Source of the DNA: Gammaproteobacteria bacterium
GTDB taxonomy: Bacteria; Pseudomonadota; Gammaproteobacteria; Xanthomonadales; SZUA-36
Direction: 5' to 3'
Assembly (NCBI GenBank): GCA_021772915.1
Contig: JAJFLB010000018.1
Span: 248,001-312,000, forward strand
Length of the DNA: 64,000 nucleotides
How positions within the stretch are numbered: position 1 is the first letter of the stretch; every line of letters starts with the position of its first letter. The notes under the pieces are model-generated. The model made no database searches. It saw nothing but the letters and a program-made list of their open reading frames with translations, and was not told where the DNA came from. This document shows positions 1-64,000 of this stretch, one piece after another. Position numbers and translations under genes: made by a program.

Positions 1-341
1 TGGGTCTGCCCCATGGGAATTTGCTCACCCTTGATCTGGGAAATGTGCTCTATACCCAGTTTGACGCCATTGATAGCCCGCAGCACTTCAACCCTGGAAT
101 CCGTATAAGGCTTACCGCCCTCCGCTGCCGCAAGGACAGTTAGTTCCTCGATCTCACCACGCATGATCTCTGCTGTTTTTTCCAGGATTGCAATCCGCTC
201 AAAGGCCGTTATCCATTGTGAGCGGTCCTCAAAAAGCCCGTGGGCCACTTGCAACGCCCGTTCGACATCAGCAGCATCGTGCAGCGAGACTTCTTTGATC
301 AATGATCCGTCATAGGGTCTGGTAACTGCCAGTGAGTGCAT
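1..341 (-). CDS. Aldehyde dehydrogenase, N-terminal part (cut by window edge)
   Basis: About 113 residues of an NAD(P)-dependent aldehyde dehydrogenase are visible; the rest, including the catalytic Cys and Glu, lies outside the window. The start at 341 follows a good ribosome binding site (GGAGG, spacing about 6). The segments FERIAILEKTAE and AAAEGGKPYTDSRVEV match the helical N-terminal part of the family, where a conserved GKP precedes the cofactor domain. It begins 51 bp after the stop of the acetolactate-synthase-like gene on the same strand, so the two are probably co-transcribed. The aldehyde oxidised cannot be inferred from this part. Confidence 0.85.
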   Translation of the reverse strand, partial: MHSLAVTRPYDGSLIKEVSLHDAADVERALQVAHGLFEDRSQWITAFERIAILEKTAEIMRGEIEELTVLAAAEGGKPYTDSRVEVLRAINGVKLGIEHISQIKGEQIPMGQT

Positions 342-392
342 TCAAACCTCCTTCAATGTATTAGCCCGCATATTGCCCCAGTATCCCAGCGC

Positions 393-2033
393 TTATAGAA
401 CACAAGCGGACTCTTTGATAAGCACGTTCAATATCGAGTGGTTCAATGAATAATCAACTGGTAAATCGATCACGTGTACGCCGCTGGAAGCCAGGCATTC
501 ACTGAGAATGTTTTGAAAACCTGCGGCGCTTTCGGGTCTGTGGCCCTGCGCGCCAAAGCTTTCAGCGTACTGCACAAAATCAGGGTTGCGATAATCAAGC
601 CCAAAGTTTTCAAAACCCATCCCTTCCTGCTTCCACTTGATCATCCCATAGGCGCTGTCGTTAAGGATGATGACGACCAAATCCAGGTTAAGACGTACTG
701 CTGTTTCCAGCTCCTGCGAATTCATCATGAAGCCGCCGTCACCGTTGACTGATACGACCTTTCTTTCCGGCCGCAGTAACTTGGCTGCCAATGCAGACGG
801 AATGCCTGCACCCATGGTCGCCAGGGCGTTATCGAGTAACAAGGTATTGGCCCGGTAACACTTATAATTTCGGGCAAACCAGATTTTGTAGACGCCGTTG
901 TCGAGGGTAACAATATCGTCTTTGGCCAATTGACTTCTTAGAACACTCACCAATCGTTGGGGCAACAGTGGAAAACGGTCATCTGCAAAATACTTGGTAA
1001 GATGATTTTCGACCTCGTTTTTAACCCGTGCAAAATAGGAGTAGTTCTTTTTTGTTTCGATCATAATTTTCTTGCGGATTCGATCAATTGATTTGGAAAT
1101 ATCACCCACCACGTTTAACTGTGGAAAATACACATCATCCACCTGGGCAGCAAAGAAATTTACATGGATGACATTCTTCCCACCTTTTTCCATGAAGAAA
1201 GGTGGTTTCTCTATGACATCATGACCGACGTTGATGATCAGATCCGCCCGCTCGATGGCGCAATGGAGAAAGTCATTATCTGACAGGGCGGCCGTACCAA
1301 GAAATTGTTCGTGCCTTTCGTCAATTACACCTTTGCCCAACTGAGTATTGAAGAAATAGATACCGGTCTTGTCAACAAACTCTCTCAGGGCCCGGCCGGT
1401 AACCTTTCTATTGGCCCCTGCACCGACTAACAGCAATGGCATTTTTGCCGCTTCAATCATGGTAACTGCCTGATCGATCGCCATGACATCTGCATCAGGC
1501 CGCCGGTGTCCAACGACATCAAACAAACTGGTTTCGGCCGGCTCGGCGGCAATGTCTTCCGGCAGTTCAAGGTAAACCGCACCCGGTCTTTCCTCTATTG
1601 CGATACGGAACGCTTCCCTGAGCATCGAGGGAATGTTGTTACCATCAACCACTTGCCTTGAATACTTGGTGATGGGCCGCATCAAGCCGACCACGTCTAC
1701 AATTTGAAAGCGCCCCTGCTTGCTTGTTCTAATCGGCTTTTGCCCGGCCAGCATTACCATCGGCATGGCACCCAGTTGGGCGTAGGCTGCGGCCGTAACA
1801 AAATTAGTGGCACCCGGACCCAGCGTGGACAAACACACACCCGGTTTGCCGGTCAGACGACCATAAGTCGCTGCCATGAATCCAGCTGCCTGCTCGTGCC
1901 GGGTCAACACCAATTGAATACTTGACCCCATCAGTGAGTTCAGAAAGTCCAGGTTTTCCTCTCCGGGGATGCCAAAAATGTACTCAACGCCCTCGTTTTC
2001 AAGCGCTTCAACCATCAAGTCAGAAGACTTCAT
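393..2033 (-). CDS. Acetolactate-synthase-like ThDP enzyme, large subunit
   Basis: A 546-residue thiamine-diphosphate enzyme with the three-domain layout of acetolactate synthase. The Pyr domain carries RHEQAAGF with the cofactor-activating Glu at residue 47, followed by a glycine-rich GPGATN. The PP domain carries the GDGGFMMNSQELET motif near residue 435, with Asn further on (LNDSAYGM), which binds Mg-ThDP. Family knowledge points to decarboxylation of pyruvate or another 2-oxo acid and carboligation. No regulatory small subunit is present, which suggests a catabolic form rather than the branched-chain biosynthetic enzyme. Its downstream neighbour is an aldehyde dehydrogenase, so the pair may process a 2-oxo acid or its aldehyde product. 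The exact substrate is uncertain. Confidence 0.85.
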   Translation of the reverse strand: MKSSDLMVEALENEGVEYIFGIPGEENLDFLNSLMGSSIQLVLTRHEQAAGFMAATYGRLTGKPGVCLSTLGPGATNFVTAAAYAQLGAMPMVMLAGQKPIRTSKQGRFQIVDVVGLMRPITKYSRQVVDGNNIPSMLREAFRIAIEERPGAVYLELPEDIAAEPAETSLFDVVGHRRPDADVMAIDQAVTMIEAAKMPLLLVGAGANRKVTGRALREFVDKTGIYFFNTQLGKGVIDERHEQFLGTAALSDNDFLHCAIERADLIINVGHDVIEKPPFFMEKGGKNVIHVNFFAAQVDDVYFPQLNVVGDISKSIDRIRKKIMIETKKNYSYFARVKNEVENHLTKYFADDRFPLLPQRLVSVLRSQLAKDDIVTLDNGVYKIWFARNYKCYRANTLLLDNALATMGAGIPSALAAKLLRPERKVVSVNGDGGFMMNSQELETAVRLNLDLVVIILNDSAYGMIKWKQEGMGFENFGLDYRNPDFVQYAESFGAQGHRPESAAGFQNILSECLASSGVHVIDLPVDYSLNHSILNVLIKESACVL

Positions 2034-2148
2034 CAGATACCCTTTGTTTTCACCTGGTAGACTCCCAGTGACCGGTACAAGCGGAACTTCATTACATCAC
2101 CTCAGCCGGCCGTGTCGGCGTGAAGATGCAAACGGTGCAACCTGCAGG

Positions 2149-2179
2149 TTCCCGACGAGGAAGCTCGTCGGTCCTACCG
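2149..2179. repeat. REP-like palindrome, copy 1
   Basis: A short imperfect palindrome, TTCCCGACGA-gaagc-TCGTCGGTCCTACCG. It is one of several copies in the window of an element with consensus TCCCGACGA...TCGTCGGTCCTACGG. It lies between the stop of cysK and the start of the acetolactate-synthase-like gene and could also act as a transcription terminator for cysK. Confidence 0.75.
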
Positions 2180-2233
2180 CATCGCACAGTACATATTCTC
2201 GGCAATCAGACCCGCTGGTTACAAATTGGCGAT

Positions 2234-3187
2234 CTACAAACCCGCCAGCAAATCGTCATCCCCACCTTCTGGCACACCTTCGAACAAGGGTGTTGACAGG
2301 TATCGTTCGCCGGTATCGGGCAACATGGCCAGGGTGACCGAACCTTCCTCAGACTGGTTCGCGACTTTGAGTGCGGCCGCAAACGTGCCCCCCGAAGAAA
2401 TCCCACAGAATATGCCTTCTTCCTTTGCCAGTGCTTGCGCCGTCTCAATTGCTTCGTCATCGGTCACGGTCAGTACTTCATCATAAACCTGGCGATTCAG
2501 AACGCTGGGAATGAAATCGGGGGTCCAGCCCTGGATCTTGTGTGGTGCCCATTCTTTGCCACCCAGTAACGCGGCGCCTTCAGGTTCGGTAACAACGATC
2601 CTGACGTCCGGTCGTGCCAGCTTGATGATGTCACCGGCACCCGTGACGGTGCCACCGGTTCCGTAACCGGAAACGAAATTATCCAGTCGCCGACCCACAA
2701 AATCGTGAATGATTTCCGGTCCGGTCGTATTGCGGTGGTATTCTGGGTTGGCCAGATTATCGAATTGCTGGGTCAGGAACCAGCCGTGTTTTTTCGCCAG
2801 CGCTTCGGCAGCACGTACCATGCCTGTGCCCCGCTCGGCGGCCGGTGTCAACACCAGGCTCGCGCCCAATGCGCGCATCAGCTTACGACGTTCCATGGAG
2901 AACGACTCGGCCATCACGGCAACGAAGGGATAACCCTTAACCGCACATACCATCGCCAATGCAATGCCGGTATTACCGGAAGTGGCCTCGACAACCGTCT
3001 GACCCGGCTTTAGCAGACCTTTACGCTCAGCATCTTCGATGATGCCGACCGCCAACCTGTCCTTGACCGAGCCCATGGGGTTAAAAGACTCCACCTTGAC
3101 ATACATTTCCCTGCCGGCGGGTGCCAACTGGTTGACTCGTATGACAGGCGTGGTGCCGATGGTTTCCAAAATACTATTATAAATCAT
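2234..3187 (-). CDS. cysK: Cysteine synthase A, O-acetylserine sulfhydrylase
   Basis: A PLP enzyme of 317 residues that makes cysteine from O-acetylserine and sulfide in the cytoplasm. The opening MIYNSILETIG is typical of CysK. The Schiff-base lysine is Lys42 in GSVKDR. TSGNTG binds the substrate carboxylate, GTGGT binds the PLP phosphate, and SSGG contacts the cofactor ring. A longer reading frame upstream (to 3214) exists, but the start at 3187 has AGGAGA at the right spacing and gives the family N-terminus. It is preceded by a 230-bp gap with two REP elements and is probably monocistronic. Confidence 0.95.
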   Translation of the reverse strand: MIYNSILETIGTTPVIRVNQLAPAGREMYVKVESFNPMGSVKDRLAVGIIEDAERKGLLKPGQTVVEATSGNTGIALAMVCAVKGYPFVAVMAESFSMERRKLMRALGASLVLTPAAERGTGMVRAAEALAKKHGWFLTQQFDNLANPEYHRNTTGPEIIHDFVGRRLDNFVSGYGTGGTVTGAGDIIKLARPDVRIVVTEPEGAALLGGKEWAPHKIQGWTPDFIPSVLNRQVYDEVLTVTDDEAIETAQALAKEEGIFCGISSGGTFAAALKVANQSEEGSVTLAMLPDTGERYLSTPLFEGVPEGGDDDLLAGL

Positions 3188-3348
3188 GACTATCTCCTGA
3201 GGGTCTGTTGACACTTTTCAAATCTCCAGACAGGGACCGAGCGAGTCTTAGATAACATACAAAAGTCGCTGCTGGTTAACTAGTAATATAGGACAATTGG
3301 GAGCGCAACGCTCAGTTAAGGCGAAAACACCACGACAATCAGTCGGAC

Positions 3349-3380
3349 GTAGGACCGACGACTTCGTCGTCGGGAACCTG
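3349..3380. repeat. REP-like palindrome, copy 2
   Basis: GTAGGACCGACGA-cttcg-TCGTCGGGAAC, in the opposite orientation to copy 3, which lies 40 bp away. The two make an inverted pair like bacterial REP doublets (BIMEs) in the gap between ubiI and cysK. Confidence 0.75.
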
Positions 3381-3419
3381 TCCCCCTCCACGCAGAAACT
3401 CACGCCAACCCGGTAACCC

Positions 3420-3450
3420 TTCCCGACGAGCGAGCTCGTCGGTCCTACGG
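3420..3450. repeat. REP-like palindrome, copy 3, overlapping the ubiI stop
   Basis: TTCCCGACGAG-cga-GCTCGTCGG followed by TCCTACGG. The TAG in its conserved end (minus strand, 3445-3447) is the stop codon of the ubiI-type gene, so the element overlaps the coding sequence by three or more bases. It forms an inverted pair with the copy at 3349. Confidence 0.8.
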
Positions 3451-4677
3451 TTTTTGCAGCGAGTGTAGTGCTGCGCCCGTGGCGAGTTTTGGTGCATTCG
3501 GTCCCAGCCCGGCGGCCCTTTGTGCGAACATATCCTGCATGAACCAACTGCGTTTGACCACCGCCAATCCCACACGACGCAGTGGTGACAATGCGTCAGC
3601 GTTAAACAAGCTGCGTAAGGCGTGCATACCGAGAGCCATGGTTTCTGACTCGGAACGACGCCAGCGGTCATAAGCCCTCAGTTGCCTGGCATCACCAATA
3701 CCGTCCCCAACGAGACGCCCACGCAACAGCGATTCAGTCAAACCCGCCGCATCTGCCAGTCCGAGATTTACACCCTGGCCTGCCAGCGGATGAACGACGT
3801 GTGCTGCATCACCTAATAACACGACTCGATCAGTGGCATAACACTCGCTCAGTCGCATGCTTAGCGGAAATGTGGCCCGCGGCCCACAAGATTCAAGCTT
3901 GCCCAACCAACCACTGCTGGCTTCATCCAACTCGGCCATGAACTCCCTGGAATCAAGTGCCAGCAAACGTTCCGCCTCGCTCGATGGCCGCGTCCAGACA
4001 ATGGACGAACGACCATCTGAAAGGGGCAGAAAAGCCAGCGGCCCCCCTGGCAAGAACCTTTGCCAGGCGACACCGGGATTGGATTTCTGCTTGCCCACAA
4101 CGCAGACCAAACCATGCTGATTATAGCCCCAGTATCGTTGCCGGATACCCATGACCCTGCGGACACCGGATGCGGCTCCGTCCGCTCCCGCAACCAGCTT
4201 TGCTGTGAGTTTTCGGCCACTTTTGAGTGTTACCTGGTTCAAATCCGGCCCTGGGTTAATCCCGTCCAGGGAATCGGGACAATACAGGTCTACCAGGTTC
4301 TCCGCTTTGACCACCTGCCACGAACACCACTGCAACAGGTTATTTTCAACGATGGTACCCAATCTTTCCAGGTTAAACACCGGGGCATCAAATAACAGCG
4401 GGGCCACCCCCACGCCATCTTCAACCTGCATTCGCCGGTAGGGCCGGCACCGCTGATCACAAATCAGCTTCCATGCGCCGGCTTGCTGTACTATCGCCGC
4501 CGAGCCCGGCGAGATGGCTGAAACGCGTAATCCAAAGTCAGACTGCGGATCAAATGGCTGGGGTTCATTTGCTTCCACCAACGCCACTGAAATGCCACCG
4601 CGGGAGAGCAGGCTGGCCAGTGTAGTACCGACCATGCCCGCGCCGACAATGGCTACATCATAGTGTTTACCAGTCAT
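3445..4677 (-). CDS. ubiI: FAD-dependent ubiquinone-biosynthesis hydroxylase (UbiI/VisC type)
   Basis: A 410-residue flavoprotein monooxygenase of the UbiH/UbiF/UbiI/COQ6 family. It hydroxylates the ring of a ubiquinone precursor with O2 and NAD(P)H. The N-terminal Rossmann motif VAIVGAGMVGTTLAS binds FAD. GADGAASGVRR is the middle DG motif, and VVLLGDAAHVVHPLAGQGVNLGL is the second FAD motif characteristic of the family. Its start overlaps the stop of ubiH by 4 bp, and it is the last gene of ygfB-pepP-ubiH-ubiI, the position of ubiI (visC) in E. coli. Family membership is sure; which ring carbon is hydroxylated rests on synteny. The stop codon lies in a REP element. Confidence 0.85.
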   Translation of the reverse strand: MTGKHYDVAIVGAGMVGTTLASLLSRGGISVALVEANEPQPFDPQSDFGLRVSAISPGSAAIVQQAGAWKLICDQRCRPYRRMQVEDGVGVAPLLFDAPVFNLERLGTIVENNLLQWCSWQVVKAENLVDLYCPDSLDGINPGPDLNQVTLKSGRKLTAKLVAGADGAASGVRRVMGIRQRYWGYNQHGLVCVVGKQKSNPGVAWQRFLPGGPLAFLPLSDGRSSIVWTRPSSEAERLLALDSREFMAELDEASSGWLGKLESCGPRATFPLSMRLSECYATDRVVLLGDAAHVVHPLAGQGVNLGLADAAGLTESLLRGRLVGDGIGDARQLRAYDRWRRSESETMALGMHALRSLFNADALSPLRRVGLAVVKRSWFMQDMFAQRAAGLGPNAPKLATGAALHSLQKP

Positions 4678-5906
4678 GGCAGGCGCAGTCGTTCACCCAG
4701 GGCAAGACGAGGAACTTTACCCCGATACCCCATGGCCTTGATGGCCTGGTGTCGTCGTAAAGAGGGGATCATCGCCAGAGCAATCATGCCACTCGTACGC
4801 AAGCCTGCGGCCAGCACGGAAGGGTGTGCAAACAGCCTGGTAATGCCGTCTGAAAACGCAATGGTGGCGCGCTGATCCTCTCGACGCCACTGGCTGTACT
4901 GCCGCAGCAGTACAGCTGCACCCGGATCACCAACGTCACCATCGGCCAGGACTTCAGCCAGACTTGCAACATCCCGCAACGCGAGATTGAACCCCTGCGC
5001 TCCAACCGGGTGGATGGCGTGGGCCGCGTTGCCCAAAACGACCACGCGCTCGCCAGTATCTTGCCTGGCGCGCACCAGTTTCAGAGGATAAGCGGAACGC
5101 TTTCCCACTCTGAGAAACTTTCCCAGGTGTGAACCAAAACGGTCCTGTGCCCGGCTGAGAAATTCTTCATCATCCAAGTCAAGAATTTGCCCTGCACCAT
5201 TGCTCTCCACCGTCCAGACCAAACCACAGCGTGTACCCGTGTGCGGCAATACTGCGAATGGGCCAGTCGACGTCAGACATTCGTAGGCCCGGCCCCGGTG
5301 TGCTTTTTCAGGTGTGACATTGCAGATAATGACGGTCTGGTGGTAGTCACGAGTTTGGGTTGGAATCTTTAACTGTTCCCGAATAAGGGAATTGGCACCG
5401 TCAGCGGCAATTACCAGGCGGGCTGACAAACTTTCAGTGCCATCTTCAGAAACAAGATTCAGTTTGCTGTGCAGACCGCCCACATCGATACCCTCAACGC
5501 TAACCGGACACAATACCTCAATATTTTTTGTCTCCTTCAGCTTCTGGGTCACCACCCCACCAAAGCAGCGTGCTTCAACCACATGGCCAAATTCAGTCAG
5601 CCCCATTTCAGCCGAATCCAGTTCTACGTGTACGGGGCGATTCTGCTCTGTGGCCGTTATCTTGCGGATGGCGGTGGCATCGCTGGCCAGATTATCCCAC
5701 AGCCCAATGCCGGCCAGAATGCGACAGGAGCTGTGGCTGAGCGCCAACGTCCTGTCATCATAGCTGGGTTGAGAGGCCGCCTTAAAAGCAACCGACTCAA
5801 TCACGCTGATATCGTAGCCAAGCGGCGCCAGTGCGACCGCCAGGCTGGCACCCGCAAGGCCACCGCCTACAATTGCGATGTCACAGACCTTGGTGTGCTG
5901 GTTCAT
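4674..5906 (-). CDS. ubiH: 2-octaprenyl-6-methoxyphenol hydroxylase type, UbiH
   Basis: A 410-residue FAD monooxygenase of the ubiquinone pathway, paralogous to its neighbour. The dinucleotide motif IAIVGGGLAGASLAVAL opens the protein. The central AADGANSLIRE and the C-terminal VVVLGNAAHAIHPVGAQGFN complete the FAD site. Only the second motif differs slightly from its neighbour (GNAAH instead of GDAAH), as seen in UbiH proteins. It overlaps pepP upstream and ubiI downstream by 4 bp each, which suggests translational coupling. Assignment as UbiH, which hydroxylates C1 of the ring, follows from motif and gene order. Confidence 0.9.
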   Translation of the reverse strand: MNQHTKVCDIAIVGGGLAGASLAVALAPLGYDISVIESVAFKAASQPSYDDRTLALSHSSCRILAGIGLWDNLASDATAIRKITATEQNRPVHVELDSAEMGLTEFGHVVEARCFGGVVTQKLKETKNIEVLCPVSVEGIDVGGLHSKLNLVSEDGTESLSARLVIAADGANSLIREQLKIPTQTRDYHQTVIICNVTPEKAHRGRAYECLTSTGPFAVLPHTGTRCGLVWTVESNGAGQILDLDDEEFLSRAQDRFGSHLGKFLRVGKRSAYPLKLVRARQDTGERVVVLGNAAHAIHPVGAQGFNLALRDVASLAEVLADGDVGDPGAAVLLRQYSQWRREDQRATIAFSDGITRLFAHPSVLAAGLRTSGMIALAMIPSLRRHQAIKAMGYRGKVPRLALGERLRLP

Positions 5907-7210
5907 AGCGCCATCAAGGCCTCAATATCGTCCGTGGTCTTACAGATATCAGCAGACAGGACCTCCGCTGTATCTTTGGTTACAGCAACATCGTCTTCCA
6001 CACGAATACCCAGGCCACGCCAGACTTCATCAACAGCTGTGGCAGATTCCGGAATATAAATCCCGGGTTCTACTGTCAGCACCATCCCGACCTCCAGGAC
6101 CCGCGAGTGACCGTCAATTTCGTACTCACCTACATCGTGAACGTCCAATCCCAGCCAGTGGCCCGTATTGTGTACGTAGTAATCCTTGAAATGTTCTTCT
6201 TCCAGTGCTTCCTCGAGACTGCCCTTGAGAATACCCAGTTCAATCATCCCCTCGGTGGCAACGCGTACCGCCGTTTCATGGACCTGCTCCCAGGGGTTAC
6301 CACAACGGACTTCGTCGATCGCCTCAAGCTGCGACGCCAGGACAAGCTGGTAGAGGTCCCTCTGTGCACCCGTGAATTTGCCATTGACCGGAAATGTCCG
6401 CGTAATGTCCGAAGCATAACCGTCATATTCAGCACCGGCATCAATCAGCAACAAATCACCATCATTGAGCAAATCCCGGTTAGTGATGTAATGCAGCACA
6501 CAGGCATTGGCACCCCCACCAACAATAGGAATATAAGCCGCTTCACATTGATGGCGGGTAAATGTGTGCAGCAACTCTGCGTGAACATCTGCCTCATTCA
6601 GGCCGGGTTTGCAAATCTGCATGGCGCTTTGATGCGCTGATGCTGCAACGCGTGCGGACTTTTTCATGGCGGTAATTTCAGTTCGACTCTTGAACAACCG
6701 CATTTCGTGGAGATTGTGATTGAGTGCAACAATTTCGTCGGGTGCGAGAAATTTTTTCCGTGTCTCACTGCGAAAATCATTCATCCAACCGATCAGGAGT
6801 TGGTCAAAGTCCGGATCCTTGCCGAGATCGTAATAGATCCTTTCCCGTCCATGCAGTAATTCTGGCAGACGCTGTTTCATTTCACTGATGGGAAAAGCTT
6901 CGTCTGCACCCACGTGTTCCAAGGCACCAGCCGTACCGGCCATCAGCCCATCCCACATCTCACGTTGCGGGTCCCGCTCACGACAAAAAATAATGACGTG
7001 GCCACTTTTTTCTTGCGGCAGCATCACCAACATTGCATCCGGCTCATTAAACCCACTCAGGTACATAAAGTCACTGTCTTGACGATAGGGATAGCGCGAA
7101 TCATTGTTACGGATCTTTTCGGCAGCACTGCGCACGATAATGACCGAGTCATCACCCGCCATTTCCATCAGGTGATCACGGCGTTTTGCAAATTCTTTCG
7201 GTTTAATCAT
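5903..7210 (-). CDS. pepP: Xaa-Pro aminopeptidase P
   Basis: A 435-residue metallo-aminopeptidase of the M24B family that removes N-terminal residues preceding proline, in the cytoplasm. The N-terminal creatinase-like domain spans about residues 1-170 and the pita-bread catalytic domain the rest. Metal ligands can be read in DAGAEYDGYASDITRTF (two Asp), NTGHWLGLDVHD (His), VEPGIYIP (Glu) and GIRVEDDVAV (Glu). Length and order match E. coli PepP (about 440 residues). It overlaps ygfB upstream and ubiH downstream by 4 bp, as in the enterobacterial operon. Confidence 0.95.
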   Translation of the reverse strand: MIKPKEFAKRRDHLMEMAGDDSVIIVRSAAEKIRNNDSRYPYRQDSDFMYLSGFNEPDAMLVMLPQEKSGHVIIFCRERDPQREMWDGLMAGTAGALEHVGADEAFPISEMKQRLPELLHGRERIYYDLGKDPDFDQLLIGWMNDFRSETRKKFLAPDEIVALNHNLHEMRLFKSRTEITAMKKSARVAASAHQSAMQICKPGLNEADVHAELLHTFTRHQCEAAYIPIVGGGANACVLHYITNRDLLNDGDLLLIDAGAEYDGYASDITRTFPVNGKFTGAQRDLYQLVLASQLEAIDEVRCGNPWEQVHETAVRVATEGMIELGILKGSLEEALEEEHFKDYYVHNTGHWLGLDVHDVGEYEIDGHSRVLEVGMVLTVEPGIYIPESATAVDEVWRGLGIRVEDDVAVTKDTAEVLSADICKTTDDIEALMAL

Positions 7211-7764
7211 GAGCTTGGGTACCCGTTGCTTTTGCGATCACGAAGATCTTCACGTATCGTCAAAATTACGACACGAATGTATTCAACAATTTCTACAAAC
7301 GCGCCTTCGTCTTCTTCACTCTCTGTAGTATCCGTTACTTCTGCTCTGGCAATCTGCTGCAGATCAGCTAGTGCTTCACGGGAAGCATCGGACATGGCCA
7401 CCAGATTGTCATCTCCACCACTACCAATACCAGCAAGAAAGCCACTGCACCACTGCCCAAGCGCCAGCGTCCGCTCCTCCAGTATCTCGTCATCACCAGG
7501 TAACCACAAAGACAGGCTAAACTCTTCGTCTGCTAATTGCCGCCTGCTTGAATTCAGCAATTTCTCCAGTGCGGTAACCAGACCTGCGGCCGGCTCACTC
7601 ACCAACTCAAGCAGTGCCAGCAAATCGATAAAAGCACTCACGTTGCTATCCGGAATGCGACAAAGCAAACCGCAGGCCACACCATGGCACTCTGCCAACT
7701 CAGGTGCTTCAAGTGTACCCTTGGCCACGGCCAGCGTACTTGCAAAATCAGGTAGATCGGTCAT
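7207..7764 (-). CDS. ygfB: UPF0149 family protein YgfB
   Basis: A 185-residue all-helical protein of the UPF0149/YecA-like family. Recognisable parts are AECHGVACGLLC near residue 25, ALGQWCSGFLAGI near residue 105 and the C-terminal FVEIVEYIRVVI. There is no SEC-C metal motif at the C-terminus, which separates it from YecA. It heads ygfB-pepP-ubiH-ubiI and is divergent from the TIGR02449-zapA unit, exactly as in E. coli. Its molecular role is not established; in Pseudomonas a YgfB homologue has been linked to regulation of the ampDh3 amidase. Confidence 0.85.
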   Translation of the reverse strand: MTDLPDFASTLAVAKGTLEAPELAECHGVACGLLCRIPDSNVSAFIDLLALLELVSEPAAGLVTALEKLLNSSRRQLADEEFSLSLWLPGDDEILEERTLALGQWCSGFLAGIGSGGDDNLVAMSDASREALADLQQIARAEVTDTTESEEDEGAFVEIVEYIRVVILTIREDLRDRKSNGYPSS

Positions 7765-7852
7765 CCCAATAGGTCATCCTGTACAGTTAACAAACTGAGT
7801 GTAACCCGCCCCGCCTTGAGTGCATATGCCACAAGATTTATTGTATTGTTGA

Positions 7853-7887
7853 TTGACCCTTCATGACGGTCAAATTATAGTGTTGGC
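7853..7887 (+). promoter_or_regulatory. Sigma-70-type promoter for TIGR02449 gene, likely leaderless
   Basis: TTGACC at 7853-7858, a 17-bp spacer and TATAGT at 7876-7881 form a near-consensus sigma-70 promoter. The expected start of transcription, 6-7 bases after the -10 box, falls on the ATG at 7888. No Shine-Dalgarno sequence lies in front of that ATG, so the mRNA may be leaderless. Confidence 0.65.
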
Positions 7888-8109
7888 ATGGAATCCTTAG
7901 AACAGACTGATAAAGATTTACAACGGCTGGAAAAGCAACTGAGATCGTTGCTGGATCAAATTCAGAAACTTCGTGAAGAAAATCACTCATTGCACGTCCG
8001 TCAGGACGCACTGATGGCAGAGCGCGCCTCGCTTGTGGGCAAGAACGATGAAGCACGAACCAAAGTAGAAGCAATGATCCACCGCCTCAAGGGGCTTGAG
8101 CAGAACTAG
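7888..8109 (+). CDS. Small coiled-coil protein, TIGR02449 family, beside zapA
   Basis: A 73-residue, charged, almost wholly helical protein. The heptad-like stretch LEKQLRSLLDQIQKLREEN spans residues 12-30 and a second helix runs to the C-terminus, so a dimeric coiled coil is expected. Proteins of the TIGR02449 family commonly sit directly upstream of zapA in Gammaproteobacteria and look like small ZapB-type partners; their function is unproven. The ATG at 7888 has no ribosome binding site, but a strong promoter places the transcript start at or next to it. The stop TAG at 8107-8109 overlaps the end of a MITE-like element that separates it from zapA. Confidence 0.75.
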   Translation: MESLEQTDKDLQRLEKQLRSLLDQIQKLREENHSLHVRQDALMAERASLVGKNDEARTKVEAMIHRLKGLEQN

Positions 8110-8395
8110 TGCTCTATCAACCTCATACATTAGGAACAGTGGCCACCAGAATGATCAGCACAAGGCACATTCGCGCAGACATAGTGGTGCTACGTCAAGC
8201 GAGTGTACCAAGAGTAGGCACCTTCAGGTGACGCCGTGATGGACATTCTGGTGGCCACCCGTAGGGCGAGTTCAAAAGCTGTCATCTGCTTCGTTAGCTC
8301 TTCTCGACTTAGCACCACTATGCCTTCGAATCGCTGCCTTGCAGCTAACAGCTTTTGAGGTCGCTGGTCCTAATGTATGAGGTTGATAGAGCACT
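8108..8395. mobile_element. MITE-like element, copy A (288 bp)
   Basis: A non-coding element bounded by perfect 28-bp inverted repeats (8108-8135 and 8368-8395) starting AGTGCTC. Inside are further perfect inverted repeats: 15 bp (8139-8153 with 8244-8258), 13 bp (8180-8192 with 8310-8322) and 11 bp (8272-8282 with 8348-8358), arranged partly interleaved. The core ACCAAGAGTAGG at about 8207-8218 recurs in copies B and C. It lies between the TIGR02449 gene and zapA, and its first bases form part of the upstream stop codon. No transposase is encoded. Confidence 0.85.
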
Positions 8396-8415
8396 TGGGC
8401 TCTATAGGATTTGAC

Positions 8416-8712
8416 ATGGAAAGCACGGCTAAACCCATTTCAGTATCCATTCTTGACAGGGAATACCAGTTCGCTTGTGAGACCGAAGAACGTGAGGCAC
8501 TGAAATCGGCGGCGGCTTTTCTGGATGAACGAATGCGATCCATAAAAGGGGCGGGACGGATGATGGCCCTGGAACGAATTGCAGTGATGACTGCACTCAA
8601 CCTTGCTGATGAATTACTAAAGTTGCAGGGTTATGAAAAGTATCGCGTCGAAAATGTGGACAGCCGAATTCGTATGCTCGCGGATAAGCTGGATGATGCA
8701 CTCGAAGGCTAA
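8416..8712 (+). CDS. zapA: Cell division protein ZapA
   Basis: A 98-residue ZapA, which bundles FtsZ filaments at the division site. The N-terminal globular part contains VSILDREYQFACETEE and the typical REALKSAAAFLDERM; the C-terminal half is the dimerising coiled coil. An in-frame extension to 8377 would run into the terminal repeat of the MITE-like element, so the ATG at 8416, with AGGA about 9 bases upstream, is chosen; it gives the family N-terminus. It lies directly upstream of the 6S RNA gene, the conserved order. Confidence 0.92.
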   Translation: MESTAKPISVSILDREYQFACETEEREALKSAAAFLDERMRSIKGAGRMMALERIAVMTALNLADELLKLQGYEKYRVENVDSRIRMLADKLDDALEG

Positions 8713-8730
8713 TTGGGCTAAAATCAGGTT

Positions 8731-8915
8731 GCCCTCTGTGGTGTTGGCCAGTTGGTCCGATAAATGCCTTGTCCCTAATTTGTAATCTCGGGGTGGCAAA
8801 TCTGAATGCTGGTGTGCATGTTCGCCGAAGTGCGAAAAGCCTGAAGCGCGGAGCGCCGTCCCACTTGAACCGTTGGTTCAAGGTAATCCGGCCAGCAGCG
8901 GCATCCACGGAGGGT
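8731..8915 (+). ncRNA. ssrS: 6S RNA
   Basis: About 185 nt between zapA and the 5-formyl-THF cyclo-ligase gene, the syntenic place and size of E. coli 6S RNA (184 nt). The closing stem is visible: CCCTCTGTGG (8732-8741) pairs with CCACGGAGGG (8905-8914) with one G-U pair. The conserved 3' half is present as ACTTGAACCGTTGGTTCAAG followed by GCAGCGGCATCCACGGAG, close to the E. coli sequence. A -10-like TAAAAT at 8719-8724 precedes it and a TTTT run follows. 6S RNA binds sigma-70 RNA polymerase and represses transcription in stationary phase. Confidence 0.93.
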
Positions 8916-8985
8916 TTTCTGTTGCCGCTATTCCTTCCAGTTCTCCTCACTGAGGTCCATCAATTTAACCCGATCCACTTTTTTC

Positions 8986-9558
8986 GTGGATAGCAAGGTA
9001 CTGATACGTGGGCAAAAACGTGCCTTGCGGTGCGATATAGCCACTCAACAGCGTGTTGCCCATGACAAGTCAATCCAGCAAAGCGTACTGCGGCTGGTCA
9101 AGTCACACAGTGCCGCTGCCGTGGCTGCATACTGGGCGTTTGATGGTGAACCCGACATCATCCCAGCGTGCAGAAAATTGCTGGATGATGGAACCGCAAT
9201 AGCGCTCCCGGTAATCACAGGTGGCAAAACAGGCTGCATGAGGTTTCACAAGTGGTGCCGCGATAGCGTGCTGAAAAGCAGTCATTTCGGCATTTCCGAG
9301 CCACAGCAAACACCGGAAGTACCACTTTTGAGCTTGGATATGTTATTGATTCCGTTGGTCGCCTATGACCGGGTTGGAAACCGTCTGGGCATGGGTGCAG
9401 GTTATTATGACCGTCACCTCGAGCCACTACGCGACTTGAGTTCACCACTGAGGGTTGGCATTGCTTACAGCGTGCAGGCACTAGATCGAATCACTGCCAA
9501 TGACTGGGATATACCACTGCACGGTGTGGTCACCGAAAATGGATGGCTTGAGTTTTAG
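8986..9558 (+). CDS. fau: 5-formyltetrahydrofolate cyclo-ligase
   Basis: A 190-residue enzyme of the 5-FCL (YgfA/MTHFS) family, which converts 5-formyl-THF to 5,10-methenyl-THF with ATP in the cytoplasm. The signature NRLGMGAGYYDRHL near residue 130 supplies the phosphate-binding loop, and an N-terminal RGQKRALR contains the conserved basic residues. The start is a GTG at 8986, about 70 bp after the 6S RNA. In E. coli this gene (ygfA) is transcribed together with ssrS, so co-transcription here is likely. Confidence 0.92.
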   Translation: MDSKVLIRGQKRALRCDIATQQRVAHDKSIQQSVLRLVKSHSAAAVAAYWAFDGEPDIIPACRKLLDDGTAIALPVITGGKTGCMRFHKWCRDSVLKSSHFGISEPQQTPEVPLLSLDMLLIPLVAYDRVGNRLGMGAGYYDRHLEPLRDLSSPLRVGIAYSVQALDRITANDWDIPLHGVVTENGWLEF

Positions 9559-9597
9559 CCCCTAATGTAAGATCAGCGAACACACGAGGAGAATTGA

Positions 9598-10065
9598 ATG
9601 AAGCAATGGCTGGTTAAAAGTGAACCGGGCGTTTTTAGTGTTGACGACCTGGCGCAATGCCCGAACCAGACACGTTTCTGGAAGCATGTGCGTAATTATC
9701 AGGCCCGCAATTTTATCCGCGACGATATGCAGATTGGTGACCGGGTGTTTTTCTACCACTCCAATACAGACATTCCGGCAATCGTTGGCGTGGCGGAATG
9801 TGCGTCAGGACCCTATCCTGATCCGGAAGCCCTAAATCCAGATTCCAGGTATTTCGACCCCAAGAGTACTCGGGAGGAGCCACGTTGGTTCCTCGTTGAT
9901 ATCCGCTTGCTCAGCAAGCTGAATCAACCGATATCGCTTAAACTCATCAAACAACACGCCACTGAACTTGGTGATCTGCCATTGATCCGCCGTGGTAACC
10001 GGCTGTCCGTCATGCCCGTTGCAACCCGGCAGTGGGATTACATCATGTCCTTGCAAGCCGCGTGA
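9598..10065 (+). CDS. EVE (PUA-like) domain protein
   Basis: A 155-residue single-domain EVE protein related to human THYN1 and bacterial YgfA-neighbour proteins. It opens [18 protein letters not shown] and contains [18 protein letters not shown] and [10 protein letters not shown], the conserved elements of the fold. EVE domains bind modified bases in DNA or RNA; the ligand here is unknown. The ATG has GAGGAG about 8 bases upstream. Its stop overlaps the GTG start of rpiA by 4 bp, so the two are translationally coupled. Confidence 0.88.
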
Positions 10066-10715
10066 CCCAGGATGAATTAAAACGTCTGGTCGGGGAAGCT
10101 GCCCTGGACCATGTCCGGCCCGACAGTATTATCGGTGTTGGTACCGGCAGCACGGTCAATTGCTTTATTGATGCGCTTACACGCAGCAAGGTCCGTGTTG
10201 AAGCAGCGGTATCCAGCTCAGAAGCAACCACCCGGCTGTTACAGACCGGCGGAATCCGGGTGATTGACCTGAACCAGACAGGTGGCCTGGATGTGTATAT
10301 CGATGGCGCGGACGAGTTTGATCCACATCGCCGTTTGATCAAGGGTGGTGGTGGTGCGCTGACAAGAGAGAAAATTATCGCTGCCGGGAGCAGTAAGTTC
10401 GTCTGTATTGCAGATCAAAGCAAGCAGGTAAAGGTCCTCGGCGCTTTTCCCCTGCCCATTGAAGTGATCCCACTTGCTCGCAGTCTGGTCGCACGCAAAA
10501 TGGCCGCACTGGGTGGGCAACCCATATGGCGTGAAGGGTTTACCACCGATAACGGTAACTGGATACTGGATATCCATAATCTGGACCTGGTTGACCCCAC
10601 GGGAATGGAAAAGACCATCAATGAACTCACCGGTGTCGTGACTTGCGGAATTTTTGCCCTGCGGCCCGCCGACCTGGTTTTAGTTGCCACCGAGCACGGT
10701 ATAAAGCAGTTCTAG
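10062..10715 (+). CDS. rpiA: Ribose-5-phosphate isomerase A
   Basis: A 217-residue cytoplasmic enzyme that interconverts ribose 5-phosphate and ribulose 5-phosphate in the pentose phosphate pathway. The protein reads [17 protein letters not shown] from the second residue, [17 protein letters not shown] for the phosphate loop, YIDGADEFD with the catalytic Asp, and [12 protein letters not shown] with the catalytic Lys and Glu. The start is placed at the GTG at 10062, which overlaps the EVE stop codon and gives the usual MTQDELK N-terminus. A frame extension back to 10032 is possible but unlikely. Confidence 0.96.
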
Positions 10716-10777
10716 CGTTTGGTGTCGAACTGATTATTTTTTGGTTGTTGGCCGACGAAACCGTCACCGGGAACCCT

Positions 10778-10837
10778 GTAGGACTGACCAGCTTGCTGGT
10801 CGGGAAAATTCCCGACGACGCCGTCGTCGGTCCTACG
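10778..10837. repeat. REP-like doublet, copies 4 and 5
   Basis: Two REP-like palindromes face each other: GTAGGACTGACCAGC-ttg-CTGGTCGGGAA at 10778-10806 and TTCCCGACGACG-ccg-TCGTCGGTCCTACGG from 10809. They lie between the convergent rpiA and thioredoxin-fold lipoprotein genes and may act as a bidirectional terminator. The TAG of the right-hand copy (minus strand, 10833-10835) is the stop codon of the lipoprotein gene. Confidence 0.8.
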
Positions 10838-12077
10838 GATCAGGAAAAGTTTCGGCAAGTAGCTCATCCATGAGGTTATTAAACTCAGTGGTAAATTGCC
10901 GGTAGTGCTCACCGGTCGCGGGTCCCGAAAAACCAGTGTGGATTTTACGTACGTCACCCCGGCGGTCTACAAATATCAAGGTTGGGAAAGCCAACACAGC
11001 GTTCAGCATGGGCAGGGTCTGCGCGGCCAGCGCTTTGTCAGACGTGCCGGCAATTAGCAAATCAAAATCAATATCGTGTTTGGAACGCAATGCTTTGCCC
11101 TGCCGTGCGGCTGCCTCAAAATCCTCGACATGTTCGTAGAGCAAGGTAATGATTTCCAATCCGCGGGTATGGTTCTCCCGGTAGTACCTGGACAGAAACT
11201 CCGTCTCATCGGCGCAGTTCGGACACCAGGTACCCGCCAGGGTCACCAACACGACCTTACCTCGATATTTTTCATCCACCAGCGAAACCGGCCCACCGTC
11301 AAGATCAGGAAATGTGAAGTCAATCCCGTCATATCCATCTTTCAGATAGGTCAGGGAGTACGCATCTGGTAGTTGCGCATCAAAATCCTTTCGCGCGGTC
11401 CAACTTTCGTGCCAACGGGTACCCGACCAGAAGTCACCTCGCAGCGTGTTGGGAGTGGTCATCCGAGCCGTAAATACGAATGCGTGAGCACCGTCAAAAG
11501 TAGACAGGTACAAGCCATCACCGTCCACCTCCCCCGCCAGATAACGATAATCGCCCAGGGGTGTCAAAAAGGTTCCAACGAGCTTACTGCCTTGCTGGTC
11601 AAACTCGCCTATGGCATCGGACTCGTTGCCTTCGTCATCCACAAATTTGACCTGCCACCGACCGGTAAACTCGCTTTCTGCCTGCGGTTGCGGAACAAAA
11701 CGGTAACCTGTCTCCAGTTCACCAGTGACTTGCATCAGTTGCTCATAACCCCGCTTGACCAGACTCAGGCTGCCTTGTAACCGGTCTCCATCCTGCTGAA
11801 GCAGTAATGTATTGTTGAAGGCCGGAAAAAACAAACGCCATAGATTCCCTTGCCTGGAAACCTCGGGAACATCAATTTTTTCCTGGCCATTCATCAACCA
11901 GGCGTTCTGACCATCAACCCCAAGCTGTAGCTGAACCGGCAGTTCCACGTCCGGCAAATGGATGATCAAACGCCAGGCTGTTACCAACTCGTTGTGATTC
12001 GTTTTTTCAGTACCAACGTCTTCATGGTTGCAGGCGAAGAGCATCAAGACCAATACAAGGGCAGGCAAGTGTCGCAT
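10833..12077 (-). CDS. Thioredoxin-fold (TlpA/ResA-like) lipoprotein
   Basis: A 414-residue exported protein. The N-terminus MRHLPALVLVLMLFAC is a lipoprotein signal with the lipidated Cys at 16. Residues about 30-250 form a beta-rich region of unknown type. A TlpA/AhpC-like thioredoxin domain follows, with the active site GTWCPNCADE and the cis-Pro region AFPTLIFVD. It probably reduces or oxidises thiols in the periplasm; the partner is unknown. The stop codon is the TAG inside a REP element, and the last residues (ETFPDP) are next to it, so the C-terminus may have been altered by that insertion. Confidence 0.8.
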   Translation of the reverse strand: MRHLPALVLVLMLFACNHEDVGTEKTNHNELVTAWRLIIHLPDVELPVQLQLGVDGQNAWLMNGQEKIDVPEVSRQGNLWRLFFPAFNNTLLLQQDGDRLQGSLSLVKRGYEQLMQVTGELETGYRFVPQPQAESEFTGRWQVKFVDDEGNESDAIGEFDQQGSKLVGTFLTPLGDYRYLAGEVDGDGLYLSTFDGAHAFVFTARMTTPNTLRGDFWSGTRWHESWTARKDFDAQLPDAYSLTYLKDGYDGIDFTFPDLDGGPVSLVDEKYRGKVVLVTLAGTWCPNCADETEFLSRYYRENHTRGLEIITLLYEHVEDFEAAARQGKALRSKHDIDFDLLIAGTSDKALAAQTLPMLNAVLAFPTLIFVDRRGDVRKIHTGFSGPATGEHYRQFTTEFNNLMDELLAETFPDP

Positions 12078-12303
12078 TCCCGGATTCCGTCACCAATGTT
12101 GCCGCTCAGGGTAACAGACCCACTGATGATTTTCGCCGGCAATCAACAGCACTACCCGGAGTAGGTTGTTTTCTGCTTGCAGCAGGGCTCAGAGCATAAA
12201 TAGTTGCGTTACTAATGCAGGAATTTCCGGTAAAATCCTCTGTCCTATTCATTCTCAGTTTAACTTCTGAAATTAACCCAGGCTTTTTAAACAGGACATC
12301 AAC

Positions 12304-12600
12304 ATGAAACCATTTTATTATGCATTATTTACGACCCTTCTGGCGACATCTTCAGCCATGGCCGGAGACGCCGAAGCGGGTAAAGCCAAAGCGGTAATGT
12401 GTGCCGCCTGTCACGGTGCCACGGGAACCAGCGTCAACCCCATGTGGCCCAACCTGGCCGGTCAGCATGAACTTTACCTCGCCAAGCAGATCAAGGACTT
12501 TCGCGACGGCGCCCGCAAGGACCCAATGATGGCACCCCTGGTGGCTGGCCTCAGCGATGCTGACATCGCAAATCTGGCTGCATTTTACGCCGCCCAGTAG
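12304..12600 (+). CDS. Small periplasmic c-type cytochrome (cytochrome c553 type)
   Basis: A 98-residue protein with a cleavable signal peptide (about residues 1-20, ending SSAMA) and one class I cytochrome c domain. The heme is attached at CAACH, and a Met in DPMMAPLV is the probable sixth ligand. It is close in sequence to the two heme domains fused to the oxidase subunit II at 59.5 kb (shared patterns N-L-A-G-Q, Q-I-K-D-F-R-x-G), so it may pass electrons to that oxidase or accept them from the amine dehydrogenase. It is followed by a clear terminator. Confidence 0.9.
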   Translation: MKPFYYALFTTLLATSSAMAGDAEAGKAKAVMCAACHGATGTSVNPMWPNLAGQHELYLAKQIKDFRDGARKDPMMAPLVAGLSDADIANLAAFYAAQ

Positions 12601-12613
12601 ATCTCGATATGAG

Positions 12614-12643
12614 AAGTGCCGGAGCTCAACTGCGGCACTTTTT
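12614..12643 (+). terminator. Rho-independent terminator after cytochrome c gene
   Basis: An 8-bp stem AAGTGCCG / CGGCACTT with an 11-base loop is followed by TTT, 13 bp after the stop codon. A second 8-bp hairpin (AACTCACG / CGTGAGTT, 12682-12709) lies downstream in the same gap and may serve either strand. Confidence 0.8.
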
Positions 12644-12748
12644 CCACAAGCTTTCCGGACCAAAAACGGTTTCTTGTTTACAACTCACGCTTATTCGCGT
12701 ACGTGAGTTTTCAGACACAGTGAACTCCTGCAGCGGAACAACTTACGT

Positions 12749-15136
12749 TTAGTGCGAATAGCTGATCGTTCTCTCCGTGACTTTGTTTGCCTCTATATCC
12801 TCAGCATAAAACCACATGCGTTTCTTGCCAAATGTCTGGTACATTTCGAGCTGGTCATCATAGTGCAGACTTTGCTCACCGGCCGGATTGATAAATGCAT
12901 TTTGCCCAGGAGGTGTTACCTCCCACCCAACTATGCCATTTTCCTTCAAAACGATCATATTGTTTTCAGTACCTCGATTTTGTTCGATTGATGCAATCCT
13001 GAGTTCGTCACTACCGGCCTGTGGAATACCCAGAAAGTTGATCGGTGAAAACGGTCTCTTCGCAACAGGTAATAAAAAGGCTGATGTATCGCCACCCTGC
13101 TCTGCTGCCAGTAAATCAAGTGCTGCAGAAAGCGATTGTAAAATGAGCGTTGCGGCTTGCTCACCATTGAGGAGATCATATCCACCGCGACCAGACAACG
13201 ACTCTATGACCGCCTTCACGCCGGTTTGAATATTTGTACCAGCAGCGGTTGGTGTTTCTGCTGTCGGATATCCCGTCATTGAAAACGGTGCAAATACGTC
13301 ACCGAGATCATCGGCCAGAACTTTCTTGAGTAATTCGCCCACAAAAGTGCGAAAAATCGCCGTCGCGGCACCGTCGTAGTTGCCGTCCCGATCACGATCG
13401 AGTGACTGTCCGTCCCAACGTTGCAAAATCCCGTTCGCCGTCAGCAGCCGTTCATCTGCGTGTGCATGGATGGCACTATCTATCAGTGGCAGTAAATACG
13501 CAGCATGAACATCAGCGTATGAACTCTCTGTCAGCAATGCCCACGCGTCATTGGCTGTAAATACATCGCGGCTTGCCAGTGCGTTGTTTAGAAGATCAAC
13601 ACGATCAGCCGCGGACCAACTGAAAAAAAAGAAGTCCGGATTCATGACGCCAAGTCCGGGTTTGTTGTTCCAGTTGGCGAGAAAACCAGACGTCGGATTT
13701 TTGATATGCGGGTTTGCCCGCTCGATAGGCAAACGATTGAGCCAATCCATGCTTCCGTCACCCGTTACCGGAAATCGATTGTCATGGCCGGCAGCTCGTT
13801 GCGGATAATGACCACCAAAAAAATATCCGATGTTGCCATGCACATCCGCAAAATACATGTTGACGTTTATTGCCGACTTGGCCGCCTCGCCTTTCCAGGA
13901 CTCAAAATCCCGGGTGTGTGTAGCCGCGAGCCACGCCAGCAACGTATCCAGTTCACGACCAGCCCAGGCTCTGTGTTTTGCATACACAACACCGGCATCC
14001 AGGTCTTCGAGAATGATTGGGCCGTGCACAGATCGATAGACGTCAAGATAGACGGCATCACCGCCACGCACCCGGATAACTTCGACACGATGCATTAAAT
14101 CCCGATACTTCCCTTGGTACCAATATCCTCGCGACTTGTCCGGGTCAAGCTGCTCTGCATAGATATCAACGATGTCACCGGCACCCCAGGTGCTGCCCCA
14201 GGCAATCGACTTGTTATGTCCGAACATAATCATCGGGTACGCGAAGGGCGTGTTGCCGACGACGTCAATTCCACCGCCGTGCAGACCGACTGAGTACACA
14301 TAGGCCGGGTTGAACCAGCCGAACTGCGGTCCGTTAACGAGAATGGAATTCGCACCTTCGACTTTGTCCTTGCCAATCACATAACAATTACTCATGCCGG
14401 TGGTTACCGGCCCGGCAGTCGCCGGGTAATTGACGGCGGCATCCATCGCCTGGGCTCTGCCGGCGAGATTGTCCGGCACCGGGACCGACCAGTCATCGCC
14501 GGGAATAGTGGTGGGCGCGTCGTTGGTGAAACGTGGGTTTAGAAGATCAAATAACCGCGATGCTTTTGCCTCTCCGTGCCGGGAGACCAGCGACTGGTAG
14601 ATTTTCAGATTATAAAGCTCGGTATTAAAGTCGCCATAGCGGTTTGCCATGGTGCCGACAAAAATCATTGCGACATCATAAGCTGTCCAGTCGCCCGGCT
14701 CGAATTGATGGTCAAGAAACTGCTTTGGCATCAGTGCATCGGCGTTGGTACGAATTTCGCTGAGCCATGCGTTCATACCGGCAGCAAAGCCGGCAAAAAC
14801 GTCCTGATCCTCTTCCGCAAGCCCATCCAACTGCTGGTGAATGGAGGCCGGATCAAATAGCCTGCGGGTGTCTTTATCATAGTCCAGGTAGTGTGCGCCA
14901 AGCACTTCGGCAACCATACCCTGCGTAGTGCGCCGGGTCATTTCCATCTGGAACAGGCGATCCTGAGCCACCGCGTAACCATAACCGTAATAAAGCCCAT
15001 AAATATCATCCGCATAGATATGTGGAACACCATAATTGTCACGCACCAGGCGGACTTGCTTTGGCAGCTCCTGCGACTTGATGCTTACGCAGCCGTGCAG
15101 CAGCAGTGCAATTGGAAGGATGAGAATTTTTTTCAT
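12749..15136 (-). CDS. Penicillin-acylase family Ntn-hydrolase, lipoprotein
   Basis: A 795-residue member of the penicillin amidase/AHL acylase family (S45), which hydrolyses acyl-amide bonds after self-cleavage into alpha and beta chains. The N-terminus MKKILILPIALLLHGC is a lipoprotein signal (Cys16). The alpha-chain region (to about 248) contains RDNYGVPHIYADD and YGYAVAQDRLFQME, both typical. The nucleophile is Ser249 in TTGMSNCYVIG; FGHNKSIAWGST follows in the beta chain. The residue before the nucleophile is Met rather than the common Gly or Ala. Neighbours are a TonB receptor and an amidase lipoprotein. Substrate could be N-acyl amino acids, acyl-homoserine lactones or beta-lactams; the sequence does not decide. 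Confidence 0.88.
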   Translation of the reverse strand: MKKILILPIALLLHGCVSIKSQELPKQVRLVRDNYGVPHIYADDIYGLYYGYGYAVAQDRLFQMEMTRRTTQGMVAEVLGAHYLDYDKDTRRLFDPASIHQQLDGLAEEDQDVFAGFAAGMNAWLSEIRTNADALMPKQFLDHQFEPGDWTAYDVAMIFVGTMANRYGDFNTELYNLKIYQSLVSRHGEAKASRLFDLLNPRFTNDAPTTIPGDDWSVPVPDNLAGRAQAMDAAVNYPATAGPVTTGMSNCYVIGKDKVEGANSILVNGPQFGWFNPAYVYSVGLHGGGIDVVGNTPFAYPMIMFGHNKSIAWGSTWGAGDIVDIYAEQLDPDKSRGYWYQGKYRDLMHRVEVIRVRGGDAVYLDVYRSVHGPIILEDLDAGVVYAKHRAWAGRELDTLLAWLAATHTRDFESWKGEAAKSAINVNMYFADVHGNIGYFFGGHYPQRAAGHDNRFPVTGDGSMDWLNRLPIERANPHIKNPTSGFLANWNNKPGLGVMNPDFFFFSWSAADRVDLLNNALASRDVFTANDAWALLTESSYADVHAAYLLPLIDSAIHAHADERLLTANGILQRWDGQSLDRDRDGNYDGAATAIFRTFVGELLKKVLADDLGDVFAPFSMTGYPTAETPTAAGTNIQTGVKAVIESLSGRGGYDLLNGEQAATLILQSLSAALDLLAAEQGGDTSAFLLPVAKRPFSPINFLGIPQAGSDELRIASIEQNRGTENNMIVLKENGIVGWEVTPPGQNAFINPAGEQSLHYDDQLEMYQTFGKKRMWFYAEDIEANKVTERTISYSH

Positions 15137-15227
15137 ATCTTTAACTCTTCAATAATTTAGGTCTTTAGTTTTACCGTCAATACATAGAGGGCGCGCAAGC
15201 GTACCCTCTTTTACAAATTGGCACTTT

Positions 15228-15635
15228 TTACTTTTGTGAAAACCAGGTCACAGTAACACCATAAGTTCTTGGTGGACCCCACACACCGATAACCCCGGGG
15301 CCGATCACCTAGCTGTGGGAGAAATAAGCCTCATTCGTGAGGTTCTTGCCCCACAGGGTAACCTGCCATTGATCATCATTGCTACTCCAGCCAACACGGG
15401 CGTCGAGCACGGCCTGCTCATCGATTACCGTGCCCCTAAAAAGGTAGTTGGTGATCTGTTCATCGACGTGGCCAAACCCCAGGTGGAAGTCCAAAGAACC
15501 ACTGCCAATCGGCAGATTATGGTCTGCCACCAGCTTGTAAGCGGTGTCCGAAAAACTGGAAGTTATCAGTTTCCAGTAGGGTAAACTCGGTTTCGAGGCC
15601 ATAAATGTAGGCCGAACCGACATCATGGGGGGTTC
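15228..15635 (-). pseudogene. Decayed TonB-dependent receptor, C-terminal fragment
   Basis: The C-terminal part of a second TonB receptor, similar to the intact neighbour. DVGSAYIYGLETEF (about 15600-15625) is readable in one frame. YKLVADHNLPIGSGSLDF through VTLWGKNLTNEAYFSHS is in another frame, with about 45 residues missing between them relative to the intact protein. At 15309-15311 a TAG replaces the Tyr codon found in the intact copy (SHSYRIGPG), and the frame continues as VIGPGVIGVWGPPRTYG to a TAA at 15228. An internal deletion, a frameshift and a nonsense codon show a dead tandem duplicate. Confidence 0.85.
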
Positions 15636-15706
15636 TTGATGATTAGAGAAAGGCCTATCATCGCTGAGGTTTGCGACGACTGAAATCGCAGCTCCTGTAA
15701 TGAAAG

Positions 15707-15726
15707 AGGGCGCCAACAGGCGCCCT
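15707..15726 (-). terminator. Probable terminator after the TonB receptor gene
   Basis: A perfect 8-bp GC-rich stem, AGGGCGCC / GGCGCCCT, with a 4-base loop. On the minus strand it is followed by CTTTC, 67 bp beyond the stop of the intact receptor gene. The U-run is short. Confidence 0.55.
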
Positions 15727-15792
15727 TGCAATGCTTCGTTCATGAGCCCGGCGCTCAATGAACATTTACGTTAGTACTAAAACTCTGACATT

Positions 15793-18054
15793 CTAAAAAA
15801 CCATCTTGGCGGTGAGGCCATAAGTCACCGGATCACTCCAGACACCAACCGATCCAGGACCAATTCGGTAGGAATGGGAAACATAGCGTTCATCGGTCAG
15901 GTTTTTGCCCCACAGAACCACTTGGTACCTGCCCTCTGGCGATGTCCAGCTTACACTCGCATCAAGCAGCTTGGCTGCTTCGATGATCGTCTCCGTGAGT
16001 GTTGGGTAATCATTAAACTGATCATCAACAAACGCATATTGAGCCCTGAAATTAATCTCGCCGGAACTGATTGGTGTTTTGTAATCCAGAACCACTGTGT
16101 AGGAATTCTTCGGTGACTGGCGCAATGGCAGCCCGGAAAAATCCTGCGGACCAGATGCCGTGTTCAACGTCAGCCCGGAGATTTCTGTATCAAGATAAGC
16201 GTAATATCCGGAAATTGAGAAATTTTCGGTTGCCCTCCAAAAGTAATCGATTTCCACACCAAAAATGTCCGCGCTGCCTACGTTAGTCGTCTGGAACGTA
16301 CCAAAGGCTGAACCGGGAACCGGGCCAAACCGGACAACCTGCAGATCCGTGTAGTCCATGAAGTAAACCGAGGCATTGATGCGCAGGGTGTTATTTGCGA
16401 AATCACCTTTGAAGCCCACTTCATAGTTGATAACATCTTCAGGATTGACCGGATTGGTCGCAGCAGATGCAACGCCCTGCGAACCTGCGAAACCACCCGA
16501 TTTATAACCCGTTGATATGGTACCGTAATACATCAGGTCATCATTCACACGGAATTGCGCCGACAGCATGGGTGAAAAGTCTGTCCAGGAGTCTGAAGCG
16601 GGTAGCTCAAACACCTCGGCGATAATCCTCAAGCTCGAACCTACACCCCCACAAGGCGCGAAATTAGGAAATCCCGCAGCTGCTTTTACTGCCTCGGGCA
16701 GACCGCAGTTGACAGCAGTGGCAATATAATCACGCTCATCCTTCGTAAAACGCCCACCGGCCGTCAGCGTCCAGCGATCATTCAGATGCCAGTTGGCCTG
16801 TCCGTAAGCTGCATGACTCGTGGTCTCGTTTTGAGTGCGCGTGTATTCGTTACCGACCGTGACCTGCCCGGTCGCTTCCGTATTCCTATCGAGCTTGAAT
16901 TGCTCCACACGATCCGTGTCTTCCGTGAAGTAGTACAAGCCAGCCACGTAATCAAAGCTGCCGCCAGTCTCTGAAGTCCAACGCAATTCCTGGGAGAAGG
17001 TCTCGATTGCTTCGTTTATATCGTCATTAACATCGACGCCATAAACCCCGGCAGCTAAATTAAAGCCACCACCGGCGGGCGCACCAATCGATTCCATATT
17101 AAATCTGGATTCGGTATCGCGATATCCCGTGATGGTCGTCACGACACCTTTTGCGAATTCTATATCGCCCTGCAAACTTATACCTGAAACTTCACGATAC
17201 GAGAATCCATCGATTGGCGACGCATTCGTTCCGGGCCGACCGGCACCCAGCGTTGTCGCCGTCCCAACATAATCAAAATTCCCGTTGGCAATGGGTGCAC
17301 GTCCCATGGCGTCCCGATCGTCCTCCATGTAATCTGCTGACAGCAGCCATTTTGATGAATCCAGGCTCAGTTGCAATTGTCCCCTCACGGATGAGTAGTC
17401 CTCGTTCTGAACATCCTTGTTTAGTAGCGTATTGCGGACGAAACCGTCATGTTCACGATGATTAAACACCAGCTTGCCGGACAAGCTCTCGCTCAAAGGG
17501 CCGGAAACGAGACCCTGGTACCTCAAGATTCCTTCGTTACCTACCGTCAGGGCGGCTTTTGCAACAAACGTGTCTGTGGGTTTTGAGGTCACGACGTTGA
17601 TGGCACCGGCGATCGCGTTACGCCCAAACAATGTGCCCTGTGGGCCTTTTAATACTTCAATGCGCTCCAGATCAAACATGTCAAAATTAATGCCCGCCTG
17701 ACGCCCGATATAGACACCATCGAGAAACAGTGCAACCGAATTGTCGAGCCCGGCACCATCATCCGCAGAAGTGATACCGCGTATTGCAATAAGTACCTGG
17801 CCTGGCGCAAATTCTGCGTAGGCCATACCGGGGACATTCATCGCGATGGTTGTTCCATCAAAAATTCCCGCAGCGTTCAGTTGTTGCGCACCAAGTGCCG
17901 TAACCGCTATTGGCACATCCTGAATATTCTGTTCCCTGTATTGGGCGGTAACAATAACCTCCTCAAGCTCCTGTGCGTTCACCGTGCCAAACATGGCCGC
18001 AGTCATCAGCAGACTCAAACCACACTTCAAAATTCCGACTCTTGTACGCATCAT
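15793..18054 (-). CDS. TonB-dependent outer-membrane receptor
   Basis: A 753-residue outer-membrane transporter. A signal peptide (to about residue 27, VNAQ) is followed by ELEEVIVTAQYREQNIQDVP, the TonB box and start of the plug domain. The plug contains GVYIGRQAG and LERIEVLKGPQGTLFGRN. The barrel follows and ends in the aromatic residue of GLTAKMVF. The type is the large Sphingomonad/marine family of receptors for organic substrates rather than a classic siderophore receptor. The start at 18054 has GAGGA at the right spacing. A 28-bp palindrome lies 47 bp upstream. Flanking acylase and amidase lipoproteins suggest import of an acyl-amide compound. Confidence 0.93.
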   Translation of the reverse strand: MMRTRVGILKCGLSLLMTAAMFGTVNAQELEEVIVTAQYREQNIQDVPIAVTALGAQQLNAAGIFDGTTIAMNVPGMAYAEFAPGQVLIAIRGITSADDGAGLDNSVALFLDGVYIGRQAGINFDMFDLERIEVLKGPQGTLFGRNAIAGAINVVTSKPTDTFVAKAALTVGNEGILRYQGLVSGPLSESLSGKLVFNHREHDGFVRNTLLNKDVQNEDYSSVRGQLQLSLDSSKWLLSADYMEDDRDAMGRAPIANGNFDYVGTATTLGAGRPGTNASPIDGFSYREVSGISLQGDIEFAKGVVTTITGYRDTESRFNMESIGAPAGGGFNLAAGVYGVDVNDDINEAIETFSQELRWTSETGGSFDYVAGLYYFTEDTDRVEQFKLDRNTEATGQVTVGNEYTRTQNETTSHAAYGQANWHLNDRWTLTAGGRFTKDERDYIATAVNCGLPEAVKAAAGFPNFAPCGGVGSSLRIIAEVFELPASDSWTDFSPMLSAQFRVNDDLMYYGTISTGYKSGGFAGSQGVASAATNPVNPEDVINYEVGFKGDFANNTLRINASVYFMDYTDLQVVRFGPVPGSAFGTFQTTNVGSADIFGVEIDYFWRATENFSISGYYAYLDTEISGLTLNTASGPQDFSGLPLRQSPKNSYTVVLDYKTPISSGEINFRAQYAFVDDQFNDYPTLTETIIEAAKLLDASVSWTSPEGRYQVVLWGKNLTDERYVSHSYRIGPGSVGVWSDPVTYGLTAKMVF

Positions 18055-18100
18055 TTTATTCCTCGTGGGTAGAACACTTATAAGCTGTTTGTGGGCAGCT

Positions 18101-18128
18101 TAAAATACTTTATACTTAAAGTATTTTA
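18101..18128. promoter_or_regulatory. Perfect 28-bp AT-rich palindrome upstream of TonB receptor
   Basis: TAAAATACTTT - ATACTT - AAAGTATTTTA: two perfect 11-bp arms around a 6-bp spacer, 47 bp upstream of the receptor start. Position and symmetry indicate an operator for a dimeric regulator, overlapping -10-like sequences (TATAAA, TAAAAT) on the minus strand. No regulator gene is adjacent. The rest of 18055-18341 shows nothing else I can support. Confidence 0.55.
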
Positions 18129-18341
18129 CAATAGTTTATACCTAAATTAATTGGAATAACAAGTTAAAAAAGAGTTCTAGCTGTTTGACCCTTGTTTTTG
18201 AAATTATATTACGGACTGTTTCCTGTTCCATCCAAAGCGATACAATAATTCAGAATATACTTCTGATCCTGTAATGTAACATATTTACGATGGGCCTGGT
18301 GTCCACGCAAGGGAGGACAATCAGAAACCGTAGCATTCAGC

Positions 18342-19871
18342 TTAAGGATCCTCTCGCGCTGGTCGCCCACTAAAGCCGATGATGCTCTCAATGGTTTTGG
18401 CCACCGCCAGCAAGCGGAGGTCAGATTGCTCCGGTCCATCGATCTCCATACCAACGGGCAGACCGGAGGCGGTCAGACCCACCGGTAAGCTGATGCCCGG
18501 CAAGGCCGCAATCGATGCGGGATCGGTATTGTGGATGTAAGTCGGCAGCGTCGGTACCTGTTCACCGTTTAGCGCCACCGTGTCGAGGCTGCCCTCTATC
18601 GGACGGGCGGGCAGTAGCGTAGTTGGAAAAATGATCGCATCAAGTTGCAGGTTTGCAAACAGGCTCCGAAAATTGTCTCCGAGTTGCGCCCTGGCACGCA
18701 GTGCCGAGGTGTAAGCCTCCTCAGTAATCCTGCCCTCACCGGTTATTGCTGCCATCACGGCACCCACATCAGGACTGGCCACCTCAGCCGCCAACTCGGC
18801 AAAACTCACACCGGTGGCATATGCTTCCAGGTAAGCAGGTAAATCACGCTCAACTTCGTAGAGCGCGATAGGAAACGCACTTTCCGCAAGCAAGTCGCTG
18901 ATATCCGGAATCTCCGTCTCGATCAACTGCAAGCCGGCCGCAGCGAGCTGAGCAAGAACTGCCTCAACAACGGTGGCTGTTTCGCCATCCAGGTTGGCAT
19001 AATAAAATGTCCGTGGCACGCCGAGTCGAATTTCTTCTGCCGGTACGGCTGTGACCGCTGTCGCACCCGCAACGATGACATGATCAAGTATGACAAGATC
19101 GGCGACATTGCGTGCTAATAGACCTACCGTGTCACGCGTGTGCGAGATGGGCGTAACTGCACTCGACGGATAACGCCCCATGCTGGGCCGAAAGCCAACG
19201 ATACCCGTCAGCGCCGGGGGTATCCGGACAGATCCCCCGGTGTCGGTGCCTAATCCGGCCGGCACGATTCCGACCGCGACCGCAACGGCTGTGCCGCCAC
19301 TGCTACCACCCGGAATCAGATTGTCATCGTAGGGGTTCCTGACCGCACCAAATGCAGCGTTGTCACTGGTAATTCCAAAAGCCAGCTCGTGCAAATTCGT
19401 TTTACCGAGGATGATAGCACCCGCTGCCTCAAGTCGTGTGACAACTTCATTGCTCACTTTTGGTACAAAATTCTTCAACGCTGGCGTGCCGGCTGTGTTG
19501 GGCAATCCAGCAACATGAATGTTGTCCTTAACAACCAGTGGAATACCGTGTAATGGTCCAAGAAGTTCCCCAGTCGCGCGTTTCCGGTCAAGCTCGTAGG
19601 CCTTCTCGGTAGCACCCTTGGCGTCCAGTGTGATGAAAGCATTCAGTTTGTTGAACCGGCCACTCCTAAGAAGCGAATCTTCGACAATTGCGATACTGTT
19701 GGTCTCACCATTGCCCAGCAGTCTCGATAAAGACTCGATGTCGGGAAATACGGGTGTAGCGGTGGGTGGTTTGGATTGGCCAGGCTGGGCCTGCACCGGT
19801 ACAACTTCGGGTGTTTTTGAACAACCTGAAAATGTCAATAAAAACGTCAGTAATACATACAGTACCCGCAT
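18342..19871 (-). CDS. Amidase-signature family lipoprotein
   Basis: A 509-residue hydrolase of the amidase signature (AS) family. The N-terminus MRVLYVLLTFLLTFSGC carries a lipobox (Cys17), and a Pro/Gln-rich linker runs to about residue 40. The catalytic triad is readable as Lys115 (PLVVKDN), the cis-Ser in PGGSSGGTA (190/191) and the nucleophile Ser214 (DTGGSVRIP). Members hydrolyse amide bonds of many small molecules; this one should act outside the cytoplasmic membrane. Together with the acylase and TonB receptor on the same strand it suggests stepwise breakdown of an amide compound. The substrate is unknown. Confidence 0.88.
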   Translation of the reverse strand: MRVLYVLLTFLLTFSGCSKTPEVVPVQAQPGQSKPPTATPVFPDIESLSRLLGNGETNSIAIVEDSLLRSGRFNKLNAFITLDAKGATEKAYELDRKRATGELLGPLHGIPLVVKDNIHVAGLPNTAGTPALKNFVPKVSNEVVTRLEAAGAIILGKTNLHELAFGITSDNAAFGAVRNPYDDNLIPGGSSGGTAVAVAVGIVPAGLGTDTGGSVRIPPALTGIVGFRPSMGRYPSSAVTPISHTRDTVGLLARNVADLVILDHVIVAGATAVTAVPAEEIRLGVPRTFYYANLDGETATVVEAVLAQLAAAGLQLIETEIPDISDLLAESAFPIALYEVERDLPAYLEAYATGVSFAELAAEVASPDVGAVMAAITGEGRITEEAYTSALRARAQLGDNFRSLFANLQLDAIIFPTTLLPARPIEGSLDTVALNGEQVPTLPTYIHNTDPASIAALPGISLPVGLTASGLPVGMEIDGPEQSDLRLLAVAKTIESIIGFSGRPAREDP

Positions 19872-19915
19872 GGCGTCCTCCTCAGCCCGGTGGATTCTAG
19901 TGGAGAATACTACGA

Positions 19916-20416
19916 TTAAGCTACTGCCTGCATCCGCTCAGCTTCAGGAAACTGAAAACCGTGCATAATGATACTGGGCCACATGAAGTCCATTGGGTGC
20001 GGGGTGTACTCAACCCCTATATTGATTAATGTGGGCTTGCTGGCACTTAGCGCTTTGGCAAAGACGTTTGGTAGGGCTTCAAGTGAGGTGATGTTTGGTC
20101 CATAGCAACCAAAACCCTCGGCAGCCCTGGCGAAATCAACCTCGGTTAGCTTGGTGCCAAAGTCTGAATTCTCCAGTATTTCCCCAAATGGCTTGTACAT
20201 TCCCCAGTGACTGTCATTGAAGACAACCACCAAGATGTTCAGTCCATAGCGTGCGGCCGTTTCCAGTTCCTGTACGGTACAACCCAAGGCCCCGTCACCG
20301 GTGATACAAATCACCGATCGATCAGGGTGGGCCAGTTTAGCCGCATTGGCAAACGGCAGTCCGAATCCCGGGTGCCCCATAGCGGGATCCGCAAGAATCT
20401 GTGTTGAAGACAGCAT
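19916..20416 (-). CDS. ThDP-binding (PP) domain protein, lone C-terminal domain
   Basis: A 166-residue protein equal to only the PP domain of acetolactate-synthase-like enzymes. MGHPGFGLPFANAAKLA and CITGDGALGCTVQELE are present, and FNDSHWGMYK supplies the Asn of the Mg-ThDP motif. The usual N-terminal Pyr and central domains (about 370 residues) are missing. In sulfopyruvate decarboxylase the two ThDP domains are separate subunits of about 170-190 residues, but no Pyr-domain partner is next to it here. It starts 52 bp after the dehydratase activator on the same strand, with only a weak ribosome binding site. It may be a working subunit or a remnant of a truncated gene. Confidence 0.6.
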   Translation of the reverse strand: MLSSTQILADPAMGHPGFGLPFANAAKLAHPDRSVICITGDGALGCTVQELETAARYGLNILVVVFNDSHWGMYKPFGEILENSDFGTKLTEVDFARAAEGFGCYGPNITSLEALPNVFAKALSASKPTLINIGVEYTPHPMDFMWPSIIMHGFQFPEAERMQAVA

Positions 20417-20468
20417 TGCCTGGCTCAGATCGGAAGGTCACCTTTGCTGAGACCCAAAACCCGACATA

Positions 20469-21350
20469 TTAACGCGCCAATCGGGCGCTGATTTCGCTTT
20501 GCGAAAATTTCTGAGCCTGCTTCCCGGTGAGTCCACGGGCAAACAGGGCGGCCCCATAGGCGCCGCAGTACTGGGCATCTTCAACCAGTAAGATTTGGCG
20601 GTCCGGTAGTTTAGCCGCGAACAAATCCATCAGCACCGGATTGAAGTTCATCACCCCACCGGAAAAGACCACCGTGTCGGTTTTGACGCTGGTCATTTCA
20701 AGTATTCTTTGCACCACCGAGGCGTAAAGCGCGTGGATCAGGTTTTCCAGTCGCTCACCCTGCATCAGGATCTTGATAACCTCCTGACCGGAGAACACCG
20801 TGCAGTAGCTGTTGAGCGTCATTTCCTTATCGTGCGCGAGGGCAAGACCCGTCAAATCCCCAAGCTCCACTTCAAGACGATGCGCCAGTTCCTCTATAAA
20901 CGCGCCGGTCCCGGCCGCGCATTTACGATTAATCACAAACTGACCTACGCGGCCATCATGTACTTCAATAATCTTGGAATCCTGGCCACCAATATCGACA
21001 ATCGTGTAGGGGCCTTCGAGTTGTAGTTGCTGCTGGGCACCGAGGAAATGTGCGCTGATTTCGGTCAGTTTGCCGTTGGCGAAATCGATATGATTGCGTC
21101 CATAACCGGTAGCCGCGATGGTGTGGTTATCCCTCACACACTGCTGGTCATCAGTCAGCGGTGAGACGAAGCCGTCAGCCACCAAAGCCTTTCGTACATG
21201 CTCCATCAGCGGGAACAGGGTTCGCCCAATACGCCGGTGTAAAATATTGCCATCGTTGTCACAGGCACAAACCTTGATCTGCGTACTGCCACAATCCACA
21301 CCCCAATAGAGGTGAGCGGAGTCTGCTGATGTCTTGCTGTCAGTCTGCAT
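20469..21350 (-). CDS. ATP-dependent activator of 2-hydroxyacyl-CoA dehydratase type (BadF/HgdC family)
   Basis: A 293-residue ASKHA-fold ATPase. In this family a homodimer holds one [4Fe-4S] cluster and drives a low-potential electron into its partner by ATP hydrolysis. The nucleotide loop is WGVDCGSTQIK (residues 16-26) and a second is VDIGGQDSK. The cluster cysteines are Cys144 (NRKCAAGTGAF) and Cys183 (NSYCTVFSGQE), 39 residues apart as in the HgdC family. The stop of the dehydratase-type gene overlaps its start by one base, so the two are partners. This chemistry is oxygen-sensitive, which is unusual beside aerobic oxidases. Confidence 0.88.
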   Translation of the reverse strand: MQTDSKTSADSAHLYWGVDCGSTQIKVCACDNDGNILHRRIGRTLFPLMEHVRKALVADGFVSPLTDDQQCVRDNHTIAATGYGRNHIDFANGKLTEISAHFLGAQQQLQLEGPYTIVDIGGQDSKIIEVHDGRVGQFVINRKCAAGTGAFIEELAHRLEVELGDLTGLALAHDKEMTLNSYCTVFSGQEVIKILMQGERLENLIHALYASVVQRILEMTSVKTDTVVFSGGVMNFNPVLMDLFAAKLPDRQILLVEDAQYCGAYGAALFARGLTGKQAQKFSQSEISARLAR

Positions 21351-22543
21351 TACAAGGTCTCTACAAAAGCCTCGATGACAGTGGCCGATTGTTCGTCTGA
21401 ATAACAGCGTAAATCACACAGGTCTCCGTTGATGATGACTGCGGGAATCCCACTGTCCCGCAGGCGGGCCGGCAGATTGTACTGGCTGTTGCTGTTATTT
21501 GGACAGGTTTTTGCATCGTGAAAAACCACACCGTCTATGTGGTAGTCAGTCACCAGTTTGCGGATGTACTCTTCCTTGTAGTGGTCATTGCGATTGATAA
21601 ATATCTTGAGGTAAGCCCTCGCCATACTGGGTAGTGGATCGTCACCGTCGAAGTCAGAGAATATCCAGCTGTTGCAGTAAGTCGAAGCGACCACACATGC
21701 CTGGTTATCCCTGAACAATTCCGACAGGCTGCGCAAACGGCCCCAAATCGGCATGCCGTCCCAGTAAATTCGCTTGGTTTCACCCGGCACCGCAGCCTCG
21801 TTAGCATCCACTTTTGATTTCAGCTCTGTCAATAACGACCGATAATAATCGCGCGCAATTTCGGTACCGCGCAATACCACGATGGGCCCCATAAATATTG
21901 TGCCGTCAAAAAAGCTCAGTGGACTTGGGCGTGCCATTGCAGTTTCCAGGACCTCAGCCCACAGGTCCGTCGCTTCCCTGGACAGGGCGCAGGTCTTGCG
22001 TAAATCCTCCTGTACCATGGCCCTGCCCTGCAATTGTTCAAGCACCTTGATCAGGTCCTCAAACTGCGCCACCACATCCGCAACGTGGTTGGTCTCGACC
22101 TGGGGCAGATGGGTGGGTGGATGAATACCAAATACCGGGGCATCAAACTCCTTGCCAAAGTACTCAAACCAATGCATTACGTCCTTACACTGGTTGGTGT
22201 TGTAAACAAGTATATCCGGATTTGGTACTGACTCGATTCCGTAAGCTTTGGTCAATGGTGTGATGCCTTTTTGCCAGGCACCGACATCACTGGTCAGGTA
22301 GCTGCAAATATCCGGCGAATAGCCAAAAGCATTGGCGACGGGAATCGTGTCCATGCAGATTCTCGTCGCACCCAGCATGGCACCGTGATTCTCAGGGAAG
22401 AACACTTCAAAACCCATCGCCCGCAAAATTTCTGCCGGCCCGACCGACGTGCACCACGCGACCCGGCGATCAGGATCGCCGGCAGCCAAGTCCAGATCAA
22501 TAAAGTAATCCTTCATGACCTGCTTCAGGTCCATTGCGGTCAC
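21350..22543 (-). CDS. 2-hydroxyacyl-CoA dehydratase / benzoyl-CoA reductase-type subunit (HgdB/YjiM family)
   Basis: A 397-residue protein of the HgdB/BcrBC/FldBC family, which reduces CoA-bound or other substrates with Fe-S clusters after ATP-driven electron transfer. Candidate cluster ligands are Cys31 in AWCTSVGPAEIL, Cys63, Cys80 (SPDICSYL), Cys119 and Cys347 (HDAKTCPNN). Dehydratases and benzoyl-CoA reductases need two such subunits; only one is encoded here. The single-subunit-plus-activator layout resembles E. coli YjiM/YjiL and the double-cubane-cluster proteins described from Carboxydothermus. It overlaps the acyl-CoA synthetase gene upstream by 4 bp. The reaction is unknown. Confidence 0.78.
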   Translation of the reverse strand: MTAMDLKQVMKDYFIDLDLAAGDPDRRVAWCTSVGPAEILRAMGFEVFFPENHGAMLGATRICMDTIPVANAFGYSPDICSYLTSDVGAWQKGITPLTKAYGIESVPNPDILVYNTNQCKDVMHWFEYFGKEFDAPVFGIHPPTHLPQVETNHVADVVAQFEDLIKVLEQLQGRAMVQEDLRKTCALSREATDLWAEVLETAMARPSPLSFFDGTIFMGPIVVLRGTEIARDYYRSLLTELKSKVDANEAAVPGETKRIYWDGMPIWGRLRSLSELFRDNQACVVASTYCNSWIFSDFDGDDPLPSMARAYLKIFINRNDHYKEEYIRKLVTDYHIDGVVFHDAKTCPNNSNSQYNLPARLRDSGIPAVIINGDLCDLRCYSDEQSATVIEAFVETL

Positions 22544-24315
22544 TTCTTCTCCAGTTCAATGACGTGTGCACCCTTGGGCAGGTCCTCCAGCTGTTGCAAC
22601 TGCAATGCCTGCATGTGCTTACCGAAATCTTCTGAAACCTTACGTGGTATAAGCTTGAATGAGGGGGTTAGCTGGTTGGCCTCGACGGTGAGTTCAGAGT
22701 CCACGACAAGCGCTGCATCGACGCGTTCGAACACGGCGCCATCCTGTTGTTCAGCCCGGATGCATTCACCCAGGCAGTCGGCAAGATCACCCAGGCAGCC
22801 AGGATATTTACAAGTTGACAGATCCAGTTCGCCTCCACCACCGGCCGACATCAGCTCGTGGTTGGGAAAAGCCAGCAATGACGGATGTTTCTGGCCTGAA
22901 CCGAAAACATATGCATACTTGATGAATTTGCAGCGCCCTGCAATACGGTCCTCAATACGTGCCGGGAAAATCTTCTCGCCATTATTCAGCTTGAACATGC
23001 GGTCGAGACGAGAAATGATCTTCAGACCTTCGGTGGTGATCGCCCCCACATCACCAGTCCTGAACCAACCGTCAGCAAAACTCTCTGCGCTCGCCTGCGA
23101 CCGTCTGAAATACCCCCGTGTCACATTTGGCCCTTTCACCAGTATTTCGTTATCGGTGCCGAGCCTAAGCTCAATACCAGGAATGGGAAAACCCACCACA
23201 CCCGGGGTGCGCTCAAGACTGATTTCAGTCAATGTACAGCACGGAGACGTTTCAGTGAGACCCCAGCCTTCAACTACCGGAACCCCCTTGTTTTTAAATA
23301 TTTCGGAAGTACTGATGGGCAGGGGTGCCGCGGCGGTAAAAACAAACTTGAGGTCTTCGTGGAAGAAGTTGGCGCTCAGTTCCGGGTTCGCCAAAATGGC
23401 CGTGACAATTTCCTGGTAAACCTTGGGTACACTGAAATAAACACTGGGTTTTATTTCACTGAAATTCTGTAACAGCCTGTCGACATCCTTACCAAAGGAA
23501 TCGTCGATCGCCAGACAACCACCTGAGTGCAATGCAAATAGCCGCTCAAACAAACCGCCAAAACTATGGTGCCATGGCAGGTAACACAAAAATCGCATCC
23601 CGGGCTCAGGTTGCCACAGGATTTCCAGGGCTTTTTGTTGGGACATCAGGTTGCGGTGAGTTAGCTGTACACCTTTTGGGAAACTGCTTGTGCCGGAGGT
23701 AAACATGATCATCGCCAGCTGATCTGGATTTACCGTCCGCATCCGGCTCGCCAAACCCAGGATATCGCCGGCAGGCTCGTCACGCAGCAGATCATCCATA
23801 AAGCTTACGCTGGCGACCCCGAGGCCGGACAATCTTTCATGCAATTCCGTATCGGCCGTTGCAGCTGTACCCTGCATGGCCACAATCCGGGGTGGCAGAC
23901 AATCACTTCTTAAAGCGACCATCTTTTCAAGATTGTCGGTTACCAAGATGCCGACATCAGCAAAGCCAAGCAAATCTGACATCATGTCAGTTGCGTAACC
24001 CGCGAAAATCGGCACCGCAACCATACCGTTTCCCATGACCGCCATCTCTGCAACCAGACGGTGGTAGCCATTTGCAGAGACAAAAGCCACGCGGTTATCG
24101 GCTGTACCTGACTGGAACTCTTCCCCGCCAGCCACAAAGGCAGCCATTTTGAGTACATCACCCACCATGTCTCGCCAGGACCAGTAACGGTAGCGGCCTT
24201 CCTGCCTTTCGGCAAAAGCGTTCTGGTCACCGTGGCGTTGTGCGTTATTAAGCAACATGGTGCCAATATTTGGTGTTACCTCGCCGAGGGTCACGGAAGA
24301 CTTGAGCCCTTGCAT
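22540..24315 (-). CDS. AMP-forming acyl-CoA synthetase (long-chain type)
   Basis: A 591-residue ANL-superfamily ligase that activates a carboxylic acid to its CoA thioester through an acyl-adenylate. The P-loop-like MIMFTSGTSSFPKGVQLTHRN region is near residue 215. GWGLTETSP follows, then WFRTGDVGAI, and the C-terminal-domain hinge ISRLDRMFKLNNGEKIFP. The C-terminal 110 residues are odd: a Gly/Cys-bearing stretch (SAGGGGELDLSTCKYPGC) replaces part of the usual small domain, though TPSFKLIPRK may supply the catalytic Lys. It is the first gene of a unit with the HgdB-type protein and its activator and probably makes their substrate. Confidence 0.88.
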   Translation of the reverse strand: MQGLKSSVTLGEVTPNIGTMLLNNAQRHGDQNAFAERQEGRYRYWSWRDMVGDVLKMAAFVAGGEEFQSGTADNRVAFVSANGYHRLVAEMAVMGNGMVAVPIFAGYATDMMSDLLGFADVGILVTDNLEKMVALRSDCLPPRIVAMQGTAATADTELHERLSGLGVASVSFMDDLLRDEPAGDILGLASRMRTVNPDQLAMIMFTSGTSSFPKGVQLTHRNLMSQQKALEILWQPEPGMRFLCYLPWHHSFGGLFERLFALHSGGCLAIDDSFGKDVDRLLQNFSEIKPSVYFSVPKVYQEIVTAILANPELSANFFHEDLKFVFTAAAPLPISTSEIFKNKGVPVVEGWGLTETSPCCTLTEISLERTPGVVGFPIPGIELRLGTDNEILVKGPNVTRGYFRRSQASAESFADGWFRTGDVGAITTEGLKIISRLDRMFKLNNGEKIFPARIEDRIAGRCKFIKYAYVFGSGQKHPSLLAFPNHELMSAGGGGELDLSTCKYPGCLGDLADCLGECIRAEQQDGAVFERVDAALVVDSELTVEANQLTPSFKLIPRKVSEDFGKHMQALQLQQLEDLPKGAHVIELEKK

Positions 24316-24455
24316 ATCAGCTATTCCTTCAGAAGTTGCGGTATGTAGAATCCATATTAAGCACTAAAGCGATACATAACAAGAAGATTATACACCATAA
24401 TGTGTGTCGCTTTTAGCCGAGTGGCCCAGTAAGATTTTCGGTAGCATAGTGGGTT

Positions 24456-24851
24456 ATGATCCAGATTCCCGACGACGAGATCCAACTCAGCGCAATCCGG
24501 TCACAAGGAGCCGGTGGACAAAACGTCAACAAGGTTTCTTCCGCCATCCACCTGCGCTTCGACATACCTGCATCCTCACTTCCAGAGCCCGTCAAACAGC
24601 GTCTGTTGAAAATGCACGATGGACGCATCACCGTCGACGGCGTGGTGGTGATCAAAGCCCAAAATCATCGCAATCAGGACAAAAATCGGGCAGAGGCAAT
24701 TAGGCGTCTCAATGAGTTGGTCAAGAGCGCAACCCAGGTGCGCCGCAAACGGGTGCCAACTCGGCCAGGCGTCGCTGCCAGGAAAAGACGCCTGGATGCC
24801 AAGAAAAAACGCGGGTCACTCAAAAAGCTGCGGACAAAGCCCCACGAGTGA
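24456..24851 (+). CDS. arfB: Alternative ribosome-rescue factor ArfB (YaeJ), peptidyl-tRNA hydrolase
   Basis: A 131-residue release-factor-like protein that frees ribosomes stalled on truncated mRNA. The catalytic GGQ sits in SQGAGGQNVNKVSS (residues 17-30). The C-terminal tail is very basic (RKRRLDAKKKRG...), as expected for insertion into the empty mRNA channel. Length fits the family (about 140). It is divergent from the acyl-CoA synthetase gene and convergent with qhpE, with a REP element in between. Confidence 0.95.
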   Translation: MIQIPDDEIQLSAIRSQGAGGQNVNKVSSAIHLRFDIPASSLPEPVKQRLLKMHDGRITVDGVVVIKAQNHRNQDKNRAEAIRRLNELVKSATQVRRKRVPTRPGVAARKRRLDAKKKRGSLKKLRTKPHE

Positions 24852-24936
24852 ACTCCTGGTCACTGGACCTGAGCCTCTTGTGTAGCACAGTTGGAACCTC
24901 TAGCGTGACGGGGGTCGGGTTCGGACGATATTCCAG

Positions 24937-24967
24937 TTCCCGGTGAGCCTGCTCACCGGTCCTACAG
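24937..24967. repeat. REP-like palindrome, copy 6, overlapping the qhpE stop
   Basis: TTCCCGGTGAG-cct-GCTCACCGG followed by TCCTACAG. The stem has diverged from the GACGA form to GGTGAG, but both arms changed together, so pairing is kept. Its TAG (minus strand, 24962-24964) is the stop codon of qhpE. It lies between convergent arfB and qhpE. Confidence 0.7.
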
Positions 24968-25591
24968 CATCGATTGGGCCACGTGCGCCGTGACCCTGGC
25001 ACAGGCGAGTGAGTGTCCCCATAGGTTTACGCCAGGCGGGATATTGTCCAGCTTGCGCGGTGTGCCTCGTGCACGGCAGGAATATGGGCCCGCAGCTTGC
25101 ACATAAATTTCATCTTCTTCCAGCCCATCGTCAGAGACTACACCATAAACACCCGGCAAACAGGCGGGAAGCAAATCCTGGTGCTCGGGGTGACCCGCCG
25201 CCACCAGGGTAGAACCAGCCTTGCGGGCTGCAACACAGGCTTGCGAAATCAACTCGGCACCTTTCGCCGGGGGTAACGCCAGGCTCAAGTTAATAACATC
25301 ACAGCCCTCTGCGGCTGCGCGCAAGATACCCCTTGCAACCAGGGAGGGATAAGTGCTGAGTTCGTTTTCAAACACACGCACGGCAAAAAACGTGGCCGCC
25401 GGGAGTGTCTGTCTCAGCACACCTGCAACAGCCGTACCGTGGCCAACCGGATCACTGAAATCACCGTCTTCACGTATTTTACCAACACCGTCCAGATACA
25501 GCCGACAGCCGAGTACCCGGCCACGGACATGGGAGTGCCACGGGTTGATACCGGTGTCCACAATTCCGATAAGGATTTCGCCAGGCGGCAT
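24962..25591 (-). CDS. qhpE: Subtilisin-like protease, QHNDH gamma-subunit leader peptidase (QhpE type)
   Basis: A 209-residue S8-family serine protease without signal or propeptide. The triad is Asp12 (IGIVDTGINP), His51 (DPVGHGTAVAG) and Ser194 in WGHSLACARV, a variant of the usual GTSMATPHV. In QHNDH operons QhpE removes the leader of the cross-linked gamma subunit in the cytoplasm before export. It follows the ABC exporter gene with no gap and is the last gene of the operon. The protein is short at both ends, and its stop codon is donated by a REP element, so a few C-terminal residues may be lost or added. Confidence 0.85.
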   Translation of the reverse strand: MPPGEILIGIVDTGINPWHSHVRGRVLGCRLYLDGVGKIREDGDFSDPVGHGTAVAGVLRQTLPAATFFAVRVFENELSTYPSLVARGILRAAAEGCDVINLSLALPPAKGAELISQACVAARKAGSTLVAAGHPEHQDLLPACLPGVYGVVSDDGLEEDEIYVQAAGPYSCRARGTPRKLDNIPPGVNLWGHSLACARVTAHVAQSML

Positions 25592-27280
25592 TCAGTTCTC
25601 TTTCTGAAGGTCATGCAGTTCGAAATAGCTGTGTAACTCATCCGGGCTCACCTGTCGTAATCGACCTTCACGCAATAGCAATAGACGGTCAAACTGGTCA
25701 AGCCCTGCGAGTCGGTGACTGATGGCCAAAATGGCGCGATCGGCGAAGGCCTTGAAAAGATTGGTACGTACGCGGGCTTCTGTTTCTGGATCCATCGCTG
25801 AAAATGCCTCGTCCAGTACCAATACGTCCGGATTCATCAGGAATAAGCGCGCCAGCCCCAGGCGTTGACGTTGGCCATCAGAAAGCATTTGTCCGCGTCC
25901 ACCAATAACGGTGTCAAATCCCCGGGGTAGGGAAAGTATGAACCTGTTCGCCTCTGCCAGTCTGGCAGCCTCGACCATGGCTGCAGTTGAGGCCTTCGAG
26001 TTTCCATAGCAGAGGTTCTCTCTGACACTGGCGTGTAGCAGAAAGGGTTCTGACGAAGAATATCCGAGTCTGTCCCAGGAGCCCCCGGTCTGCCTGCCGG
26101 CGGTGACTTTCACATTGCCAACAGTGGGCTTGCGGAGACCAAATATCAGTTGCACGAGGGTGGACTTACCAGCCCCCGAACTGCCAAATACCGCAACCTT
26201 CTCTGCCTGGTCTACCCGCAGATCCAGTCGGTCGAGTACGAGCGTGTCCTGTGCGTATGTAAATGACACATTTTCCAGACAAATTGCAGCCTGCCTGGTC
26301 GTGCCCCTGAAATCAGATGGATAGGCCGCTTCCCCATCACTCATTATCTCTGCTACCCGGTCAAGACTGACTCGGGCTTCCTGCAATGTTCGCACCAGCC
26401 CCAAGAGCCCGGCTGCGGGACCATATAGTCGACCCTGGTAGAGAACAAAAGCGACAAAAGTACCCAGTCCAATCGCACCGCTTTGTAATTGGCCACCACC
26501 CAACAGATAGATCCAGGCCAGACTGATTGAAAGTGCCAGTCCCGGCAACTGGGTTGCCACAGAATCAAGGGTTTGAAATCTGAGTACGCGCCGGACCAAT
26601 TGCGCGTTAATAACCCCGAATGATTCCATGTCCTGCGCTTCTGCGCGGTGGAATCGTACCCCTCTTAGAGCCCCAAGTCGTTCGGCAAGAAAATGCGAGA
26701 GGTCCGCCATTTTCTCCCGAATTCCACGTGTTCCCTTTTCGATGGGGCCGCGAAAAGCAACTGTGAGAACCAGGGCGACGGCCAGACCCACGTAACTCCA
26801 TAGTGCCAGCAGGGGAGAGAGGTAAATCAGGATCGCCGCACAAAGCAGCAGGAACAGCAGGTTGTGCAGAAAACCAATAACGCCATCTACCAGCAAGGCC
26901 TGAATTTGCGGAATATCAGATCCAAACCGGCTCAGCAGGTCACCGTGGCGGAACTTCTCCACCCCGTCCATGCTGGTATACAGACAATGACGAAAAAGCC
27001 TTTGCCTGATTTCCACGAGGATTCCGGCGGACAATCTTGCGTGTAGCCAGCGTGAAACGAAACCAATGATGACATCGGTCAGGGCCAATACGACCAGTGC
27101 TGCAGCGATGATGGGGATCACCTCGTAATCGGCCCGCTCAACCACGGCATCAATAAAGGCCTTGCCAATTAACGGGCTGGACAGGGAGGCTGCCGAACCG
27201 GCAAGCCCCAGTAAAAAGAGACCTGCCAGCGCCTTTTTTCGCTGTCTTAAGTGCCTGGAAAAAAGACTGATGGAACTCAT
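25592..27280 (-). CDS. qhpF: ABC exporter (fused permease-ATPase), QhpF type
   Basis: A 562-residue half-transporter: five or six membrane helices in about residues 15-300, then an ATPase domain. Walker A is GSSGAGKS (366-373), Walker B is VLVLDEAFSAMD, and the signature is LSDGQRQR, a slight change from LSGGQ. It should work as a homodimer. In QHNDH biogenesis QhpF is thought to export the modified gamma subunit to the periplasm. It overlaps the U32-like gene upstream by 4 bp and abuts qhpE, so all three are translated together. Confidence 0.85.
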   Translation of the reverse strand: MSSISLFSRHLRQRKKALAGLFLLGLAGSAASLSSPLIGKAFIDAVVERADYEVIPIIAAALVVLALTDVIIGFVSRWLHARLSAGILVEIRQRLFRHCLYTSMDGVEKFRHGDLLSRFGSDIPQIQALLVDGVIGFLHNLLFLLLCAAILIYLSPLLALWSYVGLAVALVLTVAFRGPIEKGTRGIREKMADLSHFLAERLGALRGVRFHRAEAQDMESFGVINAQLVRRVLRFQTLDSVATQLPGLALSISLAWIYLLGGGQLQSGAIGLGTFVAFVLYQGRLYGPAAGLLGLVRTLQEARVSLDRVAEIMSDGEAAYPSDFRGTTRQAAICLENVSFTYAQDTLVLDRLDLRVDQAEKVAVFGSSGAGKSTLVQLIFGLRKPTVGNVKVTAGRQTGGSWDRLGYSSSEPFLLHASVRENLCYGNSKASTAAMVEAARLAEANRFILSLPRGFDTVIGGRGQMLSDGQRQRLGLARLFLMNPDVLVLDEAFSAMDPETEARVRTNLFKAFADRAILAISHRLAGLDQFDRLLLLREGRLRQVSPDELHSYFELHDLQKEN

Positions 27281-28242
27281 GCAACGACCTCGCCGTTGTC
27301 ATCCCACAGATCGGGGTAATAACAGGCATGCGCGTTATTGCAAAGGGACGCAGCGCCACGAAGCGCGATGGTCCTTGCTCTTATCTCTTCCGATCCCCCA
27401 CCTTTCCGGGCGCTATCCCTGGCCATGGCTGCCAACTGTACTGAGGCAAATTTTCTCTCCAGTGATGCCTCACGCCCGACAACTTTCAAACTACCAATCC
27501 CTGCAGCCTGCAGTTTTGGAATTGCACACAGGCCACAGGGTCCCAATGGATAGCCCCTGCTGGTGTTGCAACCACAATTATTTTGGGTCCACTTCCAAAA
27601 ATCGTAGCGGTCGAGTATCCCCGGCGGCATTTCTTGCAAGCCGTCACCATCTGCCATACAAAAGGCTCCGGCAGCATGCGTTGTCGCACACAAACCCTCT
27701 TCAAAAACACAACCATCGTTAATCAAAAAGGCCTCAAAATCCATCCCCTCGACCACGCATTGAGCAAGCTCCCCCAGGGTCAGATGTCTCGGCAGGATGA
27801 TTCTGGATATCCCCAACTTCCTGAAGAATCGTGAACTGGCGGCATTGGTAGAAGTGGCGAGGCTGGACAGGTGTAATTGTGCTGCGTAGCCCGCTTCAAT
27901 CAGCGCTAACAGGAGATCCATATCAGCCACGATCAATGCTTTGACGCCGAGATCCTCTAACAACCGCCCACCAAATTCGGTAAGCACTTCAGTTGCCCCG
28001 GGAGGGTAGTGGGGGGAGTTCAGCGCAACGTAAACCGGTAGTGAACCGGAAACCGCCAGGATGTCTTTCAGCGCTTGCTCGTCCACCACACCGGCAGACT
28101 CCGGATCCCTTCGGTTGGCCCAGGCCGTCCCAAACTCTTTCTCCCATCCGAGCGGGGCCAGGCCGCAATAAAATTCATCGGCACCGGCGTCGCGTAATGG
28201 CCCGACTTCATTCACATTTCTGACAGGTGAGAGGACGTTCAT
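27277..28242 (-). CDS. U32-family-like protein, possible UbiU-type hydroxylase in QHNDH operon
   Basis: A 321-residue protein with a TIM-barrel-like N-terminal part typical of the U32 family. VGPLRDAGADEFYCGLAP starts the barrel and LGISRIILPRHLTLGEL lies near residue 145. The family's Cys signature is readable as FEAFLINDGCVFEEGLC (Cys178, Cys185), followed by Cys195, Cys223/225 and Cys236/239, enough for one [4Fe-4S] cluster. U32 proteins UbiU/UbiV and TrhP/RlhA are now known as prephenate-dependent, O2-independent hydroxylation factors rather than proteases. It overlaps the qhpF exporter gene by 4 bp. I infer a part in gamma-subunit maturation; function is not shown. Confidence 0.72.
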   Translation of the reverse strand: MNVLSPVRNVNEVGPLRDAGADEFYCGLAPLGWEKEFGTAWANRRDPESAGVVDEQALKDILAVSGSLPVYVALNSPHYPPGATEVLTEFGGRLLEDLGVKALIVADMDLLLALIEAGYAAQLHLSSLATSTNAASSRFFRKLGISRIILPRHLTLGELAQCVVEGMDFEAFLINDGCVFEEGLCATTHAAGAFCMADGDGLQEMPPGILDRYDFWKWTQNNCGCNTSRGYPLGPCGLCAIPKLQAAGIGSLKVVGREASLERKFASVQLAAMARDSARKGGGSEEIRARTIALRGAASLCNNAHACYYPDLWDDNGEVVA

Positions 28243-28264
28243 GTACTACTTCCGGACCTGGCAG

Positions 28265-29092
28265 TCATGCTGCAGGCCGTTCATGCAAAACCACCCGGTC
28301 AGCGAGTTCTAAATGCCGTGCAATCCACTTGGGCGGAGCTTTGAAAAACACGGTGTTTCCTGCTCGCCACAGCTCCTTTTGAGTGTCCTGGCGAAGTTCC
28401 CGCCGGCTGACCCCACGGCAAGGGGCATTGCAACCTGAGCGTAATCCCTGGGTAAAAACACCTTGTCCGGCAGGCTTGGAGGCGGCTTTCTCCAGGCAAT
28501 TTCTACCGGAGGCAACAAAGGTGAAAGGAATATGCAAAGTGCGTTGCAGACCGTTTGCGTAACCACCCAGATAGCCCGGCTCCAGGTCCGCATCTGACTC
28601 CACTGCCGTTACGCCCAGTGAAATCGCCAGTTTTCTAATTCCCTTTCCCCGATTGGTGTTCTCACCTGCAGACACCGGAGTCTGCATTTCAAGTCTTGGA
28701 TCCCGCAACCCCCGATTTATAAGACGTCCCATTCGTAACGACAGCGCAGGGTAGTGCTTACTGAGCAAGTCAAAAACGCCCCAGTCGTTAAAGACCACGG
28801 CCGGGGAACAGCCCCGCTGTTCCAGGGCGTCAAGCAGATGGGTCAGGCCAGTCAGGCCCCGGTTGGTGGCCAGCGGTGTTAGCAATACGGCTTGCAACTT
28901 ATGCTCTGCACAATGGGCGCAAAATGCCTCGGCATCGTCCGCACAGGGTATCAGCTCCTGGCAAAACTCCGAGCCAAAATAGAGTGCTGTTAGCGGTCCC
29001 TCAGGACACAGTTCCCACAGTGTTGGGTCGCAGAATTCACGGGGCCCTTTTGAGGCATTTTCCAGCGAATTAAGACGTAGCGCGTATTCCAT
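28265..29092 (-). CDS. U32-family-like partner protein, possible UbiV-type
   Basis: A 275-residue Cys-rich protein, shorter than its downstream neighbour, lying between the beta-subunit gene (17 bp gap) and the other U32-like gene (22 bp gap). The middle section (AVVFNDWGVFDLLSKHYP and MGRLINRGLRDPR) resembles the barrel strands of UbiV-like proteins. Candidate cluster ligands are Cys199 (SGRNCLEKA) and the CxxxC of Cys221/Cys225 (GCNAPC), plus one of several N-terminal Cys (21, 29, 44, 50). The C-x3-C spacing matches the C-terminal pair of UbiV. Similarity is moderate and was judged by eye, so the family call is tentative; the gene's place in the operon is certain. Confidence 0.6.
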   Translation of the reverse strand: MEYALRLNSLENASKGPREFCDPTLWELCPEGPLTALYFGSEFCQELIPCADDAEAFCAHCAEHKLQAVLLTPLATNRGLTGLTHLLDALEQRGCSPAVVFNDWGVFDLLSKHYPALSLRMGRLINRGLRDPRLEMQTPVSAGENTNRGKGIRKLAISLGVTAVESDADLEPGYLGGYANGLQRTLHIPFTFVASGRNCLEKAASKPAGQGVFTQGLRSGCNAPCRGVSRRELRQDTQKELWRAGNTVFFKAPPKWIARHLELADRVVLHERPAA

Positions 29093-29109
29093 TTATAAGT
29101 TACAAAACA

Positions 29110-30123
29110 CTAGTTAGACAGGCGTTTGAAATCCATACCGTCTGTTTCCATCTGCAATACCGTAACGGGCTTCAGCGTCTGTGCATCGTATACGGTGGTC
29201 GTTGACCCTCCACCGGCAACGTAGATCTTCTTGCCGTCGCTGGAAACATTGATGGCATAATTGGTACCCCCTGGTATGGGTAACACGGCGTCATAGCTGC
29301 GGGTTTCCAGATCAATAACCGTGAGTTCATCCATGACAGCATAGACTTTCTTTTTGTCCGGTGAACGCATGACACTGTAGGCAAAGACCGGTGGACCTTC
29401 GAGTGGGGCGTCGGTGATTTCACCACTGTTGGTGTCAATGGAAACCAGTCCCATGTACTCGGGAGTATAGTAGTTGACCATGAATACGCCGCCATTGTCC
29501 CTGGTGTTGTCCCACAGTGGCAAAATATTCCATTGCTTGGCAAACATGGGATAGGTGCCGGTGATTCGCATTTGCTCACCGGCAACGTCCACTTTGACAA
29601 TGTCTTTACCAATCACATAGATGCTACTGGCATTTTTTATCGAAACCAGCGACACCGAACTCCATGGCACTTCGATGCTGCGTAAGATCCGCCCATCCGC
29701 AAGGTCAATTTGCGCCAACACGGGGGCGGTTACTTCAATTTCTCCCCTGTGAGTGGTCCGGGAGATGAGGTTGGCAAACGCGCTCTTACCGTCCGGGGCA
29801 AGGTCAAATCCAAAGATGAATCTATCCCACACACCGCTGCTCACATCGATCGTTCCGACGACTTCCTGATTTACAAGGTCAACCTTATGAATTAAGTGTC
29901 GTTTGGCGACCACGTAGAGAAATCTGCCATCGGCACTGAATTCTGATTCTCTCAACCAGCCATCCACCGGGATGTCCCCCACAATGGCGTCGCGGTCGCC
30001 ATCAATCACCTGAATCATCCCGTAACCGATGTAATAGAACACATCCTTAGCCAACGCATGGTGGGAACTCAGTCCCATCACTATTGCGATGATTATCGGC
30101 AACATTGCCATTTTCATTTTCAT
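29110..30123 (-). CDS. qhpB: Quinohemoprotein amine dehydrogenase beta subunit (beta-propeller)
   Basis: A 337-residue periplasmic protein: signal peptide MKMKMAMLPIIIAIVMGLS...ALA, then a seven-bladed YVTN-like propeller. Blade repeats are readable as GRFLYVVAKRHL, KIYVAGGG and KKVYAVMDEL. In QHNDH the beta subunit packs against the alpha and gamma subunits and helps form the active site. The ribosome binding site AAGGAG (30132-30137) lies 8 bases before the ATG and is part of the terminal repeat of MITE-like copy B, which separates this gene from qhpC. Confidence 0.88.
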   Translation of the reverse strand: MKMKMAMLPIIIAIVMGLSSHHALAKDVFYYIGYGMIQVIDGDRDAIVGDIPVDGWLRESEFSADGRFLYVVAKRHLIHKVDLVNQEVVGTIDVSSGVWDRFIFGFDLAPDGKSAFANLISRTTHRGEIEVTAPVLAQIDLADGRILRSIEVPWSSVSLVSIKNASSIYVIGKDIVKVDVAGEQMRITGTYPMFAKQWNILPLWDNTRDNGGVFMVNYYTPEYMGLVSIDTNSGEITDAPLEGPPVFAYSVMRSPDKKKVYAVMDELTVIDLETRSYDAVLPIPGGTNYAINVSSDGKKIYVAGGGSTTTVYDAQTLKPVTVLQMETDGMDFKRLSN

Positions 30124-30126
30124 ACC

Positions 30127-30417
30127 TGGTGCTCCTTCAAGGCGATATTGCCATGCTCAGCGAGTTGGGAAGTGGTTGGCCGAAAGGCGCTCCTCGCCGG
30201 TAATGGCCCGGTCCTCGCCAACAGGTGCACCCAGAGTAGGCGCCTTCAGCCGACGCCACGGACGACCGCTTCCCGGCTCGCCCGCAGGGCGCCAAGCAGA
30301 TGACCCAATACGGCGTTACAGCCCTTAACAAGGGCCAGGCATTGTCAGCGCACTGCGCCTTGTCTTGGATCATCTGCTTGGCTCTGAACATGGTAGTATC
30401 GCCTTGAAGGAGCACTA
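30127..30417. mobile_element. MITE-like element, copy B (291 bp)
   Basis: Inverted terminal repeats of 29 bp (30127-30155 and 30389-30417, 26 of 29 matching) begin TGGTGCTCC / TAGTGCTCC. A perfect 13-bp internal inverted repeat pairs 30291-30303 with 30370-30382, and 9 of 10 bp pair 30167-30176 with 30275-30284. The core ACCCAGAGTAGGCGCC matches copies A and C. It sits inside the QHNDH operon between qhpC and qhpB, and its left end carries the Shine-Dalgarno sequence of qhpB. No transposase is encoded. Confidence 0.85.
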
Positions 30418-30421
30418 GCTC

Positions 30422-30754
30422 TCAATCGTATTTGAGTTCACGCCAATCTCTGGCGACATTTGCGCATTGCTTATCAAAATCCTGGTGGTTGGTTAAACCA
30501 TCCGGTACCTGTGCAGGCCACCAACAATCCCCGGCACATCCATGAAAATCTTTCGCTGAGGACTGGCAGTTTCCGACCGGGTAAGTAGGCCGCGGGTTGG
30601 TCTCCCAACCCGTATCAAAGATCGTGGTACAGCCCACCGGCATGGTGGGGGGGCCTTCCTGTAGCGCCTCAACCGATTTTTCCTCACCCTCGGCCAAGGA
30701 TTGGATAGCCCGGGCTTTTTCATTCAATGCCTGGATCGGTCGTGTCTTCTTCAT
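30422..30754 (-). CDS. qhpC: Quinohemoprotein amine dehydrogenase gamma subunit precursor (CTQ protein)
   Basis: A 110-residue peptide precursor: a charged leader of about 37 residues, then the catalytic subunit. All cross-linking residues known from QHNDH can be placed by spacing: thioethers Cys42-Glu51, Cys63-Asp69 and Cys77-Asp85, and the cofactor cysteine tryptophylquinone from Cys73 and Trp79 in HGCAGDCWWPAQVPD. An extra Cys97 is unpaired. QhpD makes the thioethers, QhpE cuts the leader and QhpF exports the product. Trp79 needs two oxygen atoms, normally added by QhpG, which this operon lacks. CAGGAGA precedes the ATG. Confidence 0.95.
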   Translation of the reverse strand: MKKTRPIQALNEKARAIQSLAEGEEKSVEALQEGPPTMPVGCTTIFDTGWETNPRPTYPVGNCQSSAKDFHGCAGDCWWPAQVPDGLTNHQDFDKQCANVARDWRELKYD

Positions 30755-30775
30755 CTCATAATCTCCTGGAGCCGG

Positions 30776-32173
30776 TCAGCACTGCGCACGCTGTGCAAGC
30801 CGTTGGCCCATAGCCTCTATAGCACCATCCGTACGCAACTCGGCATAGGTCTGTATACCTATGTCCAGCCATCCACGGATAAACTTACAACTGGTTCCGC
30901 GGGGCAGACCCAGTTGGTTTTCACGCAAATAATTCTCGTAATGGCATCCGCCGGCACAAAACGCCCTGGCCCAGCACTTTGAGCAACTCCGGTCACGACC
31001 CCTGTTCAATGCGCCAAGTTCGAGTTTGATTTTGTCCGAGTTGATACCGGTCGCAAGATTTCCGGCCTTGAAATTCGCTTCCCCTGCCAAACGGTGACAT
31101 GGAAAAAACTGCCCCTTTGCATCCACGGCCATGTAACCCAGGCCCGCACCGCAAGACGCCTGTTTGGTTTGTCCGAGGTGAAGTCGGCCCAGCAGGTCAA
31201 GAATATTGGCGAAGGGCATGACCTGCCCTTTCCTGGCAGCGGTAACAAACCGCCCGGCCAGCAGACCAAAGCCTTGTAGCAATGCCTCTTCCTGAGCGGG
31301 GGTGGGTAGCAGTGCTTTGTTAACCGGACTTACTGGCGCAATGCCCACTTCATGCAAGCCAAGACGGACAAGGTGATCGAAAACCTCGACCACACTATCC
31401 CACTGATCAGGTTCAAGGGTGACCCTGGCCGCGACCGGAACCGGTGAGTCCTGCAGCAACAGTCCCAAACGTGAGACTATTTGCGCATAGGATCCATCGC
31501 CTTTTTTATCCGGTCGGTTACGGTCATGAATATGTCTTGGACCGTCCAGGCTCAAGGCAACCGAAACCTGGTTATCGTGCAGGAAATCAATGATTTCGGC
31601 ATCCAGCAGGGTGCCATTTGTGGTCAGTGAAAAATGAACTTTTTTGTCGATTTTATCGGCGTGGGAAATTGCCTCGCTGGCAGCGGCTTCCACGGCGGGC
31701 ATGTTCAATAAGGGTTCACCACCGAAAAACACCAGGCTGACATGTTTCTGATCACCCGAATTATCCAGCAGATAACGTGCTGCCTGACGTGCGGTCTCCG
31801 GGTCGAGAAGACAGGGCGCAGCACCATAGGTACCCGCCCCGGCGTAACAATAGGTACAACGGAGATTACAATCCTGGGCAACTTCCAGCACCAGAGTAGA
31901 AAGTGGTACTTGCCCCGGCTGGGGTTGTGGGGGTGAGTGCTTTTTACGTGTGGCCGGAACAAGGACTCGCGCATCCCGCAAGCCTTCCAGCACCTCCTGG
32001 TCCGCCAGGGGTACCTTATCCGGATCAACCAGTCTGGACTTGCGCCATTTGCACAAGGTCTCATGTGCCTGAGGTGTCAGGGAAAACAGACTCGCGTCAT
32101 CCACTGCAAAGATGATCGGGTCCCCGGACCCTCCAAGAACACGATGGTCTGCCCAGGTGAGCAGTTGCTCCAT
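30776..32173 (-). CDS. qhpD: Radical-SAM thioether-forming maturase, QhpD/PeaB type
   Basis: A 465-residue radical SAM enzyme with an N-terminal peptide-recognition region (about 1-90). The radical-SAM CxxxCxxC is CNLRCTYC (Cys102, 106, 109), and GGEPLL follows in the barrel. The C-terminal SPASM-type region includes CGAGLG, FPCHR and CSKCWARAFCAGGC, binding auxiliary clusters. In known systems it forms the Cys-to-Asp/Glu thioether bonds in the gamma subunit. It shares a base with the qhpA stop codon (TAATG) and lies 21 bp before qhpC. Confidence 0.93.
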   Translation of the reverse strand: MEQLLTWADHRVLGGSGDPIIFAVDDASLFSLTPQAHETLCKWRKSRLVDPDKVPLADQEVLEGLRDARVLVPATRKKHSPPQPQPGQVPLSTLVLEVAQDCNLRCTYCYAGAGTYGAAPCLLDPETARQAARYLLDNSGDQKHVSLVFFGGEPLLNMPAVEAAASEAISHADKIDKKVHFSLTTNGTLLDAEIIDFLHDNQVSVALSLDGPRHIHDRNRPDKKGDGSYAQIVSRLGLLLQDSPVPVAARVTLEPDQWDSVVEVFDHLVRLGLHEVGIAPVSPVNKALLPTPAQEEALLQGFGLLAGRFVTAARKGQVMPFANILDLLGRLHLGQTKQASCGAGLGYMAVDAKGQFFPCHRLAGEANFKAGNLATGINSDKIKLELGALNRGRDRSCSKCWARAFCAGGCHYENYLRENQLGLPRGTSCKFIRGWLDIGIQTYAELRTDGAIEAMGQRLAQRAQC

Positions 32174-33747
32174 TATTTTAGCCTCTGGATATAATCAGGC
32201 ACGGTTACGACCAGTTTTCCTTCTGCGGTATGAGTTGATCCCCCCCCCACATATACGGCCACAACCTTAACCAAACCGGTACCTTCAGTACCGAAATCAC
32301 GGCTGGGAATCGGGTTGTAATCACCAGACGGCAAGTAGGTACCTGCCTTCGAAATGGTACCAAGGTGTTCAAGATCATCATCACCGGGCCGCGTCTTTTC
32401 CTCGACCAGACTGAAGTTTGCAGCCACCGGGCCCAGTAGATAGTCATCCAGGGGATCGTCAAGGTCTGCGCCACTGGAGTAAGCAAGTGCCTGAAACTGA
32501 ACCCCCTCCGCCGGATAGTTTTGGCCACCGCTCACCCTGGCTCGACCGGTTGGGGGTGTGACTTTCAGGTAATCAACACCCGGCGCCAAACTCAATACCA
32601 ATTTCGGGCTGGCATTATTACGCCCTCTCAAACTGACATCAGCCGTACCGTGGCCTGTACCCCCGTAGGTGAGTACTAATTCAATTGTTTCAGGACTGCT
32701 GGTTATAGCCTGTAACACCTTTACGTCGGCCGAGGACACGACAATGTCCTTTACTGTTACTTCAGGAAACCCAAAGCCTTCCAGCAGAACTTTTGTTTTC
32801 TCTCCAGCGAGCAAAAAGCCCGGGGTCATGCGTAAGGGCCGGCCTCCAAATGTGCTGGCAAACCACTTGGAGGACGAAGTGCGAAAGTGCGGTGCATGGT
32901 GATGGTGCTCACCGACGATCGTTCCGTCCAGGAAACTGAATGCACCCATGGTGGCACTGCCATTTTGGCGCGCACGGGTCCGCAATGCGTAACCGCCGTA
33001 AAGTGTGGCTTCACCGGTAAAAGATTCGAAGGTCCCGTCCGAATAGTTCAGGACACCCTGCAATACGTATTCGTCATCCCCTTTTGGCCTCAGCGAGGCC
33101 TTGCCACGGTAATTGCCCTTTCCGGGTTCGACCCCGAGCAGGAACCACTCGCCATCGGGTTTCGCATCGGGAGCCTGCCAACCGCGGTCGTAAGGTAGTT
33201 TTTGCGCGAGACCCTGCAGGGCCTTATCCGCTTCAGAGCGCCAATGCATCTCCCGCATCTGGTACATGATGGCCGGATCCATGTAGAGATGAAAATCACG
33301 CAGCTTTTGCCAGGCTGGTTCTGTCATTCGATAGGAATAGATTTTACCGACGCTGTGACAACGAACACAGGTTGCAAACAGTTGCTCCTCCTCGGCGTCA
33401 TTGGGTGCTTCCACCGTCTGGGGATTGTTGAATAGATTGAGGTAAGCGACCCTCTCTTGCTCTTCGGGACTCAATATCTGGGTACTACAAAGTTCCTTCA
33501 ACAAAATGGCCATCTCACCATCCCTGATACGCATACCATGCAAACGCCGCATGCGATCAACAATGACGGTCCACTCTTCGGGCGTGGTGCGCATTGCCTC
33601 GACACGGGCGATCTTCCCGCTTTGGGCCGAATGACAAATTGTGCATTTTTTCCAGACCAGGGAATTGTCGTCAAAGGCACCTGTAATGCCAGTCTGCGGT
33701 AACAATGCGAGGATCAAAAAAATCAGTGGTGGTAACGTGATGTTCAT
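32173..33747 (-). CDS. qhpA: Quinohemoprotein amine dehydrogenase alpha subunit (diheme)
   Basis: A 524-residue periplasmic protein from the start chosen here; signal peptide MNITLPPLIFLILALLP...GITG. Two heme c sites follow: CTICH (Cys35-His39) and CVRCH (Cys127-His131). The rest is a string of beta-sandwich domains. The enzyme oxidises primary amines to aldehydes and passes electrons from CTQ through these hemes to a cytochrome or cupredoxin. An upstream GTG at 33798 would add 17 residues before the signal peptide, so the ATG at 33747 is preferred. It heads the operon. Confidence 0.92.
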   Translation of the reverse strand: MNITLPPLIFLILALLPQTGITGAFDDNSLVWKKCTICHSAQSGKIARVEAMRTTPEEWTVIVDRMRRLHGMRIRDGEMAILLKELCSTQILSPEEQERVAYLNLFNNPQTVEAPNDAEEEQLFATCVRCHSVGKIYSYRMTEPAWQKLRDFHLYMDPAIMYQMREMHWRSEADKALQGLAQKLPYDRGWQAPDAKPDGEWFLLGVEPGKGNYRGKASLRPKGDDEYVLQGVLNYSDGTFESFTGEATLYGGYALRTRARQNGSATMGAFSFLDGTIVGEHHHHAPHFRTSSSKWFASTFGGRPLRMTPGFLLAGEKTKVLLEGFGFPEVTVKDIVVSSADVKVLQAITSSPETIELVLTYGGTGHGTADVSLRGRNNASPKLVLSLAPGVDYLKVTPPTGRARVSGGQNYPAEGVQFQALAYSSGADLDDPLDDYLLGPVAANFSLVEEKTRPGDDDLEHLGTISKAGTYLPSGDYNPIPSRDFGTEGTGLVKVVAVYVGGGSTHTAEGKLVVTVPDYIQRLK

Positions 33748-33885
33748 CTCATTTCCCGGGTAGCGTGCAAAACACTTCTGCCCGGCAGTGATCTTCACAA
33801 AACTTCACTGCCGCCACCCGCCCCGAGTGTCTGCCCCTGGGTTGTCGCCCAAATTTCAAAATTTTGCTAATCTGTAGCAACAATT

Positions 33886-33910
33886 TAGGACAGACGTACA
33901 ACATAGGACA
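33886..33910. promoter_or_regulatory. Direct repeats in qhpA-TetR intergenic region
   Basis: TAGGACA occurs at 33886-33892 and again at 33904-33910, 18 bp apart, in the 209-bp gap between the divergent qhpA and TetR genes. The place fits an operator controlling both, but TetR proteins usually bind palindromes, so this is a weak call. Confidence 0.3.
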
Positions 33911-33956
33911 ATTGCACTAGAACTGTCAAGCAAGGAAGCACACCCCCGTTGAAATA

Positions 33957-34631
33957 ATGGATTTGCACATGCAGAAAAAAAAACAAGCCAGCCGCGCCCG
34001 CACCGCCACTTACGAAAAAGGCCAGGCACGTATCGAAGCCATCCTGGATGCCGCCCTGGAAGTATTGATTGGCCAGGGTTACAAGAAACTGACACTCAGA
34101 CAAATTGCATTACAGGCAGGCATCAAGGTAGGTAATCTCACTTACTACTACCGCACCAAAGAATCCTTGCTCAAGGACCTGCTGGAGAAGATCCTGTCCA
34201 CCTACCTCGTTGAAATGGAACGTATCGTAGCTGCCAGCGGTGACTCACCGGAGGATGGTTTTGTTGCGGTTATTGAATATCTGATTGAGGACTTGAATAC
34301 CCAGAGGACTACAAAATTCTTTCCCGAGCTGTGGGCACTGTCAAATCATGACGATTACACGGCTGAACTGATGGAGAATATGTATGCTGCAGAGAGGCAA
34401 GTCATAGAGAAATTGATACGGGCCATCAACCCGGAACTCAACAAGCAACAAACAGGCGACCTGGCGTTGTTTATCTCCTGTTCTATTGAGGGAATGACAA
34501 TGTTTGTAGGTGCGGGCAAAAAGCAGGAAGATACCCTTCAGACCATGAAGAGGATCGCCTGCAAGAGCTTTATGCACCTGATTGCAAAAACGAGTCCCAG
34601 TGACAGTAAGCGTAACCAAAAATCACCGTAA
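33957..34631 (+). CDS. TetR-family transcriptional regulator, divergent from the QHNDH operon
   Basis: A 224-residue regulator. After a basic N-terminal tail (KKKQASRARTATYEKGQ), the helix-turn-helix spans about residues 25-70: RIEAILDAALEVLIGQGYKK, then TLRQIALQAGIKVGNLTYYY. The C-terminal ligand domain contains FFPELWALSNHDDYTAEL, as in regulators of amine and fatty-acid genes. It is divergent from qhpA with 209 bp between them, so it probably controls the QHNDH operon. Described QHNDH operons use an AraC-type regulator (QhpR), so a TetR protein here would be different. No good ribosome binding site is seen before 33957 or the in-frame ATG at 33969. Confidence 0.85.
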   Translation: MDLHMQKKKQASRARTATYEKGQARIEAILDAALEVLIGQGYKKLTLRQIALQAGIKVGNLTYYYRTKESLLKDLLEKILSTYLVEMERIVAASGDSPEDGFVAVIEYLIEDLNTQRTTKFFPELWALSNHDDYTAELMENMYAAERQVIEKLIRAINPELNKQQTGDLALFISCSIEGMTMFVGAGKKQEDTLQTMKRIACKSFMHLIAKTSPSDSKRNQKSP

Positions 34632-34721
34632 CCGGGGTTAGGGTGATTGCAAGGCTTAAGTACGTTTCCTGAAAGCAGGGATTAAGCAGTAGTTCGTGCC
34701 GGTCTGCATGGGCAGAATCGA

Positions 34722-35144
34722 TTACAGACCCAAATTCTTCTTCCTCTCCATAATCTTGAGCATGGTTCCAAGCGTGATTGAACGCAGGGTCGCCTGCATC
34801 ATTTCGGTGATTTCGACAAGCGCGAGCGCGAGTCCGGCTTCCACGTCCGTGCCATGGACCAAATTCCGGTCTTCAAACCCTTCGATCGACACGGGTTCAA
34901 ACAGTTCGATCACATCCATCAGGGTGTTGCGCTTGGTATTACCGCAAAATCGATAACCGCCGCCGGCACCACGCACCGCCTGGAGAAAACCAGCTCTGAC
35001 CAGGGTACGTAACACCTTCGCCAGATGGTTGATGGATACCCCAAACTTCTCCGCAATCGCCGCTGCGGACAGTTGCCCACCATCGGCCTTGGCGAGTTCC
35101 AGGACAGCATAGAGACCCAGAAGCGTTGACTGCTGGAGATTCAA
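34722..35144 (-). CDS. Rrf2-family transcriptional regulator
   Basis: A 140-residue winged-helix regulator of the Rrf2 family. It contains TLLGLYAVLELAKADGGQ, SAAAIAEKFGVSINHLAKVL (recognition helix) and GFLQAVRGAGGGYRF (wing), all typical. The three Cys that hold a [2Fe-2S] cluster in IscR, RsrR and NsrR are missing; only one Cys is present, near residue 67. It therefore probably senses something other than a classic Rrf2 cluster. Its start overlaps the stop of a GNAT acetyltransferase gene by 4 bp. Confidence 0.88.
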   Translation of the reverse strand: MNLQQSTLLGLYAVLELAKADGGQLSAAAIAEKFGVSINHLAKVLRTLVRAGFLQAVRGAGGGYRFCGNTKRNTLMDVIELFEPVSIEGFEDRNLVHGTDVEAGLALALVEITEMMQATLRSITLGTMLKIMERKKNLGL

Positions 35145-35596
35145 AGATCTCTCTCCAACTGCACAAATGGACCGGCCATCATCCCCTGGCTGCGAAAAAA
35201 CGAGTGAAAATCATGATTCTTGCGATACACCATTGTACGAACCTTGGTCACTCCCGCCGTTTTGAAAAAATCGCACATCGCATCGTAGAGTTGTGTAGCA
35301 ATACCCCCGAGCCTGACATCCGGCCTCACACCCAGGGCAAAAATCCAACCACAGGGGTGGGAACCGAATTCCCAGTCCCTGACTTCGCCAATGATGAAAC
35401 CAACGATTTCAGGTCCTTCTTCACAGACCAGGAAAAGCTGTTTGCTCTCCTCGTCACCATAACGAGCGAACATTTCCTGCCAATAGCGAGGATTCGAGCC
35501 CTTGTTACTGCGCTCATCGAAGGTCATGATGGCGGGCAAATCAGACTCCTTCGCCTTGCGAATACCATAGCTGACCTGTGCGTTTTTGGAGCTCAT
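35141..35596 (-). CDS. GNAT-family N-acetyltransferase
   Basis: A 151-residue acetyl-CoA-dependent acetyltransferase. The acetyl-CoA loop is VRPDVRLGGIATQLYDA near residue 90, preceded by VGFIIGEV of the central sheet. The acceptor is unknown; GNAT proteins modify amines, proteins or antibiotics. It forms a two-gene unit with the Rrf2 regulator and is divergent from the MIP18-type gene, with a shared promoter region of 95 bp. Confidence 0.85.
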   Translation of the reverse strand: MSSKNAQVSYGIRKAKESDLPAIMTFDERSNKGSNPRYWQEMFARYGDEESKQLFLVCEEGPEIVGFIIGEVRDWEFGSHPCGWIFALGVRPDVRLGGIATQLYDAMCDFFKTAGVTKVRTMVYRKNHDFHSFFRSQGMMAGPFVQLERDL

Positions 35597-35654
35597 TTAC
35601 AAACGTGATTTATGTGTAAAACCATTACAAAACCTGGGTTTTAGCTTAATTACA

Positions 35655-35666
35655 TATTATAGTACC
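35655..35666. promoter_or_regulatory. Promoter/operator candidate TATTATAGTACC between GNAT and MIP18 genes
   Basis: On the minus strand this reads GGTACTATAATA and contains a perfect -10 box TATAAT for the GNAT-Rrf2 unit. The same 12-mer occurs at 50649-50660 in the thiolase promoter. The flanking TAGTACCATTTTACTA has 5-bp inverted arms. It may be bound by the Rrf2 regulator. Confidence 0.35.
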
Positions 35667-35691
35667 ATTTTACTAATTTAACGGACAACGA

Positions 35692-36054
35692 GTGACAAAG
35701 AAGATCAACTACGAGGACCTGCTGGTTCCCTACCTGGAAGGCAATGCCGACTCACCACTTGAACCACAGGTGATTGAAGCCTTGCGTGGCGTATACGATC
35801 CGGAAATCCCCGTCAGTGTGTTTGATCTCGGTCTGATCTATGACTTGCGTTTCTTTGCCGGGGGTAAGATTCTGGTCCTCATGACACTGACTGCACCGGC
35901 CTGCCCCGTGGCCGATGAGATTCCCGAGTGGATCAAGACGGCGATTTTACAGGTTGAAGGTGTTGAAGATGTTGAGATTGATTTGACCTGGGAACCGTTC
36001 TGGAAACCTGAGTATATGACCGAGGCAGCACGGCTTGAGTTGGGGATGTTTTAA
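35692..36054 (+). CDS. MIP18/SufT (DUF59) family protein
   Basis: A 120-residue protein of the DUF59/MIP18 family, which includes SufT, PaaD and Cia2 and helps Fe-S cluster delivery. Typical motifs are VIEALRGVYDPEIPVSVFDL and the Cys-containing LTAPACPVADEIPEW, whose Cys is the conserved functional residue. The start is a GTG at 35692. An Fe-S assembly helper fits a region with many Fe-S enzymes (radical SAM, U32-like, molybdenum hydroxylase). It stops 5 bp before a fold-back repeat. Confidence 0.85.
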   Translation: MTKKINYEDLLVPYLEGNADSPLEPQVIEALRGVYDPEIPVSVFDLGLIYDLRFFAGGKILVLMTLTAPACPVADEIPEWIKTAILQVEGVEDVEIDLTWEPFWKPEYMTEAARLELGMF

Positions 36055-36059
36055 GGGAT

Positions 36060-36544
36060 AAAAGGGGTCGAATGCACTGGTGTCCCATTTAATTCAACGA
36101 AGGGTCGCTGTGGTGGGTATCTGCTGTCAGGACACGCTGTGAACACCTCCATGTGCGCTCGGTCGCGACTTCCCTGTCGCTCACGGTCCTGACAGCAGAT
36201 ACCCACCACAGCTTTTGTCCGTGAGGCCGTAGAACCAACCGACATCGAAGCCTCCGGCATGCGCTACAACCCGTCCCAGCCCCGGGAGTGTGGGGTCTTG
36301 TCTCAGGACCGTGAGCGACAGGGAGAAGGTGAGAGCGGGAACCGGTCGAGAAACTGGCCTGGGCCAAGTCGCGACCGAATCCCCATGGAAGGGTTCATGA
36401 TGTGTCCTGAGGCAAGACCCCGCACTCCCGCGGCGAGCCGAGGTCATGTCCACGTTGACCCCGTATCCCGCAGTCATAGTCATAGCTTCATTTCTGCACG
36501 GGACTCTCAGATTATGTGGGACAACAGTGGATTCGACCCCTTTT
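36060..36544. mobile_element. Fold-back element with two long hairpins (485 bp)
   Basis: Terminal inverted repeats of 34 bp (36060-36093 and 36511-36544, 30 of 34 matching) start AAAAGGGGTCGAAT. Inside are a perfect 27-bp inverted repeat (36107-36133 with 36186-36212) and a second of 25/27 bp (36283-36309 with 36404-36430). The loops are related in inverted order (TCCCTGTCGCTCACGGTCCT against AGGACCGTGAGCGACAGGGA), so the two hairpins look like inverted duplicates. It fills the gap between the convergent MIP18-type and mce genes almost exactly and holds no gene. Confidence 0.85.
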
Positions 36545-36545
36545 T

Positions 36546-36959
36546 TCAGCCCATTTTGTCCTTGTCGTCAATTAGCTCCAGAAGCACGCCGTTCATCTTC
36601 TTCGGGTGCACGAAGGCAAATTCGCAGTCACGAAACTGGCGTGCACCACCGATGAACGGATAGTCCTGATCCTTGAGTTCGGCCATTGCTGCACGCGTGT
36701 TATCGACGTTAAAGCTGATCAGCATCACGCCTTCACCACGTTTTTCGATGAATTTTGCAACGTCCCCGTCTGCTGAGGTCGACTCCATCAGTTCAAAACC
36801 AACACCACCCAACCAATAACGGGCCACGCGGATTTTTTCCGATTCATCGATGTAGGCATCGTCCGGTTCTGCCTTGCCCAGGATCGGTTCCCATATCTTG
36901 CGGGCTTCATCCAGGTTTCTCACTGCAATACACAAGTGGTCCAGCTTGTTGGTTTTCAT
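36546..36959 (-). CDS. mce: Methylmalonyl-CoA epimerase (VOC family)
   Basis: A 137-residue two-module vicinal-oxygen-chelate protein. NKLDHLCIAVRNLDEARKIW gives the first metal His, and GGARQFRDCEFAFVHPKKMN plus VLLELID give the second His and the Glu, matching bacterial epimerases that convert (S)- to (R)-methylmalonyl-CoA. The start at 36959 has AGGAG at a good distance; an upstream start at 36992 lies in a palindrome and is rejected. It is the last gene of the 50.5-36.5 kb operon and belongs functionally with the B12 mutase. Its stop codon abuts the fold-back element. Confidence 0.88.
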   Translation of the reverse strand: MKTNKLDHLCIAVRNLDEARKIWEPILGKAEPDDAYIDESEKIRVARYWLGGVGFELMESTSADGDVAKFIEKRGEGVMLISFNVDNTRAAMAELKDQDYPFIGGARQFRDCEFAFVHPKKMNGVLLELIDDKDKMG

Positions 36960-36984
36960 TGCTCTACTCCTGACAGGAGGGGTT

Positions 36985-37045
36985 GGATCCAATTAAACGT
37001 GATTCCAATCCGATCGACTCCCGTCTTTACGATTTAATTGGATCC
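36985..37045. repeat. 13-bp inverted repeat between CaiB-type gene and mce
   Basis: GGATCCAATTAAA (36985-36997) is repeated inverted at 37033-37045 with 35 bp between. TTGGATCCAA in the left arm is itself a palindrome. It spans the gap of an otherwise tightly packed operon and may be an mRNA structure or a protein-binding site. Confidence 0.45.
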
Positions 37046-37061
37046 GGCTCCTTTTACTCTT

Positions 37062-38267
37062 TTAGTTTAATTGACCCAAATTTATTACGCCCGTGTTGGC
37101 AAGCGCCTCGATTTCATCAGCAACCAGACCAGCCTCAGCAAGGACTTGTCCGGTGTGTTGACCATACTTGGCCGGGAAGGACAAGCTGGTACGAGATGAC
37201 TCAGTATCGACCGCCATCGGCTGCATGTGAATTGTGTTGCCTTCAGGTGTCTTGGTGGTCGTGAGCTTGTCACGCAGTGCCTCCAATACCCGCACCTGGC
37301 GAATATCGTTGATTACAGCATGCGGGATAGTCGCCGCAGCAAAGTCTTCAGCGAGTTCGGCCGTCGAGTAATTGACTGAAATCGCGCTGATGTCACGATA
37401 ACAGTCCTGTCGCTCGGCCTGTCTGCCCTTGTTGGTCTGCCGCAGTTGATTGGCGACCACACTGAATTTTTCGATCGCGGTAAACCGTTGCCACTGCAGG
37501 TCGTTGCCGATCGCGACATAGATAAACCCGTCACTGGTTGGATAGGCATTGGTCGGGATGAACTTGCGGTGCTCATTGCCGCAACGGGTAATTTCAGAGT
37601 CGTCACAACCAAAATCCACCAGCGGCAAAGTCGTGATCAGCCACGAGGCCGCCGCCTGTAGCATGGACACGTGGATTTCCGCGCCTGTGCCCGTCTCCGC
37701 CTGCTCCGCCAGGGCCAGGCATACCCCTGCGTACACCTCGTCACCGGCCTTGAGATCAATCAGGGGAATACCGGACAAGGTTGGATCATCGTCTTCACGA
37801 CCCGTCAACTCCATAAAGCCGGACATGGCCTGCAACGCGGGGTCATACCCGGGCACATCGGGATACGCCGGGCCCAACGCCGAAATCCCCGCCCAGATCA
37901 GTTTCGGGTTGGCCGTTCGGAGTGTCGCGTAGTCAATACCGAGGCTTTGGTAGCGCCCGGGCAAGGTGTTGCAGCAAAAAATATCGACCCCGAGCTCCTT
38001 GATGATCAGCAATAACAATTCCCGGCCACGGGGATCCTTCAAGTCCAGCGCTATGGTTTCCTTGCCCACATTGGGCGCGATAAAATAGCTGTTGCGGTCA
38101 TCGTCGACCACCTGGGTACCGATATAACGATTAGGGTCCCCGGGTAACCGTTGGCCCACAGGCGTGGCCTCTATCCGGATCACCCGCCAACCAAGCTGTA
38201 CAAACCGCAAGGTCGCGTAGGGCAGTGACAGCGCCTGCTCCAGTGACAGCACAGTACGTTGTTTCAT
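37062..38267 (-). CDS. CaiB/BaiF family (class III) CoA-transferase
   Basis: A 401-residue member of the formyl-CoA transferase family, which moves CoA between carboxylic acids by a covalent Asp-acyl mechanism. The catalytic Asp is probably the one in [15 protein letters not shown] (near residue 170). [18 protein letters not shown] is the typical N-terminal segment. A Cys pair, DIFCCN, is unusual. Its ATG overlaps the stop of the molybdenum-hydroxylase large subunit by 4 bp. It probably recycles CoA within this operon's pathway. The acids used cannot be named. Confidence 0.85.
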
Positions 38268-40579
38268 TGAAACGACGCTTGATGCAATGCTCTGGCCACC
38301 TTTTCAGGCGTCAAGGGTGGTGCAAAGAAACGAACACCTATGGCGTTGTAGACCGCGTTGGCAATGGCCGGCGCCGGAATAATGGCCGGCAGTTCGGCAA
38401 TACCCTTGGCACCCATGGGCCCTTCCTTGCAGTCGCTTTCGACGAAGTGTAATTCGATCTCAGGTGTTTCCGGTGCGGTCGGGACCTTGTAGTCCCGGAA
38501 GCTGGGGTTGAGCACTTTGCCATCTTCCATCTGCAGTTGCTCACTGAGCGCATAACCCAGAGATACAGAAATTCCACCCTCCATTTGTCCCTCGATACCC
38601 AGGCGGTTAATGACACGGCCAACATCCTGAACCGCCGTAATTTTCAACACCTTGACTTCACCAGTACCGGTGTCCACCTCGACTTCGGCCACATAGGCTC
38701 CGTGAGCCCAGCTGGCGGACAGGTTTCCAACATGGTTCCTGTCCTCGGGTTCGCTGTTGGGCTCGTAGTAATCGGTCACCATGACCAGCTCATGATCCTC
38801 ACCAAAGTGCATTTGCCGTAACAGTCTGTCGAGCTTGATGATGGCCACACCGTTGTCGGCCTGCACCACGTGGCCCTCACGCAGATCGAGTTGCTCGGCA
38901 GTGACGTTAGACTGCTTTGCGGCAGCATCAAGTACCTGCTTGCGCGCGGCCCGCGCGGCCCGCAGCGCGGAATTTCCCGCGATAAAAGTGGTGCGGCTCG
39001 CGTGCACACCAACGTCCCACGGTCCCAGTGCTGAGTCATTATTCACAATGGTTATATCGGCAAACGGAATACCGAGTTCTTCCATTACGATTTGGCTCAA
39101 CACCGCATCGATACCCTGGCCAATTTCGGAAGCGCCCGTAATCAGGGTGGCCCTGGCGTAATCATCCAGCTTCAGAATGGTTCCGCAACCATCGCTCTTG
39201 TGGATCTTTGCACCCCCGGCGTTATGGATCGAGGTCGCGATACCGATGCCGTACTTGCGGGTCCCGGGTACATCGCGATTCTTGATATTGGCCGCATGCT
39301 TGCTAAGAAAGTCCGTTTTGCCCGCCGCTATTTCTATACAGTCACCCAGCCTGCAGTCATCAAGTATCGATCCCTGCGGGGTCACTTCGCCGGACTTTTG
39401 CGCGTTCTTCAGACGAAAGGCTATCGGATCCATACCGACTTCCTCGGCCAGCATGTCCATCACCGAGGCGGTGACAAAGGTCGCCTGCACGTTACCGTAA
39501 CCGCGGAAAGAACCCGCATACACATTGTTGGTGTAGGCGGCAAGACCCTTGTATTCGACGGCGGGCACCCTGAAATGACCCGTGAATGTGCGCATCTGGA
39601 TGACCGGTGTAGTGGGGCCCCAGGAGGTGTAAGCCCCATTGTTGAGGAGGGCATCGACGCTGCGAAACGTCAGGCTGCCATCCTTGTTGACCCCGCTGCG
39701 TATTCTGAACTCCACCGGTTGACGTGTCGGCGAGTTGATGAATTCCTCTTCCCGCGAGAAGGTCAGTTTGACCGGACGGCGTGTGGCTTTGGCCAGCAGG
39801 GCACAGATGGGTTCGAACGGGTATACGTCGAGCTTGGAGCCAAACGCTCCGCCGACGGGCGGTTGAATAACGCGGATATCGCCCGGGTGGATACCCAGAG
39901 CCGGTGCCAGGTCCATCTTGTAGTTGTATGGATACTGGGTCTGCGAATAAATGGTCAGTTTGCCAGTGGTATCAAAATCTGCAAGCACACAGCTCGGCCC
40001 CATGCAGCAATGTGTCACGTACGGAACTTCGAATTCATGCTCAACCACGATGTCCGAAGCGGCCTCCGCAGCGGCGATATCACCGTGGGAAAATTCATAG
40101 TACAGACTGCGGTTGTCCGGGTGGTCTTCATGCACCACCGGTGCCCCTTTGCTTAAAGCTTCAGAAGCGGAAAAAACCGGCTTTAGATCTTTGTATTCAA
40201 CCTTGATCAGGGCGATGGCCTGGTCCGCTATCTCCTCGCTTTCTGCGGCAACCGCCGCAACCTCATCGCGGATGCAGCGCACTTTCTTGGACTTGAGGGG
40301 AAAATTGTCACGCGTGGGTCCAAACCTCAGTTCCGGAATATCGTCACCCGTGAGAACGGCGTGAACACCCGGCAGTGCTTTGGCGGCACGAGTATCAATG
40401 CTGATGATCTTTGCGTGTACCCGATCCGTGTGCAGAATTTTGCCCACCAGCATACGTGGCAGAACCATATCGTTGATATAGCGGGTGCGTCCGGTTGCCT
40501 TGTCAGGCGCATCCGGCTTGGGTACCCGCGTCCCGATTACGGTCTTTTTTGCCAGTGATTTTTCCATTGCCGCACTCAT
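38264..40579 (-). CDS. Xanthine-dehydrogenase-family molybdopterin subunit
   Basis: A 771-residue molybdenum-binding subunit of a three-part hydroxylase. [17 protein letters not shown] starts the first domain. [14 protein letters not shown] and [12 protein letters not shown] contact the cofactor; the latter lacks the AYxCSFR of CO dehydrogenase, so this is not a [18 protein letters not shown] near the C-terminus holds the catalytic Glu. These enzymes insert water-derived oxygen into N-heterocycles, aromatic acyl-CoAs or aldehydes. The ATG at 40579 overlaps the [2Fe-2S] subunit stop by 4 bp; the longer frame to 40642 is not used. Confidence 0.9.
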
Positions 40580-41067
40580 GATGGGCTCTCCTCCAACACT
40601 ACGGCAGCAACGGCATCCACGACCTTGGTATATCCGCTGCATCGACAGACATTACCTTCCAGTCCACGCGCGATGTCGTCGCGGGTCATCTTCCGGCCCT
40701 TGTCCGGGTTGTGGTCAAGAAGGTATCTCGCTTGCATGATCATGCCCGGCATACAATAGCCACACTGGATGGCGCCATGATCTACGAATGCCTGTTGCAC
40801 TATCTCCAGACCGGCATCGGTCGCGAGACCTTCAATGGTTTGCAGTTCGCGACCGTCGCAATCCACCGCAAACATCAAGCAGGAATTAATAGTGTGGCCA
40901 TCCACGAGCACCGTGCAGGCGCCACACTCACCCTCCCCGCAGGCCAGCTTGCCACCGGTCAAATCCAGTTTCTCCCGTAACATGGCCAGTGTCGTCATCG
41001 TCGGCGACACCTTGAGCCGTGTCTGTCGCCCGTTCAGGCTGAACTTGATTTCAATTTCCAACGACAT
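40576..41067 (-). CDS. [2Fe-2S] subunit of molybdenum hydroxylase
   Basis: A 163-residue electron-transfer subunit. The plant-type ferredoxin cluster is held by CGEGECGACTVLVDG plus a further Cys (SCLMFAVDC region). The second cluster is held by CGYCMPGMI and CRCSGY in the helical C-terminal domain. This is the CoxS/XdhA-small type. It starts 17 bp inside the end of the FAD-subunit gene with CAGGAGA before the ATG, and its stop overlaps the large-subunit gene. Confidence 0.95.
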   Translation of the reverse strand: MSLEIEIKFSLNGRQTRLKVSPTMTTLAMLREKLDLTGGKLACGEGECGACTVLVDGHTINSCLMFAVDCDGRELQTIEGLATDAGLEIVQQAFVDHGAIQCGYCMPGMIMQARYLLDHNPDKGRKMTRDDIARGLEGNVCRCSGYTKVVDAVAAVVLEESPS

Positions 41068-41911
41068 TCAATAATCTCCTGATATATACACCTGTCAGAT
41101 GCGAGCGATACCACGCTGATGCACGTACATCGTCGATGGGTGATACTTCACGACCCGCCGCTGCAGCCGCTTCGTCGACAAGGCTTTCGTCAAGCAATTG
41201 CCCTTCCAGCACCGCTTCGGTCGCTCGCGCCCGTATGGGTGTTGGTGCAACCGCGCCAATGGCCACCCGTACATTGCTAAGCACACCCTCTTTCTGAACG
41301 GCGGCAACCCCCATTGATACCATGGAAATCTCCAGAGCGGGTCGTGGGCCGGATTTCAAAAATTCTGCCCGGAAGCCCTCAACCGGGGCTGCAAACACGA
41401 TTGAAGTGAGCAATTCATTGCCCTGCATGGCGGTCTTACCGGGGCCGGTAAAAAAATCAATCAGCGCAATCGAGCGCATCGACAGTGTGCCATCAATCCA
41501 ACCGGCCAATTCGACCTCTGCATCCAGTAACAAGAGTGGAATGATCATGTCACCGGCCGGTGAGGCATTGCATATATTGCCGGCCAATGAGGCGGCATTG
41601 CGAATCTGCGAACTGGCGAAATGATCTGCGGCATCAACCAGCACCGGCACCTCGGCGGCAAGCAACGCACTTTCCAGAATATCCGTTACGGTGGTCAATC
41701 CTCCAATGCGGTAACGACCGTCATCCACCGAGATGCCACGCATCTCTTCGATATGCTGAATGTTGATCAGCGTGCGTAAAAACTCCTTTGCACCGCTGGT
41801 CGTTTGCGGTGTCAGGTCCGTGCCACCGGCCAGGATGGTGGCATCGCCGTGCTGTAGTGACTGCACGGCCTCGACGATCGATACCGGCACCTCGTAATTC
41901 TCAATATTCAT
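41051..41911 (-). CDS. FAD-binding subunit of molybdenum hydroxylase
   Basis: A 286-residue FAD subunit of the CoxM/XdhB type. The FAD pyrophosphate motif is ATILAGGTDLTPQ (near residue 30), and the second is SSQIRNAASLAGNICNASPAGD, here cited as two parts: IRNAASLAGNI and NASPAGDM. The C-terminal domain ends in SAWYRSHLTGVYIRRLL, typical for the family. Electrons flow from Mo through two [2Fe-2S] clusters to this FAD and then to an acceptor. It lies 17 bp after the mutase gene. Confidence 0.93.
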   Translation of the reverse strand: MNIENYEVPVSIVEAVQSLQHGDATILAGGTDLTPQTTSGAKEFLRTLINIQHIEEMRGISVDDGRYRIGGLTTVTDILESALLAAEVPVLVDAADHFASSQIRNAASLAGNICNASPAGDMIIPLLLLDAEVELAGWIDGTLSMRSIALIDFFTGPGKTAMQGNELLTSIVFAAPVEGFRAEFLKSGPRPALEISMVSMGVAAVQKEGVLSNVRVAIGAVAPTPIRARATEAVLEGQLLDESLVDEAAAAAGREVSPIDDVRASAWYRSHLTGVYIRRLLNVVGN

Positions 41912-41928
41912 TTTTCCCGTCTACCCCG

Positions 41929-43575
41929 CTAAAACCGAACCGGTTCGTCGTACCGACCGTATACCGATACCAATGTATCGGTCATTTCACCCACCGTGGC
42001 GTATGTCTTGACTGCAGCCATAATGGCAGGCATGACACTTACCTCAGCCCTGGCATCATCTGCGAGTTTTTGCAATGCAGCCTTCACCGCTGCCGTATCG
42101 CGTTCATCACGCAGTTGTTCCAGACGCTCGATTTGCCGGCGCGCATCATCCTGTGCATAAGGGTGATATTCCACTTCCGGCTCGTCTTCCTCCACCTGGT
42201 AACAATTGACCCCAACTTTGGGGAATTCGCCGGATTCGACATCCTGCAGTAATTCATAAGCCTGGGCAGATACCTGTGACTGGATCGTACCTTCGGCAAC
42301 CATCTTGATAATGCCACCCTGCTCGTCCACGGACTGCATGACCTCGGTCATGCGGGCGCGCATCTGGTTGGTCAGGGTTTCAACGTAATAGGAACCAGCC
42401 AACGGATCTACCGTGTCACACAGACCCATCTCCTCGATCAATAACTGCATGGTTCTCAAGGACAGACGTTGTGCGTCTTCAGAGGGGATTGTGTAGGCCT
42501 CATCAAAGCAACACAGCGCCATTGTCTGTGCACCGGACAAGGCACTGATCAACGCATAGTAGGCCCCACGCACAATATTGACCTCAGGCTGTTCCTTGGT
42601 CAGCCCGCTACCACCGCCACCAGCAATCATGCGCAGCACCATTGAACGCGGATTGGTTGCGCCGTACTCCTCTTTGACGATCTTGGCCCATAGACTGCGA
42701 CCGGCACGGAATTTAGCCACCTGTTCAAAAATATTGCCATAGATATTGAAATTGAACGACAACCTGGAAGCAAATTCATCAACGTCCAGACCACGCGCCA
42801 GCACCATATCCATGTAAGCCTTGGCAATACAAAAGCCGTACGCCATTTCCTGCGCCGGGTCGGCACCCGACTCACGGATGTGATAACCACAGACGCTGAC
42901 GGGACTGTATTTGGGTGCATGCCGGGCGCAGTATTCGATGGTGTCGGCCACCAGTTTTATCGATGCTTCTACCGGAAAAATCCACGTGCCCCGGCCAATG
43001 AACTCCTTGAGAATGTCGTTCTGAGCGGTGCCACGAAGCCCGGCAATGTCGTAACCACGTTTTTCTGCCATTGCCAGGTACATCGCTATCATGATTGCAG
43101 CCGACCCATTGACGGTAAGCGATACGGTGATCTTTTCCAGATCGATCCCGTCAAAGGCCGTTTCGAAATCACGCAATGAATCAACCGCCATACCGACCCG
43201 GCCAATTTCGCCGGTGGCCAGCTCATCATCCGAATCCATACCGATCTGGGAAGGCAGGTCAAAGGCCACGTTTAGCCCCGTCTGCCCGTTTTCAATCAGG
43301 AACTTGAAGCGTTCATTGGTATCCTCCGGATTACCGAAACCCGTGTACTGACGCATCGTCCACGGCCGTTTGCGGTACATTTCCTTGTGAATGCCGCGGG
43401 TGAACGGATACTCGCCCGGCAGTCCCACCATCTCCACACCACCGGATTTCTCCAGGTCCTGCTCGGTGTAGACTGTTTTTATCTCTATACCGGACTCATT
43501 GATCACGGCCCGGGAGCTTTCCGACCTGTTTTTTGAAGCACCGCTGCGTTTTTTTGTTTGCACTGTCATTTGCAT
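41929..43575 (-). CDS. Methylmalonyl-CoA mutase-type large subunit (split form)
   Basis: A 548-residue catalytic barrel of a B12-dependent acyl-CoA mutase without its own cobalamin domain. RPWTMRQYTGFGNPEDTN contains the Tyr equivalent to Tyr89 of Propionibacterium MCM, and TAQNDILKEFIGRGTW contains the equivalents of Gln197 and Arg207. Keeping both Tyr and Arg fits a carboxyl-bearing substrate such as methylmalonyl-CoA and argues against isobutyryl- or 2-hydroxyisobutyryl-CoA mutase. The epimerase in the same operon supports this. It overlaps the small-subunit gene by 10 bp. The substrate remains an inference. Confidence 0.88.
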   Translation of the reverse strand: MQMTVQTKKRSGASKNRSESSRAVINESGIEIKTVYTEQDLEKSGGVEMVGLPGEYPFTRGIHKEMYRKRPWTMRQYTGFGNPEDTNERFKFLIENGQTGLNVAFDLPSQIGMDSDDELATGEIGRVGMAVDSLRDFETAFDGIDLEKITVSLTVNGSAAIMIAMYLAMAEKRGYDIAGLRGTAQNDILKEFIGRGTWIFPVEASIKLVADTIEYCARHAPKYSPVSVCGYHIRESGADPAQEMAYGFCIAKAYMDMVLARGLDVDEFASRLSFNFNIYGNIFEQVAKFRAGRSLWAKIVKEEYGATNPRSMVLRMIAGGGGSGLTKEQPEVNIVRGAYYALISALSGAQTMALCCFDEAYTIPSEDAQRLSLRTMQLLIEEMGLCDTVDPLAGSYYVETLTNQMRARMTEVMQSVDEQGGIIKMVAEGTIQSQVSAQAYELLQDVESGEFPKVGVNCYQVEEDEPEVEYHPYAQDDARRQIERLEQLRDERDTAAVKAALQKLADDARAEVSVMPAIMAAVKTYATVGEMTDTLVSVYGRYDEPVRF

Positions 43576-43961
43576 CTCTCGTTGATGAAATCAACAATCT
43601 CCTGCAGTTCGGAACCGGCCGGAAAAACACCGTCCAGTCCAATTTCTTTAAGCGTCTGTTGATCCTGCGCAGGTATACTGCCACCAATAATCCAGAGCCT
43701 GTCATCCAGGCCAGCGTCGATAAGCTGTTGCTTCAGTCGTTCGCAATACGACAGATGCGAGCCCGCCAAACTTGACAGGCCGATCACATCCACGTCTTCC
43801 TCCAGGGCCACCTGCGCAACTGCTTCGGGCGGTTGCCGCAAACCGGTGTAGATAACCTCGTAACCGGCATCCATTAAAGCCCGCACAACGATTTTCGCAC
43901 CACGGTCATGCCCGTCGAGACCCGGCTTGGCGATAAGCACCCTGATTCTGCGTGTACTCAT
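43566..43961 (-). CDS. Cobalamin-binding small subunit of B12 mutase
   Basis: A 131-residue B12-binding domain. The base-off signature is complete: KPGLDGHDRGAKIV supplies DxHxxG with the Co-ligating His. GLSSLAGSHLSY and IIGGSIPAQD bind the nucleotide tail. It should pair with the large subunit next to it. It overlaps the acyl-CoA dehydrogenase gene by 4 bp. Confidence 0.94.
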   Translation of the reverse strand: MSTRRIRVLIAKPGLDGHDRGAKIVVRALMDAGYEVIYTGLRQPPEAVAQVALEEDVDVIGLSSLAGSHLSYCERLKQQLIDAGLDDRLWIIGGSIPAQDQQTLKEIGLDGVFPAGSELQEIVDFINERCK

Positions 43962-45106
43962 GGAGACAATTCCTTGGCGATAATGAGTTTGAGAATTTCA
44001 CTCGTGCCCCCGCCAATGAGCGTGAAGCGAATGTCCCGCAGATGCCTTTGCACCGGGTACTCCATCGCGAACCCATAGGAGGCCAACACCCGGGCGGCCT
44101 GGTCACAGGTGCTGACTGCCGCTTCGGAGGCAAATAATTTTGCCATGGCTGATTGTTTGTGACAGGGCTTATCAGTTTGCTTTAACCAGGCAGCGTAATG
44201 TACCAGTTGCTCTGCTGCTTCCAAATCCGTTGCCATTTCTGCGAGCTTGAGTTGAATGGCCTGGAAACGATTAATGGGTTTGCCAAATTGCTTACGCTCA
44301 GCCGCATAGCGAATCGCCTCGTCCATGGCACCACGACCACCACCAACAGCCATCGCCCCGGTAATGATCCTGATTTCCGCCAGCAATTTGCGTAGGTGTT
44401 TAACGCCGTCTCCAACTGCACTCAGACAATGGCTGGCGGGAACAAAACAGTCATTCAGTGCCAGCTCGGAAGTTGGCAGTGCGCGCACACCCATCTTTTC
44501 TATCGCGCGCCCAACAGTCAGGCCCGCAAAATCCTTTTCGACCAGAAAGATGGTCAGTTTCCCTTCTTTGGCCGCCTGCTTATCATCACCGGCTTTGGCA
44601 AAAACGGTGAAGAAATCCGCGACCGGTGCGGAGGTCACCCACATTTTCTGGCCATTCAGACAATAACCATCCCCGTCCTTCACCGCGGTTGTGGTGATAC
44701 CACCCAGATCGCTGCCGGCATTGGGTTCCGTCATACATATCGCACCGACTTTTTCACCCAGAAGTGCCGGTGCAAATAGTCGCTGGTGGATATCATCACC
44801 GCCCAGCATGTGCAGAAACTTGGTGCCCATCAGAGATTGCATGGCAACCGCCCCTGCGAGTGACATTGAGCCCCGTGCAACTTCCGTGAGCGCCAGGCAA
44901 AAAGAATTCAGATCCATGCCGCTACCACCATCTTCGACCGGGTAGCGCATACCGAAAAATCCCAATCCCCCAAGTTCACGAAACAGCTGCCAGGGAAACT
45001 CGTGCGCTGTATCTATCGCCTCGGCCTGCGGTATGATTTTTTCATCGCAGAATCTGGCAAAAGTATCACGTACAGTCCGTTGCTCCTGTGAGAGTTCAAA
45101 ATCCAT
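43958..45106 (-). CDS. Acyl-CoA dehydrogenase
   Basis: A 382-residue FAD enzyme that introduces an alpha,beta double bond into an acyl-CoA. ICMTEPNAGSDLGGITT and KMWVTSAPVADF are the family signatures. YAAERKQFGKPINRFQAIQ is the C-terminal signature, and IRFTLIGGGTSEILKLIIA ends the protein. The substrate class is not clear. The gene shares one base with hyuB upstream and overlaps the B12 subunit downstream. Confidence 0.92.
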   Translation of the reverse strand: MDFELSQEQRTVRDTFARFCDEKIIPQAEAIDTAHEFPWQLFRELGGLGFFGMRYPVEDGGSGMDLNSFCLALTEVARGSMSLAGAVAMQSLMGTKFLHMLGGDDIHQRLFAPALLGEKVGAICMTEPNAGSDLGGITTTAVKDGDGYCLNGQKMWVTSAPVADFFTVFAKAGDDKQAAKEGKLTIFLVEKDFAGLTVGRAIEKMGVRALPTSELALNDCFVPASHCLSAVGDGVKHLRKLLAEIRIITGAMAVGGGRGAMDEAIRYAAERKQFGKPINRFQAIQLKLAEMATDLEAAEQLVHYAAWLKQTDKPCHKQSAMAKLFASEAAVSTCDQAARVLASYGFAMEYPVQRHLRDIRFTLIGGGTSEILKLIIAKELSP

Positions 45107-46806
45107 CAGCTGTCATCCTCCGCATTTCCACTCTCATCAAAGCCGTAGCAGGCGCTTGCCGCCGCGGCTGAAATAACACCATTGCGAACCTCAGCCGCCA
45201 GGGTGGCGCGGTCCCGTCTGGCGGGATCGCCATAACCACCGCCACCACCCGCGTGTTGACGATACACGGTGCCCTTAGGCACACCGGTAATCAAGTCCTT
45301 GTTATTTGGCACCACTTCACTGCCGTCAGGGTAGGTCAGGCTGATTTTGTTAAGTGTGCCTTCCAGGCCACCAAACAGGCCAAATGCGGGTTCAAAATCT
45401 CCATCACCAAAGGTGACCAACTGGGTATCCTCTGACCCTATGACAAATTCTGTTTCGACACCCAGACCACCACGCCATTGCCCCGCGCCGGCAGAGTCAG
45501 TCAGGTACTCGTGCTTTTTGAGCAGATGCGGTGTCTGTTGCTCGAACATCTCATAGTCCTGATCGAGGATTCCACCCGACGCATCAATCATACCGATATG
45601 ATCGTAACCATCGGTGCCCCGCATTGCGCCCGACCCGCCTTTGAGACCCATGAAGCCGATATCCACGTAGTTCTCACCCTTTTCTGCGTCAAGCCCTGTG
45701 GTCAGAGACGCCAGCAAATTGTTCCAGCCTGCCGTGATACGATCGGGTATCACGGGTGCGAGGGCACGGATGATGGCATCGGCATTGGGTGGACACAGAT
45801 GGTTGCCGAAGGTCGTTGCTTTTGGATAGGACGCATTCAGAATGGTGCCTTCGGGAATGATCATATCAATCGGTCCGATCATGCCCTCGTTATGTGGGAT
45901 ATCCGGATTAACCATCTGCAGGAAAGTCAGGATGGATGCAGAGGCGCTGGACGTATAGGTGCCGTTTACGAAACCGTCGGTCTGGGCATCGGTTTCAGAG
46001 TAATCAAAAGTAATGTGCCGGTCCTTCACCGTCACAGTAACCCGAATGGTGAATTTGGTACCCTCATTATGACCGTCAAAGTAAACATAGCCCTCACCGC
46101 TGTAAGAGCCTTCGGGTATTGTCGCGATCTCGGACTCCATCATCTTGCGCGTGGCGTCGAACAGGACCAGCTTGTGATCCTCGAAACTCCTTAGCCCATA
46201 TTTTTCCAGCACTTCCCGCAGGCGGCGCTCGCCCACGGTGCAGGCCCCGATCTGGGCACGCATGTCATGCTGGACAATTTCCAGACGGATATTGGCAAAG
46301 ATAAGCCTCCAAACATCCTTGCGCAATACACCCCTGTCAAAGACCTTTACCGGGGGAATGCGCAAGGCCTCCTGCCAGACCTCGGTAGCCCTGGGGTTGT
46401 AACCACCCGCTACATTGCCGCCAATGTCGGCCTGATGGCCCTTTACCGCAGACCAGGCAACCAGTTCTCCCGCATGGAATATCGGCTTGTATACCGCGAC
46501 ATCGTTGTTCTGATTACCCATGGAGAAAACATCATTATGAAAAATGACATCTCCGTCATGAATGTCATCGCCAAAGTACTCAACCAGGTATTTGCACACC
46601 GGCGCCAACGAGAAAGCGAGTATCGGCAGGTTCTCGGTCTGTTCCAACATGTTGCCCTGTGCATCATAGAGACCGGTCACAAAATCTTTGGCTTCGCAAA
46701 GGATCGGTGAACGCGCAGTCTGTTCAACCGATAAGCTCATTTCGTCGGTAATGGACTTGAAAGTCCGGGCGTAAACGGACAACAGGATAGGATCTATCTG
46801 ACTCAT
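45106..46806 (-). CDS. hyuB: Hydantoinase B / oxoprolinase beta-type subunit (HyuB)
   Basis: A 566-residue protein of the HyuB family. YARTFKSITDEMSLSVEQTA and FHNDVFSMGNQNNDVAVYKP are typical, and the C-terminal AGGGGGYGDPARRD closes the family core. HyuB works with HyuA in ATP-dependent hydrolysis of N-methylhydantoin or 5-oxoproline or, in other branches, in carboxylation of acetone or acetophenone. No third subunit typical of acetone carboxylase (gamma) is encoded here. It overlaps hyuA by 4 bp. Confidence 0.9.
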   Translation of the reverse strand: MSQIDPILLSVYARTFKSITDEMSLSVEQTARSPILCEAKDFVTGLYDAQGNMLEQTENLPILAFSLAPVCKYLVEYFGDDIHDGDVIFHNDVFSMGNQNNDVAVYKPIFHAGELVAWSAVKGHQADIGGNVAGGYNPRATEVWQEALRIPPVKVFDRGVLRKDVWRLIFANIRLEIVQHDMRAQIGACTVGERRLREVLEKYGLRSFEDHKLVLFDATRKMMESEIATIPEGSYSGEGYVYFDGHNEGTKFTIRVTVTVKDRHITFDYSETDAQTDGFVNGTYTSSASASILTFLQMVNPDIPHNEGMIGPIDMIIPEGTILNASYPKATTFGNHLCPPNADAIIRALAPVIPDRITAGWNNLLASLTTGLDAEKGENYVDIGFMGLKGGSGAMRGTDGYDHIGMIDASGGILDQDYEMFEQQTPHLLKKHEYLTDSAGAGQWRGGLGVETEFVIGSEDTQLVTFGDGDFEPAFGLFGGLEGTLNKISLTYPDGSEVVPNNKDLITGVPKGTVYRQHAGGGGGYGDPARRDRATLAAEVRNGVISAAAASACYGFDESGNAEDDS

Positions 46807-48920
46807 GACTGATCTCCACTTGGCTCCGGTCCGAGCAGGTCTTCACGACCCTTGCCGTAGACCACAAATGATCCGTACTTGTCGACCACACAATCATAGC
46901 TGTCGCTCACCAGGATCGCGGTGGTGACCTGCTCAATCAATGCCGGACCACACACCCTGTTCCCGTGCTGCATTTGGTGTCCATCATAAACCGACACCGG
47001 GCGGAAATCCCTGGCCGAGAAAATGTACATTTCCCGTTCACCCTTGAGCGCTGACGAGGCGTCTTCTCCAGCAAATCGCTGAGTCTGGAAGTCAGGTTTC
47101 TCTGTCACCCCGACCGCCTGCAAACGTACGTTAATGAGATCTACACCAACATCCTGATCCTCAAGCGAGTAACCGTACAACCGGTTGTGCTCGGTATGGA
47201 ACGCGGTATGAATTGAATCTGCATCCCTTGTCTTAATCCACGCCCGGCTAACTTCCACGGAAACCTCGTGGTACTGCTTCTGGTAACGGCAATCCAGCTT
47301 TAGATGGAATCGCTGTTTGCCGGCGGGAATATTTTCCTCCAGCAACATCGCCGTACCCTCCGCGACCAGGTCATCCACCAGCTGCTGCAACCCGGACCAG
47401 TCCAGTTCACCCAGCCGCGCAAAAAAAGTTCTCACGAAGTCGTGCTTGAGATCACCCATCAGCATCCCGACAGCACACAGTATTGAAGATTCTCGCGGTA
47501 CGATCTGAAGTGGGATCTGTAGCTCTTCACAAATCATACAGGAGTGAATCGGACCCGCACCACCGGCAACCACCATCGGAAACTCACGGGGGTCAAAGCC
47601 ACGTTTGATCGTGACCTCACGCACACCCTGCGCCATGTTATTACAGGCTACGCGGTACATACCCGCAGCAGCGTTCTCTATGTCCATGCCAAGCGGGTCG
47701 GCAATATGTTTTTTGATCGCTGCACGCGCCGCGTCAATATCGAGCGCTATTGTCCCGCCGGCGAAAAAGTCCGGATTCAAATACCCCAACACCAGGTTGG
47801 CGTCGGTACAGGCCGGTAGCTTGCCGCCCTGGCCATAGCTTACCGGGCCGGGATTTGCCCCTGCGCTTTGCGGCCCCATACGTAACAAGCCCCCCTCGTC
47901 GATCCAGCCGATCGAACCACCACCCGCACCGATGGTGTGGATGGCCAACATCGGCAATGCTATGCGGTGCCGGTCGATCACGCCTTCGTTCACCAGCACC
48001 GGGCTACCGGTAACCAGGGCAGCCTCAAAACTGGTTCCGCCCATATCAACCACGATGCAATCATCACGCTCATGAGCCTGTGCATATACCAGACCCGCAC
48101 CGGGGCCGGCGGCGGGCCCTGAAAGCAGCGTCAATGCCGCCGTCTTGCGCGCAGTCTGGGGTGTCATGACACCACCATTGGATTGCATGATGAGTAACAG
48201 GCCATCGAAGCCATTCTTGTTCAAGCGGGCAGTTAACTGCTCCAGATAAGTGTTCAAAATGGGGCCAATATACGAATTGAGCACCGTCGTGCTGACACGC
48301 TGGTAAAAGCGTATTGACGGTAACAAATCGGTTGATACGGTCAGATAGGCGTTGGGGAGTTTAGCCCGCACCAGCTCAGCAGCACGATGCTCGTGGTCGG
48401 CATCGGCAAAGGCATTCATGAAACAGATGGACACCGCCTCTACCCCTTCCTCAGTGAACAACTCAATGGCTCCTTCAACCTGTTCAAGGCTAAGCGGCTC
48501 CACTTCACTGCCATCCCGGCGCAGGCGTCCGTCCACACCGACCCTTAAATAACGCGGCACCAGCGGTTCGACGTTGGTAAAGCGGTTGTTATATTGCTCT
48601 TCACGAATACCACGACGCATCTCCAATGCGTCGCGGACACCCGCAGTTGTGATCAACCCCGATTTCGCACCATTACGGGTCAGTGTTGCGTTGGTCGTGA
48701 CCGTGGTCCCGTGCACGATGGTTTCAACCGATGCCATGAATTCATTGATGCTGAGCGGAGGATTCTGCTGGCGCGCTATCTCGGTCAAACCATTGATGAC
48801 CGCACTGGAAGGATCATCTGAAGTCGACAGCACTTTGAATATTTCGGGCTCACGATCTTCCCAGGCAACCAGGAAATCCGTAAAGGTTCCACCCACATCA
48901 ACACCAATTTTCAAGCCCAT
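46803..48920 (-). CDS. hyuA: Hydantoinase A / oxoprolinase alpha-type subunit (HyuA)
   Basis: A 705-residue ATP-binding subunit. KIGVDVGGTFTDFLVAWED is the N-terminal nucleotide motif, HGTTVTTNATLTRNGAKSGL follows, and VVDMGGTSFEAAL and the glycine-rich IHTIGAGGGSIGW lie in the middle. The start at 48920 is chosen because AAGGAG lies 8 bases upstream; the reading frame back to 48971 overlaps the CoA ligase gene and adds a non-conserved tail. With HyuB it opens a cyclic amide or carboxylates a ketone at the cost of ATP. Confidence 0.88.
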   Translation of the reverse strand: MGLKIGVDVGGTFTDFLVAWEDREPEIFKVLSTSDDPSSAVINGLTEIARQQNPPLSINEFMASVETIVHGTTVTTNATLTRNGAKSGLITTAGVRDALEMRRGIREEQYNNRFTNVEPLVPRYLRVGVDGRLRRDGSEVEPLSLEQVEGAIELFTEEGVEAVSICFMNAFADADHEHRAAELVRAKLPNAYLTVSTDLLPSIRFYQRVSTTVLNSYIGPILNTYLEQLTARLNKNGFDGLLLIMQSNGGVMTPQTARKTAALTLLSGPAAGPGAGLVYAQAHERDDCIVVDMGGTSFEAALVTGSPVLVNEGVIDRHRIALPMLAIHTIGAGGGSIGWIDEGGLLRMGPQSAGANPGPVSYGQGGKLPACTDANLVLGYLNPDFFAGGTIALDIDAARAAIKKHIADPLGMDIENAAAGMYRVACNNMAQGVREVTIKRGFDPREFPMVVAGGAGPIHSCMICEELQIPLQIVPRESSILCAVGMLMGDLKHDFVRTFFARLGELDWSGLQQLVDDLVAEGTAMLLEENIPAGKQRFHLKLDCRYQKQYHEVSVEVSRAWIKTRDADSIHTAFHTEHNRLYGYSLEDQDVGVDLINVRLQAVGVTEKPDFQTQRFAGEDASSALKGEREMYIFSARDFRPVSVYDGHQMQHGNRVCGPALIEQVTTAILVSDSYDCVVDKYGSFVVYGKGREDLLGPEPSGDQS

Positions 48921-48933
48921 ACCCGGAACTCCT

Positions 48934-50505
48934 TCAAGTTGCGCTACCGCTGGCGTTTGGCTTTTGGCCATTTTGCTGTTGCCACTTTTGTATCACCTGT
49001 TGCCGCAGCTCTCCCTTTAGGACCTTACCCATCGCATTGCGAGGAAGCTGCTCCACCACGATGACTTCCCTGGGACAGGAAAAGCGTGAAATTTGGCCGC
49101 TACAAAAGCCCAGTACCTGTTCAGCATCCAGTGCGCTGCCTTCGCTTGTCACGACGACGGCGACGGCAACTTCACCCCAATAGTCATCCGGCCGGCCCAC
49201 CACTGCAACCTCTTCAATTTCCGGCCGCGCGGACAGGAGATTCTCAATCAGAGCAGGATAGATGTTTTCTCCACCTGAAATGATCATATCCTTGATGCGT
49301 CCGTCGACATACAAGAAACCCTCAGCGTCCAGGTGCCCTACATCACCCGTGTGTAACCATTGATCAGTAAAAACCTCTCGGGTCGCCTCAGCATCGCACC
49401 AATACGCGGTCATCAAATTCTCACCGCGGACGAGAATTTCGCCCTTGTTACCCACTTCCACCTCATCACCTGCCTCATCGACGATTCGAAGCTCGCAGTG
49501 AACTGCGACCTTGCCGGTCGAAGCCGGCTTACGTGCTGCCTCGGTTGCCGGTGTATAGGCAGCAATGGGTCCGGTTTCGGTGGAACCATAAACCTGTACC
49601 ATTGGCACACCCCAGTTGCAGACTTCAGTAACCAGGTCTGCAGACACGATAGTGGAGCCCACGGAAATCATCCGCAGGCTACCAGGCCGCGTATCGGACC
49701 AGCGCGGATCATCCATGATTGCCAACATGATCGTCGGCACAACAAGGGTCAGCGTGATATGACGCTCAGCGAGTTCTGCAAAGAAGCCATCGACATCAAA
49801 ACGCCGGTGGAGCACAACGGTAGCACCAGCATACAGGGCGGGCAGAGTCTGTATGTTAAGCCCACCCACATGGAACATCGGCAATATGGTCAGAATCTTG
49901 TCCTGAGATGTGAGTGTATGCATATGCACCGAGTTTTGTGCATTACACAAGAGCGCCCTCTTGCTCAACAGCGCCCCTTTTGGCGTACCGGTGGTGCCAG
50001 ATGTGTAGCAAAGCAGCAGACCATCCGCTTCGCTGAGCCCCACGGGGCGTGAAAATGCCTGCTCGCGTCGGCTTGCCAGATCCAGCTCAGCCAGGGAAGT
50101 CCAACCATCGTACGCATGTTCAAAGTTAATCAGCTGTATAGAACCAAACTGCTCCGCCACGGTGTCGACATGTGCGATAAATTTCTCTTCCACAAATAGC
50201 GCAACCGGCCCGGCGTGCTGGAGTAGTTGTACGTGTTCGGGTGCGGCCAGACGCCAGTTCAGTGGTAGCAACACAGCACCCACACGTGCACAGGCAAAAA
50301 GCAAGGCGATGAATTCAGGTGAGTTCAGGCCCAGATAAGCCACCCGGTCTCCGGGTTGCACCTCAAGTGAGGTTCCCAACACATTTGCAAACCGGTCGAT
50401 TTTCCCCGCAAGTTCCGCGTAGCTTAAAACTGTCCCTGCATACTCAATCGCTGACTTACCTGGTGTTAAGTCAGCTCGACGGCTTATCCAGTCAGATAAA
50501 TCCAT
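48934..50505 (-). CDS. AMP-forming acyl/aryl-CoA ligase
   Basis: A 523-residue ANL-family ligase. LLCYTSGTTGTPKGALLS binds ATP phosphate, YGSTETGPIAAY follows, WLHTGDVGHLDAEGF and DGRIKDMIISGGENIYPA mark the hinge, and PRNAMGKVLKGEL holds the catalytic Lys. It is a medium-chain or aryl type and the first gene of the large operon, so it probably activates the growth substrate. Its promoter region is shared with the divergent thiolase gene. Confidence 0.9.
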   Translation of the reverse strand: MDLSDWISRRADLTPGKSAIEYAGTVLSYAELAGKIDRFANVLGTSLEVQPGDRVAYLGLNSPEFIALLFACARVGAVLLPLNWRLAAPEHVQLLQHAGPVALFVEEKFIAHVDTVAEQFGSIQLINFEHAYDGWTSLAELDLASRREQAFSRPVGLSEADGLLLCYTSGTTGTPKGALLSKRALLCNAQNSVHMHTLTSQDKILTILPMFHVGGLNIQTLPALYAGATVVLHRRFDVDGFFAELAERHITLTLVVPTIMLAIMDDPRWSDTRPGSLRMISVGSTIVSADLVTEVCNWGVPMVQVYGSTETGPIAAYTPATEAARKPASTGKVAVHCELRIVDEAGDEVEVGNKGEILVRGENLMTAYWCDAEATREVFTDQWLHTGDVGHLDAEGFLYVDGRIKDMIISGGENIYPALIENLLSARPEIEEVAVVGRPDDYWGEVAVAVVVTSEGSALDAEQVLGFCSGQISRFSCPREVIVVEQLPRNAMGKVLKGELRQQVIQKWQQQNGQKPNASGSAT

Positions 50506-50637
50506 AAATCCAATATCCCGGCACCGGTATTCCGATGTTAACTTACCTGCTCTACTCTTGACCTAGCGCAATAGCACGCATGTGATATTCAGGCAAAATA
50601 GAGTATTACACGCAAATAGCCAATACTTTTAATCTTA

Positions 50638-50665
50638 AATGGTATTTAGGTACTATAATACCATT
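50638..50665. promoter_or_regulatory. Promoter with overlapping dyad, thiolase and CoA-ligase divergent region
   Basis: A -10 box TATAAT (50654-50659) lies about 40 bp before the thiolase ATG. It is embedded in an inverted repeat AATGGTATT (50638-50646) / AATACCATT (50657-50665) with a 10-bp spacer. A regulator bound there would block RNA polymerase and so could control the thiolase and perhaps the divergent operon. No regulator gene is adjacent. Confidence 0.5.
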
Positions 50666-50699
50666 ATTGTTGTCAAGGCGAGCACAAGGAGCAGAAACA

Positions 50700-51899
50700 A
50701 TGACTGGTAGCTATATTCCGTACGGTGCCTACTGGAGCAGTCCATTCGCACGGTGGCAGGGCAGCCTGGGGCATCTCCCCAGTGTAGAGTTCGCGGCTCA
50801 TCTCACACGTGAGTCATTGGCAGCCCGCAGCATCGCCGCAGAAGCGTTCGACTACGGCGTCCTCGGGATGACCGTACCGCAACAGTTCTCCTTCTATGGT
50901 TTTCCGTGGCTGGCTGGCCTGATCGGCGCAACTGACATCAGCGGCCCGACAATTGGCCAGGCCTGTGCGACCAGTGCCCGGGTCCTTTCTGTCGCAGCAC
51001 AGGAAGTTGAGACCGGTTCGAGCACCTGCGTACTGGCGGTGACCACCGATCGTCTTTCCAACGGTCCACATTTATATTACCCACGCCCGGGAGCACCCGG
51101 TGGTATCGGTGCCCATGAAAATTGGGTCCCCGATAATATGGGCTGGGATCCATATGCGCGGGCAGATATGACCCAAACCGCCGAAAACTGCGCCAGCAAG
51201 TGGGGGGTTTCTACGGTCGAGCAACACGAAGTCGTCCTGCGGCGGCTTGAACAATACCAGGATGCAAAGGCCAATGACTCGGCTTTCCTGAAGAGATTCA
51301 TGACCTTGCCCTATGCGGTACCGGACGTACGTTTCAAGAAAACCGTAACCACCATGGAAGGTGATGAAGGTATCTTCGAGAGCACGGCAGAAGGACTGGC
51401 CAAGCTGAGAACGGTCAAGGAAGGCGGAACGATTACCTTCGGTGGACAGACACACCCGGCCGATGGTGCAGCAGGTATGGTTGTTACAACACAAGACAAA
51501 GCAGCAGAGATGTCTGCAGATAAGGCTATCGCAATCAAAATCGTCTCCTTTGGACAGGCCAGGGTGGAAAAGAGCTTCATGCCCGCGGCCACCGTTCCGG
51601 CGTCCATGCAGGCACTGCAACGGGCCAACATCAGCATCTCCGATCTGGCCGTGATCAAGTCCCATAACCCGTTTGCGGTCAATGACATTGTTTTCGCCCG
51701 TGAAACCGGCGCAGACCTGATGTCCATGAACAACTATGGCAGCTCCTTGATCTGGGGGCACCCACAAGGCCCCACCGGCATGCGGGCGATGATTGAGCTG
51801 ATTGAAGAACTTGCATTACTGGGTGGTGGCTGGGGTCTGTTCCAGGGTTGTGCTGCCGGTGATTCTTCAATGGCGGTTGTTCTCAAGGTGGGAGACTAG
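50700..51899 (+). CDS. Thiolase-family acyltransferase (SCP-x-like)
   Basis: A 399-residue thiolase-fold enzyme of the non-specific lipid-transfer/SCP-x thiolase group. The nucleophile Cys is probably in GQACATSARVLSVAAQEV (near residue 88). VIKSHNPFAVNDIVF carries the His, and GGGWGLFQGCAAGDSSM the second Cys. It cleaves 3-oxoacyl-CoA or condenses acyl-CoAs. The ATG at 50700 has AAGGAG 7 bases upstream; the frame before it has only TTG codons. It is divergent from the CoA ligase operon and probably acts in the same pathway. The stop codon is part of MITE-like copy C. Confidence 0.87.
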   Translation: MTGSYIPYGAYWSSPFARWQGSLGHLPSVEFAAHLTRESLAARSIAAEAFDYGVLGMTVPQQFSFYGFPWLAGLIGATDISGPTIGQACATSARVLSVAAQEVETGSSTCVLAVTTDRLSNGPHLYYPRPGAPGGIGAHENWVPDNMGWDPYARADMTQTAENCASKWGVSTVEQHEVVLRRLEQYQDAKANDSAFLKRFMTLPYAVPDVRFKKTVTTMEGDEGIFESTAEGLAKLRTVKEGGTITFGGQTHPADGAAGMVVTTQDKAAEMSADKAIAIKIVSFGQARVEKSFMPAATVPASMQALQRANISISDLAVIKSHNPFAVNDIVFARETGADLMSMNNYGSSLIWGHPQGPTGMRAMIELIEELALLGGGWGLFQGCAAGDSSMAVVLKVGD

Positions 51900-52032
51900 T
51901 GCTCCGTCCATGTGATAACTATGGATTCAGAGGCACCCAGATGTTTCAGGACAAGACGCGGACAGCAGAGAATGGCCCGGTCCTTCTCAAGGGCTGCACC
52001 AAGAGTAGGGGCCCTGAGGCGACGGAGTACTA
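51896..52032. mobile_element. MITE-like element, copy C (137 bp, shortened)
   Basis: The ends CTAGTGCTCCGTC and its inverted GACGGAGTACTA match over 11 of 12 bp. The core GCACCAAGAGTAGG and the segment AATGGCCCGGTCCT are shared with copy B. The first 105 bp are an inverted copy (roughly 85% by eye) of copy D at 54167-54271. The thiolase stop TAG is in its left end. Confidence 0.75.
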
Positions 52033-52048
52033 AAATGGAGATGATCCA

Positions 52049-52504
52049 ATGACACTCAAACAAATTTCAGTCTTTCTCGAAAACTCACCTGGTCGACTGC
52101 TCGAAATCACAACTGCATTTGGAGAAGCAGGCATCAATCTGAAAGCTCTGAGCCTGACCGGAACTTCTGGTTTTGGGGTTCTGCGACTCATTGTGTCCGA
52201 TCTTCATCGGGCACGTAACATCGCCATGGAACACCGCTGGCCAGCCAGGGTGGATGAAGTGCTGGCGGTTCGCATTCCCAATGTTTCCGGCAGTTTGACA
52301 AAACTGCTCATGCCGCTCAAGAAAGCACAAATTGATGTGGAATACATGTATGCCTTCACCGGGACTTCTCCTGAGGATGCAGTAATGATTTTTGGCTTCA
52401 AGGAAGTGGAGGATGCCACCAGGGTGCTCGTCAACAACAATGCCATCCTGATAGGGGTTGATGAGTTTGGGGCGCTTGAGAGCGAGGGAGATCAGTCAAG
52501 ATGA
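52049..52504 (+). CDS. Tandem ACT-domain protein
   Basis: A 151-residue protein made of two ACT domains. The first, LKQISVFLENSPGRLLEITT, continues to about residue 65. The second begins near AVRIPNVSGSLTKLLMPLKK. ACT pairs bind amino acids or related acids and regulate enzymes; no enzyme domain is fused. Such small proteins often accompany CoA-ligase or amino-acid genes. GGAG lies 8 bases before the ATG, and the stop overlaps the reductase gene by 4 bp. Confidence 0.85.
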   Translation: MTLKQISVFLENSPGRLLEITTAFGEAGINLKALSLTGTSGFGVLRLIVSDLHRARNIAMEHRWPARVDEVLAVRIPNVSGSLTKLLMPLKKAQIDVEYMYAFTGTSPEDAVMIFGFKEVEDATRVLVNNNAILIGVDEFGALESEGDQSR

Positions 52505-53448
52505 CTACGAAATCCGGTGCAGACTTTTCCCCAAGAAAAATAGGCATTGTCGGTGCGGGACCGGTAGGCTGCGTATTGGCGGCCTGCTTATCCAACGCTG
52601 GCCACGAGGTGGTGTTGTGTGACCTGGTCGACGAGCTTCTAGCTCCAACTATGGATCCCGGCATCCGCATCGAGGGTGCCATGAAAGTCAGTGGCCGGGT
52701 TGCACGAACGGTCGCATCCCTCGATGGATTGGCTGATGACCCACCAGAGCTGATTTTTGTCAGCTCCAAAGCGACCGCGCTGCCACTGATAGCGTCTGCC
52801 ATGGAACACTTTCACCGCCCTGGAATTTACGTGGTGAGTTGGCAAAACGGACTGGACACAGAACGGGTGCTTTCCGAACACCTGGGCGCGGAGTGGGTAA
52901 TGCGTGCGGCGGTTAATTTTGGTGTCAGCCTGCTGCAGCCGGGTCACGTCAACATGGGCTTCCATCACCCACCACATTGGCTTCAGGAAGCAAATGAGAA
53001 CGGCAAGCAAGTCGCTTCCGTGGTTTGCGAGCTACTCACTGAGGCAGGTCTCCCAACCAGACACGCCGAGCGCATTGTCGATCCTGTCTGGCAAAAGACT
53101 ATTCTCAATGCTGCCCTGGGTCCCGTCTGTGCCGTCACTGGTAAGACAATGTCACAGGCGCTGCACGACCCTTTTCTCTTCGATCTGGTTGAGAAACTGG
53201 TCAAGGAGGGGATTGCGGTTGCCCGCGCCAATGAAGTGCAGCTGGGTTGGGACTATTTTCGTTACTCCATGAATTACCTGAAAGGTGGCGGTAACCACAA
53301 ACCCTCCATGCTGGTGGATATCGAGAGCGGACGAATCACTGAGGCCGAGTTTATCAATGGCCAGATTGTAAAATACGCAGATATTGCCGGGCTTGAAGCG
53401 CCCTACAATACGATGATGCGGGCGCTGGTTAAAGCACTTGAGTCCTGA
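52501..53448 (+). CDS. Ketopantoate reductase-like (ApbA/PanE family) dehydrogenase
   Basis: A 315-residue NAD(P)-dependent 2-oxoacid reductase. The dinucleotide motif IGIVGAGPVGCVLAACLSNA is at residues 13-32. VSSKATALPL and VSWQNGLDTE follow. The conserved Lys is in DPVWQKTILNAALGPVCAV, and GGNHKPSMLVDIESGRITE is the typical C-terminal substrate motif. PanE makes pantoate for CoA, but paralogues reduce other 2-oxo acids. Given the ACT-protein neighbour, a catabolic or paralogous role is as likely as pantothenate synthesis. Confidence 0.8.
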   Translation: MTTKSGADFSPRKIGIVGAGPVGCVLAACLSNAGHEVVLCDLVDELLAPTMDPGIRIEGAMKVSGRVARTVASLDGLADDPPELIFVSSKATALPLIASAMEHFHRPGIYVVSWQNGLDTERVLSEHLGAEWVMRAAVNFGVSLLQPGHVNMGFHHPPHWLQEANENGKQVASVVCELLTEAGLPTRHAERIVDPVWQKTILNAALGPVCAVTGKTMSQALHDPFLFDLVEKLVKEGIAVARANEVQLGWDYFRYSMNYLKGGGNHKPSMLVDIESGRITEAEFINGQIVKYADIAGLEAPYNTMMRALVKALES

Positions 53449-53496
53449 GCCAACGGGTTTGACCCGTAACCTGTACAACATGCGACTCATACGCAG

Positions 53497-54162
53497 GTGA
53501 ACATGAAATCCTTCTGGTTGATTTTTTTCGTCATTTCAGCCACAGCAGAACTTAGCGCTATCATGTTCGACCTGACGCCTGTACACCTGGTCGCCAAGCC
53601 GCTACTGATGAGCACATTGCTGTTGTACTTTATCTTTGCCACCAAGGGATATCCCGCCTGGCGGACCCTGGTGGGGATTGCCCTGGTGTGTTCCTGGGCT
53701 GGTGACGTCTTTCTGATGGTGGACAACCGGTTCGTGGAGGGGTTATCAGCATTTCTACTCGCTCATGTCTTCTACATCAGTGCTTACCACAAAACGGGTG
53801 CTTCAAACGGTCAACTGAAACCACAGGACATACTGAAATTTGTTTTATTCGGAATCGTTTTGATCTGGATGCTTTATCCCGGGCTGGATGACCTGCTGAT
53901 TCCCGTTGCAGTCTATGCATTGATACTTTTGAGTATGGGAGTTTGGGCCCACAAACGTAGAGGAGCCACATCAACAACAAGTTTCAGGCTCGTTGCTGTC
54001 GGTGCAGTTCTCTTTGTGGTATCAGACGGCCTGCTTGCATTTAACAGGTTTGTCACCGAGATTCCCGCCGAACGAATACTGGTAATGTCCACTTACATCG
54101 CCGCACAGTTCACGATTGTGCAGGGCCTGATCAAACACGAAAAGCCTGACCATTCAGGCTAA
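53497..54162 (+). CDS. YhhN/TMEM86 family membrane protein (lysoplasmalogenase-like)
   Basis: A 221-residue integral membrane protein with about eight hydrophobic helices. VCSWAGDVFLMVDNRFVEGL and LFVVSDGLLAFNRFV contain the acidic pairs (GDxxLM, SDxxLA) conserved in the YhhN family. Eukaryotic TMEM86 members hydrolyse lysoplasmalogen; the role of bacterial members is not settled. It follows the reductase gene by 48 bp and may be the third gene of that unit. Confidence 0.82.
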   Translation: MNMKSFWLIFFVISATAELSAIMFDLTPVHLVAKPLLMSTLLLYFIFATKGYPAWRTLVGIALVCSWAGDVFLMVDNRFVEGLSAFLLAHVFYISAYHKTGASNGQLKPQDILKFVLFGIVLIWMLYPGLDDLLIPVAVYALILLSMGVWAHKRRGATSTTSFRLVAVGAVLFVVSDGLLAFNRFVTEIPAERILVMSTYIAAQFTIVQGLIKHEKPDHSG

Positions 54163-54166
54163 AGCC

Positions 54167-54271
54167 CTAGTGTGCCCTTGAAAAGGACCAGCCATTCTCT
54201 GCGGTCCGCGCCTTGTCTCGGAACATCTGGGTACCTCTGAATCCGTAGTTATCGCATTGAAGGAGCACTAG
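54167..54271. mobile_element. MITE-like element, copy D (105 bp)
   Basis: Bounded by CTAG at both ends (CTAGTGTGCCCTTG ... TTGAAGGAGCACTAG). Read in reverse it matches the first 105 bp of copy C but lacks the AGAGTAGG core. It lies between the convergent YhhN and aldehyde dehydrogenase genes. Confidence 0.75.
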
Positions 54272-54291
54272 AAGCAAGTCACACTTTCCTC

Positions 54292-55713
54292 TTACCTGAC
54301 GACCTTCAAGGTTTGAAGCGAAGTAAATTCTTCCATTCCGTAGAGGCCGAACTCAACACCCATACCGGATTGCTTGATACCACCAAAAGGGGCGTCCGGC
54401 TGAAGCGCGCCGTGGTCATTGACCCACGCGGACCCACATTCCAGGCGTTGAGCCAATTCAGCAGCCTTATCCAGGTCGCTTGACCAGACAGAACCTCCCA
54501 GACCACACTCATTGCGGTTGGCACGATCGATGACTTCGTCGATGTCTGAGTATTTGATAATGGGTACTATCGGGCCAAAGGGCTCTTCATCCACCAGCCG
54601 ACTACCATCCGTCAGATCGGCAACAATCGTTGGTTCAAAAAAGTAGCCATCACGGTCCATCACGTGGCCACCGGCGAGAAAACGGCCACCATCTGCCTTC
54701 GCAGACGCAGCCAGATCCCGAATAATGTTCAATTGTGCCAGGTTTTGAACAGGACCCAGCTCTGTGCCTTCTTCAAGCCCGTCACCCACGACTACGTTTT
54801 CCGCCAGCCCTGCCATTGCCTGGCAAACCTCTTCATATTGGGATTCGTGGACGTACAAACGCTTTAACGCCGCACATGTTTGTCCGTTGTTGTGGAAGCA
54901 GGCGGCAAACAGTTTGGGGGCCATTTCAGCGACATCGATATCCGGTAACACGATACCTGCATCGTTGCCTCCCAATTCCAGGGTACACCGTGTCAGGTTA
55001 CCCGCCGCAGATTCCATGATCCGCTTGCCGGTTGGAGTCGAGCCTGTGAAGGCCACTTTCGCAATGTCCGGATGAGCGGTGAGGAGACCGCCCACGCTGC
55101 CTGGACCTGTGATGATATTGATCACACCGGGTGGCAGGATTTCGCTCGCCAGCTGTGCAAACCGCAGACTTGAAACCGGTGTATATGTGGCTGGTTTCAT
55201 CACGACAGTATTGCCGGCTCGCAGCGCCGGAATGACGTGCCAGATAGCAATCATCAGTGGCCAGTTCCAGGGGGTAATCGAGGCAACAACACCAAGGGGT
55301 TTTCTGTGTACTTCAATGCGTGCCACCTCGTTGTCCTGGATGACATCAACCGGGAGTTGAAGCTCGGCCGTGTATTGCGTCCACGCGACTGACCCCCCAA
55401 CTTCCATACCTGATCCAACGCCGTTGAGGCCGCCCATTGGTTTTCCGGTTTCTTTGGTTACAAGTTCCATCAGTTCAGACATGTTGGCCTTGATGGCACC
55501 GGCAACCTCGTGCAACAACTGCCTGCGCTCCTCGTCCGAGGTTTGGCTCCAGGCCGGAAATGCAGCCTTGGCAGCACTAACTGCCTGCTCCACGTGAGAG
55601 GCATCACCCAGTTGACACTGTGCAAAAGCTATGCCCGTGGCCGGGTTGATGACGTCAAAGGTATTGCCGGACTGCACGGGGTTACCGTTAATATTCATAT
55701 TAAACTGTTGCAC
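54292..55713 (-). CDS. NAD(P)-dependent aldehyde dehydrogenase (succinate-semialdehyde type)
   Basis: A 473-residue complete aldehyde dehydrogenase. TPWNWPLMIAIWHVIPAL and FTGSTPTGKRIMESAA form the cofactor site. CTLELGGNDAGIVLP supplies the general-base Glu, and FHNNGQTCAALKR the catalytic Cys. The GTG at 55713 has GGAGA about 8 bases upstream; an internal ATG five codons later is possible. It could oxidise aldehydes released by the amine dehydrogenase, but nothing in the sequence fixes the substrate. Confidence 0.92.
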   Translation of the reverse strand: MQQFNMNINGNPVQSGNTFDVINPATGIAFAQCQLGDASHVEQAVSAAKAAFPAWSQTSDEERRQLLHEVAGAIKANMSELMELVTKETGKPMGGLNGVGSGMEVGGSVAWTQYTAELQLPVDVIQDNEVARIEVHRKPLGVVASITPWNWPLMIAIWHVIPALRAGNTVVMKPATYTPVSSLRFAQLASEILPPGVINIITGPGSVGGLLTAHPDIAKVAFTGSTPTGKRIMESAAGNLTRCTLELGGNDAGIVLPDIDVAEMAPKLFAACFHNNGQTCAALKRLYVHESQYEEVCQAMAGLAENVVVGDGLEEGTELGPVQNLAQLNIIRDLAASAKADGGRFLAGGHVMDRDGYFFEPTIVADLTDGSRLVDEEPFGPIVPIIKYSDIDEVIDRANRNECGLGGSVWSSDLDKAAELAQRLECGSAWVNDHGALQPDAPFGGIKQSGMGVEFGLYGMEEFTSLQTLKVVR

Positions 55714-55925
55714 GGGCTATTCTCCAGAAAGTGGTGTTTGCTTGCATTATATTGGTGTTTGTGCAGATTGAAAAATTTTTCGACCAGAGCCAGGACAGGG
55801 TTCTAGGGACCTGGACCAGTCGCTCCCTGTGAGCTCCATCTTCGCATTGCAGTAACTGGAATGCTATGAAAGCACCGTTGGCTACGTTGTATTAATCCGA
55901 CGGCGTACTGGTTTTCAATATCGTA

Positions 55926-56288
55926 TCAATGGTGATCCGCTTTGATTTCAGTTGCGGGACCAAATGAATCCAGCCGGGTGAGGAAAGTGTAGTCTCCCTC
56001 GTAGGACATCAAACCAATAAATACCAACAGACACAACGGCGGCAGAACAATCGCATAGATCAACGCCAAACGTTCCCATGCCATGTGCATGAAGATTGCG
56101 ATAATGAAACCGGCTTTTAACAGCATGAAAATGATAATCAACGACCAGCGGAGCATGCCCTGCAACTGGTAGTAATCCACCGCGTAGGAAAACGAACTCA
56201 GTACGAATAACAATACCCATACCCATAAATAAATAGCCAGTGGATGCTGTTGATGTCCTTCGACAGCGGGTGCTTCAGCGTGTGCCAT
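55926..56288 (-). CDS. Cytochrome c oxidase subunit IV (prokaryotic)
   Basis: A 120-residue protein with three membrane helices (about residues 20-38, 47-67 and 77-97), the CyoD/CoxD type that stabilises bacterial oxidases. A His-rich N-terminus (EGHQQHP) and C-terminus (DHH) flank them; IAIFMHMAWERLALIYAIV is the best-conserved part. It is the last gene of the oxidase operon. The 212 bp after it to the aldehyde dehydrogenase gene hold nothing I can support. Confidence 0.88.
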   Translation of the reverse strand: MAHAEAPAVEGHQQHPLAIYLWVWVLLFVLSSFSYAVDYYQLQGMLRWSLIIIFMLLKAGFIIAIFMHMAWERLALIYAIVLPPLCLLVFIGLMSYEGDYTFLTRLDSFGPATEIKADHH

Positions 56289-56345
56289 GGTTTGTATCTC
56301 CTGGATTTCCTTCCTGATTGCCGTTTTTTGTAGCCCTGAAAAAGG

Positions 56346-57047
56346 TCACCATAAATAAAAGAATGCGAAAATAAATACCCAAACGAGATCGACGAAATGC
56401 CAGTAGAGACCGGCGATCTCAACCATTTCGTAATTGCCGCCACGATGACGGTCGTAATAACCCGTACCAACCCGCTTGGCGACCACGATCAGGTAAATCA
56501 CACCAGCAGTTACGTGCATGCCGTGAAAACCCGTGATCATGAAAAAGGCTGCACCGAATTGCGGTGCCCCCATTGGATTGGCCCAGGGTCTGACACCTTC
56601 TTCCACGATTAGCTTGGTCCACTCAAAAGCCTGCATGCCGACGAAGGTCGCACCCAGGGCGGCCGTTGCCAACATCAAAATTACGGTTTTTTTCTTCTCG
56701 AGTCGGTAACCATAGTTAACCGCGAGTGCCATCGTTCCGCTGGAGGTGATCAGGACAAAAGTCATGATGGCGATCAGAATTAACGGAATAGGTTCACCAC
56801 CAAAACTGAGTGCAAATACTTCACTTGGAATTGGCCAGTTAACCGTAGTCGAGATCCTGACATTCATATAAGCGATCAGGAAGCAGGAAAAAATAAAGGT
56901 ATCACTGAGCAGGAATATCCACATCATGGCCTTGCCCCAGGGCACCTGGAAAGCCTGCTTGTCGTCTGCCCAGTCAGTCGCCAGCCCTTTGTGGCCTGTT
57001 TGTAGTGATGCGGTCGCCGCCGCGGTCGCCAACGCTTCTTGTGTCAT
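56346..57047 (-). CDS. coxC: Cytochrome c oxidase subunit III
   Basis: A 233-residue membrane protein with five hydrophobic helices. KAMMWIFLLSDTFIFSCFL begins the first, ATFVGMQAFEWTKLI lies mid-protein, and ITGFHGMHVTAGVIYL and IAGLYWHFVDLVWVFIF are the classic subunit III motifs, with a lipid-binding Glu and His. It is the second of two subunit III-type genes in the operon. Confidence 0.92.
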   Translation of the reverse strand: MTQEALATAAATASLQTGHKGLATDWADDKQAFQVPWGKAMMWIFLLSDTFIFSCFLIAYMNVRISTTVNWPIPSEVFALSFGGEPIPLILIAIMTFVLITSSGTMALAVNYGYRLEKKKTVILMLATAALGATFVGMQAFEWTKLIVEEGVRPWANPMGAPQFGAAFFMITGFHGMHVTAGVIYLIVVAKRVGTGYYDRHRGGNYEMVEIAGLYWHFVDLVWVFIFAFFYLW

Positions 57048-57066
57048 GCCTCAATCCTCATCAATC

Positions 57067-57678
57067 TCATGTCCTCAGTAACAGGGCGAACAAAACCAGC
57101 CAAACCAGCAACAGGTAGTGCCAGTAGGTGGCGCAAAGGGCCACGTTTTGCTTCGCTTGCACGTAATCGTGCTGCCGCAATTTAATCCCCAACCGCACCA
57201 GGAACCAGATCCCACCCACCAGGTGCAGGGCGTGCAGGCCGGTAAACAGGTAGAAAAAAGCATTCGCCGGATTGCTGGCCGCGTAATACCCGGCCACCAG
57301 TAACTGTTCCCAGGCAGCAACTTGACCCGCAATAAACACCAGCGTTAACACTGTACCGCCAACAAGGTATAGGCTTGCCCTACCCGGCTTGTCCCGCTTC
57401 GATAGGTTACTCGCCATTTGCATGGCAACGCTGGCCAGGACCAGCACCAGGGTGTTGAACCACAAAATACGGGGGTCTTTCAAAACTTCCCAGTCGGCAG
57501 ATTGCATCCGCGTGTAGTAGGAGACGATAAACAACAGGAACATGCTGCTGACCACCGCCAGAAACATCACCAAACCCGTACGACTGGCCGTACTCACGGG
57601 CTGGAAGTCTCCGTGAATGCCTTCAAGCTCCCCGGCGTGCTCCCAGGGCTTCGAGGTCACTTTCCGAAAAAAGCTCAC
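57067..57678 (-). CDS. Second subunit III-type protein of the oxidase operon
   Basis: A 203-residue protein with five hydrophobic helices and the subunit III signatures FYLFTGLHALHLVGGIW and CATYWHYLLLVWLVLF. It is shorter and quite different from the neighbouring subunit III. Paired subunit III genes occur in some caa3-type operons. It overlaps coxA by 4 bp, so its product is probably made in step with subunit I. Whether both III proteins sit in one complex cannot be told. Confidence 0.85.
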   Translation of the reverse strand: MSFFRKVTSKPWEHAGELEGIHGDFQPVSTASRTGLVMFLAVVSSMFLLFIVSYYTRMQSADWEVLKDPRILWFNTLVLVLASVAMQMASNLSKRDKPGRASLYLVGGTVLTLVFIAGQVAAWEQLLVAGYYAASNPANAFFYLFTGLHALHLVGGIWFLVRLGIKLRQHDYVQAKQNVALCATYWHYLLLVWLVLFALLLRT

Positions 57679-59453
57679 TGGTGCTCGCCTTCCTCACCAT
57701 GGTAAGAGTCATCGGCCCTGGGTACATCTTCAGGGGCCATGGTTTGCGGTATGTAATCCCGGGCGGCACCTGGAACGCTATAGTCATAAGCCCAGCGATG
57801 AACTACCGGCAGCTCAGGGCCCCAGTTACCGTGCACCGGTGGGTTGTCGGGAGTTTGCCATTCAAGCGTGGTTGCTTTCCAGGGGTTCTTTTCAGCCCGC
57901 TTCCCTTTAAACAGACTCCAGAACAGGTTGAACAGGAAAAGCAACTGTACGACCGCCACGAACAAGGCAGCGACAGAAATCCCGGCATTCATGGCCTGGG
58001 TAGATTCATCCAGGAACGAAGTATCACCCATCGCGTAGTAGCGGCGTGGCAAGCCCTGGATGCCAAGATAATGCATCGGCAAATAAATGGCATAGGTCCC
58101 AAACAGGGTTAACCAGAAGTGAATCTTGCCCATCGTATCATTCAGCATTCGACCGGTAATTTTGGGATACCAATGGTAGATGGCGCCGAATATTACCAGG
58201 ATCGGAGAAACACCCATCACCATATGGAAGTGCCCGACAACAAAATAAGTGTCAGACAATGGAATGTCGACGGCAACGTTGCCAAGGAACAAACCAGTGA
58301 GGCCACCGTTAATGAAAGTGAATATAAAACCGATGACAAAAAACATAGGCACGGTCATGCGGATATCACCCCGCCACAGCGTCAGCACCCAATTATAAAT
58401 TTTGAGCGCGGTTGGGATCGCGATAATCAAGGTTGTGGTGGCAAAGAAGAAACCGAAATACGGGTTCATGCCGCTGACGTACATGTGATGTGCCCAAACA
58501 ATAAACGAGATGCCACCAATGGCCAGGATGGCCCAGACCATCATGCGGTAACCAAATATATTCTTGCGTGCGTGCACGGAAACGAGATCAGAGATCACAC
58601 CAAACGCGGGCAGCGCGACGATATAAACCTCGGGGTGACCAAAAAACCAGAACAGGTGCTGGAATAAAATTGGGCTACCACCGGCCGTTTTGGTCTGCTC
58701 ACCCATCGACAGGATCGCCGGCATGAAAAAGCTGGTACCTAACACCGCGTCTAACAACAGCATGATGCCCGTTACCAGCAGGGCCGGAAACGCCAGCAGG
58801 CCAAGGATTGTGGCTACAAAAATACCCCATACCGAAAGCGGCATACGCATCAGCGTCATTCCGCGGCAGCGTGCCTGCAATACCGTGGTCACGTAATTTA
58901 AGCCGCCCATGGTGAAGGCCACAATAAACAACACGAGTGAGACCAGCATCAGCACGATACCACCACCGATGCCGGGTGTGCCGGGCAACACGGCCTGTGG
59001 TGGATACAGGGTCCAGCCAGCTCCGGTTGGCCCACCCGATACAAAGAAACTGGCACACAGCACCAGCACCGAGAGCAGATAAACCCAGTAACTGAGCATA
59101 TTCATAAACGGGAATACCATATCCCGGGCACCGACCATCAACGGGATCAGGTAATTGCCAAAACCACCCAGTAGCAGGGCCGTCAGCAGATAGATCACCA
59201 TGATCATACCGTGCAAGGTAATGGCCTGGTAGTACTCATCGGGCGTTATAAATGAGAACGTATCCGGGAATCCCAGTTGCAACCTCATCATCAGACTCAA
59301 CACCAGAGCCACCATGCCTATGGCAATCGCGGTCAGGGAATACTGAACGGCGATGACTTTATGGTCCTGGCTCCAGATGTATTTAGAGATGAAACTCTGC
59401 GGATCGTGGAGATGTTGTTCGTGGTCCTTATCCGCTAGTGCGACATACGCCAT
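57675..59453 (-). CDS. coxA: Cytochrome c oxidase subunit I
   Basis: A 592-residue, 12-helix heme-copper oxidase catalytic subunit. ITLHGMIMVIYLLTALLLGG holds a low-spin heme His. FFGHPEVYIVALP has the CuB His linked to Tyr (type A family). WAHHMYVSGM has the other CuB His residues. VGHFHMVMG contains the high-spin and low-spin heme His pair. The C-terminal tail of about 60 residues is hydrophilic. It reduces O2 to water and pumps protons in the inner membrane. Confidence 0.96.
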   Translation of the reverse strand: MAYVALADKDHEQHLHDPQSFISKYIWSQDHKVIAVQYSLTAIAIGMVALVLSLMMRLQLGFPDTFSFITPDEYYQAITLHGMIMVIYLLTALLLGGFGNYLIPLMVGARDMVFPFMNMLSYWVYLLSVLVLCASFFVSGGPTGAGWTLYPPQAVLPGTPGIGGGIVLMLVSLVLFIVAFTMGGLNYVTTVLQARCRGMTLMRMPLSVWGIFVATILGLLAFPALLVTGIMLLLDAVLGTSFFMPAILSMGEQTKTAGGSPILFQHLFWFFGHPEVYIVALPAFGVISDLVSVHARKNIFGYRMMVWAILAIGGISFIVWAHHMYVSGMNPYFGFFFATTTLIIAIPTALKIYNWVLTLWRGDIRMTVPMFFVIGFIFTFINGGLTGLFLGNVAVDIPLSDTYFVVGHFHMVMGVSPILVIFGAIYHWYPKITGRMLNDTMGKIHFWLTLFGTYAIYLPMHYLGIQGLPRRYYAMGDTSFLDESTQAMNAGISVAALFVAVVQLLFLFNLFWSLFKGKRAEKNPWKATTLEWQTPDNPPVHGNWGPELPVVHRWAYDYSVPGAARDYIPQTMAPEDVPRADDSYHGEEGEHQ

Positions 59454-59513
59454 CAGAAACTACTCCTGGTCAATTCGGTGGGAATCATTGCTAAAATCCT
59501 TTCTTGTGTCTTG

Positions 59514-60866
59514 TTACAGGCTGTTGATGTAGGCCACGAGATCATTGATGTCCTGCTCGTCACGCACAACCCTGGCCATGAAACCCATTTGCTTGCCATA
59601 CAAATCCTGGGGATGCGCACCACGGATGCCCTGCCTGTAATTGTCAAGCTGCCTTATGATATACCAGTCATTCATGCCACTCAGGCGTGGGGCGTTCAGT
59701 GCCCAAATCCCCTGCCCCTGTTTTCCGTGGCAGGACTCGCAGGTAATAAACAGATCTTTACCGTGCTCGGCATCACCAGCAATGGTTGCCGGCGCAGATT
59801 CATCTGGCAGTGTTCCGATATAAGCCAATACATTGTCGATGGCTAAATCATCCACCAGGGTAGCCGCCATGGGTGCCATCTGTGCACCATATGAGTCTGC
59901 TTCGTGTGCACCGCGTACGCCTGCCTTGTAGTTTCTCAATTGTCGTGACATGTACCAGCTATCCAGTCCGGCCAGCTTGGGTGCATTCAGTTGTTGGATG
60001 CCCTCAGCCTGTGCACCGTGGCAGGTACCGCACAAACCGTACGTGGCCTGTCCCACTTCAGGATTACCGGCTGGTCTTGCAGCGGTCTCGGCGTAGGTCG
60101 GATAGCCTTGGAGCCAGGTCTGAAAATCTCCTTCATCTTCTACCACCAGGACGCCACGCATCGTGTGATGCGCAATGCCACAAAGTTCCTCACACATGAT
60201 GTCAAACCGGCCCTTCCTGGTAGGTGTCAGCCAGGCGTAAGGGCTCATGCCTGGAACCAGATCCATTTTCACTCGAAACTGGGGTACGGTGAAATTGTGT
60301 AAGACATCTTTAGACCTCAGCACAAACTTGTAAGGCTGATCAATGGGGAGATGTAATTCGGCGTCGGCAATCAGAATATCATCCTGGCCCGCCGGGTCAT
60401 CCGCTCGCATGCCAAAAGGGTTGTCGACCGACATCACGGCAACACTGGTCTGACCGAGTACGCCATCCGCACCGGGAAAACGGAAGCTCCAGTGCCATTG
60501 TTGACCGATTACCTCTACCACTTCGGCATCTTCAGGCACCTGTGTTACCTTGCCATACACCCACAATCCCGGGGCAAGCATCGCGACAACACCAACTGTC
60601 GTGATAACGGAAAGCCATGTTTCCAGCTTCTTGCTTTCTGGTTCGTAGTGCGCCTTGCGTCCCTCCTTGTGACGATACTTGATCACCACCCAAACCAGGA
60701 ACAGGTTAACAACAACAAAAACAAAACCGGTTATCCAGAAGGTGATATCAACCGTAAGATCGATTGATGACCAGTTGGACGCAATAGGCGTAAACCACCA
60801 GGGACTCATAAAATGAAAGAGCAACGTGATGACGACCAGTACGAGAATTCCAATAGCAATTGCCAT
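59514..60866 (-). CDS. coxB: Cytochrome c oxidase subunit II with two fused cytochrome c domains
   Basis: A 450-residue protein. Two membrane helices (about 42-62 and 84-104) precede the CuA domain, with ligands His190, Cys225 and Cys229 (MCEELCGIAHHTM), His233 and Met236. Two class I cytochrome c domains follow: CGTCH (279-283) and CESCH (376-380), each with a downstream Met. Usual caa3 subunit II has one heme domain; two in tandem make a longer electron wire. It is the first gene of the oxidase operon. Confidence 0.94.
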   Translation of the reverse strand: MAIAIGILVLVVITLLFHFMSPWWFTPIASNWSSIDLTVDITFWITGFVFVVVNLFLVWVVIKYRHKEGRKAHYEPESKKLETWLSVITTVGVVAMLAPGLWVYGKVTQVPEDAEVVEVIGQQWHWSFRFPGADGVLGQTSVAVMSVDNPFGMRADDPAGQDDILIADAELHLPIDQPYKFVLRSKDVLHNFTVPQFRVKMDLVPGMSPYAWLTPTRKGRFDIMCEELCGIAHHTMRGVLVVEDEGDFQTWLQGYPTYAETAARPAGNPEVGQATYGLCGTCHGAQAEGIQQLNAPKLAGLDSWYMSRQLRNYKAGVRGAHEADSYGAQMAPMAATLVDDLAIDNVLAYIGTLPDESAPATIAGDAEHGKDLFITCESCHGKQGQGIWALNAPRLSGMNDWYIIRQLDNYRQGIRGAHPQDLYGKQMGFMARVVRDEQDINDLVAYINSL

Positions 60867-61242
60867 ATTTTTTCCTTACTCCTGACTCTCTTTTTCGCAC
60901 ACCCGGCCTATTGGTCCGATGTTCTTCCCCACTTCAATTACCGAGGTCTTTGAGGTAGCCAGTTGTTGTTGTGCGCCAGACAATGAGGGTGCCCGGCAAT
61001 GCATGCATTTCATAGTTCAGGCTCGCTCGTTTTATCAGCTTTTATTGCCGGGATATACACTCACTTCAGCCTGATCTTGTGCTGATTTAACGAGTCACAT
61101 TTTATTGGCCCGGAAAAGGGTACAGCCTCCCGAGCAGGGGCGAGTGTCTCACATTTGTTCGGGCTTGAAAAGTTCTGTCTGACTATCAAAGCTTTGGGGC
61201 AATAGAATCAGGCGGTTAAGAAGCACTTGCGAACAAGAACCG
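60867..61242. other. 376-bp gap upstream of the oxidase operon
   Basis: No coding sequence or RNA gene is recognised. It should hold the promoter of the oxidase operon. The only structure seen is a 9-bp inverted repeat, CCCGGCAAT (60992-61000) with ATTGCCGGG (61044-61052). Confidence 0.5.
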
Positions 61243-61911
61243 TTACGGTCTTCTCACCAGCCAAAACGCTGACAGGAAAGCACCGATGAGAACCAAAGTC
61301 ACCAATAAAGAGGAATATCCTGGCAAGTAGAAATTACGGTAAAACGCATTACTGATACCGGCAACAGCCCATAGATTTCCACTGCCGCTGCCTGCCACCA
61401 ACTGACCCCGCATGCCCTTTTCCATGTGCTGCGCCATATCGCAGTGAACCAGGTAGGTGCGGTCGTCCCCCGGCACGATGAAAGTACCTGTCACGCGATT
61501 TCCACCGGAAGCCTCGATATGGAACATTCCTGCCGGGTACAGATAATTGGGCAAGCCGTGCACCATCCACTGGTGACGTACGTGGTCCTCGTTCACGAAG
61601 GTGATTTCAACCCGGGCGCAGGGCTGCACACGGATTTCATAGGTGTCCATGCCGAAGATCATGCCGGGAACGTCGGCGGCGTACTTCCTTCCCGCGTGAA
61701 CAATCAGGCTGTAATCACGACTGATTTCCCGGCAGTCACGCGGCAGCGTATCGTGGTTTTCGTTCATTACCACACCCGCCGGGTCCACCGACATTTGATG
61801 CCCACTGTGCTCTGAGTGGTCAGGTGTTTGCTGGCCGTACCCCATGACGGGTAGCAACGACACCAGGCAGACCGTCATGACAATGGGTGAACTCAAGGTG
61901 AAAATTCTCAC
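61243..61911 (-). CDS. Membrane-anchored cupredoxin
   Basis: A 222-residue protein: signal peptide (SPIVMTVCLVSLLPVMGYG), a His-rich linker (DHSEHSGHQM), one cupredoxin domain and a C-terminal membrane helix (SSLLVTLVLIGAFLSAFWLV). The type 1 copper ligands are a His in DHVRHQWMVHG and Cys-His-Met in VHCDMAQHMEKGM. The GTG start at 61911 overlaps the multicopper oxidase stop by 4 bp; the longer reading frame upstream is rejected. It probably carries electrons for or from the multicopper oxidase next to it. Confidence 0.82.
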   Translation of the reverse strand: MRIFTLSSPIVMTVCLVSLLPVMGYGQQTPDHSEHSGHQMSVDPAGVVMNENHDTLPRDCREISRDYSLIVHAGRKYAADVPGMIFGMDTYEIRVQPCARVEITFVNEDHVRHQWMVHGLPNYLYPAGMFHIEASGGNRVTGTFIVPGDDRTYLVHCDMAQHMEKGMRGQLVAGSGSGNLWAVAGISNAFYRNFYLPGYSSLLVTLVLIGAFLSAFWLVRRP

Positions 61912-63575
61912 CGCCGTCGGAACACAGTACCGATAGGGATGGCCACCAGGATGCCCAGAGCCAAGGCCAGCCCGAGTATCCGCAGCAACATCCACCAATC
62001 GGTGCCCGTGTCTGAAAATAGACCTGGTGCGTAATGTTCCCAGACCGGTATTTCCTTGCGGTAATAAGCCGCCGTGAAATACTGGTCCCAGGAAACACCA
62101 CGGGTCTCGGGCCAACCCGTCCCACTCATGTACTGTGAATAAACAATGGCGCCGATGTTACCACCGGGCCCTATCCCGTCATTGGTGATGCCCTTGTACT
62201 GGTGGTCATGAAATAACCAGATACCGGGGCCATAGGCATGTAAGCCGTCATTGACAAGCTCCAGTGCCAGATCCGCGCGTTGGGTGGTTGCCAGCCACAA
62301 TACATCCTGCGGGGTACGTGAATTCTCCGGGAGCCTGACGCCATCGCGATCCGTAACGGTGAACTTATGGCCGTGTGTGTGCAGGGCAATGCCTTTGCCA
62401 CCACCGTTGACTACTCTGAGCTTAATACGCTCGTTCTCTTCGCCAACCACCAGCGATTCCCTGAAGGTGTAGGGAAACGAACGGCCATTGAGGGTGAAAT
62501 AGTCCGGTTGGGAATCGGTAATATCGTATTCGCGGTGCATCGAGCGTGTGATCAGGCGGGGATCGTTGTCACGCTGAATCCGCTCACTCAACTCCTTGTC
62601 CAGATCAAGATAGTGCAGATCGTATTCCCGGTCAAAATTCTCCTGCGACCTGCGTGACGGCACCCGCACCAGGCCGGCCCCCAGGTTCATGGTCTGGAGC
62701 CAGTTGTCAGGCCTGTTTTCCTCGATAATGAACAGACCCTGCAGCCCCATCATGACATGCACGTGCGGCTGCACGTGGCAGTGGTAGAACATCGTTCCCG
62801 CTTGCCGCGGGTTTAATTCATAGCTGCGTGCATCGCCAGGCATAACGGCGGTCTCACTGGTAAGAGGAACCCCGTCGTTGCCTTCACCCGAGGAATCGAC
62901 AAAACCGTGGTCGGCACCATGGAGGTGCAGCGTATGGGGCATGTAGTGAGTATTCTCGAGTGTAATCCGTACCCGGTCACCCTGTTCGACACGAATGGCC
63001 GGCGAAGGCAGCCGTAATGAGCGGCGCGCCTGGTTGGTCGCGAAATTCTCCACCGCCATGCCCACAAATTTGGGGGCAAATACCCACATGCCGGGTTTAA
63101 TCCCGGGTGCAATCTGGTACTGGGTAACCGGCCCGGAAACGACCGCAGAACCCCCGTTGAGTTCTGCAACTTCAAGCCGGATATGGATCTCGTCGGGGTC
63201 ACCGTCACCATCCAGATCGCGACCTTTTTCAACGGCGTCAGCCGTCAGACCACTTTTGAGCAAGGTGGCTGAATCTACATTGTTGGTCCCACGCACAAAG
63301 GTAGCAACAGCAAACGGATTGTCGGCCACACAGGCCGCTGAGGCATCGATTTCGACACCCTCAATCGTCTGAGGGTCACGCCAGCCCTGTGGATCCGGGG
63401 GACAATACTCCTCCGCGTTGTCAATACCAGGCGGTAAAGATGCTGGCAGGTCACGGTAGTCAGCCGCACCGAACCATGTGGTCAGCTGTAACCTTAGTGG
63501 TAATGGATACCATTGTGGTGGAAAACAGAGAAGCGCCAGTACCAGGGCCGCCACGAACGACTTTCTTTTGGTCAC
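61908..63575 (-). CDS. Multicopper oxidase (two cupredoxin domains, membrane-linked)
   Basis: A 555-residue exported oxidase with N-terminal signal (FVAALVLALLCF) and a C-terminal membrane helix (LLRILGLALALGILVAIP). Copper motifs are HTLHLHG and FYHCHVQPHVHVMMG in the first domain, the latter with the type 1 Cys, and LHTHGHKF and FHDHQYKG in the second, where the type 1 Cys is missing. Four HxH motifs suffice for a trinuclear site. It therefore resembles two-domain multicopper oxidases with one type 1 copper per chain. Substrate is unknown (metal, phenol or cytochrome). Confidence 0.85.
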   Translation of the reverse strand: MTKRKSFVAALVLALLCFPPQWYPLPLRLQLTTWFGAADYRDLPASLPPGIDNAEEYCPPDPQGWRDPQTIEGVEIDASAACVADNPFAVATFVRGTNNVDSATLLKSGLTADAVEKGRDLDGDGDPDEIHIRLEVAELNGGSAVVSGPVTQYQIAPGIKPGMWVFAPKFVGMAVENFATNQARRSLRLPSPAIRVEQGDRVRITLENTHYMPHTLHLHGADHGFVDSSGEGNDGVPLTSETAVMPGDARSYELNPRQAGTMFYHCHVQPHVHVMMGLQGLFIIEENRPDNWLQTMNLGAGLVRVPSRRSQENFDREYDLHYLDLDKELSERIQRDNDPRLITRSMHREYDITDSQPDYFTLNGRSFPYTFRESLVVGEENERIKLRVVNGGGKGIALHTHGHKFTVTDRDGVRLPENSRTPQDVLWLATTQRADLALELVNDGLHAYGPGIWLFHDHQYKGITNDGIGPGGNIGAIVYSQYMSGTGWPETRGVSWDQYFTAAYYRKEIPVWEHYAPGLFSDTGTDWWMLLRILGLALALGILVAIPIGTVFRRR

Positions 63576-64000
63576 TGCAACACCTCCGAACGGCGTCTTG
63601 TCTTCCTCAAGCGGGTCTTTCGTCCCAGCAGGAAAAGCACCGCGACCGCTGACAAGGACAGCAAAGGCACCACGTAAGAGAATTTTGAACCCCCTACTTC
63701 AAAAGGAAAAACCGCGGTGTAAATCGTTTCACTGCTGGGGTGACCGGCCGAGACAACGCCGATGTATGCACCCTCCTCAAGAAACTCATGTTCGATTTTG
63801 AGGGAAGCGTCCGCACGTACAACCGGCGGCTGGTAGAACAGCGTATGCGCCTCGATATCTTCGATTTCCTCCACATGATTTAGCTTGACGAAGCGGCCCA
63901 GACCAGTCACATCACGGATTATGCGAAGATCCACGGGAACTTCCTTCAGGCTCTGGTGCAGGTAGTCCAGTACAATTATGGTTGCGCCGGTAGCCGGCAA
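63572..64000 (-). CDS. Membrane protein of unknown function, C-terminal part (cut by window edge)
   Basis: At least 142 residues; the start lies beyond the window or exactly at its edge. The visible part is a beta-rich extracytoplasmic domain (FLEEGAYIGVVSAGHPSSET), one membrane helix (YVVPLLSLSAVAVLFLLG) and a short basic cytoplasmic tail. No family is recognised. It overlaps the multicopper oxidase gene by 4 bp and so belongs to the same copper-protein operon. Confidence 0.7.
   Translation of the reverse strand: MPATGATIIVLDYLHQSLKEVPVDLRIIRDVTGLGRFVKLNHVEEIEDIEAHTLFYQPPVVRADASLKIEHEFLEEGAYIGVVSAGHPSSETIYTAVFPFEVGGSKFSYVVPLLSLSAVAVLFLLGRKTRLRKTRRRSEVLQ

Follow-up and report, generated by a model that had tools for sequence, protein, structure and literature searches.

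A pair of U32-type proteins in place of QhpG in a quinohemoprotein amine dehydrogenase operon: a candidate oxygen-independent route to CTQ

The stretch of DNA analysed here (the window, 64,000 nucleotides from a genome that is 97.96% complete) carries a full operon for a quinohemoprotein amine dehydrogenase (QHNDH) on the minus strand, in the order qhpA-D-C-B, two extra genes, qhpF-E. The qhpA gene (32173..33798) encodes the di-haem alpha subunit, which matches Pfam Dehyd-heme_bind (95.6 bits) together with Qn_am_d_aII and aIV, and which lies slightly below the cut-off of NCBIfam QH_alpha (262.3 bits against 274.35). It is followed by qhpD (30776..32173), encoding a radical SAM/SPASM maturase whose top match is NCBIfam quino_hemo_SAM (E 1.2e-94, under the cut-off); by qhpC (30422..30754), encoding the gamma subunit, which passes the QH_gamma cut-off of 50 with 123 bits; and by qhpB (29110..30123), encoding the beta-propeller beta subunit (NCBIfam QH_beta, E 1e-27, under the cut-off). 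The two extra genes, with ORFs of 275 and 321 amino acids that we call U32B (28265..29092) and U32A (27277..28242), lie between qhpB and qhpF; the latter (25592..27280) encodes an ABC exporter (Pfam ABC_membrane and ABC_tran), and its start and the stop of U32A share 4 bp (ATGA). The last gene, qhpE (24962..25591), encodes a subtilisin-like leader protease (Peptidase_S8; NCBIfam QH_SP, E 7e-34, under the cut-off). The core QHNDH cluster of alpha, beta, QhpD, QhpE and QhpF genes is thus together and in order, and no flavoprotein gene was found within the operon among its ORFs or by Pfam and NCBIfam matches. The gene order and places, the two additional genes, the missing flavoprotein and the 4-bp overlap had all been described in the original prediction, and the ORFs and family matches bear this out.

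U32A belongs to the U32 family: it passes the cut-off of Pfam Peptidase_U32 (90.1 bits, E 1.7e-25, cut-off 22.4) and, in profile comparisons, matches UbiU along its length (prob 99.8) and also TrhP (prob 99.6). It is UbiU-like rather than a UbiU, as its match to the NCBIfam UbiU model has an E-value of 2.3e-15 yet, at 56.6 bits, falls far short of the cut-off of 440; and on a tree of U32 proteins the 38 U32A sequences formed a clade of their own (support 99), apart from the UbiU/UbiV and TrhP clades. The predicted U32A model (pLDDT 86.5) has the U32 protein 5d88 as its top PDB match (E 4.4e-6), with residues 179-195, which include two of its cysteines, poorly modelled; a search of PDB sequences with U32A gave nothing useful. 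Across the 38 aligned sequences seven cysteines are invariant and one is nearly so; among these, C178, C185 and C195 occur in 38/38 and C223 in 35/38, the other three having a cysteine at the position of residue 225.

U32B is more divergent, too much so to be placed on the U32 tree, which was built on the U32A side. It matches no Pfam or NCBIfam family, and Peptidase_U32 reaches only two of the 43 relatives in its alignment (E 0.04 at best). Its predicted model (pLDDT 90.5) also has 5d88 as top PDB match (E 2.9e-5, TM 0.49/0.54), followed by chitinase barrels at E 4.4e-5 and above; the fold matches of both proteins have modest TM-scores (0.41-0.54), with other barrel proteins at similar E-values. 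Four cysteines of U32B (C44, C199, C221 and C225) are invariant in 43/43 relatives and can be aligned, at low confidence, with the four UbiV residues that bind its [4Fe-4S] cluster, so that each partner has four conserved cysteines at the UbiU/UbiV cluster positions, the equivalence in U32B being the low-confidence one. U32B resembles UbiV weakly (prob 26 between profiles, and prob 0.5 when compared with E. coli UbiV alone), and global alignment mode gave no match between the two. Because of its predicted fold, weak profile similarity and cysteine pattern, we place U32B tentatively in the U32 family, the fold and the UbiV relation each being modest when taken alone. The earlier suggestion that both extra genes are U32-family-like thus holds in full for U32A and the predicted U32 fold is found in both models, but for U32B the assignment comes from fold and cysteines and not from a family-model match.

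We looked for a QhpG homologue elsewhere in the window's genome, which might have completed the operon. A search with one QhpG reference gave only a 30-residue piece (E 0.08) and a two-row QhpG profile gave nothing at E<=0.001, and an unlinked qhpG in this genome was rejected. Among the 80 QhpC loci closest to the window, both U32 genes are present in 40 and U32B alone in five, and qhpG is near none of these 45; the proportion of U32-type loci is inflated, because the 80 are those closest to the window. The recurrence of both genes in 40 of the 80 excludes their chance occurrence in the operon. The same exclusivity is seen genome-wide: QhpG was found in 0/45 QHNDH genomes that bear U32B (best score 32.9 bits, against 227-502 for real QhpG proteins) and U32B in 0/33 that bear QhpG, making the two systems exclusive in 78/78 genomes having either, with neither in five further QhpC-bearing genomes. 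In three genomes (G332, G392 and G409) U32B is absent from the qhp locus and present elsewhere. Among 369 genomes drawn evenly from the class, precisely the two with QhpC have U32B (at least 202 bits). One round of the genome-wide QhpG search covered the genomes of 48 loci, with L025, L027, L045 and L055 outside it; L031 was counted through G373 as the same genome (from matching gene coordinates), G372/L016 and G375/L015 were each taken as one genome and counted once, and L043 and L038 are one assembly. L008, on a Rhizobium plasmid, has no QhpC match and was dropped from the QhpG-type counts, and what the U32A profile picked up at L072 was a standard UbiU/UbiV pair lying at the edge of the locus, scoring 103.9 and 19.5 bits.

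Clustering of the neighbouring ORFs gave U32B in 41/41 and U32A in 40/41 U32-type loci, and QhpG in 25/25 QhpG-type loci; no other added gene was as constant. A third constant gene that might be the true hydroxylase was sought and not found: beyond the core genes and the pair, the one recognisable gene picked out as limited to the U32 type was a multihaem cytochrome-like gene, in 11 of the 41 loci, and this came from the 45 largest clusters, many of which were ORFs on the strand opposite known genes. Repeated, independent switching from one type to the other had been hoped for, but the concatenated tree shows one change, and the QhpD tree two, of which one is caused by L008 and for which the outgroup is not a QHNDH protein. 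The mutual exclusion is for this reason one evolutionary event, faithfully kept, and not many.

The substrate subunit is conserved in both types. Window QhpC shares 45% identity with its Paracoccus and Pseudomonas counterparts (QhpD 33-34%), and has the CTQ residues W79 and C73 and the thioether residues C42-E51, C63-D69 and C77-D85, presumably paired as in the known structure; Trp79 of the precursor we take to be Trp43 of the mature subunit. All nine CTQ/thioether residues were found in window QhpC by alignment, and these residues are kept in 49/49 U32-type QhpC sequences, bar one gap at D85, and in 29/29 of the QhpG type.

The window operon thus shares with the qhp operon of Paracoccus and Pseudomonas its genes for the structural subunits, for cross-linking, for export and for the protease, as well as its cofactor residues, but has the U32 pair and no qhpG. 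In the known operon QhpG, the peptidyl tryptophan dihydroxylase (PDB 7ctq), is described as an FAD protein which takes both oxygens from O2 (PMC7876137). As is proposed for the pair, it is a maturation protein encoded in the qhp operon and directed at the gamma-subunit Trp; it is found in operons without the U32 pair, is unrelated to it in sequence and fold, and was not found in the window's genome. UbiU and UbiV are also two U32 proteins encoded side by side, and are reported to stand in for flavin hydroxylases without using O2 (PMC10470549). They differ from the window pair in that U32A forms a separate clade with extra invariant cysteines; that U32B comes first in the window, whereas ubiU is first in E. 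coli; and that the pair sits in the qhp operon of a genome which has a separate UbiU and UbiV of its own. The U32 RNA hydroxylases TrhP and RlhA share the U32 fold predicted for the pair, but are single proteins acting on RNA with a different cysteine spacing, the TrhP clade being apart from U32A; the window's genome also has its own TrhP-like gene.

We consider it likely that the U32 pair does the job of QhpG, by an O2-free dihydroxylation of Trp79 for which the oxygen donor would probably be prephenate. The predicted U32 folds, the lack of qhpG in the genome and the mutual exclusion all support this interpretation, which is that of the original prediction. U32B and U32A, as relatives of UbiV and UbiU, would form a two-protein complex which, in the cytoplasm and after or alongside thioether cross-linking by QhpD, places two hydroxyls on precursor Trp79 of QhpC, with [4Fe-4S] clusters and, in place of O2, an organic compound, most likely prephenate, as the source of oxygen. 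QhpE would next cleave the leader and QhpF export the subunit, after which the dihydroxy-Trp would mature to CTQ in the periplasm, as has been suggested for the known system. A fuller version, which we offer tentatively and would not yet favour, is that the pair is the first known O2-independent hydroxylase with a protein residue as its substrate, is fed by prephenate, has several clusters (one in U32B and up to two in U32A) and puts both oxygens on one Trp, and that this route is the older, QhpG having replaced it once in aerobic Pseudomonadota. No U32 protein is known to hydroxylate other proteins, and the literature searched, the coverage of which was incomplete, gave no report of a U32 pair replacing QhpG.

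The pair might perform the first Trp hydroxylation only, the second oxygen being supplied in some other way, for instance by the haems of the alpha subunit. A MauG- or GoxB-type maturase adds just one oxygen, and in TTQ and in LodA/GoxA the first and second oxygens are described as differing in source (PMC7876137). UbiUV, for its part, is credited with hydroxylating several positions on one ring in two reports (PMC10470549, PMC11574389), and so either split of the hydroxylations could apply. We regard the single-hydroxylation version as unlikely, given that QhpG alone is reported to supply both oxygens in the known operon (PMC7876137) and that the clustering of neighbouring ORFs shows QhpG to be the only constant gene replaced. 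Similarly, it is rather improbable that the pair has some other role, as a helper in cross-linking, a supplier of Fe-S or electrons to QhpD, or a genuine peptidase, while an unlinked enzyme, O2-using or otherwise, hydroxylates the Trp. U32 proteins do bear the name of peptidases, and QhpG is said in the same source also to aid the reaction of QhpD, but the known protease QhpE stays beside the pair in most U32-type loci, the pair and QhpG exclude each other in all 78 genomes having either, and Desulfobacterales, Desulforhabdus and Geobacter, which are anaerobes from sulfate- and iron-reducer groups, are among the U32-type records.

The U32-type QHNDH might instead work without CTQ, the pair making a different Trp modification or none. 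The set is divergent, as seen in the alpha, beta, QhpD and QhpE proteins that lie under their NCBIfam cut-offs, and QhpC position 75 is Gly in 43/49 U32-type sequences but Asp in 29/29 of the QhpG type. Against this, the CTQ- and thioether-forming residues are conserved and the gamma subunit is above its cut-off, and we think it very improbable that CTQ is not made.

Descriptions of how QHNDH acquires its tryptophylquinone involve O2 chemistry. Should the U32 pair work as a Trp79 hydroxylase in the way we infer, CTQ can be made without O2, which would account for a quinone amine dehydrogenase in sulfate- and iron-reducer lineages. U32 hydroxylation would then reach proteins, beyond lipids and RNA, and QhpC would provide a soluble, genetically encoded substrate for in vitro study of the unsolved U32 mechanism. 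The swap of an O2-dependent step for an apparently O2-independent one inside a single operon makes this a clear case of such an exchange.

Upstream of qhpA, and divergent from the operon, lies a TetR-family gene (33957..34631, plus strand; TetR_N and TetR_C_6), which from its position might possibly be the regulator of the operon, although this is a guess. As separate observations, promoter-like sites were at chance level, with 5 seen against 5.2 expected, and 18 terminator-like sites were seen against 10.7 expected.

The quinohemoprotein amine dehydrogenase (QHNDH) operon lies on the minus strand of the window and reads qhpA (33798-32173), qhpD (32173-30776), qhpC (30754-30422, gamma subunit), qhpB (30123-29110), two extra ORFs which we call U32B (29092-28265) and U32A (28242-27277), qhpF (27280-25592) and qhpE (25591-24962). 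The qhpC match is over its NCBIfam cut-off; those of qhpA to QH_alpha, qhpD to quino_hemo_SAM, qhpB to QH_beta and qhpE to QH_SP are all under theirs, so automatic annotation could overlook much of the operon. CTQ-forming and thioether residues are retained, by alignment, in the gamma subunit. By analogy with UbiUV, which act in place of UbiIHF, we suggest, as did the original prediction, that the U32B-U32A pair acts in place of QhpG; the proposal is carried by this parallel together with the genome-level evidence and the conservation of the substrate, with the hydroxylation chemistry itself putative.

QhpG places two oxygen atoms, from O2, into the unmodified tryptophan of cross-linked QhpC (PMC7876137). 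As query we used the Pseudomonas plasmid QhpG, its identity checked against PDB 7ctq, ‘Peptidyl tryptophan dihydroxylase’ (E 1.8e-153); against the window’s own genome (97.96% complete) it returned short pieces only (best E 0.08), and a two-row QhpG profile gave no match there at E<=0.001.

A QhpC scan over genomes of 84,980 species confirmed at least 558 relatives. Among the best 80, a sample biased towards the window’s type, 40 loci carry U32B and U32A, 5 carry U32B alone, 24 carry QhpG and 11 neither; in the stretch examined per locus, QhpG occurs in 0/45 of the U32 loci. For the U32B-only loci, sequence stops inside or just past U32B in three (L021, L046, L048) and a 100-N gap falls within U32B in L040; L037 is the fifth such locus. 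U32B precedes U32A in 40/40 two-gene loci, with a 4-base overlap in 25. In 34 of these loci the pair falls between qhpB and qhpF; in the other 6 it lies elsewhere or qhpB was not detected.

The same exclusion was seen across whole genomes. QhpG was found in none of 45 U32B-bearing QHNDH genomes (38 from the 45 U32 loci and 7 others: G436 with L046, G437 with L048, G373 with L031, plus G000, G332, G392 and G409), where the best score was 32.9 bits, against 227-502 bits for QhpG genes found outside the loci (n=9). In the reciprocal whole-genome search, U32B was found in 0/33 QhpG-bearing genomes: 24 in which QhpG sits at the qhp locus, G432, G433 and G434, in which it sits elsewhere, and 6 out of 398 genomes drawn evenly from the phylum. 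Across 369 genomes of the class, the two that have QhpC, and no others, carry U32B at 202 bits or more; three others score at most 21.3 bits. U32B was also absent from 9 genus or family relatives lacking QhpC, some of these genomes being incomplete.

Five QhpC genomes have neither QhpG nor U32B. One is G413, which has a 100-N gap inside qhpB; the others are G418, G431 and two Bryobacterales, G425 and G426, at whose loci qhpD gave no match either. At the Bryobacterales loci (L060:4781-7726 and L059) qhpA, qhpC and qhpB are present; maturation genes were undetected nearby, and QhpG and U32B genome-wide. In G332, G392 and G409 the pair is absent at the qhp locus and U32B is present elsewhere, the G332 pair being ~30 kb from qhpC. 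That pair (L180:3695-10711) adjoins, naming by eye, an MFS gene resembling nitrate/nitrite transporters, with a sensor kinase, a response regulator and a DAHP-synthase-like gene near; DAHP synthase belongs to the shikimate route, which leads to prephenate.

In the QhpD tree the 29 QhpG-type rows form a single clade (support 97), with the U32-type L010 and L093 just outside, and a QhpD+QhpC+QhpA tree (71 rows) requires one change of type (support 94). Thus the exclusion represents one replacement, kept on both sides; with the root of the tree not fixed, our guess is that the U32 type was the earlier state. By taxon labels as deposited, members of the U32 type come from Pseudomonadota, Thermodesulfobacteriota, Bacillota, Acidobacteriota and Nitrospinota, and the QhpG type in this sample is almost exclusively from Pseudomonadota. 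(L066, labelled Nocardioides marinus, nests in the Leisingera clade of the QhpD tree and is probably a mislabelled or mixed assembly.) Desulfobacterales, Desulforhabdus and Geobacter, which are anaerobes, are represented in the U32 type among the best 80 of at least 558 QhpC relatives; an O2-dependent maturase would be ill-suited to them.

U32A scores 90.1 bits with Pfam Peptidase_U32 and is UbiU-like (UbiU model E 2.3e-15, yet at 56.6 bits it stays below the cut-off, 440); UbiU and TrhP models match 39/39 of its aligned relatives (E<=0.001). Its sequences stand apart from UbiU, UbiV and TrhP in a clade of their own (support 99). No Pfam or NCBIfam model matched U32B, and its relatives lack a convincing match too. 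In profile-profile comparisons, each of a single pair, U32A matched UbiU (prob 99.8, E 6.1e-28), TrhP (prob 99.6) and UbiV (prob 91.5); U32B gave prob 40 with U32A (E 3.0e-4), 26 with UbiV (E 7.2e-4), 6.9 with UbiU, 0.8 with TrhP and 0.5 with the single E. coli UbiV. AlphaFold2 models, from alignments of 39 and 43 relatives, reached pLDDT 86.5 for U32A (below 50 at residues 179-195) and 90.5 for U32B, and both best match the U32 protein 5d88 in the PDB (E 4.4e-6 and 2.9e-5 respectively). The PDB matches reach modest TM-scores (0.41-0.54), with other barrel proteins close behind in E-value, so the fold match by itself is unspecific. UbiU, UbiV and TrhP-like genes are present elsewhere in the window’s genome; the pair is therefore additional to them.

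UbiU and UbiV each hold one [4Fe-4S] cluster, that of UbiV being ligated by C39, C180, C193 and C197 (PMC6747719). Onto these fall U32B C44, C199, C221 and C225, Cys in 43/43 relatives, in a relaxed, low-confidence alignment, of which the confident stretch reaches the first Cys only; global mode leaves the four unaligned. At the same low confidence U32A C178/C185/C195/C223 fall on UbiU C169/C176/C193/C232. The first three are invariant (38/38), and C223 is Cys in 35/38, the other 3 carrying Cys at the C225 position. Beyond the UbiU set, C236, C239, C301 and C307 are also invariant (38/38) and could accommodate a second cluster.

Across 49/49 U32-type and 29/29 QhpG-type QhpC sequences there is no change at the CTQ tryptophan W79, at its partner C73 or at the thioether residues, one gap at D85 aside. 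Position 75 is the sole one separating the types (Gly in 43/49 U32-type, Asp in 29/29 QhpG-type) and equals Asp39 of the mature subunit, the first residue of the Asp39-Met51 loop described as docked into QhpG (PMC7876137). UbiU-UbiV can stand in for the flavin hydroxylases of ubiquinone synthesis, and even under air they do not draw their oxygen from O2 (PMC10470549); a review names prephenate as their oxygen source, and structures and mechanism as lacking (PMC11574389). We found no report of U32 proteins tied to QHNDH or tryptophylquinone, or of oxygen-independent tryptophylquinone formation, in literature without most subscription journals and bioRxiv preprints, and earlier notice elsewhere is possible.

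Some neighbouring genes were also recorded. A small gene resembling a multihaem cytochrome (NrfH/NapC-like by eye; for example L041:11427-12017 and L037:8275-8838) occurs in 11/41 U32-type and 0/25 QhpG-type loci compared and may carry the dehydrogenase’s electrons to the quinone pool. On a Rhizobium plasmid (L008:7965-10744), where QhpC was sought without a match, a QhpD-like radical SAM gene adjoins a QhpG-like monooxygenase, with a tyrosinase-family gene near. Adjoining the operon in the window (20469-24315) are a 2-hydroxyglutaryl-CoA dehydratase D-component-like gene, a BadF/BcrA-type ATPase and an acyl-CoA ligase, a set usually associated with oxygen-sensitive chemistry; the opposite flank (34722-36054) holds an Rrf2 regulator and an FeS_assembly_P protein gene, and a 6S RNA gene lies at 8730-8917 (88.3 bits).
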